Source: Neorhizobium galegae
GTDB taxonomy: Bacteria > Pseudomonadota > Alphaproteobacteria > Rhizobiales > Rhizobiaceae
Assembly: GCF_021391675.1 (NCBI RefSeq)
Contig: NZ_CP090096.1
Span: 1 to 64,000, forward strand
Length of the DNA stretch: 64,000 nucleotides
Reading direction: 5' to 3'
Below are positions 1 to 64,000 of the stretch, in pieces. Numbering within the stretch: position 1 is the stretch's first letter; each line of letters begins with the position of its first letter. A model generated the notes under the pieces. It did not search any database. It had not been told where the DNA came from and saw only the letters and a program-made list of their open reading frames with translations. The position numbers were made by a program, and so were the translations under genes.

Positions 1-147
1 AGAGGCGCCGGAAAGCCCTTCTTCGCCCGCTTGGTTGCCGATGTGGAAAGGCGCACCGAGGCGGCCATGGCCCAATCTCATGCGTTGCTTGCAACCCGGT
101 TGGGACTGCAGGCGCAACTGATCGCCGAAGAGAAAACAGACCTATGA
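1..147 (+). CDS. 3' end of an unidentified gene (partial)
   Basis: An open frame enters from the left edge and ends at TGA 145-147, giving 48 C-terminal residues that are mostly helical and charged and end in AEEKTDL. Its stop overlaps the start of the next gene by four bases (ATGA), which indicates translational coupling and one operon. The fragment is too short to place in a family. The partner is an Gfo/Idh/MocA oxidoreductase, so a sugar or inositol catabolic enzyme or regulator is plausible, but this is only inference. Confidence 0.6.
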   Translation, partial: RGAGKPFFARLVADVERRTEAAMAQSHALLATRLGLQAQLIAEEKTDL

Positions 148-1214
148 CGAAACGCATCCGTGTCGCCGTGATCGGCGCGGGTATAGGCAAGGCGCATATC
201 GCCGCTTATGCGCAATTGGCCGATCTTTTCGAGGTCCGCTACGTCTGCGACCTCAACCTTCCTCGCGCCGAGGACGCGGCGCAACAGGCTCCGGGAAGCC
301 GGGTCGTTCCCGACATCAGCGAGGTCTTCGCCGACCCCTCCGTGGATCTGGTCGACATCTGCCTGCCGCCACAACTGCACGCGCCGATGACGCTTGCCGC
401 ACTGGAAGCAGGAAAGCACGTGGTCTGCGAAAAGCCTCTTGCCGGTTCAATAACCGAGGTGCGCCGGATCACTGAGCTTTCCGCACGAACGGGGCGGCAG
501 GTCTTTCCCGTGTTCCAGTATCGTTATGGCGCCGGCTACCGGGCAGCACACGAATTGAAGATCCGGGGTCTCCTGGGCCGGCCTTACGTGGTGGCGCTGG
601 AAACACATTGGCAACGCGGATCCGACTATTACGCAGAGCGCTGGCGGGGCACCTGGAAAGGCGAGCTCGGCGGCGTGCTCGTCAGTCATGCATGTCATAT
701 CCACAATCTGACGACTCATCTCGTTGGAGATGTCGTGGAGGTTGCCGCCTTCCTTGATACCCGCGTCAATCCCATCGAGACCGAAGATTGTGCCGTGCTT
801 TCGATGCGCACTGCATCGGGGGCGCTGATCACGTCCTCGGTCACCTTGGGTGCGGCCGGAAACAGTTCACGGCTCAGGATGTGTTTCGAGCATGTCACGG
901 TAACGTCGGGCACGGAACCCTATCAGATAGGGGCAGGACCGTGGAAGTTCGAAGCTACCGAGGCCTCGCGGCAGCCCGAGATCGACGCGGCAACTCAAGA
1001 TATACCCGACGTCCTTCCACGATTTCCCGGACTATTCTCAGATGTCCATGCGCGTCTTACCGGCGAACCTGACCTCTACCTGCCGTCGCTTCAGGAAAGT
1101 TATCATTCGATCGAGCTTGTTACAGCAATCTACGCATCGGCAAGGGGAGGCCAGGTCGTACGCCTGCCGCTTTCCGCGGATCACCCCCTCGCCGCAGGCT
1201 GGCTGCCGGTCTGA
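144..1214 (+). CDS. Gfo/Idh/MocA family NAD(P)-dependent oxidoreductase
   Basis: This 356-residue protein is the usual length for the glucose-fructose oxidoreductase / inositol 2-dehydrogenase family. The N-terminal Rossmann fold shows VAVIGAGIGKAHIAAY within the first 25 residues. The family EKP motif (CEKPLAG) lies near residue 97, where the lysine contacts cofactor and substrate. The C-terminal half is the alpha/beta substrate domain. Family members oxidise or reduce a hydroxyl of a sugar, cyclitol or sugar acid in the cytoplasm; the substrate cannot be read from the sequence. The ATG overlaps the stop of the preceding gene by four bases. The following gene is convergent, so this is probably the last gene of an operon that begins outside the window. 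Confidence 0.9.
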   Translation: MTKRIRVAVIGAGIGKAHIAAYAQLADLFEVRYVCDLNLPRAEDAAQQAPGSRVVPDISEVFADPSVDLVDICLPPQLHAPMTLAALEAGKHVVCEKPLAGSITEVRRITELSARTGRQVFPVFQYRYGAGYRAAHELKIRGLLGRPYVVALETHWQRGSDYYAERWRGTWKGELGGVLVSHACHIHNLTTHLVGDVVEVAAFLDTRVNPIETEDCAVLSMRTASGALITSSVTLGAAGNSSRLRMCFEHVTVTSGTEPYQIGAGPWKFEATEASRQPEIDAATQDIPDVLPRFPGLFSDVHARLTGEPDLYLPSLQESYHSIELVTAIYASARGGQVVRLPLSADHPLAAGWLPV

Positions 1215-1249
1215 ACAGGACAGACAATCGCGGAGCCCGAAAGGGTCGC

Positions 1250-2926
1250 TCAGGCGGCCGTCGCCCGCTCAGCCACCGCGCGATGCACTGCCGTCTGAAG
1301 TTGTTCTTGAGTGAACGGTTTCGTCATCCGCGGGAGATCTGAAAGCCCGTGATCTTCGTGTAGTTCAACATATCCAGAGGCGAGGATCACCGGCAAGCCC
1401 GGATAGGAGGCGAGAATCCGGCGTGCCAGTTCCGCTCCGGTCATGCCCGGCATGGCGTGGTCCGTGATGACGAGGTCGAACTTCCGGTCAGAGCCGAGGA
1501 TCTCGAGTGCGGCGGCGGCCGAGGATGCCTCCGTGGCGACATGACCAAGATCTTCCAGCATTGCCGACGTTCCCATGCTGACGAGTGAATCGTCGTCGAC
1601 CACAAGCACCGTCAGTGCATTCGGCACATTGGGAGCAGCGTCTGGCGATGTGGCCTCCGGTGACGACGCTGCCACCGCAATATTTTCGGCGACCGGCAGC
1701 CACAAAGACACCGTCGTCCCCTCTCCCTTCACGCTCGACAGGTCCAGGATGCCGCCCGACTGAGCCGCCAGACCGTGCACCATGGAAAGGCCCAGACCGG
1801 TTCCCTTTCCAGGTCCTTTCGTCGTGAAAAATGGCTCGGCTGCGCGGGTAACCGTTGCTTCGTCCATGCCCTCCCCGGTGTCGGAAACCGAAATCCGCAC
1901 GTATCGACCGGCAGCCAGGCTGCCGTGTCTCGATACATCTTTCTCTTCTGCGGACACCATGATCGTGCCGCCCCCGATCATGGCGTCCCGCGCGTTCACG
2001 AACAGATTGAGGAGAGCAAGTTCGAGCTGGTTGCTGTCGACCAACAACTGCGGAAGCCGTGGCGGAATATCTTTTCTGATATCGACACCAGGTCCCAGCG
2101 CCTTGCTCAGCAGGTCTTGGATGTTTTCGAAGAGCTCGGCGAAATCGATCGCATGCGGCTTCAATTCCTGGCGGCGCGCGAATGCCAGCAACCGTTGGGT
2201 CAAAGCCGCGCCGCGCTCGGCCGCCTGTATCGCGTTGGCGATCAGCCGCTCGCTCTTCTCATCGATTGGAAGCCGCTTCTTCAGGAGGTTCAAGCTGCCC
2301 AGTACTGCCATCAGCAGATTGTTGAAATCGTGGGCGACGCCCCCGGTCAGCTGGCCGATCGTGTCCAGCTTTTGCGCCTCGAACAACTGAGCAAGCGCCT
2401 CTTCGCGCTCCCGCGTCCTCTGGTCAATCCGCTCTTCGAGTTCTTCATTGAGCTGACGGAGCTGGTTCGAAGACGCTTCGAGCTCGGCAGTGCGTTCCCG
2501 AACCCTATCCTCGAGGTCGGCGTTCAATCGCTCAAGTTCCCTCGTCTTCCGGTACAGGTCCGCGAATACCCGTACCTTGGCCCGCAGAACCTCCGGAACG
2601 ATGGGTACGGATACATAGTCGACGGCACCCGCCGCATAGCCCCGCAGCCGGTCCGGTTCCGCCATCATGACCGCCGACACAAAAATGATCGCCGTATGCT
2701 GGTAGCGGGGGTGCTCCCTGATCATGCTGACGAGCTCGAAGCCATCCTGCTCCGGCATGCAGACATCCACGAGAATGACCGCGATATCGTTGCGCAGGAG
2801 ATGCTCCAAAGCCTCTCTGCCCGACTGGGCCTTGATCAGATTTTCGCCAAGTTCCTGCAGCACGACTTCATAGCTCAGGAGCTTTGCCGGCTGATCATCC
2901 ACGAGAAGGATATTGACGGGGTTCAT
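1250..2926 (-). CDS. Receiver - histidine kinase - receiver hybrid protein
   Basis: This 558-residue soluble protein has an N-terminal receiver (NILLVDDQPAKLL, phospho-acceptor in VILVDVCMPEQDG). A coiled coil follows at about 125-195, then a HisKA domain with H-box GGVAHDFNNLL near residue 198, a HATPase_c domain with GKGTGLGLSMVHG, and a C-terminal receiver (LTVLVVDDDSLVS, ITDHAMPGMTG). There is no membrane segment, so it should act in the cytoplasm on a phosphoryl group received from elsewhere. It begins about ten bases after the stop of the giant HAMP kinase, so the two are almost certainly cotranscribed and probably form one phosphorelay. I chose ATG 2926 because AGGG lies eight bases upstream; ATG 2932 is too close to that site. 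The output target is not visible nearby. Confidence 0.9.
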   Translation of the reverse strand: MNPVNILLVDDQPAKLLSYEVVLQELGENLIKAQSGREALEHLLRNDIAVILVDVCMPEQDGFELVSMIREHPRYQHTAIIFVSAVMMAEPDRLRGYAAGAVDYVSVPIVPEVLRAKVRVFADLYRKTRELERLNADLEDRVRERTAELEASSNQLRQLNEELEERIDQRTREREEALAQLFEAQKLDTIGQLTGGVAHDFNNLLMAVLGSLNLLKKRLPIDEKSERLIANAIQAAERGAALTQRLLAFARRQELKPHAIDFAELFENIQDLLSKALGPGVDIRKDIPPRLPQLLVDSNQLELALLNLFVNARDAMIGGGTIMVSAEEKDVSRHGSLAAGRYVRISVSDTGEGMDEATVTRAAEPFFTTKGPGKGTGLGLSMVHGLAAQSGGILDLSSVKGEGTTVSLWLPVAENIAVAASSPEATSPDAAPNVPNALTVLVVDDDSLVSMGTSAMLEDLGHVATEASSAAAALEILGSDRKFDLVITDHAMPGMTGAELARRILASYPGLPVILASGYVELHEDHGLSDLPRMTKPFTQEQLQTAVHRAVAERATAA

Positions 2927-2936
2927 GGCCATATCC

Positions 2937-5900
2937 CTAGCGATGCAACCACATGCGGAGCGCGGAAAGCAATTGCTCCGTATTGACCGGCTTTGCCAGA
3001 TAATCCGACGCACCCGCCTCCAGGCACTTTTCGCGGTCTCCCTTCATTGCCTTTGCGGTCAGCGCAAGGATGGGCAGGCGCCGGAACCTGGGGTCCGAGC
3101 GGATCACCTGCATCGTTTCGTATCCGTCCATTCCAGGCATCATGATGTCCATCAGAACGATCGCGACAGCCGGCTCCCTATGAATGACGTCGATGGCTTC
3201 GCTTCCGGTCGTCGCTGTCAGAACCCTCATTCCGCGGCGCTCGAGAACGCTGCTGAGGGCGAAGATATTGCGGGCGTCGTCGTCTACCAGCAGAACGGTC
3301 TCCCCAATCAGATCCTCATCGGAACTGTGAAGTTCTTCAAGCATCGCTTGCTTGGCGGCCGGCATATCGGCCACGACCCGATGGAGAAACAGCGCAGTTT
3401 CATCCAGGAGACGCTCGGGCGACTCCACACCTTTCACGACGACGCTGCGCGCCATCGTGTGGAGCTGGGCGTCCTCCTCCGGCGAGAGCTCACGGCCCGT
3501 GAACACGACGACCGGAACCTCGGCAATATCACGGTCGTCGCGGATCTTTTCGAGAACTTCGAACCCGGTCATGTCAGGTAGGGTAAGATCGAGAACGACG
3601 CAGTCGACCGGCTCCTGTTTAAGCGCGGCCAACGCTTCAGCCCCGGAGCCTACGCTTTCGATGTCGATATCATCATGGCTGAGCAGAGCGGTCACGCTCA
3701 GGCGCTCCGCCTCACTGTCTTCAACGAGCAGAAGCCGCTTGCGACGGGGTTCGGCATAATTCTTCAGCCGCAGGAATGCCTTTCCAAGGCTGTCGGTGGT
3801 TGTGGGCTTGCTCATGAAGGCGAAGGCGCCGCGCGTGAGGCCATGCTGACGGTCCTCGTCAAGGCTGATGATCTGGACCGGGATATGCCGCGTCGCCGCG
3901 CTCTGCTTGAGCTGGCTCAGCACCGTCCAGCCGAGCATGTCCGGCAGGAAGATATCGAGTGATATTGCGGCAGGCTTGTATTCCTGCGCCAAATTCAACG
4001 CTTCGCTGCCGCGCGTGGTCACCAGAACCTTGAACCCGCTGTCATGGGCCAGATCGACAAGGACGCGGGCGTAATGAGGATCGTCCTCGACAATCAGCAG
4101 AACCGCATCCCCGGATTTTATTTCACCGCGATCGTCTTCGACTTGTTCTACGGATCTGTCGGCACGCCGTGCGGCGGCGGCCTCTGCGAGCTGCACGACA
4201 TTGCTTTGTGCCGGCAGGGATTTCGAGGCGGGGGACGCGCCGACATATGTCAGTGGCAGGTAGAGTACGAAGGTGCTGCCAACACCGGGGGTGCTGCGCA
4301 GCTGGATCTCGCCGCCAAGGAGGTTCGCGAGCTCCCGGCTGATCGCAAGACCTAGCCCGGTGCCCCCATATTTTCGGCTGGTCGAGGCATCCGCCTGTTG
4401 GAACGCCTCGAATATGATGCGCTGTTTTTCGGGCGGGATGCCGATACCGGTATCGGAGACTTCGAAGGCCATCACCGACGGGGCATGTTTGAGAGAAGGA
4501 TGATCCGAGGACCAGCCATCCGTCACCGGAGCGACCCTCAGCGTGACGCCGCCTTGCGCGGTGAACTTGAACGCATTGGACAACAGGTTTTTGAGGATCT
4601 GCTGCAGCCGCTTGGAGTCGGTAATGATGCTTCTCGGCACGTCTTCGCCAATCTCAACCATGTAAGTCAAATCGCGATTTTCCGCTTCATGCCGGAACGG
4701 CCTCGACATCATCTCCAGCAGATTGGTGACGAATATCTCCTCGGCATCGACCGAAACGGTCCCCGACTCGATTTTGGAGAGGTCGAGAATATCGCTGATC
4801 AGGTTGAGGAGATCGGTGCCGGCCCCATGGATGGTCTTTGCGAACTCCACCTGCTTGCCGGAAAGGTTGCCGTCGGGATTTTCCCCCAACTGCTGGCCGA
4901 GGATCAGGATCGAGTTGAGGGGCGTGCGCAGCTCGTGCGACATGTTGGCGAGGAACTCGGACTTGTATTTCGATGTCAGCGCCAGCTCGGTTGCTTTCTC
5001 TTCCAGCGCGCGACGGGCCTGCTCGATTTCCTGGTTCTTCGCCTCGACCTCGACATTTCGTTCTTCGAGCTGCTGCGCCTTTTGCTCAAGCTGCTCGTTG
5101 GTCTGCTGCAATTCCCTCTGCTGCGTCTGAAGTTCGGTCGCAAGCTGTTGGGACTGCTTCAGCAGACCTTCCGTCTGCATCGTCGCCTCGATCGAGTTGA
5201 GTACGATGCCGATCGAGGTTGTCAGCTGGTCGAGGAACGAAAGCTGCAACTCGGTGAATTCGCCGGCCGAAGCAAGCTCGATCACCGCCTTGACCTGCCC
5301 TTCGAAGTGAACCGGCAGAACGATGGCGCTCTTGGGAAGGGTCGAGAAAACGCCCGAGCTGATGGGAACGACATTGTCTGGAAGATTGGTGACGAGGATG
5401 CGACGGGCATCGATGGCGCACTGCCCCACCAGGCCCTGACCGAACTCCAGCCGCCGCGGATGTGCCGCACCGACCCCGTCCGCGTAACTGGACAGCAGAG
5501 AAAGGGTTGGCTGGCGATCCTCCGCATCCACCTGATAGATCACGCCTTGATGTGCCCCGACGAGAGGCGCCAGTTCCGAAAGCAGCATTTTCCCGACCAG
5601 GGTCAGGTCGCGCTGCCCCTGGAGCATGTTGGTGAATCTCGCCAGGTTCGTCTTCAGCCAGTCCTGTTCGGTATTCTGCTCCGTCGTCAGACGCAGGTTG
5701 CCGATCATCGTATTGATGTTGTCCTTGAGCTCGGCGACTTCGCCGCGCGCTTCCACCTGGATCGACCGCGTCAAGTCGCCCTTTGTCACGGCCGTCGCGA
5801 CTTCCGCGATAGCCCGGACCTGGGTGGTCAGGTTTGCCGCCAGCAGGTTGACGTTACCGGTCAGATCTTTCCATGTACCGGCGGTGCCCGGCACGTTCGC

Positions 5901-8900
5901 CTGACCGCCAAGGCGGCCTTCGACGCCAACCTCGCGAGCCACCGTGGTGACCTGGTCGGCGAAGGTCGCGAGCGTATTGGTCATGTTATTGATGGTTTCG
6001 GCAAGTGCCGCGACCTCACCCTTGGATGCGACGGTAAGGTTCTGCTTGAGATCGCCGTTGGCAACGGCCGTCACCACCTTGACAATACCGCGCACCTGCT
6101 CCGTCAGGTTGGCGGCCATGACGTTGACCGTGTCTGTCAGATCCTTCCATGTGCCGGCGACGCCGGGCACCTGCGCCTGGCCGCCGAGCTTGCCTTCGGT
6201 GCCGACTTCGCGCGCCACGCGCGTGACTTCGCCCGCAAAGGCATTGAGCTGGTCCACCATCGTGTTGATCGTGTTCTTCAGTTCGAGAATTTCGCCCTTC
6301 ACATCCACGGTGATCTTGCGCGACAGATCGCCTCGCGCGACGGCTGTTGTCACTTCGGCAATATTGCGGACCTGCGTGGTGAGATTGGCAGCAAGCAGGT
6401 TGACGTTGTCAGTCAGGTCTTTCCAGGTGCCGGCGACTCCCGGCACGACCGCCTGGCCGCCAAGACGGCCATCGGTGCCGACCTCGCGCGCCACGCGCGT
6501 CACTTCGCCCGCAAACGATCGAAGCTGATCGACCATGGTGTTGAGGGTGTCTTTCAACAGCAGGATTTCACCGCGAACATCGACGGTGATCTTGCGCGAC
6601 AAGTCGCCATTGGCGATCGCGGTGGCCACCTCGGCGATATTGCGGACCTGGGCCGTCAGGTTGCCGGCCATCGAGTTGACGCTGTCGGTCAGATCCTTCC
6701 AGGTACCCGCGACGCCCGACACCTGCGCCTGGCCGCCGAGCTTGCCTTCAGTACCGACCTCGCGTGCCACGCGTGTCACTTCACCGGCAAAAGCGTTCAG
6801 CTGATCCACCATCGTGTTGATGGTGTTTTTCAGTTCCAGGATTTCGCCCTTCACGTCGACGGTGATCTTGCGCGACAGGTCTCCCCGTGCGACCGCAGTC
6901 GTCACTTCCGCAATGTTACGCACCTGGCCAGTAAGGTTGGAGGCCATCGAGTTGACGTTCTCGGTCAGATCCTTCCAGGTGCCGGCAACACCCGGTACCT
7001 GAGCCTGGCCGCCGAGCTTGCCTTCGGTGCCCACTTCACGCGCCACACGGGTCACTTCCGAGGCGAACCGGTTGAGCTGGTCCACCATCGTGTTGAGCGT
7101 CTCCTTCAGCTGAAGGATTTCCCCCTTCACGTCGACGGTGATCTTGCGCGACAGGTCGCCGTTGGCGATCGCCGTCGAGACCTCGGCGATGTTGCGGACC
7201 TGGGCCGTCAGGTTGCCGGCCATCGAGTTCACCGAATCTGTCAGATCCTTCCACGTGCCGGCAACACCCAGAACGTTCGCCTGGCCCCCGAGCCGCCCTT
7301 CAGTCCCGACCTCTCGGGCGACACGCGTCACCTCCCCGGCAAAGCCGTTGAGCTGGTCCACCATCGTGTTGATGGTTTCCTTCAGTTCCAGAATTTCGCC
7401 GGACACCGTCACGGTGATCTTCTTCGACAGGTCGCCCTGGGCGACGGCGGTCGCAACTTCGGCGATGTTGCGCACCTGACCCGTCAGGTTGGAGGCCATC
7501 GAATTGACCGAGTCGGTCAGATCCTTCCAGGTCCCGGCGACGCCGCGCACGTTGGCCTGACCGCCAAGCCGACCTTCGGTCCCCACTTCGCGCGCGACAC
7601 GCGTTACTTCGGATGCAAACGCGTTCAGCTGGTCGACCATGGTGTTGATGGTCTCCTTCAGCTCCAGGATTTCACCCTTCACATCGACGGTGATCTTCTT
7701 CGACAAGTCGCCATTGGCGATTGCCGTGGAGACCTCGGCGATGTTGCGGACCTGTGCCGTCAGGTTCCCGGCCATGGAGTTGACGTTCTCCGTCAGGTCC
7801 TTCCAGGTTCCGGCGACGCCGCGAACGTTTGCCTGGCCGCCGAGCCGTCCTTCCGTCCCCACTTCGCGGGCGACGCGAGTGACTTCTGAGGCGAAGGCAT
7901 TCAGCTGATCGACCATCGTGTTGATGGTTTCTTTCAGCTCCAGGATTTCGCCGGAAACCGTGACCGTGATCTTCTTCGACAAGTCGCCGTTGGCGATTGC
8001 CGTCGAGACCTCGGCGATGTTTCGCACCTGCGCCGTAAGATTGGACGCCATGGAATTGACGTTGTCGGTGAGGTCCTTCCAGGTTCCGGCGACGCCCGGC
8101 ACCTGGGCCTGGCCGCCGAGACGGCCTTCGGTGCCGACTTCACGGGCGACACGCGTCACCTCGCCGGCAAAGCCGTTGAGCTGGTCGACCATTGTGTTGA
8201 TGGTTTCCTTGAGTTCCAGGATTTCGCCGGACACATCAACGGTGATCTTGCGTGAAAGGTCGCCACGGGCGACGGCGGTCGTGACCTGGGCGATGTTTCG
8301 CACCTGCGCCGTCAGGTTACCGCACATTGCATTGACCGAGTCGGTCAAATCCTTCCACGTACCGGCAACGCCCGGCACGAGCGCCTGGCCACCCAGCTTT
8401 CCTTCTGTACCGACCTCCCGGGCAACGCGCGTCACTTCCGATGCGAAGGAGCGGAGCTGGTCGACCATGGTGTTGATGGCTTCCTTCAGCTGCAGGATTT
8501 CGCCGCGCACATCGACGGTGATCTTTTTGGAAAGATCGCCGTTGGCAACCGCAATCGTGACGTCTGCGATATTGCGGACCTGAGCGGTCAGGTTCGAAGC
8601 CATCGAGTTGACGCTCTCGGTGAGGTCTTTCCAAACGCCGGTCACTTCCGGAACCTGGGCCTGTCCACCCAGCTTGCCATCGGTACCGACCTCGCGGGCG
8701 ACACGGGTCACTTCGGATGTGAACACACTCAGCTGCTTGATCATCGTGTTGACGATCTCGGCTGAACGCAGGAACTCCCCTTTCAAGGGTCTCCCATCGA
8801 CGTCAAGCGGAACCGTTTGCAGCAGGTCGCCCTTGGCGACCGCCGTGATCGTCCGGGTAACGGCGGTCGTCGGCCAAAGCAAATCGTCGATCAGGGTATT

Positions 8901-9236
8901 GATCGACCCTTCCATGTCCGCCCAGGCTCCGTCAGAGAGGCCAAATCTGACGCGCGTTCTGGTGCGTCCATCCCGCCCGACCACCTGACCGACATTTTCG
9001 AGCTGCGCCGCCATTTTCTGGTTGGCCGCGATGATTTCGTTCAATGTATCTGCAATTTTTCCGGTGACGCCGGTCATGTCGGACCGCATCCGGACCGAAA
9101 AGTCTCCCCGTCTCATCGCCAGGAGAGCTTCAAGCAGGGCGCGGGCGTCTTCGTCCGCCATCACCGCCACATCTACGTCCGAAAGGTCGTCCGAATCCAC
9201 GCCACTGCGCTGAACGTCATTGCCCTGTCTAGCCAC
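2937..9236 (-). CDS. Giant soluble poly-HAMP hybrid histidine kinase with three receivers
   Basis: This 2099-residue protein has no signal peptide or membrane segment. After two divergent HAMP-like units ([15 protein letters not shown]) come eleven tandem 92-residue units, about residues 170-1180. Each carries a canonical HAMP half ([12 protein letters not shown]) and a second half marked by GTWKDLT. A GAF domain (about 1210-1360) and a glutamine-rich coiled coil (about 1370-1425) follow. The HisKA H-box is [15 protein letters not shown] (histidine near 1432), then HATPase_c with [13 protein letters not shown]. Three receivers follow, with acceptors in [18 protein letters not shown] and [11 protein letters not shown]. 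The architecture resembles fungal group III kinases (Nik1/Os-1), which sense osmotic or cell-wall stress, but with more repeats. The start is GTG after a GGGGGG ribosome site. The adjacent receiver-kinase gene is the likely relay partner. Confidence 0.93.
5690..8725 (-). repeat. Eleven in-frame 276-bp tandem repeats encoding HAMP pairs
   Basis: The codons for WKDLT recur at an exact 276-bp spacing: the first at about 8630 and the last at about 5870, a distance of 2760 bases, or ten periods. This gives eleven units of 92 residues inside the giant kinase. The central units are nearly identical at protein level and very similar at DNA level, while the last two (10 and 11) are more diverged. No linker is lost or gained, so the phase of the coiled HAMP stack is preserved. 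The array is a likely substrate for unequal recombination. Confidence 0.93.
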
Positions 9237-9293
9237 AGAACCCCCCTGCCCTAAAATCCAGTTTAATCTAGTGCGCGATTTTAAAAAGACTAC

Positions 9294-9313
9294 AGGCTGG
9301 GCGTACCCAGCCT
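9294..9313 (-). other. Hairpin in the leader of the HAMP kinase gene
   Basis: AGGCTGGG and CCCAGCCT form a perfect 8-bp stem around a four-base loop, 58 bases upstream of the GTG start at 9236. On the minus strand it is followed after a few bases by a TTTTT run, so it could act as an attenuator or terminator in the leader of the kinase mRNA, or end transcripts arriving from upstream on that strand. Confidence 0.45.
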
Positions 9314-9414
9314 CCTGCGTCAGTTGGAGCGCGGGACAGGGCCGACCAAGACCGATCCACTTTCAAAATCGGCGTATCCAACCGACCCCTCCGCGACAGA
9401 CGAGGAGCAGAAGA

Positions 9415-9465
9415 TTTGTCAAATATGTCAGTTAGCTGATTGACAATATGAGCAAATTTCGCTCA
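9415..9465. promoter_or_regulatory. Control region of the four-carbon acid sugar kinase and gntR genes
   Basis: Two copies of TTGTCAA face each other (9416-9422 on plus, 9440-9446 on minus), and the second also provides a TTGACA -35-like box. Just downstream lies a 17-base imperfect palindrome with TGAGC / GCTCA arms (9449-9465). The same TTGTCAA element recurs as an inverted pair in the other control region of this island (14593-14599 and 14715-14721), which makes it a candidate operator for the GntR protein encoded at 10528. No convincing -10 box is seen. Confidence 0.4.
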
Positions 9466-9483
9466 AAAAGATAACAACAGATT

Positions 9484-10524
9484 ATGTGGTCCATTATGCT
9501 GGTTATTCTTGCTGACGACCTGACTGGCGCGCTTGATTGCGCGGCGCCGTTTGCCGGCAGGGGTTTGCATACTGAAATCGCGTTGAGCGTCGAGGCTATC
9601 GGATCGGCCTTGCAACTGAGGCCGGCGGTTCTTTCAATTAACCTCGGATCTCGGGAAGTCGAGGCGGAGGCTGCGCGGCAGGCAACTGCTGCGGCCCTGT
9701 CGTCCCTGCCGTCGGGCATCGTTCTGTTCAAGAAGATCGATTCCCGCCTCAAGGGCAATATCGCCGCAGAGCTCGACGCCACGCCTTTTCACCTGGCGCT
9801 CGTCGCACCTGCGATACCTGATTTCGGACGAAATGTCCGAATGGGACATGTCGAAGGTTTTGGCCTGGACGAGCCGCTGAATGTCGCCGACGCGCTTGGC
9901 GTTCATGCCGAACGCGCCATCATTCCCGATACGCTTTCACAGGAAGACATGCCCGCGGCTCTGACAATCGGCCGCGGGGCCGGGGCCGATCTTCTTGTCG
10001 GCGCCAGGGGTCTCGCCGAGGCGCTGGCCTGTCACATGACAGACCGTCCGGTCGCCGAACCGGCCCTTCCTGAACCCGGCCCCGCCCTTTTTGTCATCGG
10101 CTCGAGAGATCCAATCACGCTGGCGCAAGTCGAGGAACTGCGGCAGGCGGTCGTGCTTGACTACATTGCCGCGCCGAACGGGCGCCCGGAGAAGATCGCA
10201 CCGCCCCAGCATTCCGTGACGCTGGTTCAGGCCACGCCGGATGGAAAGGACGATCCGCCGCTTCAGGTATCGGACAGGCTGGCGGCGAGCATAGTCCCGG
10301 ACATGACAGCGCCGGTCGCCACCCTGCTCCTTTCGGGCGGCGCGACTGCCGAGGCTGTCTTGAAGGCAATGAATGTTTCGAGGTTCCGGCTTCTCGGCGA
10401 ATGTCTGCCGGGCCTTGGCTTGGCTTATATCGAAGGCCAATGCATCATCGCCAAATCCGGCGGATTCGGCACGCCGGGCACATTGTGCGAGATAGCAAGA
10501 ATAGCCATGGGCGAGAAGGGTTGA
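9484..10524 (+). CDS. Four-carbon acid sugar kinase family protein (DUF1537 / OtnK-DtnK type)
   Basis: Family members phosphorylate D-threonate, D-erythronate, 3-oxo-tetronate or related four-carbon acid sugars with ATP. The N-terminal substrate domain opens with ILADDLTGALDCAAPFA, and KKIDSRLKGN lies near residue 82, both family signatures. The C-terminal nucleotide domain shows LLLSGGATAEAV and AKSGGFGTPGTL. At 346 residues it is shorter than the roughly 420 usual for the family. The missing length appears to be in the middle (after about residue 170), so substrate choice may differ. The family start would be MLVILADD at 9496, and ATG 9484 is an equally possible start; no clear ribosome site separates them. 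It is followed after three bases by a GntR regulator, and PdxA2, its usual metabolic partner, is encoded 2 kb away. Confidence 0.85.
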   Translation: MWSIMLVILADDLTGALDCAAPFAGRGLHTEIALSVEAIGSALQLRPAVLSINLGSREVEAEAARQATAAALSSLPSGIVLFKKIDSRLKGNIAAELDATPFHLALVAPAIPDFGRNVRMGHVEGFGLDEPLNVADALGVHAERAIIPDTLSQEDMPAALTIGRGAGADLLVGARGLAEALACHMTDRPVAEPALPEPGPALFVIGSRDPITLAQVEELRQAVVLDYIAAPNGRPEKIAPPQHSVTLVQATPDGKDDPPLQVSDRLAASIVPDMTAPVATLLLSGGATAEAVLKAMNVSRFRLLGECLPGLGLAYIEGQCIIAKSGGFGTPGTLCEIARIAMGEKG

Positions 10525-10527
10525 ACG

Positions 10528-11232
10528 ATGGGGCTTGAGAGCGGTACTGCCCGCAAGGGCCTTCCCGATATCGTCTTTGAACGGATGTTGCGCGCGATCA
10601 AGTCGGGGGCATACAGGCCGGACGAACGGTTGCCGACCGAACATGAGCTGGCCAACGAATTCGAAGTGTCGCGGCCGATCATCCGGGAAGCGCTGAGACG
10701 GTTGCGCGAGCAGGGACTGATCTATTCGAGGCGCGGTGCCGGCAGCTTTGTGCGTGCGCTCGGCCTACGTGAGCCGCTCGGATTCGGCCAGCTGGAAAAC
10801 GTCGCCGATCTCCTCAACTGTTATGAGTTTCGCATGACGCTTGAACCTGCTGCAGCAGCGGCAGCGGCAGGGCGCCACGACAAGGAAAGCCTGGCGGCGA
10901 TAAAGCGGGCCCTGGAATTGCTGCGCGATGCCACGAACCGCCAGGCCCATCGCGAAGACGCCGACTATCAGTTCCATCTGGCTATCGCGCGAGCGGCTCA
11001 GAACAGCTACTTCTCGACGGCGATGGAGGCCCTGAAAGATCACATTGCCATGGGCATGAAATTCCACGGAGCCTCCGTGAAAAGAGAGGCAACCGGGCTG
11101 GCGAAAGTGTTCGGCGAGCATGAGGCGATTGCCGATGCAATCACACGCGGAGACCAGGAAGCAGCGCGACAGTTGATGCTGGACCACTTGAAAGGTTCAC
11201 GCGAACGACTGTTTCAATCGTCGCACCGGTGA
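10528..11232 (+). CDS. GntR family transcriptional regulator (FadR/FCD subfamily)
   Basis: This 234-residue protein has an N-terminal winged helix with LPTEHELANEFEVSRPIIRE and a C-terminal all-helical FCD ligand domain (about 95-225), which normally binds a carboxylate or sugar-acid effector through a metal held by Asp and His. Candidate ligands include the histidine in DADYQFHLAIARAA and EHEAIADAI. It starts three bases after the kinase stop and is cotranscribed with it. It most probably represses the whole 9.4-20.9 kb island and responds to a pathway intermediate. The inverted TTGTCAA pairs in the two control regions of the island are its candidate sites. Confidence 0.9.
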   Translation: MGLESGTARKGLPDIVFERMLRAIKSGAYRPDERLPTEHELANEFEVSRPIIREALRRLREQGLIYSRRGAGSFVRALGLREPLGFGQLENVADLLNCYEFRMTLEPAAAAAAAGRHDKESLAAIKRALELLRDATNRQAHREDADYQFHLAIARAAQNSYFSTAMEALKDHIAMGMKFHGASVKREATGLAKVFGEHEAIADAITRGDQEAARQLMLDHLKGSRERLFQSSHR

Positions 11233-11278
11233 ACCCTGTAGATGTCATCCGGCAATCCACAGCCGGATGATCGTCACT

Positions 11279-12397
11279 TCAAAATGCCGCCTCGTAGATA
11301 TCCAGCACATCGCGGACACTCATTTCGGCCGGGTTGTTATCCATCAGCCGACGGATCGCATGCGCCTCCGAAGCGTAGAGGGAAAGCTCTTCCCGCCTGG
11401 CGCCATGAGCCGCCAGCGACATCTCAATGCCAAGCGCCCCGCAGAAGTCGCATGCCGACGATCGCAATTCGTCGGAGGAGAGATTGTCACCGAGACCGAG
11501 TGCTACCGCCACTTCCGCGGTCTTCGCGGCAGCGACAGACTGGTTGAAAGCCAGTACATGCGGGAAAACGATGGCATTCGCCAACCCGTGCGGCAGGTTG
11601 AGCCGCGTCCCCAGCGGATAGGCGATTGCGTGGCCGGCCGCAGTATTGACGGGGCCGAGGCAAATGCCGCCGTAATAGGAAGCAAGCATCAGTCCTTCGC
11701 GGGCCTCCGTATCCTGCCCGTCCTTCACCGCCCGCGCCAGATATCGGCCGACAAGCCCGAATCCCATGCGCGCAAAGCCGTCGATCATCGGATGGGCGCG
11801 GCGATTGGTGAAGGCTTCGACGCAATGCGCCATGGCATCGACACCCGTCGCGGCGGTCACGGCCGGAGGCACCGAATAGGTCAGTTCAGGATCGAGCACC
11901 GCGAAATCGGCGATCATATGCGGGCTTTCAACCGCGATCTTGGTCCGCTTGACCGGATCGGTGATGAGCGAACGGATGCCTGCCTCCGAGCCGGTACCCG
12001 CGGTGGTCGCGACCTGGGCAAGCCGCGTGCGGCGGCCGGCGACGCGATTGGGACCGGCAACGTCTTCCAGGGTCTGCTCGGAATCCCACAGCACCGCGAC
12101 AAGCTTGGCAACGTCCAACACGGATCCGCCGCCGAGGCCGACGATCAGTTGCGGACGAGCCTTGCGGGCAACCGCCAGCGCAGCATCCAGCGTCGAGGTA
12201 TCCGGCTCGCCCGGAATGGCGTCGAATACCGAAAACCGGCCGGGTAACTGCAGACGGTCGGCGAAGCCAGCCGTGATCGGCGTGGCAATGACCAGGGTCG
12301 AGGCGACGTCGCCAGCCCAGGCGCCAACCTGACTAATCGTGCCGGCACCGACGGCGAGACGCAGCGGCTGGTGGAGTGTGATGGGTGCAATGGCCAT
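11279..12397 (-). CDS. Iron-containing alcohol dehydrogenase family protein
   Basis: This 372-residue member of the iron alcohol dehydrogenase superfamily has a nucleotide-binding GGGSVLDVAK near residue 88 and GTGSEAGIRSLITD further on. The metal-ligand region contains DAMAHCVEAF and HGLANAIVFPHVLAFN. The family reduces or oxidises aldehydes, ketones and hydroxyacids with NAD(P); maleylacetate reductase and 4-hydroxybutyrate or lactaldehyde-type enzymes belong to it. It starts at ATG 12397, 12 bases after the end of pdxA2, with AAGGAAAG as ribosome site. It is the last gene of the sialidase-pdxA2-adh operon. A role in oxidising a C3 or C4 hydroxy intermediate of this pathway is inference. 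Confidence 0.87.
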   Translation of the reverse strand: MAIAPITLHQPLRLAVGAGTISQVGAWAGDVASTLVIATPITAGFADRLQLPGRFSVFDAIPGEPDTSTLDAALAVARKARPQLIVGLGGGSVLDVAKLVAVLWDSEQTLEDVAGPNRVAGRRTRLAQVATTAGTGSEAGIRSLITDPVKRTKIAVESPHMIADFAVLDPELTYSVPPAVTAATGVDAMAHCVEAFTNRRAHPMIDGFARMGFGLVGRYLARAVKDGQDTEAREGLMLASYYGGICLGPVNTAAGHAIAYPLGTRLNLPHGLANAIVFPHVLAFNQSVAAAKTAEVAVALGLGDNLSSDELRSSACDFCGALGIEMSLAAHGARREELSLYASEAHAIRRLMDNNPAEMSVRDVLDIYEAAF

Positions 12398-12409
12398 GAC
12401 GCGCTTTCC

Positions 12410-13357
12410 TTACCGGACCCCCGCCACGAGCTTGCGCGCGTAGGCGATAGCAGAATTCATGTTGCCGTGATTGGCGATCCCCTTGCCGGCGATATCGAAC
12501 GCGGTGCCGTGATCGACGGAGGTGCGGTCGATCGGCAGATCGACAGAAACGTTGACGGCCGTGTCGAAGGCGACGAGCTTGATCGGGATATGACCCTGAT
12601 CGTGATACTGCGCGACGACTAGGTCGAAGGCGCCCGAATAGGCCCGGTGGAAAACCGTATCGGCGGAAATCGGACCATGAACCTCGATGCCTTCGGCGCG
12701 AGCGGCCGCCACGGCCGGCGCGATCTGATCGTCGTCCTCCGTGCCGAAGAGACCGTTTTCGCCGCAATGGGGATTGATGCCGGCAACCGCAATGCGCGGA
12801 CGCTCATAACCGATGCGCTTCAGATGCGCGTCACCGGCGCGGATCGTCGCCAGAACCCGTTCCGTCGTGGCGCGCCGGATAGCTTCCTGCAGGGAGACGT
12901 GCGTGGAGACATGGATCACCTTCAGGCGATCGGACGCCAGCAGCATGTATGCCGCTGCCGAACCGGTAAGGCTGCGCAACATGCCCGTGTGACCATCGTA
13001 GTGATGGCCCGCAAGGTTGAGCGCTTCCTTGTTGATGGGCGCGGTGACGATGCAGCCGATCGAGCCGGCCTCGGCATCGCGTACGGCGCGCTCGATGAAG
13101 CGGAACGCCGCATCGCCGGCGACCGCCGACAACTGCCCCCAGGGCAGAGGCGCTCCCTCCACCAGAAGATCGACCACGTAAGGCGTGAGGTCGAGCGCGA
13201 CCCCGACCGCATCGCGGGCCGCCTCCAGTGTCGGCAGATTGCCGTAGACCCGCGTTGCGGAGCGATCGGCGTCCGACATCTCGGCCAGCGCCTTGACTGT
13301 TACTTCCGGACCGACGCCACAGGGGTCCCCCATGGTGATACCAATGATATTGCTCAT
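12410..13357 (-). CDS. pdxA2: PdxA family dehydrogenase, probable 4-phospho-D-threonate/erythronate dehydrogenase (PdxA2)
   Basis: PdxA2 enzymes oxidise and decarboxylate 4-phospho-D-threonate or -erythronate to dihydroxyacetone phosphate with NAD. The 315-residue protein begins [15 protein letters not shown]. It carries the metal-binding histidines of the family in [20 protein letters not shown] and [13 protein letters not shown]. Biosynthetic PdxA (vitamin B6) shares these motifs. I call the catabolic form because a DUF1537 kinase and FadR-type regulator lie nearby, the usual partners of PdxA2. ATG 13357 is preferred over TTG 13360: GGGAG stands about seven bases upstream and the ATG overlaps the stop of the upstream sialidase-like gene (TGATG), which implies coupled translation. 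Confidence 0.88.
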
Positions 13358-14550
13358 CAAATTCTCCCGTCAGTCGCGTCTGCCCAGCCCGAAGCCAGGC
13401 TCACGTATTTGATTGCCCGCCTGTGATAGGTATAGGCGATGTGCAACGTCCCGTCCGGCGCTTCCAGTAGCCACGGATAGGACATTTCCTTGTTCCGGCC
13501 ATCGGTGGAATCGTTGGACAGGCAGGTGCCCGGCCCGTCTTCGATCAGGATACGGACTGGGAAGCCTAGACCACCATCATTCGAAATGCAGACACAGACC
13601 GGCGCCCGCGGCACACCCCAGACGGGCACGCAGCCGCCCGTGGGATCGGCATCGGGTCTTTCGTCACTCTCGCCGAGTTCGTCGTAAAGCGAAGCACGGC
13701 GATCGTTCGACTGAGCCGCGTTTACCGGGTTGCAGATCATCGCAAGCCGACCGTCCTTCAACCGAATAACCGCGATCGAGGAATTGTTGTTCGGCACATC
13801 CGTTGCCTCGGGCACCGACCAGGATCGGCCGCCGTCGGCGCTTTCGCTCCGATAGACGAAATCCGCCTGCCTTCGGCGGAAAAATGCCGCAAGACCGCCT
13901 GTCGGCAAGGCAACGGGACTCATGTGGACGCAGCCGGTCGATTGCGGCAATTCTTCGAGGCGCCAGGTTTTCCCGGCATCTGTCGATAACCCGATTGCCG
14001 CCGTGTCATGGCTTCCATTCCACTTCTGGCCCGGCCGTTGAACGCAGCGGAAGATCGGCAAAAGCCATGCGCCGTCATCCCGCACCGTCAGCTGAGCCCG
14101 GATAAAACATCCTTTCGGCAGTCCGAGATAGGTGCCCGCCTCCGCTGTCAGCCTTGTCGGGTCGCTTTGATCGCGCCGGATCTCGGCCATCCGGATACAG
14201 CATTCGTCCTGATTACCGGAAGGCTGCGACGTGTGGAAAAGCCAGAGCCGGCCATCGGGCGCGGTAAACAGAACCGGGTTCTGCTCCGAATGTGCGTCAT
14301 CGAAGCTCAGCCGCTGCGGCGGGCCCCAAAGATCCGAGCCGGGCACGAGGACGGACGCGAAAATGGATATGTCGGACTTGCCTTCCAGCGAGCCACCGAA
14401 CCAGGCGCAGATCAACGCGCCGTCGGCCAGGAGATGCAGGAAGCTTGCATGGTTCTGCACCATGGGGGAAGGCAGGAAGGCTTCGCGCCTGCCGGCGGTC
14501 ATCATCCGTACCGTGCCGGTCATTGCTGCCGCTATTTCATCAGGGCTCAT
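13357..14550 (-). CDS. Sialidase-like (BNR/Asp-box) hydrolase, cytoplasmic
   Basis: This 397-residue beta-propeller protein of the exo-alpha-sialidase superfamily has Asp-box motifs (S-x-D-x-G-x-x-W) at STDAGKTW and SADGGRSW and a degenerate one at SNDGGLGF. Near the N terminus [17 protein letters not shown] resembles the first strand of bacterial sialidase-like proteins. There is no signal peptide, so it should act in the cytoplasm on an imported substrate. The first gene of the sialidase-pdxA2-adh operon, it starts at ATG 14550 after GGAGAG and diverges from an oligopeptide-type ABC importer. Whether the substrate is a sialoside, another ketosidic nonulosonate or an unsaturated uronide is unknown; related propeller proteins have other activities too. 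Confidence 0.8.
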
Positions 14551-14983
14551 AAAGCTCTCCTCTCGGCGTTGAGAATTGCCAGAAACACAAAGTTGTCAAG
14601 TTTTATAATATGCATAAGCCGCGGATTTCGGGTATTGTCATCAGCATAACAATATGGAAAATAACGGTATTTTTAAGAATGAATTTTTCTCGAAAAATTA
14701 CATCACAAAACAATTTGACAAAGTGCGCAGGACGGAACATGGTTTGGGGAGAATAGCACAGGAGGAGTAGGCGATCGCGGTGCAGCGAAATATGTGGCCC
14801 TGCCGTCGGGAGAAATTTTCGGTCCAAGCTCCGAATACTCCACGATAGAGCCTCTAAATCGCCATCGGTCTTCCTTCACAGGTCGGCTCGCCAATCACCA
14901 AATCAGCCGTTCATCCACCGGGCCACGGCAGGTCGATCGGGACGGTGTCTGATCAATTTATATTCACTTGGGAGGTGAGCCAC
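14551..14983. promoter_or_regulatory. Divergent control region between the sialidase operon and the ABC importer operon
   Basis: This 433-base region has no gene that I can support. It is A+T-rich between 14580 and 14725, unlike its surroundings, as expected for promoters. It contains TTGTCAA at 14593-14599 and TTGACAA at 14715-14721 (an inverted pair), matching the pair upstream of the kinase-gntR genes. The minus-strand TTGACA at 14593-14598 could be the -35 box for the sialidase operon and TTGACA 14715-14720 that for the importer. No good -10 boxes are seen. A GGGAGGTG ribosome site ends the region. Confidence 0.5.
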
Positions 14984-16480
14984 ATGAAGAAGATGCTGAT
15001 GACCGCGCTGATCCTGGGATCTGCGCTTGCGCCGGCTTACGCAGGGTCCGGTCCTATCAAGATCGTGCTGCCCGAAGAGGCCGATCTGCTGGAGCCTTGC
15101 ATGGCGACCCGTTCCAATATCGGCCGTATCATCATGGAGAATGTCAGCGAAACCCTGACCGAGCTCGATGTTCGCGGCAAGAAGGGCGTCATGCCGCGCC
15201 TTGCCGAAAAATGGGAGCAGACCCAGGACGGCAGCTGGCGGTTCCATCTCCGCCAGGGCGTCAAGTTCTCCAACGGGACGACGTTCGACGCCAAGGATGT
15301 GAAGCATAGCTTCGACCGCGTGATGAGCGACAAGAACGCCTGCGAATCCCGCCGCTATTTCGGCGGCATGAAGATCAGCGCCAATGTCGTCGATCCCTAC
15401 ACGATCGATTTCAAGGCGGACCCGGCCCAGCCGATCCTGCCTTTGCTGATGTCGCTGGTGACGATCGTTCCGGAAGAAACCCCGCTTGCATTCATTCGCG
15501 AGCCGATCGGAACCGGCCCCTATGCGCTGAAGAACTGGACGCCGGGTCAGCAGATCGTGTTGGCCGCCCGCAGCGACTACTGGGGCGCCAAGCCGCAGGT
15601 GACCGAGGCGACCTATCTCTTCCGCTCCGATCCGTCGGTGCGTGCGGCGATGGTGAAGGCCGGTGAAGCGGACCTTTCTCCGTCGATCTCGCAGCTGGAT
15701 GCAACCGATCCGAAGACCGATTTCTCCTATCTCGACAGCGAGACGGTCTATCTGCGTCTCGACCACAACATTCAGCCGCTGAACGACGTGCGGGTTCGCA
15801 AGGCGCTCAATCTGGCCATCGATCGTCAGGCGTTTATCGGCACACTGGTGCCGGATGGTGCCGTGCTGGCGACGGCGCTGGTTCCGCCGACCACGCAGGG
15901 CTGGAACCCGGACGTCAAGGTGTTCCCCTATGATCCAGCAGGTGCCAAGAAGCTTCTCGCGGAGGCCAAGGCCGCCGGCGTGAAGGTCGATACGCCGATC
16001 ACGCTGATCGCCCGCACGGCAAACTTCCCGAACGTCACCGAAATCATGGAAGCGGTTCAGTCGCAGCTCCAGGAAGTCGGCTTCAAGGTCGATCTGAAGT
16101 TTGTCGAAGTGGCCGAGCACGAGAGCTACTATTCCAAGCCTTTCAAGGAAGGTCGTGGCCCGATCATCGTCGCCGCCATGCACGACAACTCCAAGGGTGA
16201 TCCGTCCTTCACCATGTTCTTCAAATATGCCTCTCAGGGTACGCAATCGGGCTTTTCCGACCCCAAGGTCGACGACCTGATCAAGCGCGCCTCGGCGGCA
16301 GTCGGCGACGAACGTGCGAAGCTCTGGTCGCAGCTGATCGCCTACCTGCATGACGACGTGGTTGCAGACGCCCTTCTCTTCCACATGGTCGGCTTCTCGC
16401 GAGTTTCGCCGCGTATCGAATTCAAACCGACGATCGCTACAAATTCGATGCTGCAATTGTCCGAGATCGGCATCAAATAG
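14984..16480 (+). CDS. ABC importer solute-binding protein, family 5 (dipeptide/oligopeptide/nickel type)
   Basis: This periplasmic receptor delivers its ligand to the permeases encoded downstream. The 498 residues start with a signal peptide (MKKMLMTALILGSALAPAYA). The SBP family 5 core then shows LTELDVRGKKGVMPRLAEKW, WRFHLRQGVKFSNG, GTGPYALKNWTPG and VRKALNLAIDRQAFIG. I prefer ATG 14984 to an upstream GTG (14945) because GGGAGGTG lies seven bases before it and the signal peptide then begins at the first residue. Family 5 receptors bind peptides, nickel, glutathione, oligosaccharides and even sialic acid, so the ligand cannot be inferred from family alone; the neighbours suggest a sugar-acid or glycoside. 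Confidence 0.92.
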   Translation: MKKMLMTALILGSALAPAYAGSGPIKIVLPEEADLLEPCMATRSNIGRIIMENVSETLTELDVRGKKGVMPRLAEKWEQTQDGSWRFHLRQGVKFSNGTTFDAKDVKHSFDRVMSDKNACESRRYFGGMKISANVVDPYTIDFKADPAQPILPLLMSLVTIVPEETPLAFIREPIGTGPYALKNWTPGQQIVLAARSDYWGAKPQVTEATYLFRSDPSVRAAMVKAGEADLSPSISQLDATDPKTDFSYLDSETVYLRLDHNIQPLNDVRVRKALNLAIDRQAFIGTLVPDGAVLATALVPPTTQGWNPDVKVFPYDPAGAKKLLAEAKAAGVKVDTPITLIARTANFPNVTEIMEAVQSQLQEVGFKVDLKFVEVAEHESYYSKPFKEGRGPIIVAAMHDNSKGDPSFTMFFKYASQGTQSGFSDPKVDDLIKRASAAVGDERAKLWSQLIAYLHDDVVADALLFHMVGFSRVSPRIEFKPTIATNSMLQLSEIGIK

Positions 16481-16521
16481 TCAGCGGGAACCGGCTGCCG
16501 GATTTCCAATCACGACCCAAA

Positions 16522-16545
16522 GGCGGCGGGTACCTATCCGCCGCC
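16522..16545 (+). other. Intercistronic hairpin after the binding-protein gene
   Basis: GGCGGCGG and CCGCCGCC form a perfect 8-bp all-GC stem around an eight-base loop, between the binding-protein stop (16480) and the first permease start (16564). There is no T run, so it more likely protects the upstream mRNA from 3' exonucleases or attenuates, which raises binding protein relative to permease. Confidence 0.6.
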
Positions 16546-16563
16546 ATAATAGTCGAGGGCGAC

Positions 16564-17478
16564 ATGCTCAGTTTCATTCGTAAGCGCTCCGTGGCGAGCT
16601 TGATTTCACTGGTCGGGCTGCTCGTGCTGGTGTTCTTCCTGTCCCGCCTGACCGGCGATCCGGCCGCGCTCTTCCTGCCCGTCGAAGCTTCGGCCGAAAT
16701 GAAGCAACAGTTCCGCGAACTTCACGGGTTGAACGACCCGCTGATGGTGCAGTTCGGACGTTATGTCGGCGACGTGGTGACCGGGAATCTCGGTGAATCG
16801 TTGCGCAAGGCACGGCCGGCGCTGGGTGTGGTGACGGAAGCCTTCGTGTGGACGCTCTGGCTTGCCGTGATCACCATGTCGCTCGTCACGGCGGCCGCCA
16901 TCGTCGTCGGCTCGCTCGCCGCTTTTCGTTCCGGTGGTTTCTTCGACCGGCTCTCCTCGATCATCTCACTCGTTGGCGCGTCGGTTCCCGATTTCTGGCT
17001 GGCCATCGTCGCGATCGTCGTCTTCTCCGTTAACCTCGCATGGCTACCGACCTCCGGTACGGGGTCGATCCTGCACTGGATCCTGCCGATCGGCGTGCTG
17101 TTCGTCCGTCCCTTCGGCATTATCGTGCAGGTGGTGCGCGGCTCGATGATCGGCGCCCTATCCTCCGCCTATGTGAAGACGGCCCGCGCAAAAGGCGTCA
17201 AGGCCGGCCCGATCATCTTCATCCACGCACTGCGCAACGCCATGCTGCCGGTCATCACCGTCATCGGGGACCAGGCAGCGAGCCTCCTGAACGGCGCAGT
17301 GGTGGTCGAGACCATCTTCGGTTTCCCGGGGGTCGGCAAGCTGATGATCGACTCGATCCTGCAGCGGGATTTCAACGTCGTCCTTGCCGCGATCCTGGTG
17401 ACCGCGCTGGCGATCTTCCTCATGAACCTGCTGATCGACCTTGCCTATGCGCTTCTCGATCCGCGCATCCGTCATTGA
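16564..17478 (+). CDS. ABC importer permease, DppB/OppB type
   Basis: This 304-residue inner-membrane subunit has six predicted transmembrane segments. The first is at residues 10-30 (ASLISLVGLLVLVFFLSRL), followed by the long periplasmic loop typical of DppB proteins. The EAA loop that contacts the ATPase appears as VKTARAKGV with HALRNAMLPV after it. The C-terminal segment ends in LLDPRIRH, a common ending for this subfamily. It lies 83 bases after the binding-protein gene and 11 bases before the partner permease, in one operon. Confidence 0.93.
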   Translation: MLSFIRKRSVASLISLVGLLVLVFFLSRLTGDPAALFLPVEASAEMKQQFRELHGLNDPLMVQFGRYVGDVVTGNLGESLRKARPALGVVTEAFVWTLWLAVITMSLVTAAAIVVGSLAAFRSGGFFDRLSSIISLVGASVPDFWLAIVAIVVFSVNLAWLPTSGTGSILHWILPIGVLFVRPFGIIVQVVRGSMIGALSSAYVKTARAKGVKAGPIIFIHALRNAMLPVITVIGDQAASLLNGAVVVETIFGFPGVGKLMIDSILQRDFNVVLAAILVTALAIFLMNLLIDLAYALLDPRIRH

Positions 17479-17489
17479 GGAGCGCAACG

Positions 17490-18413
17490 ATGAGTGTTTC
17501 CACCTCCGATACGACGATCACCCACGAGCCCGCCTTCCCGGTCCGCATGGCGCGAATGCTCTGGGCCGACAAATTCGCGCTCTGCGCGGTCATCTTCCTG
17601 CTCGTCATCATCGTGCTTGCCCTGATCGGGCCGTCCTGGCTCGGTGAGCTCGCCACCAAGCAGAATCTGCGTGGCCGCAACCTCGCACCGTTCGACTGGA
17701 GCCGTGAATGGGTATGGTGGATGGGGGCCGACGCTCTCGGCCGGCCGCTGCTCGCCCGCATCATCGTCGCGACGCAGAATACGATCATGGTCGCCGCCGG
17801 CGCGGTGATCCTGTCGTCGGTCACCGGTACTCTGCTCGGCCTCGTCGCCGGGTTTTCATCACCTCGCGTCGGGCAGGTGATCATGCGCCTGGCGGACGTG
17901 ATCATGTCCTTCCCCTCGCTGTTGATTGCGGTGATCGTCCTTTATCTCTTGGGTTCCTCGATCCTGAACCTGGTCGCCGTCCTGTCGATCACCCGCATCC
18001 CCGTTTACCTGCGCACCACCCGCGCCGAGGTGCTGGAAATCCGCGAGCGGATGTTCGTGCAGGCAGCGCGGGTGATGGGCGCTTCGCAGAACCGCATCCT
18101 GTTCCGCCACATCCTGCCGGTCGTTTTCCCGACGCTTACCACGCTGGCGACGCTGGACTTCGCCTATGTCATGCTTGCCGAAAGCGCGTTGTCCTTCCTC
18201 GGCATCGGCATCCAGCCTCCCGCGATCACCTGGGGCCTAATGATTTCCCAGGGACGCCAGTATCTTACCAATGCCTGGTGGCTCTCGTTCTGGCCCGGGC
18301 TGGCAATCATCATGACCACCTTGTCGCTCAACCTTTTGTCGAACTGGCTGCGCATCGCGCTCGACCCCGTTCAGCGCTGGCGCCTGGAAATGAAAGGCCG
18401 AAAGAATGGCTGA
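17490..18413 (+). CDS. ABC importer permease, DppC/OppC type
   Basis: This 307-residue inner-membrane partner of the preceding permease opens with the OppC N-terminal region, whose first membrane helix is FALCAVIFLLVIIVLALIG. It then shows MGADALGRPLLARII, typical of DppC proteins. The EAA loop is AARVMGASQNRILFRHILP. The start ATG 17490 is preceded by TGAGGAG at suitable spacing; a longer upstream reading in the same frame runs through the previous gene and is not real. Its 3' end overlaps the ATPase gene by eight bases, indicating coupling. Confidence 0.93.
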   Translation: MSVSTSDTTITHEPAFPVRMARMLWADKFALCAVIFLLVIIVLALIGPSWLGELATKQNLRGRNLAPFDWSREWVWWMGADALGRPLLARIIVATQNTIMVAAGAVILSSVTGTLLGLVAGFSSPRVGQVIMRLADVIMSFPSLLIAVIVLYLLGSSILNLVAVLSITRIPVYLRTTRAEVLEIRERMFVQAARVMGASQNRILFRHILPVVFPTLTTLATLDFAYVMLAESALSFLGIGIQPPAITWGLMISQGRQYLTNAWWLSFWPGLAIIMTTLSLNLLSNWLRIALDPVQRWRLEMKGRKNG

Positions 18414-20022
18414 GCACCTGCTGGAAGTCCGCAACCTCTCGGTCGAATTCCACACGGCCGCCGGCGTCGTGCATGCCGTGCGAAACATCTCCTATCATCT
18501 CGACCGCGGCGAGACGCTGGCGATCCTCGGTGAAAGCGGGTCCGGCAAGTCGGTTTCGTCAGCGGCGATCATGAACCTCATCGACATGCCGCCCGGGCGG
18601 ATCAGCGCCGGGCAGATCCTGCTTGACGGCAAGGACCTGCTGACCATGCCGCCCCAGGCGCGCCGCGAGGCAAACGGGCGGCGGATCGCCATGATCTTTC
18701 AGGACCCGCTCAGCCATCTGAACCCGGTCTATACCGTCGGATGGCAGATCCGCGAGGCGATGACGACCCATGGCATGCCGGCCGAACAGGCCAGGAGCGA
18801 AGCTTTGCGCCTCTTGACGCGGGTCGGCATTCCCGATCCGGAAGGCGCCATGGGCAAATATCCGCACGAATTTTCCGGCGGCCAGCGTCAGCGGGTGATG
18901 ATTGCGATGGCGCTTGCGCTGCGCCCCGATCTGCTGATTGCCGATGAGCCTACCACCGCGCTTGACGTGACGGTCCAGGCCGAGGTGCTGGCGCTGTTGA
19001 AGGAGTTGCAGCGGGAAACCGGCATGGGCGTGCTGATCATCACCCACGATCTCGGCGTGGTGGCCGAAATCGCCGATCGCGTGGTCGTCATGGAAAAGGG
19101 CGAGCTGGTCGAGACCGGCACGGTCCGCGACGTCTACAAGAACCCGACGCATCCCTATACCAAAAAGCTGATCGGCGCCGCCCCCGGAAAAGGCGAGATG
19201 CACATCGCACAACGTTCGGGCGAACCGATGCTCAGCGTCCGGGACATACGCAAACGCTACGGCTCTTTCGATGCGCTGAAGGGCGTCTCGTTCGACCTCA
19301 GGGCTGGCGAGACCATGGCGATCGTCGGGGAAAGCGGCTCGGGAAAATCGACTCTCGCCCGTGTTCTCCTGAGGCTGGACGAGCCGGACGCCGGCACGGC
19401 ACACTGGAAGGGGCGCGATCTTTTTCAGCTCTCGCCATCGGAACTCTACAAGCTCCGGCGCGACCTCCAGATGGTGTTCCAGGATCCCACCCAATCTCTC
19501 AATCCGCGCATGACGGTGTTCCAGCTCGTATCCGAAGCATGGGCCATCCATCCCGATATCCTTCCCAAACGCCGTTGGCGGGAACGGGTCGCGGAACTGC
19601 TGCTACAGGTGGGCCTTTCGGCCGAGCACATGAGCCGTTATCCGCACCAGTTCTCGGGCGGCCAGCGGCAGAGGATTGCAATCGCTCGCGCGCTTGCGCT
19701 CGAACCGCAGCTCATCGTCTGCGACGAGGCGGTATCGGCGCTCGACGTGTCGGTGCAGGCCCAGGTCATCGCGCTTCTCGACAAGCTGCGCCGGGACATG
19801 GGCATCTCCTTCATCTTCATCGCCCACGACCTGCCCGTCGTTCGCGACTTCGCGGATTACGTCATGGTGATGCAGAAGGGCGAAGTGGTGGAAATGGGAA
19901 CGGTCCGGGAGATCTTCGAGGCGCCCCGTGAAGCCTATACAAAAGCGCTCCTGGCGGCGAGCCTCGATCCGGACCCGGATGTTCAGGCCGAACACCGGGC
20001 AGCCCGTCTCAAACGTGCATGA
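18406..20022 (+). CDS. ABC importer ATPase with two fused nucleotide-binding domains (DppD-DppF fusion)
   Basis: The 538 residues hold two complete ATP-binding cassettes that power the importer. The first has Walker A GESGSGKS near residue 44, signature [14 protein letters not shown] and Walker [13 protein letters not shown]. The second has [14 protein letters not shown] near 308, [14 protein letters not shown] and [12 protein letters not shown]. Note Glu-Ala in the second Walker B (DEAVSALD) where DEP is more usual, a frequent variant in DppF-like domains. Each cassette keeps the oligopeptide-type C-terminal region ([23 protein letters not shown]). The fused arrangement differs from the second oligopeptide-type system at 45.7-47.7 kb, which has separate genes. 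Confidence 0.94.
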
Positions 20023-20058
20023 CACACCGCCGAAGGGCGGATAAGCGGAGTTGATTGA

Positions 20059-20940
20059 ATGACCAGAAATGCCTTTGTCGCACTCGTGACCTGCTTCAAC
20101 GAAGACGAGACGATCAATTTCGAGGCGACCCGCGCCCAGGTGCGCCGGCAGGTGGCGGCGGGCAACAACATCATGTGCGCCGGCACCAACGGCGATTTCA
20201 CGGCTCTCACCCACGAAGAAAAGATCCGCCTGACCGAACACGTGGTTGACGAGGTTGCGGGTCGCGCCAAAGTCATCGTCAATGCCGGGATGCCGGCAAC
20301 CTTCGAGACGGTGCAACTCGCCAGAGAGTTTGACAGGATCGGCGTCGACGGCATCGCCGTCATCACCCCCTTCTTCATCGCCTGCACCCAGGATGGGCTG
20401 GTCCGCCATTTCTCGACGGTCGCGGATACGGTCAAGACGCCGGTCTATCTCTATGACATCCCCGCCCGGACCCAGAACCATATCGAGCCGGCGACGGCCG
20501 CAAAGCTTGCCGGGCACGGCAATATAGCCGGCATCAAGGATTCTGGCGGCGCTCAGGAAACTCTGGCAGCCTACCTTCAGGTCTCGAAAGAAAACCCGGG
20601 CTTCGAGGTCTACTCCGGTCCCGACCACCTCGTCCTGTGGTCGCTGCAGAACGGTGCGGCTGGCTGCATATCAGGCCTCGGAAACGCGCTGCCGCACGTG
20701 CTCGCCGGCATCCTTGCAGCCTTCAACTCAGGCGACATTGCGGAAGCGGAGCGTCAGCAGGCGATCTATACGGCCTTTCGCACGGAGCTCTATGCGCTGG
20801 GTTTTGCACCCGCCATGGTCAAGCGTTCGCTTTACCTGCAGGACAAATCAGTCGGCGCGAGCAGGCAACCTGCCCTGCTTCCAGACGAGGCTCAGGACGA
20901 GAAAATAAGAGAGATCCTGAAAAAATACGAGCTGCTGTAG
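20059..20940 (+). CDS. Dihydrodipicolinate synthase / N-acetylneuraminate lyase family aldolase
   Basis: This class I (Schiff base) TIM-barrel aldolase or lyase has 293 residues. The catalytic lysine is in AGIKDSGG and the conserved tyrosine in YLYDIPART. The pyruvate-carboxylate loop that is normally GTTGE reads GTNGDF here, a change at the residues that contact the 2-oxo acid or second substrate. Family members include DapA, NanA, 2-keto-3-deoxygluconate aldolase, ketodeoxyglucarate dehydratase and 4-hydroxy-2-oxo acid aldolases. It follows the ABC importer genes by 36 bases in the same operon and shares a control region with the sialidase-like gene, so a nonulosonate- or keto-deoxy-acid lyase is attractive but unproven. 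Confidence 0.87.
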   Translation: MTRNAFVALVTCFNEDETINFEATRAQVRRQVAAGNNIMCAGTNGDFTALTHEEKIRLTEHVVDEVAGRAKVIVNAGMPATFETVQLAREFDRIGVDGIAVITPFFIACTQDGLVRHFSTVADTVKTPVYLYDIPARTQNHIEPATAAKLAGHGNIAGIKDSGGAQETLAAYLQVSKENPGFEVYSGPDHLVLWSLQNGAAGCISGLGNALPHVLAGILAAFNSGDIAEAERQQAIYTAFRTELYALGFAPAMVKRSLYLQDKSVGASRQPALLPDEAQDEKIREILKKYELL

Positions 20941-21042
20941 GGTTTCGACCTCGAGGCGCAACATATGCTTTGAACGGAGGAGCGGAATAGCGTTTGCTGA
21001 CGTGAGGCGTCGTCAAGTTTACGAGATTCTTCGAGTGCAACC

Positions 21043-22107
21043 CTATTTGGTGATCACGAAGACCGCGTCCGGCGCCCAGCTGATACAGCATTCCTCGCCT
21101 TCCTTGATGATCACCACATCGGCGCCGAGCACCCTGACTCGCATGGGGATATCCCCTGCCCGTCCGATCACGAGCGCATTGTCGCCGTAGTTGACGATCG
21201 TCTCGACGATCATGCGGACGTTCTTGCTGCCCTCGACCGGGCTGCGCGACAGCTTGATATGCTCCGGGCGGATCAGAAGCGTCACCTTCTGGCCGTCGGC
21301 AAGAGCATCCTTCCCAGCGTATTGGAAGGCTCCAAGCGTCGGGTTTTCGGCCGTTTTGCCGGCCCCGCTGGTAATGATTGCCGGGATCAGGTTGCTCTCG
21401 CCGATGAAGGAAGCGACGAAGGAGGTCTGCGGGCGATGGTAGATATCCAGCGGCGCTGCGACCTGCTCGATGCGTCCCTTCTCGAACACCACGATGCGAT
21501 CGGACATCGACATGGCTTCCGACTGGTCGTGGGTCACGAAGATGGTCGTCACGCCGAGGCTGCGCTGGATGCGCTTGATCTCGATCTGCATCTGCTCACG
21601 CAGGTTCTTGTCGAGCGCGCCGAGCGGCTCGTCGAGCAGAAGCAGTGAAGGCTCGAAAACAAGGGCGCGAGCCAGCGCGACTCGCTGCTGCTGCCCGCCG
21701 GACAGTTCCTTCGGATGACGATGACCAAAACCCTTGAGGCCGACGAGAGACAGCATATCCTCCGCCTGCCTCAGGCCCTGCGAACGGCTGACGCCACGCA
21801 TCTGCAGGGGAAAATAGACGTTTTCGACCGCCGTCTTGTGCGGAAACAAGGCGTAGTTCTGGAACACGATGCCGATATTGCGCTCATGCGGCGCAAGCTC
21901 GGAGATCGACCGACCATCGATTTCCACCTTACCGCTGCTCGCCTTTTCGAAACCGGCAATGATCATCAGGGTCGTCGTCTTGCCCGAGCCACTCGGCCCC
22001 AGGAAGGTCACGAACTCCCCCTTGTCGACCGACAGGCTGACATTGTCGAGCGCCGTGAAATGCCCGTAGGCCTTGGTGATGTTGGAGAGTTGCAGGTAGT
22101 TCGTCAT
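21043..22107 (-). CDS. ABC importer ATPase, spermidine/putrescine (PotA) type
   Basis: This 354-residue ATPase has Walker A GPSGSGKTTTLMI near residue 39, signature [15 protein letters not shown], Walker B LLLLDEPLGALD and the H-loop VTHDQSEAM. A C-terminal TOBE-type regulatory domain follows (about 270-354, with TLLIRPEHIKL). This layout is typical of PotA, FbpC and related importers. ATG 22107 is preceded by AAGGAC at about seven bases; the open frame upstream of it has no coding character. It is the last gene of the eight-gene minus-strand operon that begins with the IclR gene at 29111. Confidence 0.93.
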   Translation of the reverse strand: MTNYLQLSNITKAYGHFTALDNVSLSVDKGEFVTFLGPSGSGKTTTLMIIAGFEKASSGKVEIDGRSISELAPHERNIGIVFQNYALFPHKTAVENVYFPLQMRGVSRSQGLRQAEDMLSLVGLKGFGHRHPKELSGGQQQRVALARALVFEPSLLLLDEPLGALDKNLREQMQIEIKRIQRSLGVTTIFVTHDQSEAMSMSDRIVVFEKGRIEQVAAPLDIYHRPQTSFVASFIGESNLIPAIITSGAGKTAENPTLGAFQYAGKDALADGQKVTLLIRPEHIKLSRSPVEGSKNVRMIVETIVNYGDNALVIGRAGDIPMRVRVLGADVVIIKEGEECCISWAPDAVFVITK

Positions 22108-22138
22108 TGGAAGTCCTTGGGGAAGCCCTTGGGTATGT

Positions 22139-22942
22139 TCAATGTGCGCCGGCCGGCCGGCTCGGCTTGGGAGCGCGGCTGCGCAGCGCGCTGGCGAAAT
22201 AAGGAGCCGCGATGCCGACCAGCACGACGACGAAGAGCAGCGTCGAGATGACGGCAATCACCGGGTCGGCCTCCTGACGGATGCTGTCGAACATCTTGCG
22301 CGGCAGGGTCTCGGCATCGCGGCCCGAGATGAAGATCGCTACTACAGTCTCGTCGAAGGACTGGATGAAGGCGAAAAGCGAGCTGATGACCAGCCCCGGC
22401 CGCAGGATCGGCAGTGTCACGTGCAGGAAGGTCTTCGCCGGACTGGCGCCGAGGCTCTGCGCGGCCCGTTCAAGGTTTCGGTCGAAACCCTTGAGATTGG
22501 CCGAAAGGACGAGGAAAGCGATCGGGACAGACAGGCAGGTATGCGCCAGGATGACGCCGAGATGGCTGTGCACCAGCCCGAGATCGCCGAAATAGGAATA
22601 ATAGCCGACCGCCATGACGATATGCGGCACCGCCATCGGCATCAGCATCATCAGATCGGCAAAACCCTTGCCGCGAAACTTGTGGCGCACCAGGGCGAAG
22701 GTCGCAGGCACGACCAGGGCCATTGTGAGGATGGTGGTGGCGGTCGCGATCAGGATGCTGTTCCAGGTGGGTATCAGCCAGTCCGCGTTGGTGAAATAAG
22801 CGCGATAATAACCGAGCCAATAGCCCGGCGGCGGGAACTGCAGCGAACTCGCATTCGAAAACGACATCGGCACGACGATGACGAGCGGTGCGGCAATGAA
22901 GAGCACGACGATGAAACCGGCCCAGCGCATGAACGTGTTCAT
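22139..22942 (-). CDS. ABC importer permease, PotC type
   Basis: This 267-residue inner-membrane permease has an N-terminal membrane helix (RWAGFIVVLFIAAPLVIVVP) and about six segments in all. The EAA loop reads RAAQSLGASPAKTFLHVTLP. FDETVVAIFISG is characteristic of PotC-like subunits. It starts six bases after the stop of the PotB-type gene, with 31 bases to the ATPase gene, in one operon. The substrate is probably a small cation or amine, as for the polyamine family, but related systems carry other compounds. Confidence 0.92.
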   Translation of the reverse strand: MNTFMRWAGFIVVLFIAAPLVIVVPMSFSNASSLQFPPPGYWLGYYRAYFTNADWLIPTWNSILIATATTILTMALVVPATFALVRHKFRGKGFADLMMLMPMAVPHIVMAVGYYSYFGDLGLVHSHLGVILAHTCLSVPIAFLVLSANLKGFDRNLERAAQSLGASPAKTFLHVTLPILRPGLVISSLFAFIQSFDETVVAIFISGRDAETLPRKMFDSIRQEADPVIAVISTLLFVVVLVGIAAPYFASALRSRAPKPSRPAGAH

Positions 22943-22948
22943 GTTCGG

Positions 22949-23797
22949 TCACCCCCAGAGTTTGTCGAGGCCGAAGCGGCGATGATAGATGGTGAGGATG
23001 ATGAGCGTCACGACGAGCAGGATCATCGCCATGGCGGAGCCCAGACCGAAGGCGAGAAACTCCTCGATCTGGTGGCCGATCAGACCGGCGACCATCTGCT
23101 CGCGCGGGCTGCCGAGCAGAACCGGCGTCACATAGAACCCGAGGCAGATGACGAAGACCAGGACGGAACCGTTGGCGATGCCGGGCGCCGTCAACGGCAG
23201 GTAGACATGTCGGAACAGCGACCAGCCCTTGGCGCCGAGGCTTTCCGCCGAGCGGATCAGCGCCGGGTCGATCTTCTTCATGACCGTGTAGATGTTCATG
23301 ATCATGTAGGGTGCCAGGATATGCACCATGGCGAGCGTCGAGGAGAACCGCGTGAAGAGAAGCTGCGGCGGGTTGTCGACGCCGATCATCTGCAGGAAGG
23401 CAATCAGCGGACCGTTATTGCCGAGCAGAACCATCCACGAATAGGTGCGGACGAGGAAGCTCGTCCAGAAGCTCATGGTAACGAGCAGCAGGATCAGCAT
23501 TGCCGTGCGCGGCTTGGAATGCGCCATCAGATAGGCCAGCGGATAACCGACCAGGAGGCAGCAGAGCGTGACGAAGGCCGCAGTCGTAAAGGTGTTCAGG
23601 AAGACGCGCTGGTAAAGCGCTCCTGTGAGGACCTTCTGGTAGTTCGCAAACGAGACCTTCGGCTCGGTGAAGCTCATGATCGCCACATCGACGAGCGGCA
23701 CGGCGAAGAAGATCAGCATGTAGATGCCGAGCGGCGCCAGCAGCAGCCAGGGCCAGATGTTCGTCTTTTCCGTCAGTTTTGAAAGGCTGATGCCCAT
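22949..23797 (-). CDS. ABC importer permease, PotB type
   Basis: This 282-residue inner-membrane permease starts with MGISLSKLTEKTNIWPWLLL and a first membrane helix at about residues 15-35. The EAA loop reads RSAESLGAKGWSLFRHVYLP. GSVLVFVICLGFYVTPVLLG is a family-typical helix. ATG 23797 is supported by AAGGGAACGG upstream; the longer open frame lacks a ribosome site. It forms the transmembrane pair with the PotC-type gene downstream. Confidence 0.92.
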   Translation of the reverse strand: MGISLSKLTEKTNIWPWLLLAPLGIYMLIFFAVPLVDVAIMSFTEPKVSFANYQKVLTGALYQRVFLNTFTTAAFVTLCCLLVGYPLAYLMAHSKPRTAMLILLLVTMSFWTSFLVRTYSWMVLLGNNGPLIAFLQMIGVDNPPQLLFTRFSSTLAMVHILAPYMIMNIYTVMKKIDPALIRSAESLGAKGWSLFRHVYLPLTAPGIANGSVLVFVICLGFYVTPVLLGSPREQMVAGLIGHQIEEFLAFGLGSAMAMILLVVTLIILTIYHRRFGLDKLWG

Positions 23798-23832
23798 TGC
23801 CGTTCCCTTTTTATGGCAGGCAGGGTCGTTGC

Positions 23833-23861
23833 GGCATCGCGCGGTCGTTCCGCGCGATGCC
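23833..23861 (-). other. Intercistronic hairpin after the binding-protein gene
   Basis: GGCATCGCGCGG and CCGCGCGATGCC form a perfect 12-bp stem around a five-base loop, between the binding-protein stop (23895) and the PotB-type start (23797). No T run follows on the minus strand, so mRNA stabilisation or partial attenuation is more likely than full termination. Confidence 0.65.
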
Positions 23862-23894
23862 GTCCAGCAGGTCAAGTTGATCCAGGAGAGTGGA

Positions 23895-24935
23895 TCAGCT
23901 CGCGACCCACTCCTCGAAACGTTCGGCGAGCTCCGCCGGGTCTATGCCCAAATTCGCCATGTCCTGCTCGAAGGTCAGCTTGTAGTTGTCCGGCGAGGTC
24001 GGCATGCGCTTGGCATCCGCCGGATCGACGAACTGGTTGGATGCCGGGTTCAGCGCTCCGTAGTCCGCAGCCTTGGAGAAGCCGGCGAGCGGCTTGGCAC
24101 TGGTCGCGAACTCGACGAATTTCCTGGCGTTCTCGAGGTTCGGGGTCTTCTTCGCGACAACCCAGTAGGCGCGCTCGATCTCCCCCTGGTTCCAGGTCAT
24201 GGCGACGGGAGCGCCAGCCTTCTCGGCCTCGAAATAACGGCCGTGCCAGATGCCGATCATGTCGATCTCTCCGTCACGCAGGATCTGGGTCGACTGGGCG
24301 CCGGCAGTCCACCAGACGCGGATATGCGGCTTGATCTTGTCGAGCGACTTGAAGGCCCGGTCCACATCGAGCGGATAGAGATCCTTGACCGCGACGCCGT
24401 CGGCCAGAAGCGCGATCGGGATGACGCGTGATGCATAACGCTGCAGCGAGCGTCCGCCGGGGAATTTCTCGACGTTCCAGAAATCGGCCCAGGTCTTCGG
24501 AGTGTCCTTATATTTATCCTTGCGCCAGGCCATGACGGTTGCGAACGCATGCGAAGCGACGCCGTTTTCGAAGAGGCCGCCTTTGTAGGGTTCCGTCAGT
24601 TTTTCGATGATGCCGGCCTGGTTGGCGCGAACCAGTTCGCCGCCGCCGAGCGTGGTGACGTCGAATTCGTAGGTGCCGGTCTTCACCTGCTGGGCGAGCT
24701 TGGCGAACGAGACCGGAGAAACCGTCTTCACCTGGATGCCGGTTTCAGCGGTGAACGGATCGATGAGATGCGTCTTTGCCGCGGCCTCCCAGGGACCACC
24801 CCAGGTATTCACGTAGAGGATCTTTTCCTGCGCGCGAACGAGATAGGGAGCGGCAAGCGAGGCGGTGATCGCAGCGCCGGCCGTCTTCAGGAAACGGCGG
24901 CGGTCAGGCATGAGAAATGTCTTCATTCCAGTCAT
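23895..24935 (-). CDS. ABC importer solute-binding protein, spermidine/putrescine (PotD) type, Tat signal
   Basis: This 346-residue periplasmic receptor has a twin-arginine signal (DRRRFLKTAGAAITASLAAP) ending near AQA/AQE, so it may be exported folded. The mature part begins KILYVNTWGGPWEAA, as in the family 1/8 receptors of the PotD-like group. Other motifs are DVTTLGGGELVRANQAG and MIGIWHGRYFEAE. ATG 24935 has GAGGAG seven bases upstream; a second ATG three codons on is less well placed. Its gene follows the dipeptidase-like gene by 15 bases. Ligand unknown; polyamine, betaine and modified amino acid are all possible for this group. Confidence 0.9.
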   Translation of the reverse strand: MTGMKTFLMPDRRRFLKTAGAAITASLAAPYLVRAQEKILYVNTWGGPWEAAAKTHLIDPFTAETGIQVKTVSPVSFAKLAQQVKTGTYEFDVTTLGGGELVRANQAGIIEKLTEPYKGGLFENGVASHAFATVMAWRKDKYKDTPKTWADFWNVEKFPGGRSLQRYASRVIPIALLADGVAVKDLYPLDVDRAFKSLDKIKPHIRVWWTAGAQSTQILRDGEIDMIGIWHGRYFEAEKAGAPVAMTWNQGEIERAYWVVAKKTPNLENARKFVEFATSAKPLAGFSKAADYGALNPASNQFVDPADAKRMPTSPDNYKLTFEQDMANLGIDPAELAERFEEWVAS

Positions 24936-24950
24936 TGCAGTTCTCCTCTT

Positions 24951-25922
24951 TTATGATTTTCTGAAAGTGGCTTCGTAGAGCCGCAGCCAGTTCCTGTGGG
25001 TGATCTTCGCGACTTCTTCCTTCGAGAAGCCGACGGCGCTGAGACCGTCGGGGATCACCCTGATATCCTCGACCTTCTGGAACCATTCCGGCGGCGCGGC
25101 CTTGAGCGGCTTGCCGGCGGCGCTCGCCCCATAATCCTCGCCGCGGGTCCAGCGGCCCTTGCGCATCCAGGCGTAGTCCGGGGCGGTGAAATTGTGGCTC
25201 TTGTCGGTGCCGATCGCGACGGAATCGATGCCGGCGATATCGACCGTGCGGGCGACCATCGTGCACCAGGCCTCGATCGAGGCGCAATACTCGTCGCCGG
25301 TGATGTTGCGATAGGCGGCGCAGCCGATCACCCCGCCGGTATCCTTCAGCGCCCGAATGACGTCATCCGACTTGTTGCGCTTGTGCATGAACAACGACTG
25401 GGCATTGGCATGGGTGACGGCGATCGGCTTTTCGGAGACCCTGATGGCATCGAGTGTCGTGCGGTCGCCGACATGGCTGCAGTCGACCAGAATGCCGGCG
25501 GCATTCATCTCGCGCACCACTTCCTTGCCGAAGCGGGCAAGGCCCGAATCCTCGGCCTCGTAGCAGGAGCCCCCGAGTTCGTTCTGGTTGTTGTAGGTGA
25601 GTTGCACGACCCGCACGCCGAGTTCGGCAAACATCTCCACGAACCGGATCCGCCCTTCGAAGAGGTTGGCGTTCTGGAAACCCATGATGACCGCGAGCTT
25701 GCCTGCGCTGGAAATGCGCGTGATGTCGGCTGCGGTAAGGGCGATCTCGGCAATGTCGGAGTTTTCGCGCACCAGGTCGCGCCAGCGGCCGATAGAGTCC
25801 ATCGATTCGACGGTGCCTTCCCAGAAGCCGCAGGTATTGACGACCCCGCCGACATGCCCTGCCCTCAGGGATTCAAAGGCGGCGCGATCGAAATGCCCGC
25901 ATTGCAAACCGTCGATGATCAT
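24951..25922 (-). CDS. Membrane dipeptidase (peptidase M19) family protein with altered N-terminal metal motif
   Basis: Renal-dipeptidase-like amidohydrolase fold, 323 residues. Family motifs include VVQLTYNNQNELGG, FGKEVVREMNAAGILVDCSH (metal-ligand histidine in DCSHVG) and IAVTHANAQSL (second histidine). At the N terminus the usual D-G-H-x-D metal motif is replaced by DGLQC, although an HFD lies four residues further on. The binuclear zinc site may therefore be incomplete or rearranged. M19-like genes also occur in betaine-demethylation clusters, where they are not thought to cleave ordinary dipeptides; that parallel is from memory. ATG 25922 overlaps the upstream stop by four bases (ATGA). 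Confidence 0.82.
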   Translation of the reverse strand: MIIDGLQCGHFDRAAFESLRAGHVGGVVNTCGFWEGTVESMDSIGRWRDLVRENSDIAEIALTAADITRISSAGKLAVIMGFQNANLFEGRIRFVEMFAELGVRVVQLTYNNQNELGGSCYEAEDSGLARFGKEVVREMNAAGILVDCSHVGDRTTLDAIRVSEKPIAVTHANAQSLFMHKRNKSDDVIRALKDTGGVIGCAAYRNITGDEYCASIEAWCTMVARTVDIAGIDSVAIGTDKSHNFTAPDYAWMRKGRWTRGEDYGASAAGKPLKAAPPEWFQKVEDIRVIPDGLSAVGFSKEEVAKITHRNWLRLYEATFRKS

Positions 25923-26641
25923 GATCTCGCGCCCTCTTTCATACGTTCGGAAATGCTGGACGACAGGAAGGAGACGTCGGTCTCGTCGTCGTTGTCCTTG
26001 CGGCCGATGACGGTGCCGTCCTCGTTGACGATCATCGGGCCGGCATGGCGGCGCGAGACGATGCTGTCGGTCGCAAGCGCCTGCTTTGCCAGGTGGTAGA
26101 TCCGCCACCAGAGGTCGGTCTCGATCTCTGCGCCGTTTTCCAGAAGCGACCAGAGAAGAGGATCGTCCTTGCGAACGTCGCCGGTGACCGCTGCCGCAAC
26201 CGCCTTCAGCACATTGCCGAATACGGAGATCGAAAGCCCCGATCGACCGCCGAAACGCGCAGCAATCGCAAGTTCCTCTGGATCCGTAGCGCCGACAATC
26301 GTCAGTTCCGTCGATCCTGAACGGGCCGTCAGCTCACCGAGAAGATCGATTGCCGTCGGCAGGACGAACCACGCGTGTTCGCCGCAAGCATCGAGCGTCA
26401 TGCGGTTGCCGGCTTCGGAGGCAATCGCGATACGGGCGGGAGCCGCCGACTTGAAGCTCTCGAACCGCTGCTCGAACAGCTTGAAGCCGCCAAGTCCGAG
26501 CTTTTGCGAATACATCGGAATGTCGCCGACCGTCAGGAAGAAGCCCTTGGGCAGGCTGCTCAGCGAAAGGATCCGCTCCGACATCAGCCGCATTTCGCGG
26601 GGCATGACGCGCATGGTGGGAGATGAATGCGAGGAGTTCAT
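25919..26641 (-). CDS. Uncharacterised protein, about 240 residues
   Basis: I do not recognise a family with certainty; it may belong to DUF3726, a recollection that needs a profile search. The protein is soluble, with no signal peptide or membrane helix. It contains FFLTVGDIPMYSQKLGLGGF near the N terminus, a glycine-rich FGGRSGLSISVFGN and an acidic RKDNDDETD stretch before the C terminus. It overlaps the dipeptidase-like gene downstream by four bases and the 569-residue protein upstream by four bases, so all three are translationally coupled. Several Met codons near the N terminus (26641, 26614, 26605, 26593, 26584) leave the exact start open. Confidence 0.7.
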   Translation of the reverse strand: MNSSHSSPTMRVMPREMRLMSERILSLSSLPKGFFLTVGDIPMYSQKLGLGGFKLFEQRFESFKSAAPARIAIASEAGNRMTLDACGEHAWFVLPTAIDLLGELTARSGSTELTIVGATDPEELAIAARFGGRSGLSISVFGNVLKAVAAAVTGDVRKDDPLLWSLLENGAEIETDLWWRIYHLAKQALATDSIVSRRHAGPMIVNEDGTVIGRKDNDDETDVSFLSSSISERMKEGARS

Positions 26642-28347
26642 AGAACAGGCTCCGTCGGGTAATACCAGGTGCCGGAGTAGCCGGCGCGCAGATCGTCGGG
26701 GGTCGGAGCGCCGTGATAGAGCACGCCGCGCAGGTTGCGGCTCAGGAAATCACGGGTCTTGTCGATGCCGTGGATGCCGACATTCATCAGCCGCACGAGA
26801 TCGATCGGCACAAAGGCCTCCGCGTTGATGTTGGCGCGAGGCGTGTGATAGTCGCGCCCACGCAGGCTCTGAATGCGCGCCACCATGTAGCGGTGTTCGG
26901 GATGTTTCATCAGGAAGCGGGCGATGCTGAGCGAACCTTGAGCACTGCCGAGATCGGCAAAAACGGATTTGATGCCGCCGCAGACATCGAGGCCGAGATC
27001 GAGCGCATCGGGGACTTCCTCGCGGGCGCCGCGGCGCGGTTCCTCCGCCGTCTCCGACTTGTACCAGACATATTTGTAGGCCTCCGGGCCGGCCATGTCG
27101 GTATGGAGCGCCCACTGATATTCGTCACGGACGAGCGCAATCAGCTGTTCGACCGTCTCGGCCGGTGAGATGCTGAATTCGTCGGGAGCATCAATGGCTG
27201 CCAATAGCCGGTCGGCTTCTTCCGGCACCAGTTCGATCAGCAACGACAGAAGAGTCTCGAAGGCTTCCGGGATGAGGTGGGCTTCGAATTGGGCGGCAAG
27301 CACCTCAAGCGGGAAATCCGTGGCACGGCCGAACACCGTTCCGCTGCGGCGGAATTCTTCGAGTGCCGCCACGACCTTTTCGAGGCCGGCTGCGACTTCA
27401 GCGCTGGAAGCAAACGTCTCGTAGACCATCTGGTCCTGTTTGCGGAACACTGTTGCCTGGCGGAGAAGTTCGAGCAGCCTGGCGATGCGGGGATCCGACG
27501 CGTCAAGCCTCAGCGCGCGGGCCATCGCAATCGCACTTTCGCGCGCAGACAGGAGTCCATCGATCAGGCACGGATGTTTGTGAACGAAGAAGATAAGGCC
27601 GAGCGCCGAACCATTGCCGACGCCGATATAGCGGCGAAGCTGTGGGTCGAGGCGCACTGCCTGGTCCGATTTCTTTGCGGCGAGATGTTCGACGAGATCG
27701 CAGGAGAACTCCCGCATCAGGTAGGCCGTCAACAACTGGGCCTGCAGCACGCCGCCGAGCGCATGGCGGGGGCCAAGCGACGGGAAGGACCGCGTCCCGA
27801 ACGTGCCGTTGCCGTCGAGGCCGGTATTGCGCATCAGGTAGCAGACCCTGGAAAGATCGGCGACGGAGGGCTGATGGCCTTCTGCAAGCGCTTCGAGCGT
27901 CTGGTCGAAGACCCGCATCGACCGGTTCGACCTGCACCAGATCAGCGTGCCGGCGGTCGCCCGGCCCGTATAGAGCTTCGGAATCTCCCGCCGCGCCGTT
28001 TCGATCTCGATTTCGGTCGCCGGTCCCTCGATCAGCGCGCCCATCATGTCCCAGGCCTGGCCGATGATACGGCCGGTGCGCGCCGTCCGGCTCGGCGGAC
28101 GGGAAAAGCCGATGAACGAGAATTCCTGGTTCGGCGCCTTGATGGAATAGACGACGATGCCTTCGGCATTTTCATCCACGTCGAAGAGGACATTGGAAAT
28201 GTCCCAGCGCTCGCGGATCATCTTGTTCATGAAGGCGCGTGTGCCGCTGAGCCGGCTCGGCTGGATGGCCGCCAGCCGAGAGCTCTTCATCACCTCTTGG
28301 CCTGGGCGCGGTCGGGGCGTTGCCACCTGTTCGGAAGTCGCGGTCAT
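26638..28347 (-). CDS. Large uncharacterised cytoplasmic protein, 569 residues
   Basis: I do not recognise it. The N terminus is basic (PRPRPGQEVMKSSRLAA), then comes a region with FSFIGFSRPPSRTARTGR and a conserved-looking central block with MRNTGLDGNGTFGTRSF and GVGNGSALGLIFFVHKHP. The C-terminal 100 residues include SLSIARFLMKHPEHRYM and NAEAFVPIDLVRLMNVG. No Walker, Rossmann or metal motif stands out and there is no signal peptide. ATG 28347 sits five bases after the IclR stop with GGGAGAACG upstream; an in-frame TTG three codons earlier is possible. Position inside a tightly overlapping operon with an M19-like protein and an amine-type importer suggests an enzyme of the same catabolic route. 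Confidence 0.75.
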   Translation of the reverse strand: MTATSEQVATPRPRPGQEVMKSSRLAAIQPSRLSGTRAFMNKMIRERWDISNVLFDVDENAEGIVVYSIKAPNQEFSFIGFSRPPSRTARTGRIIGQAWDMMGALIEGPATEIEIETARREIPKLYTGRATAGTLIWCRSNRSMRVFDQTLEALAEGHQPSVADLSRVCYLMRNTGLDGNGTFGTRSFPSLGPRHALGGVLQAQLLTAYLMREFSCDLVEHLAAKKSDQAVRLDPQLRRYIGVGNGSALGLIFFVHKHPCLIDGLLSARESAIAMARALRLDASDPRIARLLELLRQATVFRKQDQMVYETFASSAEVAAGLEKVVAALEEFRRSGTVFGRATDFPLEVLAAQFEAHLIPEAFETLLSLLIELVPEEADRLLAAIDAPDEFSISPAETVEQLIALVRDEYQWALHTDMAGPEAYKYVWYKSETAEEPRRGAREEVPDALDLGLDVCGGIKSVFADLGSAQGSLSIARFLMKHPEHRYMVARIQSLRGRDYHTPRANINAEAFVPIDLVRLMNVGIHGIDKTRDFLSRNLRGVLYHGAPTPDDLRAGYSGTWYYPTEPVL

Positions 28348-28352
28348 GACCG

Positions 28353-29111
28353 TCAACGTTCTCCCTGCTGCATTTTCGTGATGGTTCGGGCGGTTTCGAG
28401 AAGCGGCTCTCGGAAGCTTTCGAGGTCGAAGCGCATCTCCGGCATGACCAGCGAGATCGTCGAGGTGCACTTGCCGTGGAGATCGAAGATCGGCGCGGCG
28501 ATTGCGACGACGCCGCTATCGGTATAGCCGCTCGACAAGGCGTAACCGTTGGCGCGGGCCTCGCCGAGGAGCTCTTCAGAAGCGAGCGGTTCGCCGCTCT
28601 CCTTCAGGCGGGCGAGCGTCACTTCGTCTGCGAAGGCTGTCAGGATGCGGCCGGATGCGGAACCCTCGAGCGACATGGTCGTGCCGATCTTCTGTTCCGC
28701 CCGCAGCACGCTTTCGGATTCGACGCGCGAGACGATGCAAGGCAACCCGCGATCGAGCACCGCCAGCGAAGCCGTCTCCTTCACCCGATGAACCAGCATT
28801 TCGATGATCGGCTGAACCCGCGTTCCGAGATTGGCCTGCTCCATGGCCGCCGCCGCAAGCCGGCAGGCGTGCATCGAGAGCCGATAGCGCATCTCGTGAT
28901 CCTGCTCGACCCAGCCAGCTTCGATCAACGTCAACAGCCGCTGATAGGCGGTGGGCCGCGACAGCTCCATGGCTGATGCGATCTCCGGCAGCTTCATGCC
29001 ACGAGCGCTGGAGGCCAGCACGTCCAGCACCGCCATGGTCTTCAGGACCGTGGAGAGCGGGCGGACGCCGCCGCTTTCTTCTTGTATTCTATTTGAATAT
29101 GTCGTATCCAT
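28353..29111 (-). CDS. IclR family transcriptional regulator
   Basis: This 252-residue regulator has an N-terminal winged helix-turn-helix (MKLPEIASAMELSRPTAYQR) and a C-terminal GAF-like effector domain (about 95-250, with GTTMSLEGSASGRILTAF and APIFDLHGKCTSTISL). It is the first gene of the minus-strand operon running to 21043, so it is likely autoregulated and controls uptake and breakdown of the imported amine-like compound. Its ATG at 29111 is flanked by two direct repeats of TTGAATAT (29093-29100 and 29113-29120) that may form the operator. Confidence 0.9.
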   Translation of the reverse strand: MDTTYSNRIQEESGGVRPLSTVLKTMAVLDVLASSARGMKLPEIASAMELSRPTAYQRLLTLIEAGWVEQDHEMRYRLSMHACRLAAAAMEQANLGTRVQPIIEMLVHRVKETASLAVLDRGLPCIVSRVESESVLRAEQKIGTTMSLEGSASGRILTAFADEVTLARLKESGEPLASEELLGEARANGYALSSGYTDSGVVAIAAPIFDLHGKCTSTISLVMPEMRFDLESFREPLLETARTITKMQQGER

Positions 29112-29120
29112 GTTGAATAT
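29093..29120. promoter_or_regulatory. Direct repeats at the start of the IclR gene
   Basis: TTGAATAT occurs at 29093-29100 and again at 29113-29120, a 20-base centre distance, about two helical turns. The copies straddle the ATG at 29111. Binding there would block transcription or translation initiation; this is inference from position only. Confidence 0.35.
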
Positions 29121-29478
29121 AATCTGGCCGTCATTGATTTATGTCAATCGCGCCGGAGGCGATTGCGCGCGAAAAATGGGGCGTTCATCGCTAAGGTGTT
29201 CAGGGTGTTTGGAATTTTTTGCGTTGACTTCAGCGCGCTACAGGCACCGACCCTGCCGAGTGACGCAAATCGACATCCTTGACGTGTATCTACGTACGAA
29301 GACGGAATTCGTGGCTGCGCGGTTGGCTGCCGCCCCTGGTTATCCTGGGGAAGGGATAGGCGCGCTACGTGAGCAAAATATTCGCATTTGCCGACTTTAT
29401 TTGCGGTTTTCTTTCAATCGCCACGTCCTATTTTCTGTCATTTAGTCGCCAGCAAGCACTGCTGAAAGGATGACCTAA
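29112..29478. promoter_or_regulatory. Divergent intergenic region between the IclR operon and the amino-acid importer
   Basis: This 367-base region has no supportable gene. It holds a 7-bp inverted repeat (CAATCGC / GCGATTG, 29145-29165) near the IclR end, and A+T-rich stretches around 29205-29225 and 29375-29445 that could be promoters for the plus-strand importer. I see no convincing -35/-10 pair and no riboswitch. Confidence 0.4.
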
Positions 29479-30252
29479 ATGTTCCGGCTGAAAACCATTA
29501 TCGCGGCGGCCCTTATTCACGCGACAGCCCTTACGCCGTCTCTCGCCGGCGAAAACCTCGCTGCCATCAAATCCTCCGGTGTCTTCAAGATCGGCACGGA
29601 GGGGACCTACGCGCCGTTCACCTTCCATGACGCAGGCGGCAAGCTCGTCGGTTTCGACGTGGAGATCGGACAAGCCGTTGCCGCGAAAATCGGCGTCAAG
29701 GCCGAGTTCCTGGAAGGCAAATGGGACGGCCTTATCGCGGGCCTCGACGCCAAGCGCTACGATGCCGTCATCAACCAGGTGGGCATCACCGAAGCCCGCA
29801 AGCAGAAATACGATTTCTCCGAGCCCTACATCGCTTCCAAGGCGGTGCTGATCGTTCGCCAGGACAACGGCGACATCAAGGGTTTCGCAGATCTCAAAGG
29901 CAAGAAATCCGCCCAATCCCTGAGCAGCAATTTCGGCAAGATCGCCGAACAAGCGGGCGCCGAACTTGTGGGCACGGACGGTTTCGACCAGTCGATCCAG
30001 CTTGTGCTGACACGCCGCGCCGACGCGACGATCAATGACAGCCTCTCCTTCCTCGATTTCAAGAAGCAGAAGCCCGACGCGCCGGTAAAGATCGCCGCGC
30101 AGCAGGACAATGCCGACTATTCCGGCATCATCATCCGCAAGGGCGAACCGGAACTGCTCGGTGCGATCAACAAGGCCCTGGCGGACATCAAGGCCGACGG
30201 CACCTATCAGAAGATCTCGGACAAGTATTTCGGGCAGGACGTCTCGAAGTAG
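29479..30252 (+). CDS. ABC importer solute-binding protein, family 3 (polar amino acid, cystine-like)
   Basis: This 257-residue periplasmic receptor has a cleavable signal (ending TPSLAGE at about residue 25) and the family 3 start GVFKIGTEGTYAPFTFHD. GFDVEIGQAVAAKIGVK and KWDGLIAGLDAKRYDAVINQ form the ligand cleft; YDFSEPYIASKAVLIV follows. These motifs match cystine/diaminopimelate-type receptors (FliY-like), but ligand assignment needs comparison. The permease gene follows after an intrinsic terminator. Confidence 0.92.
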   Translation: MFRLKTIIAAALIHATALTPSLAGENLAAIKSSGVFKIGTEGTYAPFTFHDAGGKLVGFDVEIGQAVAAKIGVKAEFLEGKWDGLIAGLDAKRYDAVINQVGITEARKQKYDFSEPYIASKAVLIVRQDNGDIKGFADLKGKKSAQSLSSNFGKIAEQAGAELVGTDGFDQSIQLVLTRRADATINDSLSFLDFKKQKPDAPVKIAAQQDNADYSGIIIRKGEPELLGAINKALADIKADGTYQKISDKYFGQDVSK

Positions 30253-30284
30253 GCTGCTAGGTCGTTCCTGAATGCATGAATCCA

Positions 30285-30320
30285 GCGTCCGGCGCCTGCG
30301 CCGGACGCGTCCTTTTTTTT
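30285..30320 (+). terminator. Intrinsic terminator/attenuator between binding-protein and permease genes
   Basis: GCGTCCGGCGC (30285-30295) and GCGCCGGACGC (30298-30308) form a perfect 11-bp stem with a tiny loop, followed by GTCC and eight T residues. This is the strongest rho-independent terminator in the window. The permease GTG lies 12 bases beyond it, so it probably works as a partial attenuator that keeps binding protein in excess. Confidence 0.85.
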
Positions 30321-30332
30321 GAGGATCACATC

Positions 30333-31013
30333 GTGCCGCACTGGCTTCAATTGATGTCGGATTCACTTCCGACCCTCCTATGGGCGGGCATCCGCTTTAC
30401 GGTTCCGCTGACATTGCTGTCGTTCCTGTTCGGGCTCGTCCTCGGCCTGATCACGGCGGTTGCGCGGCTCTTCGGCCCGGCACCACTTGCGCTGATCGCC
30501 CGGTTTTATGTCTGGGTGATCCGCGGTACGCCGCTTCTTGTGCAGCTTTTCGTGATCTTCTATGGCCTGCCGAGCATCGGCATCCTGCTCGACGCCTTCC
30601 CCGCAGCCCTGATCGGCTTCACCCTGAATATCGGCGCCTACAGCTCCGAGATTATCCGCGCCGTCATCTCCTCGGTCCCGAAAGGGCAGTGGGAAGCGGC
30701 CTATTCCATCGGCATGTCTTGGCGCCAGGCGATGAGCCGCACCATCCTGCCGCAGGCGGCGCGTGTCGCCGTGCCGCCGCTTTCGAACACCTTCATCTCT
30801 CTGGTCAAGGATACCTCGCTCGCCGCGGCGATCACGGTGCCGGAACTCTTCCAGGCCGCCCAGCGGATCGTCGCGACGACCTACGAGCCACTGATCCTCT
30901 ATATCGAGGCGGCCCTGATCTATCTGGCCTTGAGCTCGGTGCTGTCGTCGTTGCAGAACAGACTTGAAAAGCGTTTCGCCCGTTATGGCGGCATGATGGA
31001 GTCAAACCGATGA
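30333..31013 (+). CDS. ABC importer permease, His/Glu/Gln/Arg type
   Basis: This 226-residue inner-membrane permease has five or so membrane helices, including LLSFLFGLVLGLITAVARLF. The family signature is YVWVIRGTPLLVQLFVIFYG. The EAA loop region is AAYSIGMSWRQAMSRTILPQ. I chose GTG 30333 because GAGGA lies eight bases upstream and the protein then begins VPHWLQLMSDSLPTLL; an earlier in-frame ATG (30276) would place the terminator inside the coding region. The 3' end overlaps the ATPase gene by four bases. Confidence 0.9.
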   Translation: MPHWLQLMSDSLPTLLWAGIRFTVPLTLLSFLFGLVLGLITAVARLFGPAPLALIARFYVWVIRGTPLLVQLFVIFYGLPSIGILLDAFPAALIGFTLNIGAYSSEIIRAVISSVPKGQWEAAYSIGMSWRQAMSRTILPQAARVAVPPLSNTFISLVKDTSLAAAITVPELFQAAQRIVATTYEPLILYIEAALIYLALSSVLSSLQNRLEKRFARYGGMMESNR

Positions 31014-31771
31014 TCGAGCTTTCCAACATCGAGAAGCGGTTCGGCGATGCGGTTATCCTGAAGGACATCAGCCTCGGCATTCCCGAGGGAAGTGTCACTG
31101 CGCTCATCGGTCCCTCCGGCGGCGGCAAGAGCACGCTGCTCCGCTGCATCAACCTCCTAGAGATCCCGACAGCTGGCTCCGTCCGCATCGGCGACGAAAA
31201 GCTCGACTTCGAGCCCGGCATGAAGATCGGCTGGAAGTCGATCCAGAAAATCCGCCGCCAAACCGGCATGGTCTTCCAGAACTTCCAGCTCTTTCCGCAT
31301 CGAACGGCGATCGAGAACGTCATGGAAGGACTGACGACGGTTCTCAAATGGCCGCGCGAAAAGGCCCATAGCCGCGCCAGCGAACTGCTCACCAAGGTAG
31401 GAATGGCGCATAAGACCGATGCCTGGCCCTCGGAGCTTTCCGGGGGGCAACAACAGAGGGTGGCGATCGCCCGTGCGCTCGCGCCTTCGCCGCGGGTTCT
31501 TCTTTGCGACGAACCGACCTCGGCTCTCGATCCCGAACTCTCCGCCGAGGTCATCGATGTGCTCGGACGGCTCGCCGCCGAAGGAACGACGATGGTGATG
31601 GCGACGCACGACCTGCGGCTTGCCTCGCGGATCGCCAATGATGTGGTTTTCCTCGAGAGCGGAAAAGTGGTCGAGTCCGGCAGAGCGGAAGCAATCTTTG
31701 GTGATCCGAGACAGGAACGCACGAGGAGCTTCATCTCATCGATCAATGCGGCGCAGACGACACATATCTAA
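31010..31771 (+). CDS. ABC importer ATPase, polar amino acid (GlnQ/HisP) type
   Basis: This 253-residue ATPase has Walker A GPSGGGKSTLLRC near residue 33, Q-loop GMVFQNFQLFPH, signature [15 protein letters not shown], Walker [15 protein letters not shown] and H-loop MATHDLRLA. It energises the permease encoded just upstream, with which it overlaps by ATGA. No second permease gene is present, so the permease probably works as a homodimer. Confidence 0.94.
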   Translation: MIELSNIEKRFGDAVILKDISLGIPEGSVTALIGPSGGGKSTLLRCINLLEIPTAGSVRIGDEKLDFEPGMKIGWKSIQKIRRQTGMVFQNFQLFPHRTAIENVMEGLTTVLKWPREKAHSRASELLTKVGMAHKTDAWPSELSGGQQQRVAIARALAPSPRVLLCDEPTSALDPELSAEVIDVLGRLAAEGTTMVMATHDLRLASRIANDVVFLESGKVVESGRAEAIFGDPRQERTRSFISSINAAQTTHI

Positions 31772-31911
31772 GTGCCGCTCTTCCCGCCGGACGTTGGCGC
31801 GAGCCTGCGCTTCAACGCGCCGACGCATGACAAATCTGTGTGGATTTCCGGTGTCCGGGTGACAGAGACGACTCAACGGGAATGCACGCGACTGCACCCT
31901 GCTGATTTTCG

Positions 31912-31925
31912 TTGGAATGTTCCAA
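31912..31925. promoter_or_regulatory. Inverted repeat upstream of the lipid operon
   Basis: TTGGAA-TG-TTCCAA lies 73 bases before the PlsC-like start, in the 226-base gap that must contain the promoter of the four-gene lipid operon. It may be an operator; the regulator is unknown and no clear promoter boxes are seen. Confidence 0.3.
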
Positions 31926-31997
31926 AGTCCCTTTCTTCCCACTGTGACAATGCTAGAGTTTTGATCAGCGCTATCGCTCACGTCGACCGGGGGACGA

Positions 31998-32642
31998 ATG
32001 AAGGCTTTTACAACAAAGGCCGCGGCGGCGGCGATCGTCGTATTTGCCCGTGCGGTCACGGCGGTTCGCGCCATCTGGCCGGAGGAGGGCCTGCCCTCCC
32101 GCCCTTGCGTTTATTTCGCCAACCATTCCAGCCATGGTGACTTCGTTCTGGTCTGGACGGTATTGCCGCCAAGGCTCCGTCGTCAGGCTCGTCCGGTCGC
32201 CGGTGCTGAATACTGGCTGAAATCGCGGCTTAACCGCTTTATTGGCCGAGACGTCTTCAATGCTGTTCTGATCGCCAGGGAGCGAGACCAGCGGACTGAG
32301 GATCCCGTCACGCAGATGGCCGCAGCGATCGACGCCGGTTCATCCCTGATCCTCTTTCCGGAAGGCACGCGCAACCAGTCCGAGGCCCCTCTCCTTCCGT
32401 TCAAAAGCGGCATTTTTCATCTGGTGGCAGCGCGACCTGACATAGATCTCGTTCCGGTCTGGATCAACAATCTCAACCGGGTCATGCCAAAGGGAGAGAT
32501 CGTCCCGATACCGCTGATCTGCACCGTCACCTTCGGCAGCGCCCTGCGTTTGGCTCCGGATGAGACCAAGGACGTTTTCCTTGAGCGCATGCAGACGGCT
32601 CTTCTAGCTTTGTCCCCCAAGCCTGCAGGGAGTGGTGAATGA
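31998..32642 (+). CDS. 1-acyl-sn-glycerol-3-phosphate acyltransferase family protein (PlsC-like)
   Basis: This 214-residue enzyme would acylate lysophosphatidate to phosphatidate at the inner membrane. The H-x4-D catalytic motif is NHSSHGD (residues 42-48) and the acceptor-binding motif is FPEGTRN near residue 117. DLVPVWINNLNRVMP matches block IV of the family. There is one N-terminal hydrophobic stretch (AAAAAIVVFARAVTAV). It overlaps a CdsA-like gene by four bases, so the product may be channelled directly into CDP-diacylglycerol. As housekeeping plsC genes are usually elsewhere, this is probably a paralogue dedicated to the operon's own lipid. Confidence 0.88.
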   Translation: MKAFTTKAAAAAIVVFARAVTAVRAIWPEEGLPSRPCVYFANHSSHGDFVLVWTVLPPRLRRQARPVAGAEYWLKSRLNRFIGRDVFNAVLIARERDQRTEDPVTQMAAAIDAGSSLILFPEGTRNQSEAPLLPFKSGIFHLVAARPDIDLVPVWINNLNRVMPKGEIVPIPLICTVTFGSALRLAPDETKDVFLERMQTALLALSPKPAGSGE

Positions 32643-33586
32643 GTGCCGCGAGTTCCGATCTCTTGACGCTGGTGGCCGGTATCTTCGGCGTGCTCATTCT
32701 TGCATCGGCCATTGGTTACGTGCTGCAGCAGCGCCTCTCGCCAAACGGTTCGAACGCGGCGATCGAAAACCTCAACGCCCGAATCAAGGCCTGGTGGATC
32801 ATGGTTATCCTGATCGGCATTGCTTTCGTGGCGGGCCGCATCGGGGTTCTCGTTCTATTCGGTTTTTGCTCTTTTGCCGCGCTCAGGGAATTTGTGACCC
32901 TCATCAACACCCGCAGGGCCGATCACTGGGCACTGGCCGCCGCCTTCTTCATCGTGGTGCCGCTTCAGTATTATCTGCTCTGGGCGGAGCAATACGGCAT
33001 CTTCTCGATCTTCATTCCGGTCTATGCGTTCCTGCTGATGCCGATCATATCGGTGCTCAGGGGCGATACGGAGCGTTTCCTGATCCGCATTGCGGAGGTG
33101 CAATGGGCATTGATGATCTGCGTCTTCTGCGCCTCGCACGTCCCGGCACTGTTGACCTTGAACATACCGGGCTATGACGGCCGCAACGTACTGCTGATCG
33201 CCTTCCTGGTGATCGTCGTCCAGCTGAGCGACGTGCTGCAATATGTCTGGGGCAAACTGTTCGGGCGCACCAAGATCGCACCGAAACTGTCGCCGTCCAA
33301 AACCGTCGAGGGCTTCGTCGGCGGCGTCATCAGCGCCACTCTGATCGGTGCTGCCCTCTGGTGGATAACCCCATTCACACCTGTTCAGGCAGGGCTCCTC
33401 GCCTTCATCATCACGCTGATGGGCTTCTTCGGCGGCCTGGTGATGTCGGCGATCAAAAGGGACCGCGGTATCAAGGACTGGGGCAATCTCATCGAAGGCC
33501 ATGGCGGTCTGATCGACAGGCTGGATTCCGTCGTATTCTCGGCACCGATTTTCTTCCATATCGTGCGCTACTGGTGGTCGTTGTGA
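32639..33586 (+). CDS. Phosphatidate cytidylyltransferase family protein (CdsA-like)
   Basis: This 315-residue polytopic membrane enzyme makes CDP-diacylglycerol from phosphatidate and CTP. It has about eight membrane helices and the family C-terminal signature KDWGNLIEGHGGLIDRLDS. LSPSKTVEGFVGG and FGRTKIAPK come before it. It is longer than typical CdsA (about 270-285) because of an N-terminal membrane segment and a linker. It is coupled by four-base and one-base overlaps to its neighbours in the lipid operon. Confidence 0.9.
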   Translation: MSAASSDLLTLVAGIFGVLILASAIGYVLQQRLSPNGSNAAIENLNARIKAWWIMVILIGIAFVAGRIGVLVLFGFCSFAALREFVTLINTRRADHWALAAAFFIVVPLQYYLLWAEQYGIFSIFIPVYAFLLMPIISVLRGDTERFLIRIAEVQWALMICVFCASHVPALLTLNIPGYDGRNVLLIAFLVIVVQLSDVLQYVWGKLFGRTKIAPKLSPSKTVEGFVGGVISATLIGAALWWITPFTPVQAGLLAFIITLMGFFGGLVMSAIKRDRGIKDWGNLIEGHGGLIDRLDSVVFSAPIFFHIVRYWWSL

Positions 33587-33981
33587 TGCCGAATGCGGTG
33601 AAGCGGCTTGCACGCAGCGGGACGGTGCATGTGCTGTTCGCTTTTCTTGCCATGGGCGGCTGGGCCGTCTTTGCCAATCGCGCCTATCCAATGCCGAGAC
33701 CGCTTTATTCCGGTCTGGTGCAGGGCGTGATGTCCGCCTGCCTGACACTGTTCCTGAAGTCGGTGATCGACAGGCTTTCGAAGCGCTTTGACGGCCCGAC
33801 GCGGTTATGGGCGCCGCCGCTCATTGCCTGCCTCGGCTCAACCGCCGTTCTCGTCGCGATCCATGCGGCGAGCGGCACACCGGAAATCCTCAAGACCGTC
33901 GCGGTTCCGCTTCTGGTATCGACAAGCTACGCTGCGATCTACAACTATTCGCTCTCCGCAAGACGAGGTGCCGGGACATGA
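33586..33981 (+). CDS. Small uncharacterised membrane protein of the lipid operon
   Basis: This 131-residue hydrophobic protein has about four predicted membrane helices (VHVLFAFLAMGGWAVFA, YSGLVQGVMSACLTLFL, WAPPLIACLGSTAVLVAIHA, VPLLVSTSYAAIYNY). I do not recognise a family. Its ATG shares one base with the CdsA-like stop (TGATG) and its stop overlaps the CDP-alcohol transferase ATG (ATGA), so it is translated in step with both. It may be a subunit or scaffold for the lipid enzymes, or a flippase component; this is inference from position. Confidence 0.75.
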   Translation: MPNAVKRLARSGTVHVLFAFLAMGGWAVFANRAYPMPRPLYSGLVQGVMSACLTLFLKSVIDRLSKRFDGPTRLWAPPLIACLGSTAVLVAIHAASGTPEILKTVAVPLLVSTSYAAIYNYSLSARRGAGT

Positions 33982-34619
33982 CCGAAACAGGCGACAGGCG
34001 GCCGCTGGCAAGCCGCGACACCCGCTGGGCAGGCTCGATCGCGCGATGGATGGCGTCGAAAACCATCACCCCCAACCAGATATCGCAGGCGAGCATGGTC
34101 GCGGCAGCCCTTGCCGGTGGCGCCTTCTATATGGCGGGACAGACGGTCGGATGGTCCCGAATTGCCTGCCTGCTGTTGGCCGTGCTTTGCTGCCAGGGCC
34201 GGCTGCTTTGCAATCTATTCGACGGCATGGTCGCCGTCGAGGGCGGAAAGGGAGAGCCGGACGGGCCGTTCTGGAACGAATTCCCCGACCGCATCGCCGA
34301 TCTTCTGATCTTCGCGGGCGTTGGATATGGGATCGGCATGCCCGGCCTCGGCTGGGCCGCCGGCGCTTTTGCCGTATTGACGGCTTATGTCAGGGAACTC
34401 GGCCGGGCCACAGGCAATCCGAGTGATTTCTCTGGCCCGATGGCCAAGCAGCACCGGATGGCAACGATCACCGCAGCAGGATTGATATCCATGCTTGAGC
34501 CGTTGTGGGGCGGCTACAATCAGATCCTGATGATTGGTCTCGGTATCATCGCTCTCGGCGCAGCCTTCACCGCATTCCGCCGTTCAAGGACGTTGATCAT
34601 ACGCCTCAAAACCCTCTGA
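33978..34619 (+). CDS. CDP-alcohol phosphatidyltransferase family protein with atypical active-site motif
   Basis: This 213-residue membrane protein of the CDP-OH-P transferase fold would join an alcohol head group to CDP-diacylglycerol. The canonical motif D-x2-DG-x2-AR-x8-G-x3-D-x3-D appears here as CNLFDGMVAVEGGKGEPDG then PFWNEFPDR. So the first Asp is Asn, AR is AV, and the third Asp is Asn, while the DG pair, the glycine and the last Asp remain. This may be a distinct subfamily with different metal or substrate use. It closes the four-gene operon. Confidence 0.85.
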   Translation: MTETGDRRPLASRDTRWAGSIARWMASKTITPNQISQASMVAAALAGGAFYMAGQTVGWSRIACLLLAVLCCQGRLLCNLFDGMVAVEGGKGEPDGPFWNEFPDRIADLLIFAGVGYGIGMPGLGWAAGAFAVLTAYVRELGRATGNPSDFSGPMAKQHRMATITAAGLISMLEPLWGGYNQILMIGLGIIALGAAFTAFRRSRTLIIRLKTL

Positions 34620-34720
34620 AAGGGTCTTGGAGCAGGCAATCGCGTAAACGGCCATAGTCGCTTTTCTGAAGGCGAGCCGAAGATTTCGGTCTGCCCGATA
34701 TCAAGAACAGGATACCAAGT

Positions 34721-35443
34721 TCAGGTCGTGCTGATCTGCAGGGCAACCGCCGGCTTCGCAAGCCCGGTCTTGCCATTGGTCCGCTGGTATGGTTTCGCGA
34801 AATGCCGCTCGAGCTTCGCGCCCAAGGCAGAGATCGACCAGCAGAGAGCGAAATACACCACAAGAATGGCGCCATAGACCAGATAGGCCGGGCTTCCTCC
34901 GCGCGCGATGGTCGTCTGCTCGATGAGGATCTGCGCCGAGCGCAGCAGTTCGTTGACACCGAGGACCGCGCCGAGGGAACTCGCCTGGGTGAGGCTGGTG
35001 ACGAGGCTGACGTAAGGGGGCAGAATGACCGGCATCGCCTGCGGGACGATGACCAGAAACAGTCCTTTCCAGCCGCGCAGGCCGGATGACAGGGCAGCTT
35101 CCCGCTGGCCGCTCGGCACGGACAGCAGGCCGGCGCGAATGATATGCGCACCGTTCGCCCCACCCCAGACCGACACGCTGAGCGCGCTCGACCAGAACGG
35201 ATTGAACGACAGGCCCGCATGCGGCAGCACGAAATAGACCATCAGCACCGTCACCATCAGCGGAATGTCGCGAAGGCATTCGACGAGACCGTAGACAGGC
35301 CGCCTCAACCACCACGTTTGAGCGGAAAGACCGACTGCGAAGATCACCGCGAAGAACGTGCCGCCCGCGATCATGACCGACGAGAGAAACAGGGTATTGA
35401 GGAGGCCGTCCAGCAGGAAGGACTGAAATTCCAGAAGCAGCAT
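34721..35443 (-). CDS. ABC importer permease, amino acid type (second permease)
   Basis: This 240-residue inner-membrane subunit has an N-terminal helix LLNTLFLSSVMIAGGTFFAV and the family segment VYGLVECLRDIPLMVTVLMV. The EAA loop region is EAALSSGLRGWKGLFLVIVPQ. ATG 35443 lies three bases after the preceding permease stop, with GGGAGG overlapping that stop. The two permeases probably form a heterodimer. The substrate is probably an amino acid or opine-like compound in view of the FAD oxidoreductase upstream. Confidence 0.9.
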   Translation of the reverse strand: MLLLEFQSFLLDGLLNTLFLSSVMIAGGTFFAVIFAVGLSAQTWWLRRPVYGLVECLRDIPLMVTVLMVYFVLPHAGLSFNPFWSSALSVSVWGGANGAHIIRAGLLSVPSGQREAALSSGLRGWKGLFLVIVPQAMPVILPPYVSLVTSLTQASSLGAVLGVNELLRSAQILIEQTTIARGGSPAYLVYGAILVVYFALCWSISALGAKLERHFAKPYQRTNGKTGLAKPAVALQISTT

Positions 35444-35446
35444 CGT

Positions 35447-36106
35447 CTACCTCCCGCCGAAAGGTCGGCTGAGACGCCGTTCGACCATGTAGCCGAAGCC
35501 AGAAATGGTGAAGACACAGATCAGATAAATCACGCAAATCGAGGCGAACATCTCGATCGCCCGGAAATCGTAGGCGATCCGGTCGACGGCGACAAAAGTC
35601 AGTTCCACCAGGCCGATCGCCTGCAGGTATGCGGAATTTTTCACCGTCGCCACGATCGTATTCATCGCCGATGGCAGAGCGGCGCGGGTCGCCAGAGGCA
35701 GGATGATGAATATCGAATGTTGCCAGCGCTTGAGGCCGAGCGACGCCGACGCATCATGCATTCCCCTGCCGACAGCCGCGAGACCGGCCCGGAAATTTTC
35801 GATCTGAAAGGCACTTGCCCAGGCCGTGAGAGCGATGACCCCGGACCAGAAGATGCTGAAGCGCAACCCCAGGCTCGGAAGGCCATAGAAGATGAAGAAG
35901 ATCTGCACGAGGTAGGGCGTGCCGCGAATGAATTCGACATAGGCCGTGACAGCATATTGCAGCGGCTTGATCCCGCTTGTCCGCAAAACCGCGCCCACTA
36001 GGCCGATAAGGCAGGACAGGACTATTGCGAGAAAGCTGACGATCAGCGTCATTTTGAGGCCGGTCATCAGGTCCGGCAGGGCCTCGAGAATATAAGCAAA
36101 ATCCAT
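35447..36106 (-). CDS. ABC importer permease, amino acid type (first permease)
   Basis: This 219-residue inner-membrane subunit has a first helix LKMTLIVSFLAIVLSCLIG and the signature VEFIRGTPYLVQIFFIFYG. The EAA loop region is DASASLGLKRWQHSIFIILP. I chose ATG 36106 (MDFAYILEALPD) because AGGAT stands at good spacing, whereas ATG 36115 is too close to it. The binding-protein gene is upstream with a strong hairpin between. Confidence 0.9.
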   Translation of the reverse strand: MDFAYILEALPDLMTGLKMTLIVSFLAIVLSCLIGLVGAVLRTSGIKPLQYAVTAYVEFIRGTPYLVQIFFIFYGLPSLGLRFSIFWSGVIALTAWASAFQIENFRAGLAAVGRGMHDASASLGLKRWQHSIFIILPLATRAALPSAMNTIVATVKNSAYLQAIGLVELTFVAVDRIAYDFRAIEMFASICVIYLICVFTISGFGYMVERRLSRPFGGR

Positions 36107-36143
36107 GGCCGTCATCCTGCTCGAAAATACCGGTGAACACGGG

Positions 36144-36171
36144 GGTCCTGACGGTTTCAACCGTCAGGACC
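36144..36171 (-). other. Intercistronic hairpin after the binding-protein gene
   Basis: GGTCCTGACGGTT and AACCGTCAGGACC form a perfect 13-bp stem with a two-base loop, nine bases past the binding-protein stop at 36180. On the minus strand it is followed by CCCGTG, not T residues, so it is more likely a 3' stabiliser or attenuator than a full terminator. Confidence 0.7.
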
Positions 36172-36179
36172 GGATTCGT

Positions 36180-37025
36180 TCACTTTGCAGCCGGCGGATC
36201 GGTTTCGAAGGATTTTACCATTTCCGCCGCAACGACCGGATCCTTGACGAAGGTCGGCACCGTCTTCGAGTAAAATTTCTCGTTCTTCAGTTTCTTGAGG
36301 ACGCCATTGACGAAAGTTTTCAGCTCTTCTTCCCCCTTGCGGACGCCGACACCATTGAAGCCGAGATCGACGGGCTCTTCCAGCGTGCGGAATTCGGGAT
36401 AGTTGGCCGCAAGCGTCGCGATGGTGATCGCATCGCCCACATAGCCGTCGGCACGGCCCTGCTGCAGGGCCTGCAGATTGTCCGCATTGGTGTTGAGCTG
36501 GACGAACTCCAGGCTCGGAATGCGTTCCTTCAGCCACTTCAGCTGCGACCCGCCCTTGATGATGAGCATCGACTTGCCGTCCAGGTCGGCGAGCTTCTGG
36601 ACCTTGCTGTCCTTCGGTACGATCACCCGGCTGCTGCCCCAGTAATAGATATCGGAATAGTCGATCACCTGTTCGCGCGACGGCGTCTTGCCGAGCGTCG
36701 CAATGATCAGGTCGATCTTTCCGCCCGTCAGGGAGGGAATGCGGGCGTCCGTCGCCACGCAGCTCAATTCCGCCTTTTCGGCGGCCCCGAAGGCGGCAAT
36801 GCCGATTTGCTTCGCCATTTCGATCTCGATGCCGGCCGGCTTGCCGTCGGTGCCGGATGCCCCGAATGGAGGAGAATCGCATTTGACGCCGATGCGGATC
36901 ACGCCGGCATCCTTGATCGCCTTGGGCACGGCCTGAGCCGAGGCGGGCAGCGCCGGAAGCGCAAGGACGGCAAGAGCGCCGAAGGCTACGGCCGTGCGGC
37001 GAAGCATGCTGATGGATGTGTACAT
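36180..37025 (-). CDS. ABC importer solute-binding protein, family 3 (amino acid type)
   Basis: This 281-residue periplasmic receptor has a signal peptide (MLRRTAVAFGALAVLALPAL, cleavage after ASA). The family 3 start is GVIRIGVKCDSPPFGASG, and GKIDLIIATLGKTPSREQVI and LADLDGKSMLIIKGGSQLKW follow. A cysteine pair (C in KCDSPP and LSCVATD) could form a disulfide. ATG 37025 has AAGGGAACG upstream. It lies downstream of the ATPase gene in the same orientation, 98 bases away, and may have its own promoter. Confidence 0.9.
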   Translation of the reverse strand: MYTSISMLRRTAVAFGALAVLALPALPASAQAVPKAIKDAGVIRIGVKCDSPPFGASGTDGKPAGIEIEMAKQIGIAAFGAAEKAELSCVATDARIPSLTGGKIDLIIATLGKTPSREQVIDYSDIYYWGSSRVIVPKDSKVQKLADLDGKSMLIIKGGSQLKWLKERIPSLEFVQLNTNADNLQALQQGRADGYVGDAITIATLAANYPEFRTLEEPVDLGFNGVGVRKGEEELKTFVNGVLKKLKNEKFYSKTVPTFVKDPVVAAEMVKSFETDPPAAK

Positions 37026-37123
37026 GACAGTCGTTCCCTTTGTTTCATTGTTTTGCCCACCGAACGTTTGCCCGTCCGTATGCTTTTTGCCGCAACCAGT
37101 CCGGATGCAGAAAATCAGACCCG

Positions 37124-37894
37124 CTAGTGCAGTATCTGGCTGAGAAACGCCTTCGTCCGGCTTTCCTTCGGATTGCTGAAGAACTCCTCCGGAGGCGCGG
37201 TTTCGACGATCCTGCCCGCGTCCATGAACACCACCCTATCCGCCACCTGCCGCGCGAAACCCATTTCATGCGTGACGCACACCATGGTCATGCCGTCGCT
37301 CGCCAGCTGCGCCATCGTGTCCAGCACCTCGCGCACGAGTTCCGGATCGAGTGCCGAGGTCGGTTCGTCGAACAGCATGATCTTCGGGTTCATGCAGAGC
37401 GATCGGGCGATCGCCGCGCGCTGCTGCTGTCCGCCGGACAGCTGGCTTGGATAGAAATCGGCTTTGTCCGGAATTCGCACCCGTTCCAGATAGGCGCGCG
37501 CCACAGCTTCGGCATCCTTTCTCCCAACGCCCTTTACCCAGCGGGGAGCCAGCGTGCAGTTCTCGAGCACGGTGAGATGCGGATAGAGATTGAAGTTCTG
37601 AAACACCATGCCGACATCCTGCCGGACACGGTCGATGACCTTCCTGTTGTCCGTCAGCTCTGTGCCATTGACGATGATGCGGCCCTTCTGGTGCCTTTCC
37701 AGGTAGTTGATGCAACGGATCATGGTGGACTTGCCGGAACCCGAGGGACCGCAAACCACCACCTTTTCACCACACCTGACGGTAAGGTTGACGTCGTGCA
37801 GCACCTGGAGGATGGAGAACCATTTGTCGACGCCGGACAATTCGACGGCAATTTCCGGATCGACCATCTCCGAAGTCTTCTCATTCGCTGTCAT
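37124..37894 (-). CDS. ABC importer ATPase, polar amino acid type
   Basis: This 256-residue ATPase has Walker [15 protein letters not shown]-loop [12 protein letters not shown], signature [15 protein letters not shown], Walker [16 protein letters not shown] and H-loop CVTHEMGFA. It starts at ATG 37894, six bases after a strong GGGAGGAGG; a TTG two codons earlier lies inside that site and is rejected. It stands between the FAD oxidoreductase gene (26 bases upstream) and the binding-protein gene, in one operon. Confidence 0.93.
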
Positions 37895-37920
37895 CTGCAA
37901 CCTCCTCCCTGCAGCTCGGC

Positions 37921-39075
37921 TTACGATGCCAAAGCCCGGCTTTTCTGCGCGAAACGGGCCGGCCGGAAATTCGCAAGCAGAGGGCTCGCCTCCCCGGTCA
38001 CGATTTCGCGCGCGATGAGCTCACCGGTAATCAGGCCCAGTGTCGCGCCACTATGGCTGAAGGCAACGAAATAACCCGGAATGCCCTCGAGCGGGCCGAT
38101 CACCGGCTCCCCATCACCCGGCACAGGCTTCGGCCCGCAGTGATAGCTTTCCAATTCGAGCGTGGGATTGCCCTCGAGCACGTTCGAGGCTTCCGAAAGA
38201 AGACGACGAAGCGTCTCGTCCTTGACCTCGTGAGTCCCATCGGAGCTACGATTGAGTTCTTCCTCCGACCATGCGGAATCGCAGACGACCGCGCCGTCCG
38301 GCGTCGGGCGCAACGCTACGTTCGGTGTATTGAGAACGGCGCGAACTGCAGACCCGAAAGGCTTCGATTTGACAAGAAGCGCGATCGGGGTTCCGTCGGA
38401 AATGGCATGGCCCGCCTGTTTTACCATGTCAGGCGCGGCTGCACCGGTGGCGACGAGAACTGCGTCCGCCTTTATATACGTTCCATTTGCCGTCGAGAGC
38501 CCGACGGCCCGACCACCCTTGATGTCGATGCTTGCCTTTCCGGCATGGGCCACGGCCTGGCCGCCGAGTGCCTTGAACTCCTGGAGGAGGATATCGATCA
38601 GCGAAGGCAGATCCACCCAGCCCTCACCGGGATTGAAAATCGCGCCCTGAGGCGAAATCGCGGCCGCGGCGATGCCGGGCGTGACCTTCACCACTTCTGC
38701 GGCGCCAAGAAGCTGGCAGTCATAACCGATCGCCTGTTCGTGAGCGTAGGTTTCCGCAATCCGGTTCGACGCGTCGTCCGCATCCCATGTCAAACCGCCC
38801 TCGAAGCGCAGCCATGCAGCGCCTTCATTGCGGCTTGCCAGCGTCCGGTAGCGATCGATCCCGACGACCCGAAGACGGTGATATTCGGCGGAACGGAAAC
38901 GCGCCGAGTTGAGCCATGCCAGGGATCGGCCGGACGCCCCGCTGGCGAACGCCCCTTCCGTGACCAAAGTGACGTGCGCGCCGAGTCGGGCCAGATGAAC
39001 CGCCGAGGAAACACCGAAAATACCGCCACCGATGACGGCAATCCGCTGGCTGGAGGATGAGGTTGTCAACTGCAT
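37921..39075 (-). CDS. FAD-dependent amine/amino-acid oxidoreductase (DAO family)
   Basis: This 384-residue flavoenzyme of the D-amino-acid oxidase / sarcosine oxidase fold has a dinucleotide-binding motif [19 protein letters not shown] at residues 11-29. [17 protein letters not shown] shows the DAO-type substrate loop, and [20 protein letters not shown] gives the C-terminal FAD contact. It would oxidise a C-N bond of an amino acid, N-methyl amino acid or opine. As first gene of an operon with an amino-acid-type importer, and divergent from a LacI regulator, it is probably the catabolic enzyme for the imported compound. Confidence 0.88.
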
Positions 39076-39143
39076 GTTCCTTCGTCTTTGATTATCGTAG
39101 GGGCTTCTTCCATCCAAGGCGCAAAGCCCCCGCATTTCCCCGC

Positions 39144-39178
39144 GAGACCGGTATCAAGCGTATTTGAGACCGGTCTCA
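39144..39178. promoter_or_regulatory. Tandem palindromic operators between the oxidoreductase and LacI genes
   Basis: TGAGACCGGTCTCA at 39165-39178 is a perfect 14-base palindrome. A second copy of its 12-base core with one mismatch (GAGACCGGTATC) lies at 39144-39155, with centres 22 bases apart, about two helical turns. The central CG and overall symmetry are typical of LacI-family operators. They sit in the 161-base gap that drives both the FAD oxidoreductase-importer operon and the LacI gene, so autoregulation plus control of the operon is expected. Confidence 0.8.
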
Positions 39179-39236
39179 CGTGTCAATGGTGTGATTTTCT
39201 TGACGCCGTTTTTTTCTCAGCCTATGTCACGGACCT

Positions 39237-40355
39237 ATGATGAAGAGAACGACGTCAAAGCGGCTTGTCACCATCTCGGACGTTGCGCAGAGCGCAGGTG
39301 TATCCAAGGCAACCGCCGCACGCGTTCTCGGCAGCTACGGTACGGCAAGCCCTGTCGTGAAGGAGAAGGTTCGCGAAGCCGCAAAGAGGCTCGGCTATCA
39401 GGCCAACGAGCTTGCGCGCAGCATGACGACCGGAAAGTCGAAGACGATCGGGGTCATCGTCGGCGATATCGAAAACCCGTATTTCGGTCAGGCCGTGCGC
39501 GGAATCAGCGATGCGGCGCACGCTGCCGGCTTCGATGTCATCCTCTCCAATTCCGGCGAGGATGCAGCCAAGGAAAAGGCGGCCGTACGCGTCCTGCTGG
39601 GCAAGCGCGTGGATGGATTGATCGTTACTCCGGCCTCCGTATATGAGACACAGCACCTGCACGAGGTCCAGCGATCCGGCCGACCTCTCGTCCTTCTGGA
39701 CCGGACCATTCCGGGTCTTGGGGTGGATGCCGTCGTTACGGACGACCGGCAGGCCGCCGAGGCCGCCACGCGAGCCCTGATCGAAGCCGGCCATCGCCGC
39801 ATCGCCTACATCTCAGCCACGGAAGCGGACGACCCGATCTACCGGGGACCGCACCAGATCAATCTGAGCACGGTGATGGAGAGAATAGAAGGCGTTGTCG
39901 CGGCAAGCCGGTCTGCCGGTATCGAACATCCGGAGCGCTATATCCGGCTCGGTGCCAACCGCCGCGGGGAGGGTGACAAGATTATTTCCGAATTGCTTCA
40001 AGGCCCCGACAGGCCGACTGCCATACTCGCGTCGGATAACGTGGTGGCGCTTGAAGTGTTCAAGACCCTTCGCAGGCTGGGCATGTCCATCCCCGGTGAT
40101 CTGTCGCTCGTCGCTTTCCACGATGCCGACTGGACAAGCGTGACCAGCCCGCCGATTACGGTTATCGCTCAGCCGGTCTACGAACTGGGATTTGAAAGCG
40201 CGCAGATCCTTGTTCGGCGGATTACCGGTATGGGCGATGCGCCACGCTGCCGGGTGCTTGCAACCACACTCATCAAGCGACAATCGATAGGGGCTCCGCC
40301 GGAGATCCAGGAGAGCCACGCCGTTCTTCAAAACAGTGCCGCGAAAATCGGTTGA
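39237..40355 (+). CDS. LacI family transcriptional regulator
   Basis: This 372-residue repressor has an N-terminal helix-turn-helix (VTISDVAQSAGVSKATAARV), hinge helix (ANELARSMTTGKSKTIGV) and a periplasmic-binding-protein-like core (IGVIVGDIENPYFGQAVRGI; AILASDNVVALEVFKTL; SLVAFHDADWTSVTSPPITV). The hinge keeps ARS where ARxL is common. ATG 39237 and 39240 are equivalent starts. It is divergent from the FAD oxidoreductase-importer operon and is the obvious owner of the palindromes at 39144-39178. The effector is unknown. Confidence 0.92.
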   Translation: MMKRTTSKRLVTISDVAQSAGVSKATAARVLGSYGTASPVVKEKVREAAKRLGYQANELARSMTTGKSKTIGVIVGDIENPYFGQAVRGISDAAHAAGFDVILSNSGEDAAKEKAAVRVLLGKRVDGLIVTPASVYETQHLHEVQRSGRPLVLLDRTIPGLGVDAVVTDDRQAAEAATRALIEAGHRRIAYISATEADDPIYRGPHQINLSTVMERIEGVVAASRSAGIEHPERYIRLGANRRGEGDKIISELLQGPDRPTAILASDNVVALEVFKTLRRLGMSIPGDLSLVAFHDADWTSVTSPPITVIAQPVYELGFESAQILVRRITGMGDAPRCRVLATTLIKRQSIGAPPEIQESHAVLQNSAAKIG

Positions 40356-40486
40356 TGCACGTTTGAATTGGCGTTGATTTCAACCGCCTTGTCGCACGCC
40401 AGTTCGAGCAGAGCGGGAATCGAAGCGTTGCCGCGTTGGGAGCCCCACAGCGTGTCGCCGTAGATGAAGTTTCCATCCCGAGCGAG
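40328..40486 (-). pseudogene. Remnant of a C-terminal coding region
   Basis: On the minus strand a 52-codon stretch bounded by TAG (40487-40489) and TGA (40328-40330) reads with good coding character (DGNFIYGDTLWGSQRGN, then SIPALLELACDKAVEIN), yet has no start codon or ribosome site and overlaps the 3' end of the LacI gene by 28 bases. It lies just downstream of the RraA-type gene. It looks like the tail of a decayed gene; I cannot name the family. Confidence 0.4.
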
Positions 40487-40523
40487 CTACAAGGGCCGAA
40501 CTCGCCGAACGTTGTCACCGGCG

Positions 40524-41246
40524 TCAAACGGCCTCAATGCGAGCCCTGCGCCAAGCCTCGAACCGCTCGAGAGTTTCCTTGTTTGGCGGATAGACGCCAA
40601 GTGTCGGCTTGCCTGACTCGATCTCCAGCTTCAGGAAGTCCTCCTGTTCCTCCATTGCGACGGCCTCGTCAGCGATCTCGTTCACATATTCCCGGGGGAT
40701 GACGATGACAGCCTCGCTGTCGCCGAAGATGATGTCGTCGGGATAAACCGCGACACCGCCGCAGGCGATCGGCTGGTTCATGTCGGAAGCATGGTGGGCA
40801 ACCAGATTGGCCGGAGCCGCCGGTCCCATGCAATAGGTCGGGAGCCCGAGCTGGGCGATATCGGCCGTATCGCGAACGCCGCCATCCAGCACAAGGCCAG
40901 CGCATCCGCGGTAGACAAGGCGCCGGGCCAGCATCGCGCCAATCCCGGCAATCTCCGCCAGCGAGCGGCAATCGAACACGAGGACGTGCCCCTCGGGTAT
41001 CGTGTCGATCGCCTTGCGCTGCTGATTGGAGGGATCGGAACTGTAGGTCGAGCCGTCGATATCCTCCCGGGCGGGAATGTAGCGAACGGTGACCGCCGGA
41101 CCGATCATCGGCTTGTCGGCGCCTGCGAGCGGCCGTACGCCGCGAACCGCGGTGTTCCTGAGCCCACGTTTCAGCAGCAAGCTACTAAGGGTCGCCGAAT
41201 TTGTCCGCAAAAGCTTTGCGTAAACCGATGGGTCCAACGCCGTCAT
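40524..41246 (-). CDS. RraA / class II 4-hydroxy-4-methyl-2-oxoglutarate aldolase family protein
   Basis: This 240-residue member of the RraA-like fold contains metal-dependent pyruvate aldolases (HMG/CHA aldolase), oxaloacetate decarboxylases and the RNase E inhibitor RraA. The active-site signature is present: VLDGGVRDTADIAQLGLPTY, with Arg-Asp of the metal and pyruvate site. The N-terminal region shows LSSLLLKRGL and GPAVTVRY. It is longer than RraA itself (about 160) and fits catabolic members. ATG 41246 has GGAGGTT six bases upstream; the longer frame to 41300 lacks one. It follows the IclR gene by 72 bases in the same direction. Confidence 0.87.
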   Translation of the reverse strand: MTALDPSVYAKLLRTNSATLSSLLLKRGLRNTAVRGVRPLAGADKPMIGPAVTVRYIPAREDIDGSTYSSDPSNQQRKAIDTIPEGHVLVFDCRSLAEIAGIGAMLARRLVYRGCAGLVLDGGVRDTADIAQLGLPTYCMGPAAPANLVAHHASDMNQPIACGGVAVYPDDIIFGDSEAVIVIPREYVNEIADEAVAMEEQEDFLKLEIESGKPTLGVYPPNKETLERFEAWRRARIEAV

Positions 41247-41318
41247 GATAACCTCCGTTTGTACGGCTGCGAGGTCTAGCATAACCATATGATAGTTCAA
41301 TAATGAATTTCTAGTTTC

Positions 41319-42104
41319 TTATTTGGATATTGGATGAGCGCCATTGATAGCCTTCATCACCATGGCAGCCCCATCGAGGACCTCGCGCTTGATTGATCGA
41401 GCGCGCTCCGGCGTCGCCTCCCCGATGAACGGCACGCTGACGGTGGCGACCAGGCGACTTGCAGAATCGAATATGGGAGCAGCGAAAGCTCGCAAGCCGA
41501 GATTCGATTCCTGGTTGTCTTCCGCACTTCCGCTGCGGCGAATTTCAGCGAGCACCTCCTTCAACGTCTCAGGGTCGGTGATCGTATACGGGGTCCGAGC
41601 CTCCAGGCCGCCAGCACAGTAAACCTCGATCTCATGGTAGTCGGAATACGCCAGGGCAAGCTTGCCGGCCGCACCGACATGCTTGCGCGAACGGCCGCCG
41701 ACCTTGATGAACAGGGCGTAGTCCCCGGGGCTGGGGGCCGCAAATATCGTCATCATCTCATTGCCTTCGGGCGCCGCCAGCCTGAAGGATTCGTAGATCC
41801 TGTCAGCCGCGGCCGCCAAGACCGGCCTCGCCGCCTCGATCAGCGTCACCCTATCCGCACCGGGTGAAATACGCCGCGCGAGCTGCACGAATTTCGGCCC
41901 CAGCTCGTAGGAAGCCCCGCCATTCACCCGAGCCACAAGCCCATGCGCGGTCAGTGAATTGAGGATGCGATACACGGTCGAACGAGGCACTCCAAGCTGA
42001 TCGACCAATGCGCCGAGCGAAATTCCGGTCCTCGCATCAGCAACCGCCTCAAGCAGATGCGCCGTCTTTTCCACCACCGGAGATCCATGCTTTGGTTCAT
42101 TCAT
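41319..42104 (-). CDS. IclR family transcriptional regulator
   Basis: This 261-residue regulator has a winged helix (ISLGALVDQLGVPRSTVYRI) and a C-terminal effector domain (APSPGDYALFIKVGGRSRKH; LRAFAAPIFDSASRLVATV). A much longer open frame upstream in the same frame is antisense to the binding-protein gene and is not real. The ATG 42104 lies within an inverted repeat matching the IclR operator pattern, so autoregulation is likely. It is divergent from the second oligopeptide-type importer and upstream of the RraA-type gene, and probably controls both. Confidence 0.9.
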   Translation of the reverse strand: MNEPKHGSPVVEKTAHLLEAVADARTGISLGALVDQLGVPRSTVYRILNSLTAHGLVARVNGGASYELGPKFVQLARRISPGADRVTLIEAARPVLAAAADRIYESFRLAAPEGNEMMTIFAAPSPGDYALFIKVGGRSRKHVGAAGKLALAYSDYHEIEVYCAGGLEARTPYTITDPETLKEVLAEIRRSGSAEDNQESNLGLRAFAAPIFDSASRLVATVSVPFIGEATPERARSIKREVLDGAAMVMKAINGAHPISK

Positions 42105-42120
42105 GAACTTCGAGTTCCAT
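42103..42120. promoter_or_regulatory. IclR-type inverted repeat overlapping the IclR start codon
   Basis: On the minus strand TGGAACTCGAAGTTCA forms an inverted repeat (GGAACT / AGTTC arms around CG-A) close to the IclR-family operator pattern TGGAAAT-N-ATTTCCA. It lies in the 211-base region (42105-42315) between the IclR gene and the importer; I see no other clear element there. Confidence 0.5.
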
Positions 42121-42315
42121 ATAAGGATTGCCTGCCTTGACTTCTTGAGATCGAGCGAGCATGTTGGCGTCGCCAGTGTCATATTTGACACTACGCACTT
42201 GCAGGAGGAAGTAAAGCCATTTGAGCGCGGGTTGTCCCCGCGGACCCGGATGACTTTGAGGAAGAGATCACCGAGGCGCCATAAGCGGCTCGTTTGGATT
42301 TGGAGGAGGACTTTC

Positions 42316-43836
42316 ATGAAGAAGATCACGGGTATCCATGCGTTGAGCATGGGGCTTGCAATGTCGTTGGCGGCAAGCGCCGCAATTCCCGCTCCCGCGG
42401 CCACGGACAAATTGACGGTCGTGGTGACGGATGAGCCGAAATCGCTCGACCCCTGCGATACGGACCTCTCGGGCAATTCACGCATTCTGCACAACAACAT
42501 CACCGAAGCGCTCGTCAATCTCAGCCCCAAGGATGGTTCGGTCGTCCCGAGCCTCGCCACCAGCTGGCGGCAGGTCGATAACCTGACCTGGGAGTTCAAG
42601 CTGCGCGAAGGCGTGACCTTCCACGACGGCAAGGCGTTCGATACCAATGCGGTTATCGCGGCTCTGAAGCGGGCCCAGGATCCGGCGCTGGGCTGCGAAG
42701 TGGGAGTCGCCACGCTGAAGGGCCTCAAACTCAATGCAGAAGCGGTGAACCCGACGACCCTCCTCATAAAGACGGACGTCGTCGAGCCGATCCTCCCGAA
42801 CAAGATGTCCGCCCTGGACATCGGTTCGCCGGCAACCCCGGGCGACACCAAGACGCGCACGCCGGCCGGGACGGGACCTTACAAGCTGGTCGCGTGGACG
42901 CCCGGCCAGTCTGTCGGTCTGGTGGCCTATGAAGGCTATTGGGGCGACAAGCCGGCAATTCCCAACGCGACGATCATCTGGCGCGCCGAGTCTGCGGTGC
43001 GCGCCGCGATGGTCGATACCGGCGAAGCGCAGATCGCCTATGAAATCGCACCCCAGGACGGCACGACCGGACAGGATCATGCTTTTCCAAACGCCGAGAC
43101 TTCCCTGTTGAGGATCGATGCGCAGATCGCGCCCCTCAACGACAAGCGCGTTCGCGAAGCACTCAACCTCGCGATCGACAGGGATGGTCTCATCGGAACG
43201 ATCTTCCACAAGGACGCCCAAAAGGCGATGCAGGTCGTGCCACCGTCGGTCTTCGGCTTCAATCCGGACATTCCCGTTTGGACCTACGATCCGGAAAAGG
43301 CGAAGTCCCTGCTTGCTGCCGCCAAGGCGGATGGCGTGCCGGTCGACAAGGAGATCGTCATCTACGGCCGCATCGGCATCTATCCGAACTCGTCCGAGAG
43401 CCTGGAGGCCATTCAGGCCATGCTGGCGGATGCCGGTTTCAACGCCCGGCTTGAAATGCTCGAGACAAGCCCGTGGCTGAAGCGGCTGCTGAAGCCGTGG
43501 AGCAAGGATCGCCAGCCGTCCATCCTGCAGACACAGATCGACAATGCCGAGGGCGATGCAGTGTTCACGCTGCCGAACCGCTTTACCACCGATGGCAACC
43601 AGTCGACGATCACGGACGCCGGTCTCGACAAGCTGATCGCCGATGGCTCGAAGGCAACCGGTGACGAGCGCAAGAAGCTATTCCAACAGGCGTTCAAGTA
43701 CATCGCCGTCGATACGGTCAACATCGCACCGCTCTTTCACATGGTCACGATCGCCCGTGTCGCCAAGAACGTGAACTATACGCCTGATGTGCAGGCCGGC
43801 AACGAGATCAAGCTGAAGTCGATCAGCTACCGTTGA
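42316..43836 (+). CDS. ABC importer solute-binding protein, family 5 (oligopeptide type), second system
   Basis: This 506-residue periplasmic receptor has a signal peptide (MKKITGIHALSMGLAMSLAA, cleaved near PAPAATD). Family 5 motifs are TDEPKSLDPCDTDLSGNSR, WEFKLREGVTFHDGKAF, GTGPYKLVAWTPGQ and VREALNLAIDRDGLIG. ATG 42316 follows GGAGGAGG at nine bases. It is first in a five-gene importer operon. It is similar in layout to the receptor at 14984 (both have Cys after LDP/LEP: SLDPCD and LLEPCM), so the two systems belong to the same receptor subgroup and may take related ligands. Confidence 0.92.
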   Translation: MKKITGIHALSMGLAMSLAASAAIPAPAATDKLTVVVTDEPKSLDPCDTDLSGNSRILHNNITEALVNLSPKDGSVVPSLATSWRQVDNLTWEFKLREGVTFHDGKAFDTNAVIAALKRAQDPALGCEVGVATLKGLKLNAEAVNPTTLLIKTDVVEPILPNKMSALDIGSPATPGDTKTRTPAGTGPYKLVAWTPGQSVGLVAYEGYWGDKPAIPNATIIWRAESAVRAAMVDTGEAQIAYEIAPQDGTTGQDHAFPNAETSLLRIDAQIAPLNDKRVREALNLAIDRDGLIGTIFHKDAQKAMQVVPPSVFGFNPDIPVWTYDPEKAKSLLAAAKADGVPVDKEIVIYGRIGIYPNSSESLEAIQAMLADAGFNARLEMLETSPWLKRLLKPWSKDRQPSILQTQIDNAEGDAVFTLPNRFTTDGNQSTITDAGLDKLIADGSKATGDERKKLFQQAFKYIAVDTVNIAPLFHMVTIARVAKNVNYTPDVQAGNEIKLKSISYR

Positions 43837-43877
43837 TCTGCCCGGCCGACGGCTTGTATGTCGCTTGAGGAGAGCGG

Positions 43878-44798
43878 ATGTCCTTCACCTATTTCCTGAA
43901 ACGTGCGGCCTTCGCGGCGCTCGCGCTTGCGGCGCTGATGACATCCGCCTTCTTTCTCGTGCGATTGACGGGCGATCCCGTCAATCTCTACCTGCCTGTC
44001 GACGCTTCGGATGCGGCGCGCGAAGCCATGCGCATCCGTCTTGGGCTCGATCGCTCGCTCCCGGCCCAGTTCTTCGATTGGGCTTGGGATATTCTCAGCC
44101 TCGATTTCGGAATGTCTCTCTGGCACAATCGCCCGGCCATGGACGTAGTGCTGGAGGCGCTGCCGAACACGCTGGCACTGGGCGCCATCGCGTTGGCGCT
44201 GGCCTTCACCGCCGCGATCGTCATGGGATCCATTGCCGCCGTGAATGCCGGTGGCTGGATCGACCGGGGCGTCAATGTCCTGTCGCAGGCAGCCGCAAGC
44301 GTGCCGGATTTCTGGCTTGGCCTGATGGGCGTGCTTCTATTTGCGGTCACCTTCCGCATTCTGCCCACCTCAGGCTTCGGCGGCCCGATTTATTGGGTGC
44401 TGCCCGTCGCCTGCCTGTTTGCCCGACCTTTCGGAACTCTGGTGCAGATCGTCCGCGGCTCGATGATTGAAGCGCTGAATGCCACATTCGTCCGGACGGC
44501 ACGGGCCAAGGGCGCGCGTGACGGACGGGTCACCTTCGTGCACGCGCTCCGCAATGCTCTCCTTCCGGCGGTCACGGTGACCGGCGACCTTGCCGCCCAG
44601 TTCGCCGGCGGTGGCGGCGTCGTCGAGGTGGTCTTCGGATTTCCCGGCATCGGCAAACTCCTGATCGACGGCATTCTGAAACGCGATTTCGCGATCGTCC
44701 AGGCATCGATCTTTGCCGTCGCTGTCGTGATCTTCGTCATCAATATCCTGGTCGACATGCTTTATGCCTCGATCGACCCGCGCGTGAGGGTCGAATGA
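43878..44798 (+). CDS. ABC importer permease, DppB/OppB type, second system
   Basis: This 306-residue inner-membrane protein has an N-terminal helix (AAFAALALAALMTSAFFLV) and the usual long first periplasmic loop. The EAA loop is VRTARAKGARDGRVTF with HALRNALLPAVTV after it, and the end is YASIDPRVRVE. The start ATG follows TTGAGGAG. Unlike the other systems there is no hairpin between this gene and the binding-protein gene (41 bases). It overlaps the partner permease by four bases. Confidence 0.93.
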   Translation: MSFTYFLKRAAFAALALAALMTSAFFLVRLTGDPVNLYLPVDASDAAREAMRIRLGLDRSLPAQFFDWAWDILSLDFGMSLWHNRPAMDVVLEALPNTLALGAIALALAFTAAIVMGSIAAVNAGGWIDRGVNVLSQAAASVPDFWLGLMGVLLFAVTFRILPTSGFGGPIYWVLPVACLFARPFGTLVQIVRGSMIEALNATFVRTARAKGARDGRVTFVHALRNALLPAVTVTGDLAAQFAGGGGVVEVVFGFPGIGKLLIDGILKRDFAIVQASIFAVAVVIFVINILVDMLYASIDPRVRVE

Positions 44799-45712
44799 CC
44801 GACACGTCCGCCGAATTCCTCCCGGCCCGCGAGCGCCGTAGCCGCCGCATCCTCTGGCTCCTGCGTGCGCTCGCGGGTGACCCGATGGCCGTCGCGGCGA
44901 CGATCTGGCTGCTGATCGTCGTGCTCGCCATCTTCACCGATTCCCTGTCGCTCCTGGGCGACAACCGCATTTCACTGAAGGCGCGCAACCTGCCACCGTT
45001 CGCCTTCGGCCAGTCCTGGACCTTGTGGCTGGGAGCCGACGCACTCGGACGGCCGCTCCTCGTCCGCCTCATCCAGGCGGCTTCGACGACGATCGGCATC
45101 GCTGTGGTGACCGTGCTGACAAGCCTGATCGGCGGAACGCTGCTGGGCGTGATCGCCGGTTATTTCGGCGGCGTCGTCGGAAACGTCATCATGCGGATCT
45201 GCGATATCATCCTCGGTTTCCCGACCCTGTTGGTGGCACTCTTCGGCCTCTATCTGTTCGGTCCGAGCGTCGGCAACCTCGTGATCGTGCTCGCCGTCAC
45301 CCGAATGCCGGCCTATATCCGCGTCGCAAGGGCCGAAACGCTTGAGGTCCGCGAACGACTTTTCGTCGATGCGGCGCGCGTCTTCGGTGGTGGACCGACC
45401 TGGATCCTGCGCACCCACATCCTCCCCAGCGTCGCACCCACCATGCTGACGCTCGCCTCGGTCAATCTCGCCATGGTCATGTTGTTCGAATCCGGCCTCA
45501 GCTATCTCGGCCTCGGCATCCAGCCGCCTTCGGTAAGCTGGGGGCTGATGGTCGCCCAGGGCCAAGGCTATCTGTCGTCCGCCTGGTGGCTCGGCTTTTT
45601 CCCCGGTCTCGCCGTCATGCTCACCACCATGTCCTTCAACCTCCTCGCCAACTGGTTCCGGATCGTCAACGATCCGTCGCAGCACTGGCGCCTTGTGAGC
45701 CGGAGGCGCTGA
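44795..45712 (+). CDS. ABC importer permease, DppC/OppC type, second system
   Basis: This 305-residue inner-membrane permease contains the DppC-type LGADALGRPLLVRLIQAAST segment, EAA loop AARVFGGGPTWILRTHILP and C-terminal SFNLLANWFRIVNDPSQHW. A single-base overlap (TGATG) joins it to the ATPase gene. It forms the membrane pore with the preceding permease. Confidence 0.93.
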   Translation: MTDTSAEFLPARERRSRRILWLLRALAGDPMAVAATIWLLIVVLAIFTDSLSLLGDNRISLKARNLPPFAFGQSWTLWLGADALGRPLLVRLIQAASTTIGIAVVTVLTSLIGGTLLGVIAGYFGGVVGNVIMRICDIILGFPTLLVALFGLYLFGPSVGNLVIVLAVTRMPAYIRVARAETLEVRERLFVDAARVFGGGPTWILRTHILPSVAPTMLTLASVNLAMVMLFESGLSYLGLGIQPPSVSWGLMVAQGQGYLSSAWWLGFFPGLAVMLTTMSFNLLANWFRIVNDPSQHWRLVSRRR

Positions 45713-46683
45713 TGGCTCTTCTCGAAGTCAAAGATCTGCAAGTCAGTTTTGATACGGCGTCCGGCCGCATATTCGCACTCAATGGCGTCTCCTTCTCGCT
45801 GGAACGCGGTGAAGTCCTGGCACTTCTTGGCGAAAGCGGCTCCGGCAAGTCTGTGACTGCATCTGCCATCATGGACCTCGTTCCCAATCCTCCGGGCGCG
45901 ATCGACCGGGGATCGATCCGCTTCGACGGGACGGAACTGTTGAAGCTTTCGCGCAACGAGCGGCGAGATCTGTGCGGCAGCCGGATCGCCCTCATCTTTC
46001 AGGATGCGCTTGCGGCACTCAATCCCGTCTATCCCGTCGGCTGGCAGATCGCGGAGATGTACCGCATCCACGGCCGCAAGCCGAAAGGTGGCGTCGAGAA
46101 GGCCGTGCTCGACCTCCTGACGGCAATCGGCATTCCCGATCCTGAACGTCGGGCACGGCAATATCCGCACGAATTTTCCGGTGGCATGCGCCAACGCATC
46201 ATGATCGCCATGGCCGTAGCACTCGAACCGGATGTCATCATCGCCGACGAGCCGACGACGGCGCTCGACGTCACGATCCAGGCGCAGGTGGTTGATCTTC
46301 TGGCCACAATCCGTAAACGCAGCGATGCCGGAATGATCTTCATCACCCACGATCTGGGTGTGGTAGCCGAACTCGCGGACCGCGTGGCCGTCATGTATGC
46401 CGGCCGGATCGTCGAAACTGCAAATGTCTTCGAACTCTTCGAGGATGCACGACATCCCTACAGCGTCGGCCTGCTCGCCTCGCAGCCGCGCGTGGATACC
46501 GATGAGGACGAACTGGTGCCGATCCCCGGCTCGGCGCCCAATCCCGTCGCCCTTCCTTCAGGCTGCGCGTTCAGGACGCGCTGTCCACGCGCCGAAGGGC
46601 TCTGCGCCGAGGTTGTCCCTCCCCTTGAAACCGTGGGGCCGGGCCGCCAGGCCGCCTGCCATTTCCCGGTATCGCCAGCATGA
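45712..46683 (+). CDS. ABC importer ATPase, DppD/OppD type
   Basis: This 323-residue ATPase has Walker [16 protein letters not shown] near residue 38, signature SGGMRQRIMIAMAV and Walker [13 protein letters not shown]. The C-terminal oligopeptide-type extension has four cysteines that fit the Fe-S or zinc-like motif of the subfamily (SGCAFRTRCPRAEGLC, then AACHFP). It overlaps the DppF-type gene by four bases. The start ATG 45712 gives MALLEVKDLQVSF, the expected N terminus. Confidence 0.93.
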   Translation: MALLEVKDLQVSFDTASGRIFALNGVSFSLERGEVLALLGESGSGKSVTASAIMDLVPNPPGAIDRGSIRFDGTELLKLSRNERRDLCGSRIALIFQDALAALNPVYPVGWQIAEMYRIHGRKPKGGVEKAVLDLLTAIGIPDPERRARQYPHEFSGGMRQRIMIAMAVALEPDVIIADEPTTALDVTIQAQVVDLLATIRKRSDAGMIFITHDLGVVAELADRVAVMYAGRIVETANVFELFEDARHPYSVGLLASQPRVDTDEDELVPIPGSAPNPVALPSGCAFRTRCPRAEGLCAEVVPPLETVGPGRQAACHFPVSPA

Positions 46684-47657
46684 ACCAGCCTCTTCTCAAA
46701 GTCGAAAACCTTTCCCGGCACTTCGGCAGCGGCGCGACGCCCGTGCGCGCCGTCGATGACGTCAGCTTCGAGATCGCCCAAGGAGAGACCCTCGGCCTTG
46801 TCGGCGAAAGCGGTTGCGGCAAGACTTCCCTGGTCAGGACGCTCCTGAAGCTCGGGCCGGCGACCAGCGGCAGCGCCGTTCTCGATGGCGTGGAAATCAC
46901 CAAAGCGAGTGGAAGGGAGCTGCATGAATTGCGCCGCAAGATGCAGGTTGTCTTCCAGGACCCTTACCAGTCACTGAATCCGCGCATGCGGGTCGACCGA
47001 CTGATCTCCGAACCCTGGGCGCTGCATCCCGGCGCCGTGCCGAAAGCCCGCTGGCGGGAAGAGACGGTCAAGCTGCTTGAATCCGTGGGGCTGCGCGCGG
47101 AACATGCGGAGCGCTATCCTTCGGAATTTTCAGGCGGCCAGCGGCAGCGGCTTGGAATCGCGCGCGCCCTGACACTCAATCCGACGCTCCTCGTCTGCGA
47201 CGAACCGGTCTCCGCCCTCGACGTCTCGGTTCAGGCACAGGTCGTCAATCTGCTCGCCAGGCTGAGGCGCGAGCGTAATCTCGCGATGCTTTTCGTCGCG
47301 CACGACCTTGCCGTGGTGCGGCACGTCTCGGATCGAGTGATGGTCATGTATCTCGGCAAGATCATCGAGACCGGGCCGAAGCAATCGATCTTCAGCGCGC
47401 CGGCACATCCCTATACGCAGGCCCTGATGTCGGCCGTTCCGACGCCGGACCCAAGGCTTCGGGGGCATCGCAAGCGCATCGTCCTGGAAGGCGATCTTCC
47501 AAGCCCTGCCAATCCGCCAAGCGGATGCCGATTTCGGACGAGGTGCTGGAAGGCCACGTCGATCTGCGCCGAACAGGAGCCTGGCCTGACGGCGAGAACG
47601 GCTGCCCCGGGGTTGCTGACAGCCTGCCACCATGCAGATGCCGAAACCGGACATTGA
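46680..47657 (+). CDS. ABC importer ATPase, DppF/OppF type
   Basis: This 325-residue ATPase has Walker A GESGCGKTSLVRTL, signature SGGQRQRLGIARAL, Walker B LLVCDEPVSALD and H-loop VAHDLAVVRH. The C-terminal cysteine-rich oligopeptide-type extension is present (SGCRFRTRCWKATSIC; TACHHAD). It is the last gene of the second importer operon; the next gene, dctD, is convergent 82 bases away. Confidence 0.93.
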   Translation: MNQPLLKVENLSRHFGSGATPVRAVDDVSFEIAQGETLGLVGESGCGKTSLVRTLLKLGPATSGSAVLDGVEITKASGRELHELRRKMQVVFQDPYQSLNPRMRVDRLISEPWALHPGAVPKARWREETVKLLESVGLRAEHAERYPSEFSGGQRQRLGIARALTLNPTLLVCDEPVSALDVSVQAQVVNLLARLRRERNLAMLFVAHDLAVVRHVSDRVMVMYLGKIIETGPKQSIFSAPAHPYTQALMSAVPTPDPRLRGHRKRIVLEGDLPSPANPPSGCRFRTRCWKATSICAEQEPGLTARTAAPGLLTACHHADAETGH

Positions 47658-47739
47658 CGATAGCGGCTGATATTTTTCTGGAGCTTTCCGCCTCGGTCTC
47701 GCATGCGCGCCGACAAAGCCTGCTTGCGGCCTTGAGACT

Positions 47740-49104
47740 CTATCTGGCCGGCTTGACGCCCTGGTCGAAGGAGGCACGCTCGATTCCGTGCCGTTGGAGC
47801 TTGTCGTAAAAGGTCTTTCGCGGAATTCCGAGCGCCTCGATCGTACGGCGGACATCACCTCCGTTGCTGGCCAGCGTCTCGCGGAGGATTTCCGCTTCAT
47901 GCTGGTTGAGACGCTGGGGTAGCGTCAGGGTGGCTGCCTCCGGTGGCACCATCGCCCTGTCGTCCTCCCCTGCAAGCCCGAGGACAAAACGTTCTGCAAA
48001 GTGGGACAGTTCGCGAACGTTGCCGGGCCAATGATGGGTTTCGAGGTGATGGCGGGTAGAAGATGACAGGGCTGGCGTTTGGCGGTTGAACCGCTTGGCA
48101 GCCCGTTCGCAAAAGAATCCGAAGAGGAGGAGGATGTCGTCGCGCCGTTCACGCAGCGGCGGAATGGAGATGGTGACGACGTTGAGGCGGTAGTAGAGGT
48201 CTTCGCGAAATGCACCGCGCTGCGAAGGATCGCCGAGATCGACCTTGGCGGCCGCCACGACCCTCAGGTCGATCGGCCGTGTCTCGTTGGTGCCGAGAGG
48301 TGCCACTTCACGCGCCTCCAGGACGCGCAGCATATGGATCTGCGTGGCGGGAGGCATGCTTTCGATCTCGTCGAGGAAGAGGGTGCCGCCGCTCGAATAT
48401 TCGATCCTGCCGACACGCTTCTTCTGCGCGCCGGTAAAGGCGCCCGGCTCGTGACCGAACAACTCGCTTTCGATGATGGTTTCGGGAAGCGCGCCACAAT
48501 TGAGCGCGACGAAACTGCCCTTCGACCGCCGGCTCCATCGGTGGATCAGATTGGCAACAACCTCCTTGCCGCTGCCGGTCTCTCCGGTCACCAGAACGTC
48601 GACGTCGGTATCGGCAATCTGGCGAAGCGTTCTCCGCAGCCGCTCCATGGCCGCGGTCTGACCGATGAGCGGCAGGTCGTCGCGTGCCTGTTCGGCCACA
48701 TCGCGGAGCGTTCTATTCTCCAGTATCAGTCGCCGTTTTTCTGCGGCGCGGCGAATGGCCTGCACCAGGCGGTCTGCGGCGAAAGGTTTGGTGATGAAGT
48801 CGTAGGCCCCATCCTGCATCGCCTTGACGGCCATCGGGATGTCGCCATGGCCGGTCATCAGAATAACGGGAAGGTCCGGATCGAGCTTGCGGACGCGGTC
48901 AAAGAGCTGCAGCCCGTCGATCTCGGGCATGCGGATGTCGGAAACGACGATGCCAGCGAAACCATCGTCGATCCGGACGAGCGCGTCGGACGCCCTCGAA
49001 AATCGGGAGACCGCAAAGCCTGCCAGCTCGATCGTTTGGGCGGTAGCCTTGAGAAGGTCGGCATCGTCGTCAACCAGAACGACAGGTGTTGGATTGCTCA
49101 TCAT
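47740..49104 (-). CDS. dctD: C4-dicarboxylate transport response regulator DctD (NtrC family)
   Basis: DctD activates the sigma-54 promoter of dctA when phosphorylated by DctB. The 454 residues hold a receiver ([12 protein letters not shown], acceptor in [12 protein letters not shown]), and a sigma-54 interaction AAA+ domain with [11 protein letters not shown], the GAFTGA loop in [11 protein letters not shown], and [13 protein letters not shown] Fis-type helix-turn-helix ends it ([20 protein letters not shown]). The ATG at 49104 overlaps the dctB stop by four bases. Order and orientation opposite to dctA match the classical rhizobial locus. Confidence 0.95.
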
Positions 49105-50951
49105 ACCGCCTTGCGCAGATAGACAATGAAAGTCGTGCCGGTTTCGCCGCTTTCCACCTCGATGCGACCACCATAGTCCGTGACGATATCCTTCGAGATG
49201 ACCAGACCGAGGCCCAGGCCCTTTTCCTTGGACGTCTTGAAGGGCGAAAAGAGCGAACTTCTAACCGATGGATCAATACCGGGACCATTGTCGGAGACCC
49301 GGATCACGATCTCATCCACCAACGTCTCCACGGAGACATTCACACTTGCCTGGGTTCTGCCCTCCAGCGCTTCCAAGGCATTCTGGAACAGATTGATCAA
49401 CACCTGCTCGAGGCGGACGCGATTGCCGGTGACGGCAAGGCCGGGTGGTGGCAGATCGATCTGGAGTATGTCGAGCCGCCCGGCAAAGCGGCTCCTCAAA
49501 AGAACCACCGCGCCTTCGATAGCGCCCCGCAGATCGACGGCTTCGGGCGGCGTTCGTCCCTTGCGTCCGAAGGCCTTGAGTTCCTCGGTGATCATGCCGA
49601 TCCGCTCGGTCAGGGCGGCGATCTCACCGAGATTTTCCTCCGCCGACGCTTTCCGGTTCCGTTGCAGGAAGACACGTGCATTGTCGGCATAGGCACGGAT
49701 CGTCGCGACCGGCTGGTTGATTTCATGGGCAACCCCGGCCGCAACCTGACCAAGGATCGCAAGGCGATTTGCCTGCACGAGTTCCTGCTGCACGACCTGC
49801 AGCTTCGAGTCGGTACTGCGATGGTCGGCGATCTCTTCCTGCAGAAGGTCCCGCGCGCGGCTCAAATCCACGGTGCGTTCCGCAACACGGCGCTCCAGTT
49901 CCACGCGCAGGGTTTTCTCCGCGGCGATGCGAATGGTGATCATCTGCCGCCGCCTCAAAAGGAATGCGATCAGTGCCAGGATCGGAACGAGCACCGCAAG
50001 TGCAAGCAGCCGCGCCTCGCGTACCGCAGCGGCGACGGAAGGCTCGGTCGGCACGAGATATTCAAGGCGCCACGATGTCGAAGGGACCGGCGTCAGAAGG
50101 CGAAGATACTCACCTGCGCTTGTTCCCGGCAAAACCGCCGAAACGATCGATGCTCCCTCCGAAAGCAGTTCCTGCCGCACGATCGGAAGAGGTGCCAATG
50201 GCGCGTTCCCGAATTGTAGGCTCTGGCGGATGGCGCCAAGCCGTTCCGCAGGCAGCGGCGCGGCGGTCATGAAGCGCCAGGACGGAATGCTGGTGATCAA
50301 GACGACACCATCGGCGTCGGTGACATAGACGGGACGGTTGGCGTCGTGCCAATCGCCTTCGAGCTGGTCGAATTCCATCTTCACCACAACGACGCCGAGC
50401 GGGCCGACCTGATTTTCGGCGCGCCGCGAGATATATAGCCCAGGACGCTTGCTAACGCTGCCCAAGGCGAAGTGCTCTGCCGTTCCGTTCTGCATCGCCC
50501 GTTGGAAATATTCCCGGAAGGAATAGTCGTTGCCGACGAAGCTCAAGGGTTCGCGCCAGTTGCTGGATGCGACCGCGATGCCGTCCCTACCCGTAACATA
50601 GAGAACGGAGGCATGGGTGCCGGCCACGAGCCCTTCCAACTTTCGGTCCAGGGCGCCGACGGCCTCTGCGTTTCTCGATGCGAGCGCGCTGACCACCTGC
50701 TGATCCTCGGCCAGAAGCAGGGGAAGCGCTCGCGGTCTTTCCAGCACCGCACGCAACAGCGCAACCTTCAGGTTGGCATCGGCGCGGCCCTGGTCGAGGA
50801 GCGCTTCGACTGCGGAACTGCGGCCGTAGAGACCGGCGGCATAAAGAGCGGATATCAGGATCGCGGCAGCTGCGAAGGCAAAGACAGGCCATGGTGTCCA
50901 CGCAAAGGCGGGATCCCTGGCGGATTTTTCTCGACGGAGCTGCTCAAGCAT
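49101..50951 (-). CDS. dctB: C4-dicarboxylate sensor histidine kinase DctB
   Basis: This 616-residue membrane kinase senses periplasmic succinate, malate or fumarate with help from DctA. Its first membrane helix is at about residues 18-40 ([19 protein letters not shown]). The periplasmic double PDC/PAS-type sensor follows to about residue 290, including [14 protein letters not shown], and a second helix is near 310 ([18 protein letters not shown]). A coiled coil, HisKA ([17 protein letters not shown]) and HATPase_c ([19 protein letters not shown]) complete it. I chose ATG 50951: the open frame to TTG 50993 has no ribosome site and would put a DctD-type site inside the gene. Confidence 0.94.
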
Positions 50952-50960
50952 CGCCGGATG

Positions 50961-51010
50961 TGTGCATAAATCCGCATAAAAAGTAAAGGCCAATGGCGGA
51001 AATCCGCACG
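50961..51010. promoter_or_regulatory. dctA UAS: Two DctD-type upstream activator sites
   Basis: TGTGCATAAATCCGCATA (50961-50978) and TGGCGGAAATCCGCACG (50994-51010) are related inverted repeats around AAATCCGCA. They resemble the rhizobial DctD site pattern (TGCGGAAATCCGCA type), with centres about 32 bases apart, three helical turns. The second contains a perfect GCGGA-AA-TCCGC. They lie 75-125 bases upstream of the sigma-54 promoter, the normal enhancer distance. Confidence 0.82.
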
Positions 51011-51083
51011 GCAGGTTTCAGGAACCACTTCCGTCGCTCAGTCCGAATACAGAAAATCAATGGGTTAGGCGTCAGCTGCCTCT

Positions 51084-51100
51084 CTGGCATGCATGTTGCT
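51084..51100 (+). promoter_or_regulatory. Sigma-54 promoter of dctA
   Basis: CTGGCATGCATGTTGCT matches the -24/-12 consensus (TGGCAC-N5-TTGCW) with GG at 51086-51087 and GC at 51098-51099, ten bases between them as required. Transcription would begin near 51111, leaving a leader of about 75 bases before dctA. Confidence 0.9.
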
Positions 51101-51184
51101 CCATCAAAGCCAGCAGCACACCTGCGGTAACACTAACGTCACCGCCCCGGGAGGCCAATTGGTTGGGGCGCCATGGAGGACATG

Positions 51185-52519
51185 ATGAACGCAACTATCT
51201 CCGATGTGCCAACGCACGACGAACTTCCTTTCTACCGCCACCTTTATTTTCAGGTTCTCGTGGCGATTGCCGCCGGCATCCTGCTCGGTCATTTCTACCC
51301 GGATGTCGGCGCTTCGCTGAAGCCGCTCGGCGATGCCTTCATCAAGCTGGTGAAGATGATTATCGCGCCGGTGATCTTCCTGACGGTGGCAACCGGCATC
51401 GCCGGCATGGCCGACCTGCAGAAGGTCGGGCGTGTCGCGGGCAAGGCGATGATCTACTTCCTGGCCTTTTCGACGCTCGCGCTCGCCGTTGGCCTCCTCG
51501 TCTCGAATATCGTCCAGCCCGGCGCCGGCATGCACATAGATCCGGCCACGCTCGACGCCAAGGCGGTGGCGACCTATACGGCGAAGGCCCATGACGCCAC
51601 GATCACCGGCTTTCTGATGAACATCATCCCGGACACGATCGTCGGCGCCTTCGCACAGGGCGATATCCTGCAGGTGCTGTTCTTCTCGGTTCTGTTCGGC
51701 ATCGCTCTTGGCATGGTCGGCGAACGCGGCCGTCCCGTCCTCGATTTCCTGCAGGCATTGACCGCGCCGATCTTCCGTCTCGTGACCATCCTGATGAAGG
51801 CTGCCCCGATCGGCGCTTTCGGCGCCATGGCTTTTACCATCGGCAAATACGGCATCGGTTCGATTGCCAATCTTGCCATGCTGATCGGCACTTTCTATCT
51901 TACCTCGCTCCTTTTCGTTCTGGTCGTCCTCGGTGCCGTCGCCCGATACAACGGCTTTTCGATCATCTCACTCATCCGCTACATCAAGGAAGAACTGCTT
52001 CTTGTGCTCGGCACTTCCTCGTCGGAAGCGGCGTTGCCCGGCCTGATGGCAAAGATGGAACGCGCCGGCTGCAAGCGCTCGGTGGTCGGCCTTGTTATTC
52101 CGACTGGCTATTCCTTCAATCTCGACGGCACAAACATCTATATGACGCTTGCCGCGCTCTTCATCGCCCAGGCGACCGACACGCCGATCACACTCGGCGA
52201 CCAGATCCTGCTGCTGCTGGTCGCGATGCTGAGCTCGAAGGGGGCTGCAGGCATTACTGGCGCCGGCTTCATCACCCTGGCGGCGACCCTTTCGGTCGTT
52301 CCATCCGTGCCGGTCGCCGGCATGGCGCTGATCCTCGGCATTGATCGCTTCATGTCGGAATGCCGGGCGCTCACGAACCTGATCGGCAATGCGGTTGCGA
52401 CCGTTGTTGTCGCGCGCTGGGAAAACGAGCTGGACCAGACACAGTTTGCTACTGCCATGGCGGGCGGCGCCGACGCCGAAAACGCGGTATTGATACCGTC
52501 GGGCCAGCCTGCCGAATAA
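51185..52519 (+). CDS. dctA: C4-dicarboxylate:cation symporter DctA
   Basis: This inner-membrane symporter takes up succinate, fumarate and malate; in rhizobia it feeds bacteroids. The 444 residues have about eight membrane helices plus two re-entrant loops. The first helix is [15 protein letters not shown]. The serine-rich loop appears as [15 protein letters not shown], and the ligand/cation motif as [19 protein letters not shown] 51185 is placed five bases after GGAGG; ATG 51173 overlaps that site and 51182 is too close. It is driven by a sigma-54 promoter and DctD sites, divergent from dctBD. Confidence 0.96.
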
Positions 52520-52539
52520 TCGCCTGTTCTATTGCAATC

Positions 52540-52569
52540 GGAAAGGGCGCCGCCCGCGGCGGCCTTTCC
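52540..52569 (+). terminator. Hairpin terminator downstream of dctA
   Basis: GGAAAGG (52540-52546) pairs with CCTTTCC (52563-52569), enclosing an inner GCCGC/GCGGC stem. The hairpin is strong but followed by only three T residues, so termination may be partial or Rho-assisted. It lies between dctA and a convergent small gene and may serve both. Confidence 0.6.
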
Positions 52570-52594
52570 CAGTTTCCCGGCCCGATTCCGCGCC

Positions 52595-52816
52595 CTATTC
52601 TTCTGGCGCGCCTTCGAGCAGACCGTCATACACCTCGATGAGTGCATTGGTGATCGCCTGCCCCAGCGCATTGCCGGCGACGCGTAGCTCGTCCTCCGTG
52701 CCGCTCCGCGACGCGTTGGCCAGGTCAAAACCCTGTTCGCTGACGATCTGCTTGGCGACCTCGATGGCCCAGAGCCCGAAGTCGCCGCGATTGTCTATCT
52801 TGATCGAGTCATCCAT
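52595..52816 (-). CDS. Small uncharacterised protein, 73 residues
   Basis: An acidic, mostly helical soluble protein (MDDSIKIDNRGDFGLWAIEV; ITNALIEVYDGLLEGAPEE). ATG 52816 follows CAGGCAG; a longer frame to 52924 has poorer coding character. I see no known domain. It is convergent with dctA and has no evident operon partner; the 229-base gap upstream (52817-53045) holds nothing I can identify apart from its presumed promoter. Confidence 0.5.
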   Translation of the reverse strand: MDDSIKIDNRGDFGLWAIEVAKQIVSEQGFDLANASRSGTEDELRVAGNALGQAITNALIEVYDGLLEGAPEE

Positions 52817-53045
52817 TGCAATCTGCCTGTTGCTGAATCTGGCTTCTATATCGCCTCGGCGATGATGGCCAGCATCTATCAGCATAGTATTCAAGCGGCC
52901 CGAAAGAAACGGACGAAGGATCATTAGCGGGTTGGATATTCCGAACAGCCGGCCAAACCGCCGCGTTTCCGCAGCTCATCAATGGAAAAGGTCAAATATT
53001 AGAAGGCACCGACGCTGCAGTGCAGGCGTGTCCGTTCATTGAAGG

Positions 53046-54062
53046 CTAGCGCGACAGTCGAACGCCATCAATGCGCAGGGTCACGAGCAATCCTTCCGTA
53101 GACCATACGTGATCGAGGGCGCCGCCAAGATGGCCAGCCAGCGTGCGGCGGAGAAGCTCACTTCCATATCCGCCAGGCCCCTCCGGGGCGCTGACTTCAG
53201 GTCCTCCTCTTTCCGTCCAGCGAATTTCGACGTCGTCCCCAACCATCGTACCCGAGACATCGAGCGCGCCTTCCGGCACCGATAGTGCGCCATACTTCAA
53301 GGCGTTGGTTGCCAGTTCGTGGACGACAAGTGCCAGACCCGTCGCAGCCGCCTGACCGACGCCGAGACGCGGAACGGCTACTCTAATTCTTCCGGCAAAT
53401 GCTCCGTCGTCATCATATGGAGCGAGTAAAACGGTAAAGATGTCTCCGAGAAGCGCAGCATCGCCCTGGCCACTCGGTAGCGGCCGAACAAGATCGTGCG
53501 CCCGGCCGAGTGCGGTCAGCCGGTTGGTCAGCTGCTTCGTCATGTCTTCGATGGACGCAGAGGATCGTGAGGTAATCAGAGTTAGACCCGACGCGATGGC
53601 AAGCAGGTTCTTGACGCGGTGGCTCATTTCGCCCGCAAGGAGCTCGTGGCTTTCTTCGGCCTGCTTGCGCCCCGTGACATCCAGGAAAATACCCGTCATC
53701 GCCCGGTTCTTGATGCCCGCATCACTGCCTTGTCCCCGTGCCGATACCCATCGCACGTCCGATCCAACGAGTATGCGGAAGTCGATCTCGTAAGGGCCGA
53801 TCACGGCGCGTGTCGCGACAAAAGCCGCCCTCACCCGGTCCCTGTCGGCGGGATGTATTTTCTCGGACAGATGCTCGAACGTCAGGGAAACATCGTGTGT
53901 GACGTTCCAGAGAGTAAAGCCGTGACCGTCCATAACGAAACGGTCAGTGTCCACGTTCCAAGACCACAAGGCCACGCCCGCCGCATGGATTGCGTTGCGC
54001 AACTGCTCCAGTCCCCATTGGGGATGTTCGGTGAGGCGACTCTCGGTCACGGCGTTGCTCAC
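53046..54062 (-). CDS. PAS-domain HWE-family sensor histidine kinase, soluble
   Basis: This 338-residue cytoplasmic kinase has an N-terminal PAS fold (about 20-135, IHAAGVALWSWNVDTDRFVM; ending GIFLDVTGRKQAEE). The HWE/HisKA_2 phosphorylation helix has GEMSHRVKNLLAIASG. The ATPase domain has VVHELATNALKYGALS, the RxxTERGGP-like WTERGGP and GGYGSELL. HWE kinases are abundant in Rhizobiales and often act in general stress or light/redox sensing. The GTG start at 54062 overlaps the stop of a 74-residue gene (GTGA), so the two are cotranslated. No response regulator is adjacent. Confidence 0.9.
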   Translation of the reverse strand: MSNAVTESRLTEHPQWGLEQLRNAIHAAGVALWSWNVDTDRFVMDGHGFTLWNVTHDVSLTFEHLSEKIHPADRDRVRAAFVATRAVIGPYEIDFRILVGSDVRWVSARGQGSDAGIKNRAMTGIFLDVTGRKQAEESHELLAGEMSHRVKNLLAIASGLTLITSRSSASIEDMTKQLTNRLTALGRAHDLVRPLPSGQGDAALLGDIFTVLLAPYDDDGAFAGRIRVAVPRLGVGQAAATGLALVVHELATNALKYGALSVPEGALDVSGTMVGDDVEIRWTERGGPEVSAPEGPGGYGSELLRRTLAGHLGGALDHVWSTEGLLVTLRIDGVRLSR

Positions 54063-54283
54063 ACCTGTCTCTGTTTCGCGCGCTTCGCGAGCGCGATGGC
54101 GAGCGCTGCATTCCGATCACGCTCTTCCCTGGCAAGGCGGGCTTCACGAAGACGCAGGGTCTTCGCCTCCCGTACCTGCGCGACATAATCAAGCTCTTCG
54201 ACCGCGTGGTCGCGCGCGAAGAACTGCGATTGAACCTGGTCGAAGGCCATCTCGGCCTGCTGCCGGGTCTTGCTGTGCGTCAT
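54059..54283 (-). CDS. Small charged helical protein coupled to the HWE kinase
   Basis: This 74-residue protein is rich in Arg, Glu and Ala with a long predicted helix (REARLAREERDRNAALAIAL). ATG 54283 follows AGGAG at eight bases, a strong ribosome site. The stop overlaps the kinase start, a coupling that suggests a functional pair. It is not a NepR or PhyR type by motif. It may be a kinase-binding or cell-stress protein; I do not recognise a family. Confidence 0.7.
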   Translation of the reverse strand: MTHSKTRQQAEMAFDQVQSQFFARDHAVEELDYVAQVREAKTLRLREARLAREERDRNAALAIALAKRAKQRQV

Positions 54284-54324
54284 GATTGCTCCTGTTTGCA
54301 AACTATGCAGGATCGAAAACCAAA

Positions 54325-54351
54325 AAGGGCCGGACATGGTGCCCGGCCCTT
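54325..54351 (-). terminator. Terminator between cspA and the 74-residue gene
   Basis: AAGGGCCGG and CCGGCCCTT form a perfect 9-bp stem with a nine-base loop. On the minus strand it is followed by TTT and more T residues (the plus strand shows CAAAAAGGG before it). On the plus strand TTAAAAAA follows. It should end cspA transcripts. A second hairpin, AAAGCGG-AAG-CCGCTTT at 54391-54407, lies just after the cspA stop. Confidence 0.75.
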
Positions 54352-54410
54352 AAAAAATCAGCTTCCAGCGGTGCCAGTACATCCGTGGTCAAAGCGGAAG
54401 CCGCTTTTGG

Positions 54411-54620
54411 TTAGGCAGCCTGCAAGTTGCAAGCCGACATCTTACCGGACTTTACGTCGCGTTCGAGTTCGTAGCCGATCTTCTGGCCCTCGACGATTTC
54501 CCGCATTCCGGCGCGCTCGACGGCAGAAATGTGTACGAACGCATCAGCGCCGCCATTGTCAGGCTGGATAAAGCCGAAGCCCTTGGTGGAATTGAACCAT
54601 TTAACTGTGCCTGTGGTCAT
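54411..54620 (-). CDS. cspA: Cold shock protein (CspA family)
   Basis: This 69-residue single-domain nucleic-acid chaperone binds RNA and single-stranded DNA. The RNP motifs are GFGFI and DAFVHISAVE, preceded by GTVKWFNSTKG. Length and sequence are typical of rhizobial CspA proteins. ATG 54620 is chosen because MTTGTVKWFN is the family start. The promoter at 54771-54799 leaves a long untranslated leader (about 145 bases), as in cold-inducible csp genes. Confidence 0.95.
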   Translation of the reverse strand: MTTGTVKWFNSTKGFGFIQPDNGGADAFVHISAVERAGMREIVEGQKIGYELERDVKSGKMSACNLQAA

Positions 54621-54977
54621 GATGATGAACCCTTTCAAAGCAAGATTGAGTGACCCCAGAGCCAAAGCCCTGTGGATGGTGATAGCGATTGATTTTGAAA
54701 GGGAAGTTCGTCAGGCGCGGTGCCAATCGCGCGGAAACCAAAGTTCAGCAAGCAAAAGATCGATAAACCGTAAATAGAGGTTATCCATCCGCATGTCAAC
54801 TTTTAGTTTTGGCGCCCTGTGGATTTGCATTCCAGGCACAACAACTTGCCGAAAGGACTCTCACTGGTGACCTCGACCCGCTCGGGTGAGCGCGGAACTG
54901 TCACAGCAACGGACTGGTCTGCGGTTGGCCTGTCCATACTCCTTGCCTGCTGGCGCAGGACCGCCATATAAGGCGCG
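54621..54977. promoter_or_regulatory. Intergenic region with cspA leader and divergent promoters
   Basis: This 357-base region has no gene. The cspA leader fills about 54621-54764, A+T-richer than average and possibly thermosensitive in structure. The cspA promoter is annotated separately. The remaining part, to 54977, must contain the promoter of the J-domain gene; no clear boxes are seen. Confidence 0.55.
54771..54799 (-). promoter_or_regulatory. Sigma-70-type promoter of cspA
   Basis: On the minus strand TTGACA (54794-54799) and TATTTA (54771-54776) are separated by exactly 17 bases. The -35 is a perfect consensus. Transcription would start near 54764. Confidence 0.75.
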
Positions 54978-55586
54978 ATGACGTCTGATTCAAAGATATT
55001 TGTCGGCCTACGGTCGATCCGCAAAAAACCGGCTCCGCACCACGAACCAAACCATCCGAAATGCCAGTGGGACGGATGCGAAAAAGGTGGCACTCATCGC
55101 GCTCCTGTCGGGCGGGATGCCGAAGGGCTTTATCTGCTGTTCTGTCCTGAGCACGTAAAGGAATACACCAAAGGTTATAACTTTGCGCCAAATCTCTCCG
55201 ACCCTTTGATCGCGCGCTATCAGAGGGAAGCGGCAAGCGGCAGCCGCCCGACCTGGGGCACCGGTATCAAAAAAGCCTCGGAGATGCCGCTCCCCTCCAT
55301 GGCCCGCTCCGGTTCCGCAAAGGCGACGAACGCACGCAAAAGCGCTGCACAACGCCAGGCCGCAAACGCGGATCTTCAGCGACGCAAGCTCAAGGTACTG
55401 GAAGCCAAGGCTTTCGAGACGCTCGGCCTTTCGCCGGATGCAACGCCGGAGGAGATCAGAAGCCGCTACAAGCAAAGGCTCAAGATGCATCATCCGGATG
55501 CGAACCACGGAGAGCGCAACTCGGAGGATCAGCTTCAGGCGTCGATCGACGCCCATAAGATCCTCAAGCTCAACGGCTTTTGCTAA
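54978..55586 (+). CDS. J-domain protein with N-terminal zinc-finger-like segment
   Basis: This 202-residue cochaperone-like protein has its J domain at the C terminus (about 140-200). AFETLGLSPDATPEEIRSRY is helix I-II and the HPD tripeptide is in KMHHPDANHG, which stimulates DnaK ATPase. The N-terminal 65 residues contain C-x4-C (KCQWDGCEKG) and C-x2-H (LFCPEHVKEY), a possible zinc site. The linker is low in hydrophobicity. J-domain proteins with a C-terminal J domain are known from alphaproteobacteria. It lies upstream of groESL in the same direction but is separated by a CIRCE element. Confidence 0.85.
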   Translation: MTSDSKIFVGLRSIRKKPAPHHEPNHPKCQWDGCEKGGTHRAPVGRDAEGLYLLFCPEHVKEYTKGYNFAPNLSDPLIARYQREAASGSRPTWGTGIKKASEMPLPSMARSGSAKATNARKSAAQRQAANADLQRRKLKVLEAKAFETLGLSPDATPEEIRSRYKQRLKMHHPDANHGERNSEDQLQASIDAHKILKLNGFC

Positions 55587-55693
55587 ACATACGGCAGTGA
55601 CCCGCTGGCGGTCTCGATGTCGGCCGCCCGTCCTCTGGCAAAGAGAGACGGCGTCGCCGCCGATGCCGGATCACCACCAAGGCACGAATGGCG

Positions 55694-55720
55694 CTAGCAC
55701 TCCCGGCATAAGACTGCTAA
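55694..55720. promoter_or_regulatory. CIRCE operator of groESL
   Basis: CTAGCACTC-N9-GACTGCTAA matches the CIRCE consensus TTAGCACTC-N9-GAGTGCTAA with one mismatch in each arm and the correct nine-base spacer. It is 54 bases upstream of groES. HrcA repressor would bind here; hrcA itself is not in the window. Confidence 0.88.
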
Positions 55721-55774
55721 GGATATCCGATCGGGAACCCGCCATTGGGCTGCGCTCTCGCTAAGGAACCCAAA

Positions 55775-56071
55775 ATGAACAATACCAATTTTCGGCCGTT
55801 GCACGACCGCGTCGTCGTGCGTCGTATCGAGGCTGAAGCAAAGACCAAGGGCGGCATCATCATTCCGGACACCGCCAAGGAAAAGCCGCAGGAAGGCGAG
55901 ATCGTCGCCGTCGGCACCGGCGCCCGCGACGAGAGCGGCAAGATCGTTCCCCTCGATGTCAAGGCCGGCGACCGCATCCTGTTCGGCAAGTGGTCCGGCA
56001 CCGAGATCAAGTTCAACGGCGAAGACCTGTTGATCATGAAGGAAGCAGACGTCATGGGCGTCATCGCCTGA
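55775..56071 (+). CDS. groES: Co-chaperonin GroES
   Basis: The 98-residue GroES forms the heptameric lid of the GroEL chamber. Characteristic motifs are [16 protein letters not shown], the mobile loop [16 protein letters not shown] and [19 protein letters not shown] 55775 follows AAGGAAC. It lies 65 bases before groEL and is regulated by the CIRCE element upstream. Confidence 0.98.
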
Positions 56072-56100
56072 TTTTCGGCCGCTTCCTTATTTCCTTTTGA

Positions 56101-57771
<1,671 letters not shown>

Positions 57772-57773
57772 AC

Positions 57774-57841
57774 GAGTTCCCGTCGGGAACTCGATCACGT
57801 CTTCTGCAATGAAGGGCCCCGATCGATCGGGGCCCTTCATT
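57774..57841 (+). terminator. Two hairpins terminating groESL
   Basis: Immediately after the groEL stop lies GAGTTCCCG / CGGGAACTC (57774-57792). A perfect 34-base palindrome follows at 57808-57841 with the core GGGCCCCGATC / GATCGGGGCCC. No T run follows, but the stems are very strong. Confidence 0.7.
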
Positions 57842-57945
57842 CGTATATGCAGAAAATATCGATGGGCCGTCCTGGTGGCGGCGGACGCGGCCTGGGCCGC
57901 AGTTGTTCGCCAACCGCTCAGGCGGCGGTGTAAGATGAGGGTCAT

Positions 57946-58209
57946 ATGGTTGTATTGAACAGGCCGCGCAGTTCCGAACCCTATCCGGACAGGGATATCG
58001 GTTGCCAGGAAGCCCTGGAGCAAGTCTTTCTTCAGCTTGCAAAGGGACTGACGCCGGACGATATCGTGGCGACGGCTGGCGGCAATCTGCCGCCCGTGTT
58101 GGCCGGCCTTGCAAAACGCGCCGAAAACGTCGGCTGGAGCCTGGAAGAAGCGGAAACCGCCATCAGCGAACTGGCTCAGAACCTGCTGGATGACATGTCG
58201 CAGATGTAG
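57946..58209 (+). CDS. Small uncharacterised protein, 87 residues
   Basis: Soluble, acidic and helical (IGCQEALEQVFLQLAKGLTPD; ISELAQNLLDDMSQM). Start ATG 57946 is preceded by AAGATGAGGG; the protein is plausible by length and codon use. No known domain. It lies 174 bases after groEL, separated by the terminator hairpins, so has its own promoter in the gap. Confidence 0.6.
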   Translation: MVVLNRPRSSEPYPDRDIGCQEALEQVFLQLAKGLTPDDIVATAGGNLPPVLAGLAKRAENVGWSLEEAETAISELAQNLLDDMSQM

Positions 58210-58331
58210 GTTTTTGGCGATTTAGGACCGACCCGTGTACCTACGCCTCGGGGATCGGCCGGTGGACCACCTGAGACGCGGTGGATAGTCTGCATCCGAT
58301 CGCCGGGACGGGACAGAAATGTCGGCGAACT

Positions 58332-58634
58332 CTACGCGGAATTCAATGCGAAAGCGTCACGCGCCATCAAGCAGGCATCGTCTCCCGGAAGGCACTCGCG
58401 ACAAACGTCAGGCCTGATATCGTAGACCATGCAGGATGTGCCGACGCCGACCTGCCCTGACAATGCAGAACAACGGGATCCTTCACAACGCATTCCTCCT
58501 TCGTCCGCAGCGACGAAACGTGCCGGCAACAGATCGAGGGCGGCTTCGCTTTCCATGGAGAATCGTGGCCAATCGGCGGAAAACGAACAGCACGCACCGC
58601 ATGACTGGCAATCAAAATCGTTCGATAAGGTCAT
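58332..58634 (-). CDS. YkgJ-type cysteine cluster protein
   Basis: This 100-residue protein has the Fe-S or zinc cysteine pattern of YkgJ proteins: CQSCGACC near residues 9-16, CEGSRC near 49-54, and CMVYDIRPDVCREC near 68-81, plus a fourth C in DDACL. The motif RPDVCREC is a family signature. Function unknown; members are often near stress or metal genes. It stands alone between the small protein and the corA-type gene. Confidence 0.85.
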   Translation of the reverse strand: MTLSNDFDCQSCGACCSFSADWPRFSMESEAALDLLPARFVAADEGGMRCEGSRCSALSGQVGVGTSCMVYDIRPDVCRECLPGDDACLMARDAFALNSA

Positions 58635-58822
58635 AGCCGTCTCATATCACGGCGCCGACCGAAACTCCACAAAGGTGCGTCACAGGTGATGATGCTTGAC
58701 CACGATCCGGCAAACCTGGCGGTCGGTGTCGCATAGTCACAAAAGGGTCGTGAGATTGCGGGTATCACATCGCAAGGCATGCCCGAAGGGCGCCGCATGA
58801 TCATGGTAATCCAGGAGGCTGC

Positions 58823-59788
58823 ATGAGCGTCGCCGCATCTTTTCTCTATCGCGACGGCCGGCGAGTTGAAGCCGTGCCGTTCGACGAGGCGGCGATCCCC
58901 GCAATGGACAACGAATTCGTGTGGATCGGCCTGCACAAGCCCACCCGCGACGACCTTTTGATGCTGCAAAGCCGTTTTGGCCTGCACGAACTCTCGATCG
59001 CCGACGCGCTCAGTCCGCTGCAGATGCCGAAGCTCAGCGTCTATGACGATCAGTTGTTCGTCATCGCGAAGACGGCGCAGCTGGAAGCCGACCACATCAC
59101 CTATGGGGAAACAGCGATTTTCGTCGGCAAGCGCTATATCATAACGGTCCGCAATGGCTCGGAGCGCGGACATCAAGAGCTGCGCGGCAGGCTGGAAACA
59201 TCGCCGCTGACGCTGTGCCATGGTACCGACTACATCCTGCACGCCATTCTCGATTTCATTATCGACGGCTATCTTCCCATTGTCCGCACGATCGAGGATT
59301 CCGTGCTCGACATGGAAAGAAAGATGCTCGATGCATTTCTGGACCGCAACCAGATCAAGCGCATTTTCAAGCTGCGGCGGGAAATCATCCTGTTTCAGCG
59401 GGTGCTGGACGCGATGCTCGACCTTTGCGGAAAACTCTATCACCTCGATTTGCCGTCGCTTGACAGGGAAGCCAAACCTTATTTCCGGGATGCACTTCAG
59501 CACATGCACCGCGTGGAGACGATGGTCGCAAGCTTACGCGACGTGATCACGTCCGTTTTCGAGGCGAGCAATCTGCTGGAACAGCAAAGACAAGGCACAA
59601 TCACGCGGCAACTGGCGGCCTGGGCCGCCATTCTCGCGGTTCCGACGGCGATCGCCGGCATATACGGCATGAATTTCGACAATATGCCGGAGCTGAAAAC
59701 CAGCTACGGCTATTTTGTCGTTTTGGCAGTCATCGCCGTCATGTGCATCGCGCTTTTCATACGGTTCAAGCGCGCTCGCTGGATCTGA
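58823..59788 (+). CDS. corA: CorA-family magnesium/cobalt transporter
   Basis: This 321-residue pentameric cation channel subunit has a cytoplasmic N-terminal domain (about 1-250) and two C-terminal membrane helices (LAAWAAILAVPTAIAGIYGM; YFVVLAVIAVMCIALFI) around the signature YGMN in IYGMNFDNMPE. GMN is the selectivity motif for Mg2+/Co2+ in this family. ATG 58823 follows CAGGAGG. Its last 255 bases are antisense to the long frame of the DUF808 gene. Confidence 0.92.
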   Translation: MSVAASFLYRDGRRVEAVPFDEAAIPAMDNEFVWIGLHKPTRDDLLMLQSRFGLHELSIADALSPLQMPKLSVYDDQLFVIAKTAQLEADHITYGETAIFVGKRYIITVRNGSERGHQELRGRLETSPLTLCHGTDYILHAILDFIIDGYLPIVRTIEDSVLDMERKMLDAFLDRNQIKRIFKLRREIILFQRVLDAMLDLCGKLYHLDLPSLDREAKPYFRDALQHMHRVETMVASLRDVITSVFEASNLLEQQRQGTITRQLAAWAAILAVPTAIAGIYGMNFDNMPELKTSYGYFVVLAVIAVMCIALFIRFKRARWI

Positions 59789-60868
59789 TGCCTTCAACGA
59801 TGCCGCGCCCGTCCGCCCATCGATCATTGCTGCCGATGCCCAGCATTCACTTTTTTCGTCCACCAATGCCTGCTTGCGCAGGCGACGCGGCAGGAGCGAT
59901 TTGAAATATCGCCACATCGGCGAGATAACGTAGCTTGCGACCGGGATCGTGATAAAGCCGAGGACGATACCGACGATGCCCGCTCCTGCCGCTTCGACGA
60001 TCCAGCGCAGCACGGAAGGCAGAACGGGGATCGCATGCGCGGTCACCTCCCCGGCATCATGGATCAGATGCGCAAGACCACCGAGACCATAAGCCTCGAG
60101 CCCGTGAACGATGATGCCGCCGCCGACCCAGATCATCGCGGCCGTTCCCACGATACCCAGCATTTTCAGGAAATAAGGCATACCGGTGACAAGCCCTCGT
60201 CCGATGCCGCGCACGAACGACCCCATCGGCGGCGCCGTCTGCGCACGCGCCATCATCAGACCCAGATCGTCGGCCTTCACGATCAACCCCACGCCACCAT
60301 AAACCATGGCCGTTATGCTCAATCCCACGACCGCAAGGATAAAGGCCTGCGTGATGACGCTGCCCGACGGCACCGCGGCGAGCGTAATGGCCATGATTTC
60401 GGCCGAGAGGATGAAATCCGTCTTGATCGCGCCGGCAACCTTCTCGTCTTCGAGCGACCGGGCGCCGAGGCTTGCTGTTTCAAGGGCTGTTTCGTGGGTG
60501 TGAGCAGCATGCGGCAGCAGCATTTCGTAGACTTTCTCCACACCCTCGTAACAGAGGTAGAGTCCACCGATCATCAGCAGCGGCGTGATGGCCTGGGGCG
60601 CGGCAAGGCTTAAGACGAGCGCGGCGGGAAGCAGGATCAGAAGCTTGTTCTTTAGCGAACCAAGCGCGATCTTGCCAATGATCGGCAATTCGCGTTCGGC
60701 CGAAAATCCGGTGACGTAGCGGGGCGTGACCGCCGCATCGTCGATGACGACGCCTGCCGCTTTCGCGCCGGCCTTGGCCGCCTGTCCGGCGATATCGTCG
60801 AGCGAGGCGGCAGCCACTTTCGCCAAGGCCGCGACATCGTCAAGAAGGGCGATCAAGCCAACGCTCAT
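59534..60868 (-). CDS. DUF808 family inner-membrane protein with C-terminal read-through
   Basis: The protein starts MSVGLIALLDDVAALAKVA, a typical start for DUF808 (YedI) proteins, which have about 300-330 residues and six or so membrane helices (ILLPAALVLSLAAPQAI; SVITQAFILAVVGLSITAMV; GIVGTAAMIWVGGGIIVHGL). Function unknown. This frame is 444 residues: the last 115 or so (after LPRRLRKQALVDEKSE) are rich in Arg, Asp and Glu, do not look like protein and, from about residue 360, are antisense to corA. The natural stop may have been lost by mutation, or the true end is near residue 345. Confidence 0.78.
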   Translation of the reverse strand: MSVGLIALLDDVAALAKVAAASLDDIAGQAAKAGAKAAGVVIDDAAVTPRYVTGFSAERELPIIGKIALGSLKNKLLILLPAALVLSLAAPQAITPLLMIGGLYLCYEGVEKVYEMLLPHAAHTHETALETASLGARSLEDEKVAGAIKTDFILSAEIMAITLAAVPSGSVITQAFILAVVGLSITAMVYGGVGLIVKADDLGLMMARAQTAPPMGSFVRGIGRGLVTGMPYFLKMLGIVGTAAMIWVGGGIIVHGLEAYGLGGLAHLIHDAGEVTAHAIPVLPSVLRWIVEAAGAGIVGIVLGFITIPVASYVISPMWRYFKSLLPRRLRKQALVDEKSECWASAAMIDGRTGAASLKASDPASALEPYEKRDAHDGDDCQNDKIAVAGFQLRHIVEIHAVYAGDRRRNRENGGPGRQLPRDCALSLLFQQIARLENGRDHVA

Positions 60869-60988
60869 TCGAGCCTCCGTCGGTTAAGAGATTGCGCAGC
60901 GGCAACGGGTAGCCGTCATCCCTTAACGCGAGGACGTGGCATCTTCTATCGCGAAGATGCCACGTGCAGATCTTGACGGCAATGTCCG

Positions 60989-62722
60989 TTACTCGGCGGG
61001 CATCGGGCTGAACCCGCCCTCGTTGCTGACCGGACGAGCCTGTTCGTCGCGCTGGCGCGGCACGCGCGACAGGATGCTCTGCCGGTTCACAGACTTGCGC
61101 TCCGCATCGATCCGGTGGATCAGGATCTGCGCCCGTTCGATCGAACCGAGCAGCGCAAGGATGGTGCCGCGTTCCGCAGCGCCGGCATTGGGTCCGAGCG
61201 CCAGCGTGCGGGCACGCAGTTCCTCGACTTCGGGGAGGCTGACATGGCCGGCCGGCATGTCAGGACGGCTGACGCCGTGATCGGGCATGATTTCCTGCAG
61301 GGCAGTGCCCAGCTTGTTCAACGCGACATCGACGATCGCCTGGGCCTGGCTGCTGAACTTTTCACGCCTTACCCGCCGGGCGACCTGATGCATCGATTCC
61401 GTCAGGGCCGCGGTAAAATCCGCCTCCTCGATCAGGCTCGCCACCAGATCGAGCTGCTCGTAGGGCAAGTCTTCCTTCATGAGCGATGCGGTATAGTCGC
61501 GAATATCGCGGCTGAGGATATCGGTGGCGAGATAGTGTTCGCCCGGATCGGAGGGTGCCGACTTGGCGGAACGGGCAATGTCCAGGAACATGGCGCCGGC
61601 CTGAAGATGCCGGGCGGTTTCCTTCTGCACTGCCGGAACCGCAAGGGCAAAGTTGCCGGCAAGCTTGCGGTCGAGGAATTTCGGCGTCGAATAGTCCTCC
61701 GCATCCTCGGCATCCGTGCGCCCGATCCGCGACAGGACCCGGTCGAACACGCCGACGAAGGGAAACAGCAGCGCCGTGTTGAAGACGTTGAAGAACGTGG
61801 AATAGAGACCGACGGCCACGGGAACCAGCGGAAACGTTTCCTTGCCCTCGATCACGACGGCGACACCCGGATCGCCGCCGAACCATTGCATCGCCCATGC
61901 CAGCACGTCGATCGAGACGAAGAACAACGGTACGGTGATGCAGACGCCGATGATGTTGAAGGACATATGCGCGTAGGCGGCGCGTTTGGCATTCTTCGAA
62001 AGATTGAGGGAGGCGATCCACGAGGTGATCGTGGTCCCCAGATCGGCACCCAGCGAGAAGGCAACCGCCGTCGTCCAATCGAGGACGCCGGCCGCGCCGA
62101 GACCCATGACGATGCCGATCGTCGCGGACGAGGAATGGATCATGGCGGTGACGCCGGCGGCGATCAGCACGCATTTGATCAGGTTATAATAGGAGTCCGC
62201 CGTCAACGTCGACAGAACGGCCATGACCTCCGGTATGTTGCGCAGAGGCCGAAGGCCTCCCGTCATCAGATTGAGGCCATAAAAGATCAGCGCGAAACCC
62301 ATGCAGGCCAGTGCGACGTTGCGCACCTTCTCGCTCTTGGCAAAACAATAGACCAGCGAGAACGTGCCGGCGAAGATCAGACCGAGGGGACCAAGCGGCA
62401 GGGCGATCAGGCCGTTTCCAAGGGTCGTGCCGATGTTGGCACCCATGATGACGCTGATGGCCGGCCGCAGGCCGACGACGCCCGCATTCACGAGTCCGAC
62501 GACCATGACGGTCATGGCCGTGGAGGATTGGATGACGCCGGTGATGACCGTACCTGCGATTACGCCCTTGATCGGCGTACCCGCAGCCTTGGCGAGGAAC
62601 GCCCGCATCTTGTTGACGGAGAGTGCCTGGATGCCGTTCGACATGAACTCGAGACCAAGCATGAAAATACCGAGGCCGCCGATGACGGGAACCAGGATAT
62701 CCTTAAAGATATCAATATTCAT
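60989..62722 (-). CDS. Na/Pi cotransporter family protein with PhoU-like C-terminal domain
   Basis: This 577-residue inner-membrane protein has the NptA-type tandem QSSTA motifs of the phosphate symporters: VIQSSTAMTVMVVGL and IHSSSATIGIVMGLG, with ISVIMGANIGTTLG and FSLGADLGTTITSW adjacent. The C-terminal 200 residues (YEQLDLVASLIEEADFTAAL onwards) resemble PhoU. ATG 62722 (MNIDIFKDILVP) is placed by the family start and a TTAGG upstream. The pstS-like gene lies 100 bases upstream in the same direction. Confidence 0.9.
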   Translation of the reverse strand: MNIDIFKDILVPVIGGLGIFMLGLEFMSNGIQALSVNKMRAFLAKAAGTPIKGVIAGTVITGVIQSSTAMTVMVVGLVNAGVVGLRPAISVIMGANIGTTLGNGLIALPLGPLGLIFAGTFSLVYCFAKSEKVRNVALACMGFALIFYGLNLMTGGLRPLRNIPEVMAVLSTLTADSYYNLIKCVLIAAGVTAMIHSSSATIGIVMGLGAAGVLDWTTAVAFSLGADLGTTITSWIASLNLSKNAKRAAYAHMSFNIIGVCITVPLFFVSIDVLAWAMQWFGGDPGVAVVIEGKETFPLVPVAVGLYSTFFNVFNTALLFPFVGVFDRVLSRIGRTDAEDAEDYSTPKFLDRKLAGNFALAVPAVQKETARHLQAGAMFLDIARSAKSAPSDPGEHYLATDILSRDIRDYTASLMKEDLPYEQLDLVASLIEEADFTAALTESMHQVARRVRREKFSSQAQAIVDVALNKLGTALQEIMPDHGVSRPDMPAGHVSLPEVEELRARTLALGPNAGAAERGTILALLGSIERAQILIHRIDAERKSVNRQSILSRVPRQRDEQARPVSNEGGFSPMPAE

Positions 62723-62822
62723 AACGCCTAACCCCTTTTGACGCCGTGGCGGCACGATGCGATGAGGCCTTTCGCAACCGACCGGAGCCGGGAGTGAAAA
62801 ACCTGGCTACGAAAGCACCAGC

Positions 62823-63908
62823 CTACTGGCTGGCGGCAGTGTCCTTCTTCAGCCAATACTTGACGATCTGGCTGACCATTTGCGGCGTCACGGGCACGTA
62901 GCCCAGCGCCTCGGCGTCCTTGCCACCGCTTTCGAATGCGAGGCGGAAAAAGTCTTGAACCCGCCCGAACCTGTTCGGTCCTATTTTCCTGGAAACGACT
63001 GCGAACGTTGCTCCGGCGATCGGATAGGCGCCCTCCGCCGGCTGGTCGGTCAACGACACGGCGAAATCTTTCGCTTCATCCCAGGAGGCCGCGCTTGCGG
63101 CGGCCCGCACACCTTCCGGCCCCGGCTTCACGAACTTGCCCGCCTTGTTGCCGATGGCCGCGTAGGGGAGAGTTGCCCGTTTCACCTGGCCGAAATCGGC
63201 ATAAGCGATGGCGCCCTTGGTCGCCTGCACGGCGCGTATGAGATCCTGGGTGCCCTCCACCGAGGCTCCGACGGGCCACTTGATCAGGGTACCCGCACCA
63301 TGGGTGGCCTTCCATTCCGGGCTGACGGACGACAGATACTCCGTGAAGATAAAGGTGGTACCCGAGCCGTCCTTGCGCGTGACGGCGCTAATCGCCAAGT
63401 CGGGGAGCGCGATATTGGGGTTTACGGCCTTGATCGCAGGATCGGCCCAGGACTTGATCTTTCCCAAATAGATGTCGGCAAGAACAGGTCCGGTAAGGTT
63501 GATCCCGCTTTTCTCGATCCCGTCGAGGTTGACGGCGACAGCCACGCTGCCGAGCACGATCGGAAACTGCTGACGACCATGCTTCGCCAATTCCTCATGT
63601 GAAACAGGCACATCTGATGCAGCAAAGTCGAGTTCGGGCTGGTCGAGGCGCATCAATCCAGCCAGGGAGCCCACCAGTTCATAGTCGACGGTCCAGTCCG
63701 GCGAACTGAAATCGCCGTCGTCCATGCGGGCCTTCTCGTAGTTCTCGGCCCATCTGGCGATGATTGGCGCAGCAAAGGTCGATCCAGCCCCGCGGATCGG
63801 ATCGGCCATGACCACTGTTGGGCAAAGCACCAGAGCGATGGCGATGAGACCGCGAAGATGGGCGGTGGCCGCGCTCAGTCCGCTCATCTGTCGAAAGAAA
63901 CGTTCCAT
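62823..63908 (-). CDS. pstS: Phosphate ABC transporter substrate-binding protein PstS
   Basis: This 361-residue periplasmic phosphate receptor has a signal peptide (GLIAIALVLCPTVVMA, cleaved before DPIRGAG). The phosphate-binding loops are GAGSTFAAPI, DFAASDVPVS and the RKDGSGTTFIFTEYL that carries the Ser-Gly-Thr anion contacts. ATG 63908 fits this signal; upstream sequence to 64000 has no clear Pho box. pstC, pstA and pstB are not in the window; the only transport partner nearby is the Na/Pi protein downstream. Confidence 0.92.
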   Translation of the reverse strand: MERFFRQMSGLSAATAHLRGLIAIALVLCPTVVMADPIRGAGSTFAAPIIARWAENYEKARMDDGDFSSPDWTVDYELVGSLAGLMRLDQPELDFAASDVPVSHEELAKHGRQQFPIVLGSVAVAVNLDGIEKSGINLTGPVLADIYLGKIKSWADPAIKAVNPNIALPDLAISAVTRKDGSGTTFIFTEYLSSVSPEWKATHGAGTLIKWPVGASVEGTQDLIRAVQATKGAIAYADFGQVKRATLPYAAIGNKAGKFVKPGPEGVRAAASAASWDEAKDFAVSLTDQPAEGAYPIAGATFAVVSRKIGPNRFGRVQDFFRLAFESGGKDAEALGYVPVTPQMVSQIVKYWLKKDTAASQ

Positions 63909-64000
63909 CGGTTATTCCCTTCATGGCCGTTATCTGCACCCGGCTGAATGGCCCGACGGCCGGACACAGCTGTTCTGCAGCGATCTGCCCCGCCCCATGC

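Follow-up and report, generated by a model that had tools for sequence, protein, structure and literature searches.

A conserved proteobacterial gene cluster with a sialidase-fold protein and a DapA-family lyase as a candidate route for breakdown of the pectin sugar Dha

Catabolism of D-threonate and D-erythronate relies on a DUF1537 kinase and PdxA2. The galactarate/glucarate pathway uses GarL, GarR and GarK, that is, an aldolase, a semialdehyde reductase and a kinase, and in the nan systems importer types exchange. Rhamnogalacturonan II (RG-II) degradation in Bacteroides includes GH143, a hydrolase for Dha, a rare acid sugar with seven carbons that occurs in plant pectin; it is the diacid of RG-II and one of its two sialic-acid-like sugars. 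Our literature search found no described catabolic route for Dha. Nor did it return a paper on a Kdo/Dha hydrolase, or on D-threonate with Pectobacterium and sialidase, and the search on rhizobial C4 kinases together with sialidase and DHDPS was unproductive.

Here, we analysed a window of 64 kb of Neorhizobium galegae DNA (the whole stretch, 64,000 nucleotides). The kinase, the regulator, the iron-type alcohol dehydrogenase (Fe-ADH), the PdxA, the sialidase-fold protein, the ABC importer and the DapA-family lyase lie where a preliminary description had placed them (Table 1); all ten genes are open and, by Pfam and NCBIfam profile searches, belong to the families named there. The start of the binding protein was set at the ATG with GGGAGGTG upstream, and the family-5 (oligopeptide-type) ABC importer is complete by Pfam, with SBP_bac_5, two permeases and a double ATPase.

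Table 1. Positions in the window of the cluster genes and predicted operators.
Feature	Position	Strand	Basis or remark
Predicted operator TTTGTCAAA	9415..9423	.	Upstream of kinase gene; motif enriched in relatives' promoter regions, seldom here
DUF1537 four-carbon acid sugar kinase, short, 346 aa; predicted D-threonate 4-kinase	9484..10524	+	Pfam SBD_N, NBD_C
GntR/FCD regulator, predicted control of cluster	10528..11232	+	Pfam GntR + FCD
Iron-type alcohol dehydrogenase (Fe-ADH), predicted C4 semialdehyde reductase	11279..12397	-	Pfam
PdxA2-type dehydrogenase, predicted D-threonate-4-phosphate to DHAP + CO2	12410..13360	-	Bit scores to solved enzymes
BNR_2/sialidase-fold protein, predicted ulosonic-acid ketosidase	13357..14550	-	
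Predicted operator TTTGACAAA	14714..14722	.	Divergent promoter gap; motif count
Family-5 solute-binding protein of ABC importer	14984..16480	+	Pfam SBP_bac_5
ABC importer permease 1	16564..17478	+	Pfam
ABC importer permease 2	17490..18413	+	Pfam on longer frame; ATG at 17490
Fused double ATPase of ABC importer	18406..20022	+	Pfam
DapA-family Schiff-base lyase, predicted Dha aldolase	20059..20940	+	Pfam DHDPS

How does this locus compare with the described systems? Its last two steps are like those of D-threonate/D-erythronate catabolism, and its PdxA lies near solved PdxA2-type enzymes. The differences are that, by prediction, the C4 acid arises from a C7 diacid within the cell, that a sialidase-like enzyme, a lyase and an Fe-ADH are added, and that the rhizobial and Paracoccus loci examined have a short kinase. 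With nan catabolism the cluster shares a sialidase fold, a DHDPS-family Schiff-base lyase, a YhcH neighbour in several lineages and the exchange of importer types; unlike in nan catabolism, the genome is without NanE, the cluster is without NanK or Nag enzymes, the predicted product is a C4 acid semialdehyde and two sialidase-like active-site residues are changed. The logic of aldolase, semialdehyde reductase and kinase acting on a 2-keto-3-deoxy diacid recalls the galactarate/glucarate route, although the diacid would be C7 instead of C6 and a DapA-family lyase, Fe-ADH, DUF1537 and PdxA2 replace GarL/GarR/GarK. The sugar predicted here is the same as in Bacteroides RG-II degradation, where a distant relative of the sialidase-fold protein (24–28% identity) is fused to a GH78 rhamnosidase (GH78-BNR_2) beside GH140. 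Whereas the Bacteroides system breaks down the polysaccharide, the cluster protein, in which no signal peptide is visible by eye, is apparently cytoplasmic and linked to consumption of the sugar once released.

We lean modestly towards the view that the five enzymes, regulator and importer constitute a route for the breakdown of Dha to pyruvate and DHAP, each reaction and substrate of which is a prediction. The importer would likely take up Dha, either free or as a small glycoside, and the sialidase-fold enzyme may cleave the ketosidic bond. Open-chain Dha would then be split by the DapA-family lyase into pyruvate and 2,3-dihydroxy-4-oxobutanoate, which the Fe-ADH could reduce to D-threonate. 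The DUF1537 kinase is predicted to convert D-threonate to D-threonate 4-phosphate, and PdxA2 would oxidise and decarboxylate this to DHAP and CO2. Stereochemical arithmetic agrees with this scheme, since a retro-aldol cleavage and one reduction take Dha to D-threonate.

The cluster is real and old. All five enzymes, spanning 5.2–12.7 kb, are present in 88 of 103 related loci, made up of 73/80 scan loci (the top 80 among 143, most of them Rhizobiaceae) and 15/23 further loci that were chosen; kinase presence was counted with the kinase part alone as reference. Lack of conservation, named in the preliminary description as an outcome against its reading, is thus clearly not what we find, and the conservation supports the gene set as one functional unit, in which the lyase most simply feeds a C4 acid sugar, as had been suggested. 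The 15 loci short of five enzymes include distant paralogues (L106, L130, L131) and short or cut-off stretches only (L025, L056, L060, L068, L075, L080, L086, L124). Two Pantoea loci (L100, L118) are without a nearby kinase, the genome of L118 (G539) having two DUF1537 genes elsewhere, and L121 and L129 have the sialidase gene and an SSS symporter but are short of several of the enzymes. Outside the 103-locus count stand L101, the short stretches L107–L117, and L089–L096. Among nine later loci (L132–L140), all five enzymes occur in L132–L135, four in L138 and L139, which are without a nearby Fe-ADH, two in L136 and one each in L137 and L140. Of five class genomes that gave a match, two (G086, G286) contain distant paralogues and the unit is absent.

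The cluster occurs in alpha-, beta- and gammaproteobacteria with varied gene order. Most of the top 80 loci share the order of the window, which is rearranged in R. etli, R. johnstonii and Pleomorphomonas plasmids, in Paracoccus and in more distant genomes; in Cupriavidus, kinase and PdxA are fused into a single 775-aa protein. The regulator gene adjoins the kinase gene in relatives too. Matches to the sialidase gene number 143 places in the species-genome scan and 308 plasmid records, distant matches included. Many of the named rows in two lists of 120 relatives are plant-associated (Agrobacterium, Sinorhizobium, Pseudomonas syringae group, Pectobacterium, Ralstonia, Kosakonia, Erwinia); a few named relatives are not, namely Sporomusa and, as plasmid-scan matches, Haladaptatus, Klebsiella and Proteus, the last two at ~26% identity. 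GH28 polygalacturonase genes were considered as supporting neighbours and set aside, as they lie near only three cluster loci (L055, L065, L133), perhaps no more than chance.

The lyase belongs to the DHDPS/NAL family (PF00701, 187 bits), with the Schiff-base Lys (IKDS) and the catalytic Tyr (YDIP) kept, and it reaches neither the dapA equivalog (194 bits, cut-off 206) nor two N-acetylneuraminate lyase models (112 bits, cut-off 281; 91 bits, cut-off 382). The DapA-site Lys, Tyr and Arg are kept, and the position of DapA Arg138, which binds the far carboxylate in DapA, is Arg or Lys in 7/7 type A lyases aligned. DapA's own C7 product, 2-keto-4-hydroxy-6-amino-pimelate, is chemically close to Dha. 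Two unlike DHDPS-family groups serve the unit, type A ('GTNG..YxIPA[RK]') and type B ('G[TS]TGEANS..YHIPQ/MxxG', without the carboxylate-binding Arg), and this speaks for a lyase being a necessary part. The kinase, the only DUF1537 gene found in the genome, matches Pfam SBD_N and NBD_C above cut-off, both partially, and retains the motifs DDLTGA, KKIDSxLKG, SGGxTA and KSGGFG; its best NCBIfam model, D-threonate kinase (NF047819), is not reached (114 bits, cut-off 450), which weakens the name and not the predicted reaction. The D/H/H/H metal-ligand motifs of the Fe-ADH are kept in five aligned sequences, and its NCBIfam relatives, all below cut-off, include 4-hydroxybutyrate dehydrogenase and lactaldehyde reductase. 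The PdxA is nearer to PdxA2 (2hi1, 286 bits) and D-threonate 4-phosphate dehydrogenase (6e85, 280 bits) than to the 1ps7-type PdxA (164 bits), the best solved match being 4jqp (296 bits), named 4-hydroxythreonine-4-phosphate dehydrogenase. The sole NCBIfam model that it exceeds is the general pdxA (TIGR00557, 344 bits, cut-off 290); the D-threonate-4-phosphate model PRK03371 is not reached (312 bits, cut-off 583). A role in vitamin B6 or lysine synthesis was rejected, as the genome encodes a separate PdxA and another DHDPS-family gene with a higher score (300 vs 187 bits) elsewhere.

The sialidase-fold protein has the six-bladed sialidase propeller and appears, from its sequence, to be a sialidase-like enzyme without two of the usual catalytic residues. 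In GH33 these residues are a catalytic Tyr with a Glu partner, an Asp acid/base and an Arg triad. Alignment to NanB-type sialidases puts E56 at the acid/base Asp and H209 at the Glu partner of the nucleophile, and in local sequence alignments R225 aligns with a triad Arg and Y358, in a weak stretch, with the catalytic Tyr; the first triad Arg was not located in these alignments. All four residues (E56, H209, R225, Y358) are invariant in 47 sequences. With Glu and His in place of Asp and Glu, ketosidase activity is not secure.

The regulation-like motif shared by the promoters is real, as TTTGNCAAA has two copies in the 64 kb, at 9415 and 14714, both in promoter gaps of the cluster. The chance expectation in the window is a mean of 0.70, and two copies were reached in 13/100 shuffles, so the window alone is weak evidence. 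Across the 80 related loci, the two promoter regions, which total 68,288 bp (including the inserted transporter gene where present), contain TTTGNCAAA 60 times, vs 17 times in 1,558,911 bp elsewhere, counts that are not independent because the loci are related. The motif is found in 53/80 gaps between sialidase and binding-protein genes and in only 5/76 regions upstream of the kinase. Common control of both halves of the cluster, as previously suggested, therefore agrees with the window, where both gaps carry the motif, and is weak in the relatives.

The importer is outside the core of the cluster. The ABC importer is present in rhizobial and Paracoccus loci; it is absent in 19 loci, where a sodium symporter (12), a TRAP carrier (5) or a citrate-type carrier (1) was seen, or none (1). 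By family, the carriers that stand beside the same enzymes in other lineages are SSS, DctP-TRAP, TAXI-TRAP or CitMHS. On this evidence the oligopeptide-type importer was rejected as a defining part of the pathway, and an imported glycoside that is necessarily large is not supported; the functional unit itself stands. A strict form of that view, with uptake of a larger acidic oligosaccharide, could appeal to the rhizobial and Paracoccus importers and to a chitin oligosaccharide-binding protein that the binding protein matches within family 5, but its matches to peptide-, nickel-, haem- and agrocinopine-binding proteins are better, and together with the carrier exchange this makes it improbable. 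The SSS, TRAP and CitMHS carriers would suit small acids, which leaves the need for a glycosidase in those lineages unexplained. A YhcH-family (anomerase) gene, PF04074, adjoins the sialidase gene in 11 of the 19 loci without the ABC importer, several of them close relatives, and the profile search found none beside it in the remaining loci examined. Carrier exchange and YhcH neighbours together point to a ring-forming 2-keto-3-deoxy acid as the substrate of the aldolase.

Such an acid need not be Dha. The five-step logic would be the same with another 2-keto-3-deoxy-heptarate or ulosonic diacid, the sialidase-fold protein then being no glycosidase but an anomerase, lactonase or anhydro-sugar hydrolase. 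Other stereoisomers also yield D-threonate or D-erythronate (further heptulosarates, e.g. D-xylo, lead to D-threonate by the same arithmetic), and the two catalytic residues that seem unlike GH33 and the small-acid carriers of many lineages fit as well. However, the sialidase-like gene is kept in all 11 loci with YhcH, so it does not merely substitute for that anomerase, and no such acid other than Dha is known to us to be common in plants; we regard this reading as unlikely, though by no means negligible. The preliminary description named no single substrate, and sialosides and nonulosonates were in its list to test. Catabolism of a nonulosonate or Kdo, with an NAL-like lyase that yields ManNAc, mannose or arabinose while the C4 acid genes have another use, would account for the sialidase fold, the DHDPS-family lyase, the YhcH neighbours and the NanR-type model that is the regulator's best NCBIfam match, below cut-off. 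It is quite improbable, given that NanE has no match in the window's genome and none over cut-off in 18/20 genomes that carry a relative of the sialidase gene, that NanK and NagA/B families are absent among the ten genes, and that the unit retains kinase and PdxA in 88 of the 103 loci. Stereochemical arithmetic takes Kdo to D-arabinose, a pentose, and DAH to erythrose, neither a C4 acid. Kdo was rejected as it would leave the kinase and PdxA2 without use, DAH because erythrose would have to be oxidised and no gene apt for this is apparent among the ten, and sialic acid on the absence of NanE and the product chemistry. Plain breakdown of D-threonate or D-erythronate beside unrelated genes has in its favour that these acids are known to be handled by just such a kinase and PdxA2, but the lyase, Fe-ADH and sialidase-like gene travel with the pair through rearrangements and the kinase-PdxA fusion, and we hold it highly improbable.

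Sinorhizobium meliloti 1021 carries the cluster on pSymB (L097). For S. meliloti, the literature describes SMb20141/42 as Dpp-like (PMC2651895) and links SMb20144 to organic acids/alcohols (PMC2848018); as the pSymB record is without annotation there, a link of these tags to cluster genes was set aside. A symbiosis GWAS (PMC12904279) names pSymB genes for four-carbon acid sugar kinases and for a member of the DHDPS family, and a link of these to the cluster was likewise set aside. We put just below an even call the broader suggestion that the cluster is the first bacterial Dha route, made up of a Dha ketosidase, a Dha aldolase, a D-threuronate reductase, a D-threonate kinase and PdxA2, in rhizobia, agrobacteria and other plant-associated proteobacteria, and brings with it a new class of intracellular sialidase-fold ketosidases (Glu/His vs Asp/Glu). 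One report describes RG-II as conserved across plants and counts the lack of enzymes for making or measuring Dha among the limits on RG-II research in plants (PMC12168206). If Dha breakdown is the true function, such enzymes would become available, the aldolase, reductase and ketosidase for Dha would get names, the 'sialidase' annotation at the 143 scan places and 308 plasmid records (distant matches included) would be explained, and the cluster would mark rhizosphere bacteria that use pectin.

The interval contains ten open genes, and the observation in the preliminary description stands. They are organised in three transcription blocks: kinase-gntR on the plus strand, sialidase-PdxA-FeADH on the minus strand, and binding protein-permease-permease-ATPase-DapA on the plus strand. 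The cluster lies between a long hybrid kinase and a polyamine-type ABC importer. Because both are kept beside the cluster only in the closest related loci (L009-L011; the hybrid kinase also in L012), with the importer at high identity only in L009-L011, we place them outside the unit. In the hybrid kinase, the motif of a 92-residue unit comes back 11 times, exactly spaced, ahead of the kinase and receiver parts; by eye the repeats appear poly-HAMP-like and resemble fungal Nik1-type kinases. Two adjacent frames further along the window gave no Pfam match at 1e-5.

Coordinates of features in the window and in related loci (L-numbers)
Feature	Sequence	Positions	Strand	Details
Hybrid histidine kinase	window	2937-9236	-	2099 aa
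TTTGNCAAA, before the kinase gene	window	9415
TTTGNCAAA, sialidase/binding-protein gap	window	14714
Cluster	window	9484-20940
DUF1537 kinase	window	9484-10524	+	short form
Polyamine-type ABC importer	window	21043-26108	-	adjoins membrane dipeptidase (Peptidase_M19) gene
Adjacent open frames	window	25922-28470	-	240 and 610 aa
Further family-5 solute-binding protein gene	window	42103-43836	+
DUF1537 kinase	L098	2025-3089		short form
DUF1537 kinase	L104	14159-15181		short form
EamA/DMT-type gene	L024	8889-9842
EamA/DMT-type gene	L104	8874-9752
GH78 rhamnosidase-BNR_2 fusion	L106	2226-6092		Bacteroides finegoldii plasmid; adjoins GH140

Used as a query against species genomes of bacteria and archaea, the sialidase-like protein matched at 143 places. 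Judged by title, the best 80 of these come almost entirely from Rhizobiaceae, while some belong to Labrys, Brucella endophytica and one Rhodobacteraceae MAG; most keep the gene order of the window. With the kinase scored by its kinase domain alone, 88 of 103 loci have all five enzymes together in a stretch of 5.2-12.7 kb; they comprise 73 of the 80 loci from the scan and 15 of 23 further, selected loci. The sialidase-like family itself is patchy: it matches 5/385 genomes of the class at 1e-10 (own genome included; two are distant paralogues), 11/398 of the phylum at 1e-30 (own genome included), and 13/295 and 2/244 genomes of two orders at 1e-60. A DUF1537 gene was present in 12 of 12 genomes tested.

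Outside the best 80 loci the gene order is disrupted and the enzyme set is retained. In R. etli p42b, R. johnstonii pRL9 and Pleomorphomonas, gntR-kinase-OppFDCBA is divergent from dapA-sialidase-FeADH-pdxA, and Paracoccus has sialidase-pdxA-dapA-FeADH-kinase-gntR. Genome G704 carries dapA-FeADH-kinase-pdxA-2HADH-MFS-SSS-sialidase-SDR-deoR on one strand; its sialidase-like protein shares 95% identity with one labelled uncultured Pseudomonas. Pantoea and related genomes show FeADH-dapA-SSS-sialidase-(YhcH)-SDR with pdxA divergent, as is the kinase outside Pantoea, and in Cupriavidus kinase and PdxA form a single 775-aa protein. Many SSS-type loci (L100, L119, L122, L132) have a gene for an SDR-family oxidoreductase close to the sialidase gene. 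The Bacteroides fusion protein is a distant relative of the sialidase-like protein in an apparent locus for rhamnogalacturonan II (RG-II).

Around this set, several parts are exchangeable. Rhizobial and Paracoccus loci use a family-5 ABC importer with fused or split ATPases, and the 19 loci without it have an SSS symporter (12), TAXI-TRAP (4), DctP-TRAP (1), CitMHS (1) or none seen (L136). A YhcH-family gene adjoins the sialidase gene in 11 of these 19, and was absent from all other loci searched by profile, bar shorter copies of the same places. Judging by gap size, 24 of 80 loci have an EamA/DMT-type transporter gene between those for the sialidase and the binding protein; the insert was read in five of them. 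The regulator is GntR or DeoR. Where DapA binds the carboxylate, type A lyases carry Arg or Lys (7/7 aligned), and type B lyases lack this residue. The DUF1537 kinases of three ABC-type loci (window, L098 and L104) are short (340-354 aa), with a reduced middle and the sugar and nucleotide motifs retained; those of L119, L122, L132 and L134 have about 407-442 aa.

The predicted operator TTTGNCAAA is some eighty times denser in promoter regions of the 80 related loci than in the rest of those loci, chiefly within the sialidase/binding-protein gap; the copy upstream of the kinase recurs in just 5/76 relatives. The GntR protein presumably binds this motif.

What, then, might the substrate be? DUF1537 kinase and PdxA2 together convert a C4 acid sugar to DHAP, and this pair would form the pathway end. 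Solved PdxA2-type enzymes are closer to the window PdxA than 1ps7-type PdxA is, and NCBIfam passes the window protein solely as general PdxA. DHDPS-family lyases typically yield pyruvate and an aldehyde, which an alcohol dehydrogenase can reduce to an alcohol, and lyase and Fe-ADH would most simply supply the C4 acid. Since such a product needs an aldehyde with a carboxylate at its other end, the lyase substrate would be a 2-keto-3-deoxy-heptarate, of which Dha is the natural one known to us. By stereochemical arithmetic its D-lyxo configuration leads exactly to D-threonate. The sialidase fold and YhcH also fit, because Dha is a seven-carbon analogue of sialic acid (PMC6811678); E. coli YhcH prepares sialic acid for the aldolase by opening its ring (PMC8141875). 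In plants Dha is confined to RG-II (PMC12168206), which has a terminal arabinofuranose on side chain D (PMC12282258). Several paper titles deal with green algae, a possible further source.

The five enzymes very probably constitute one pathway via a C4 acid, and we propose Dha as its substrate with moderate confidence. Literature on heptulosaric acid, Dha and RG-II catabolism yielded no Dha catabolic route, and of 40 titles among the 54 papers mentioning heptulosaric acid none dealt with its breakdown; most subscription papers lay outside this coverage, so that a published route may exist. The new route suggested in the preliminary description is likely right in outline, with Dha now proposed as the substrate, and naming it renders the idea testable.
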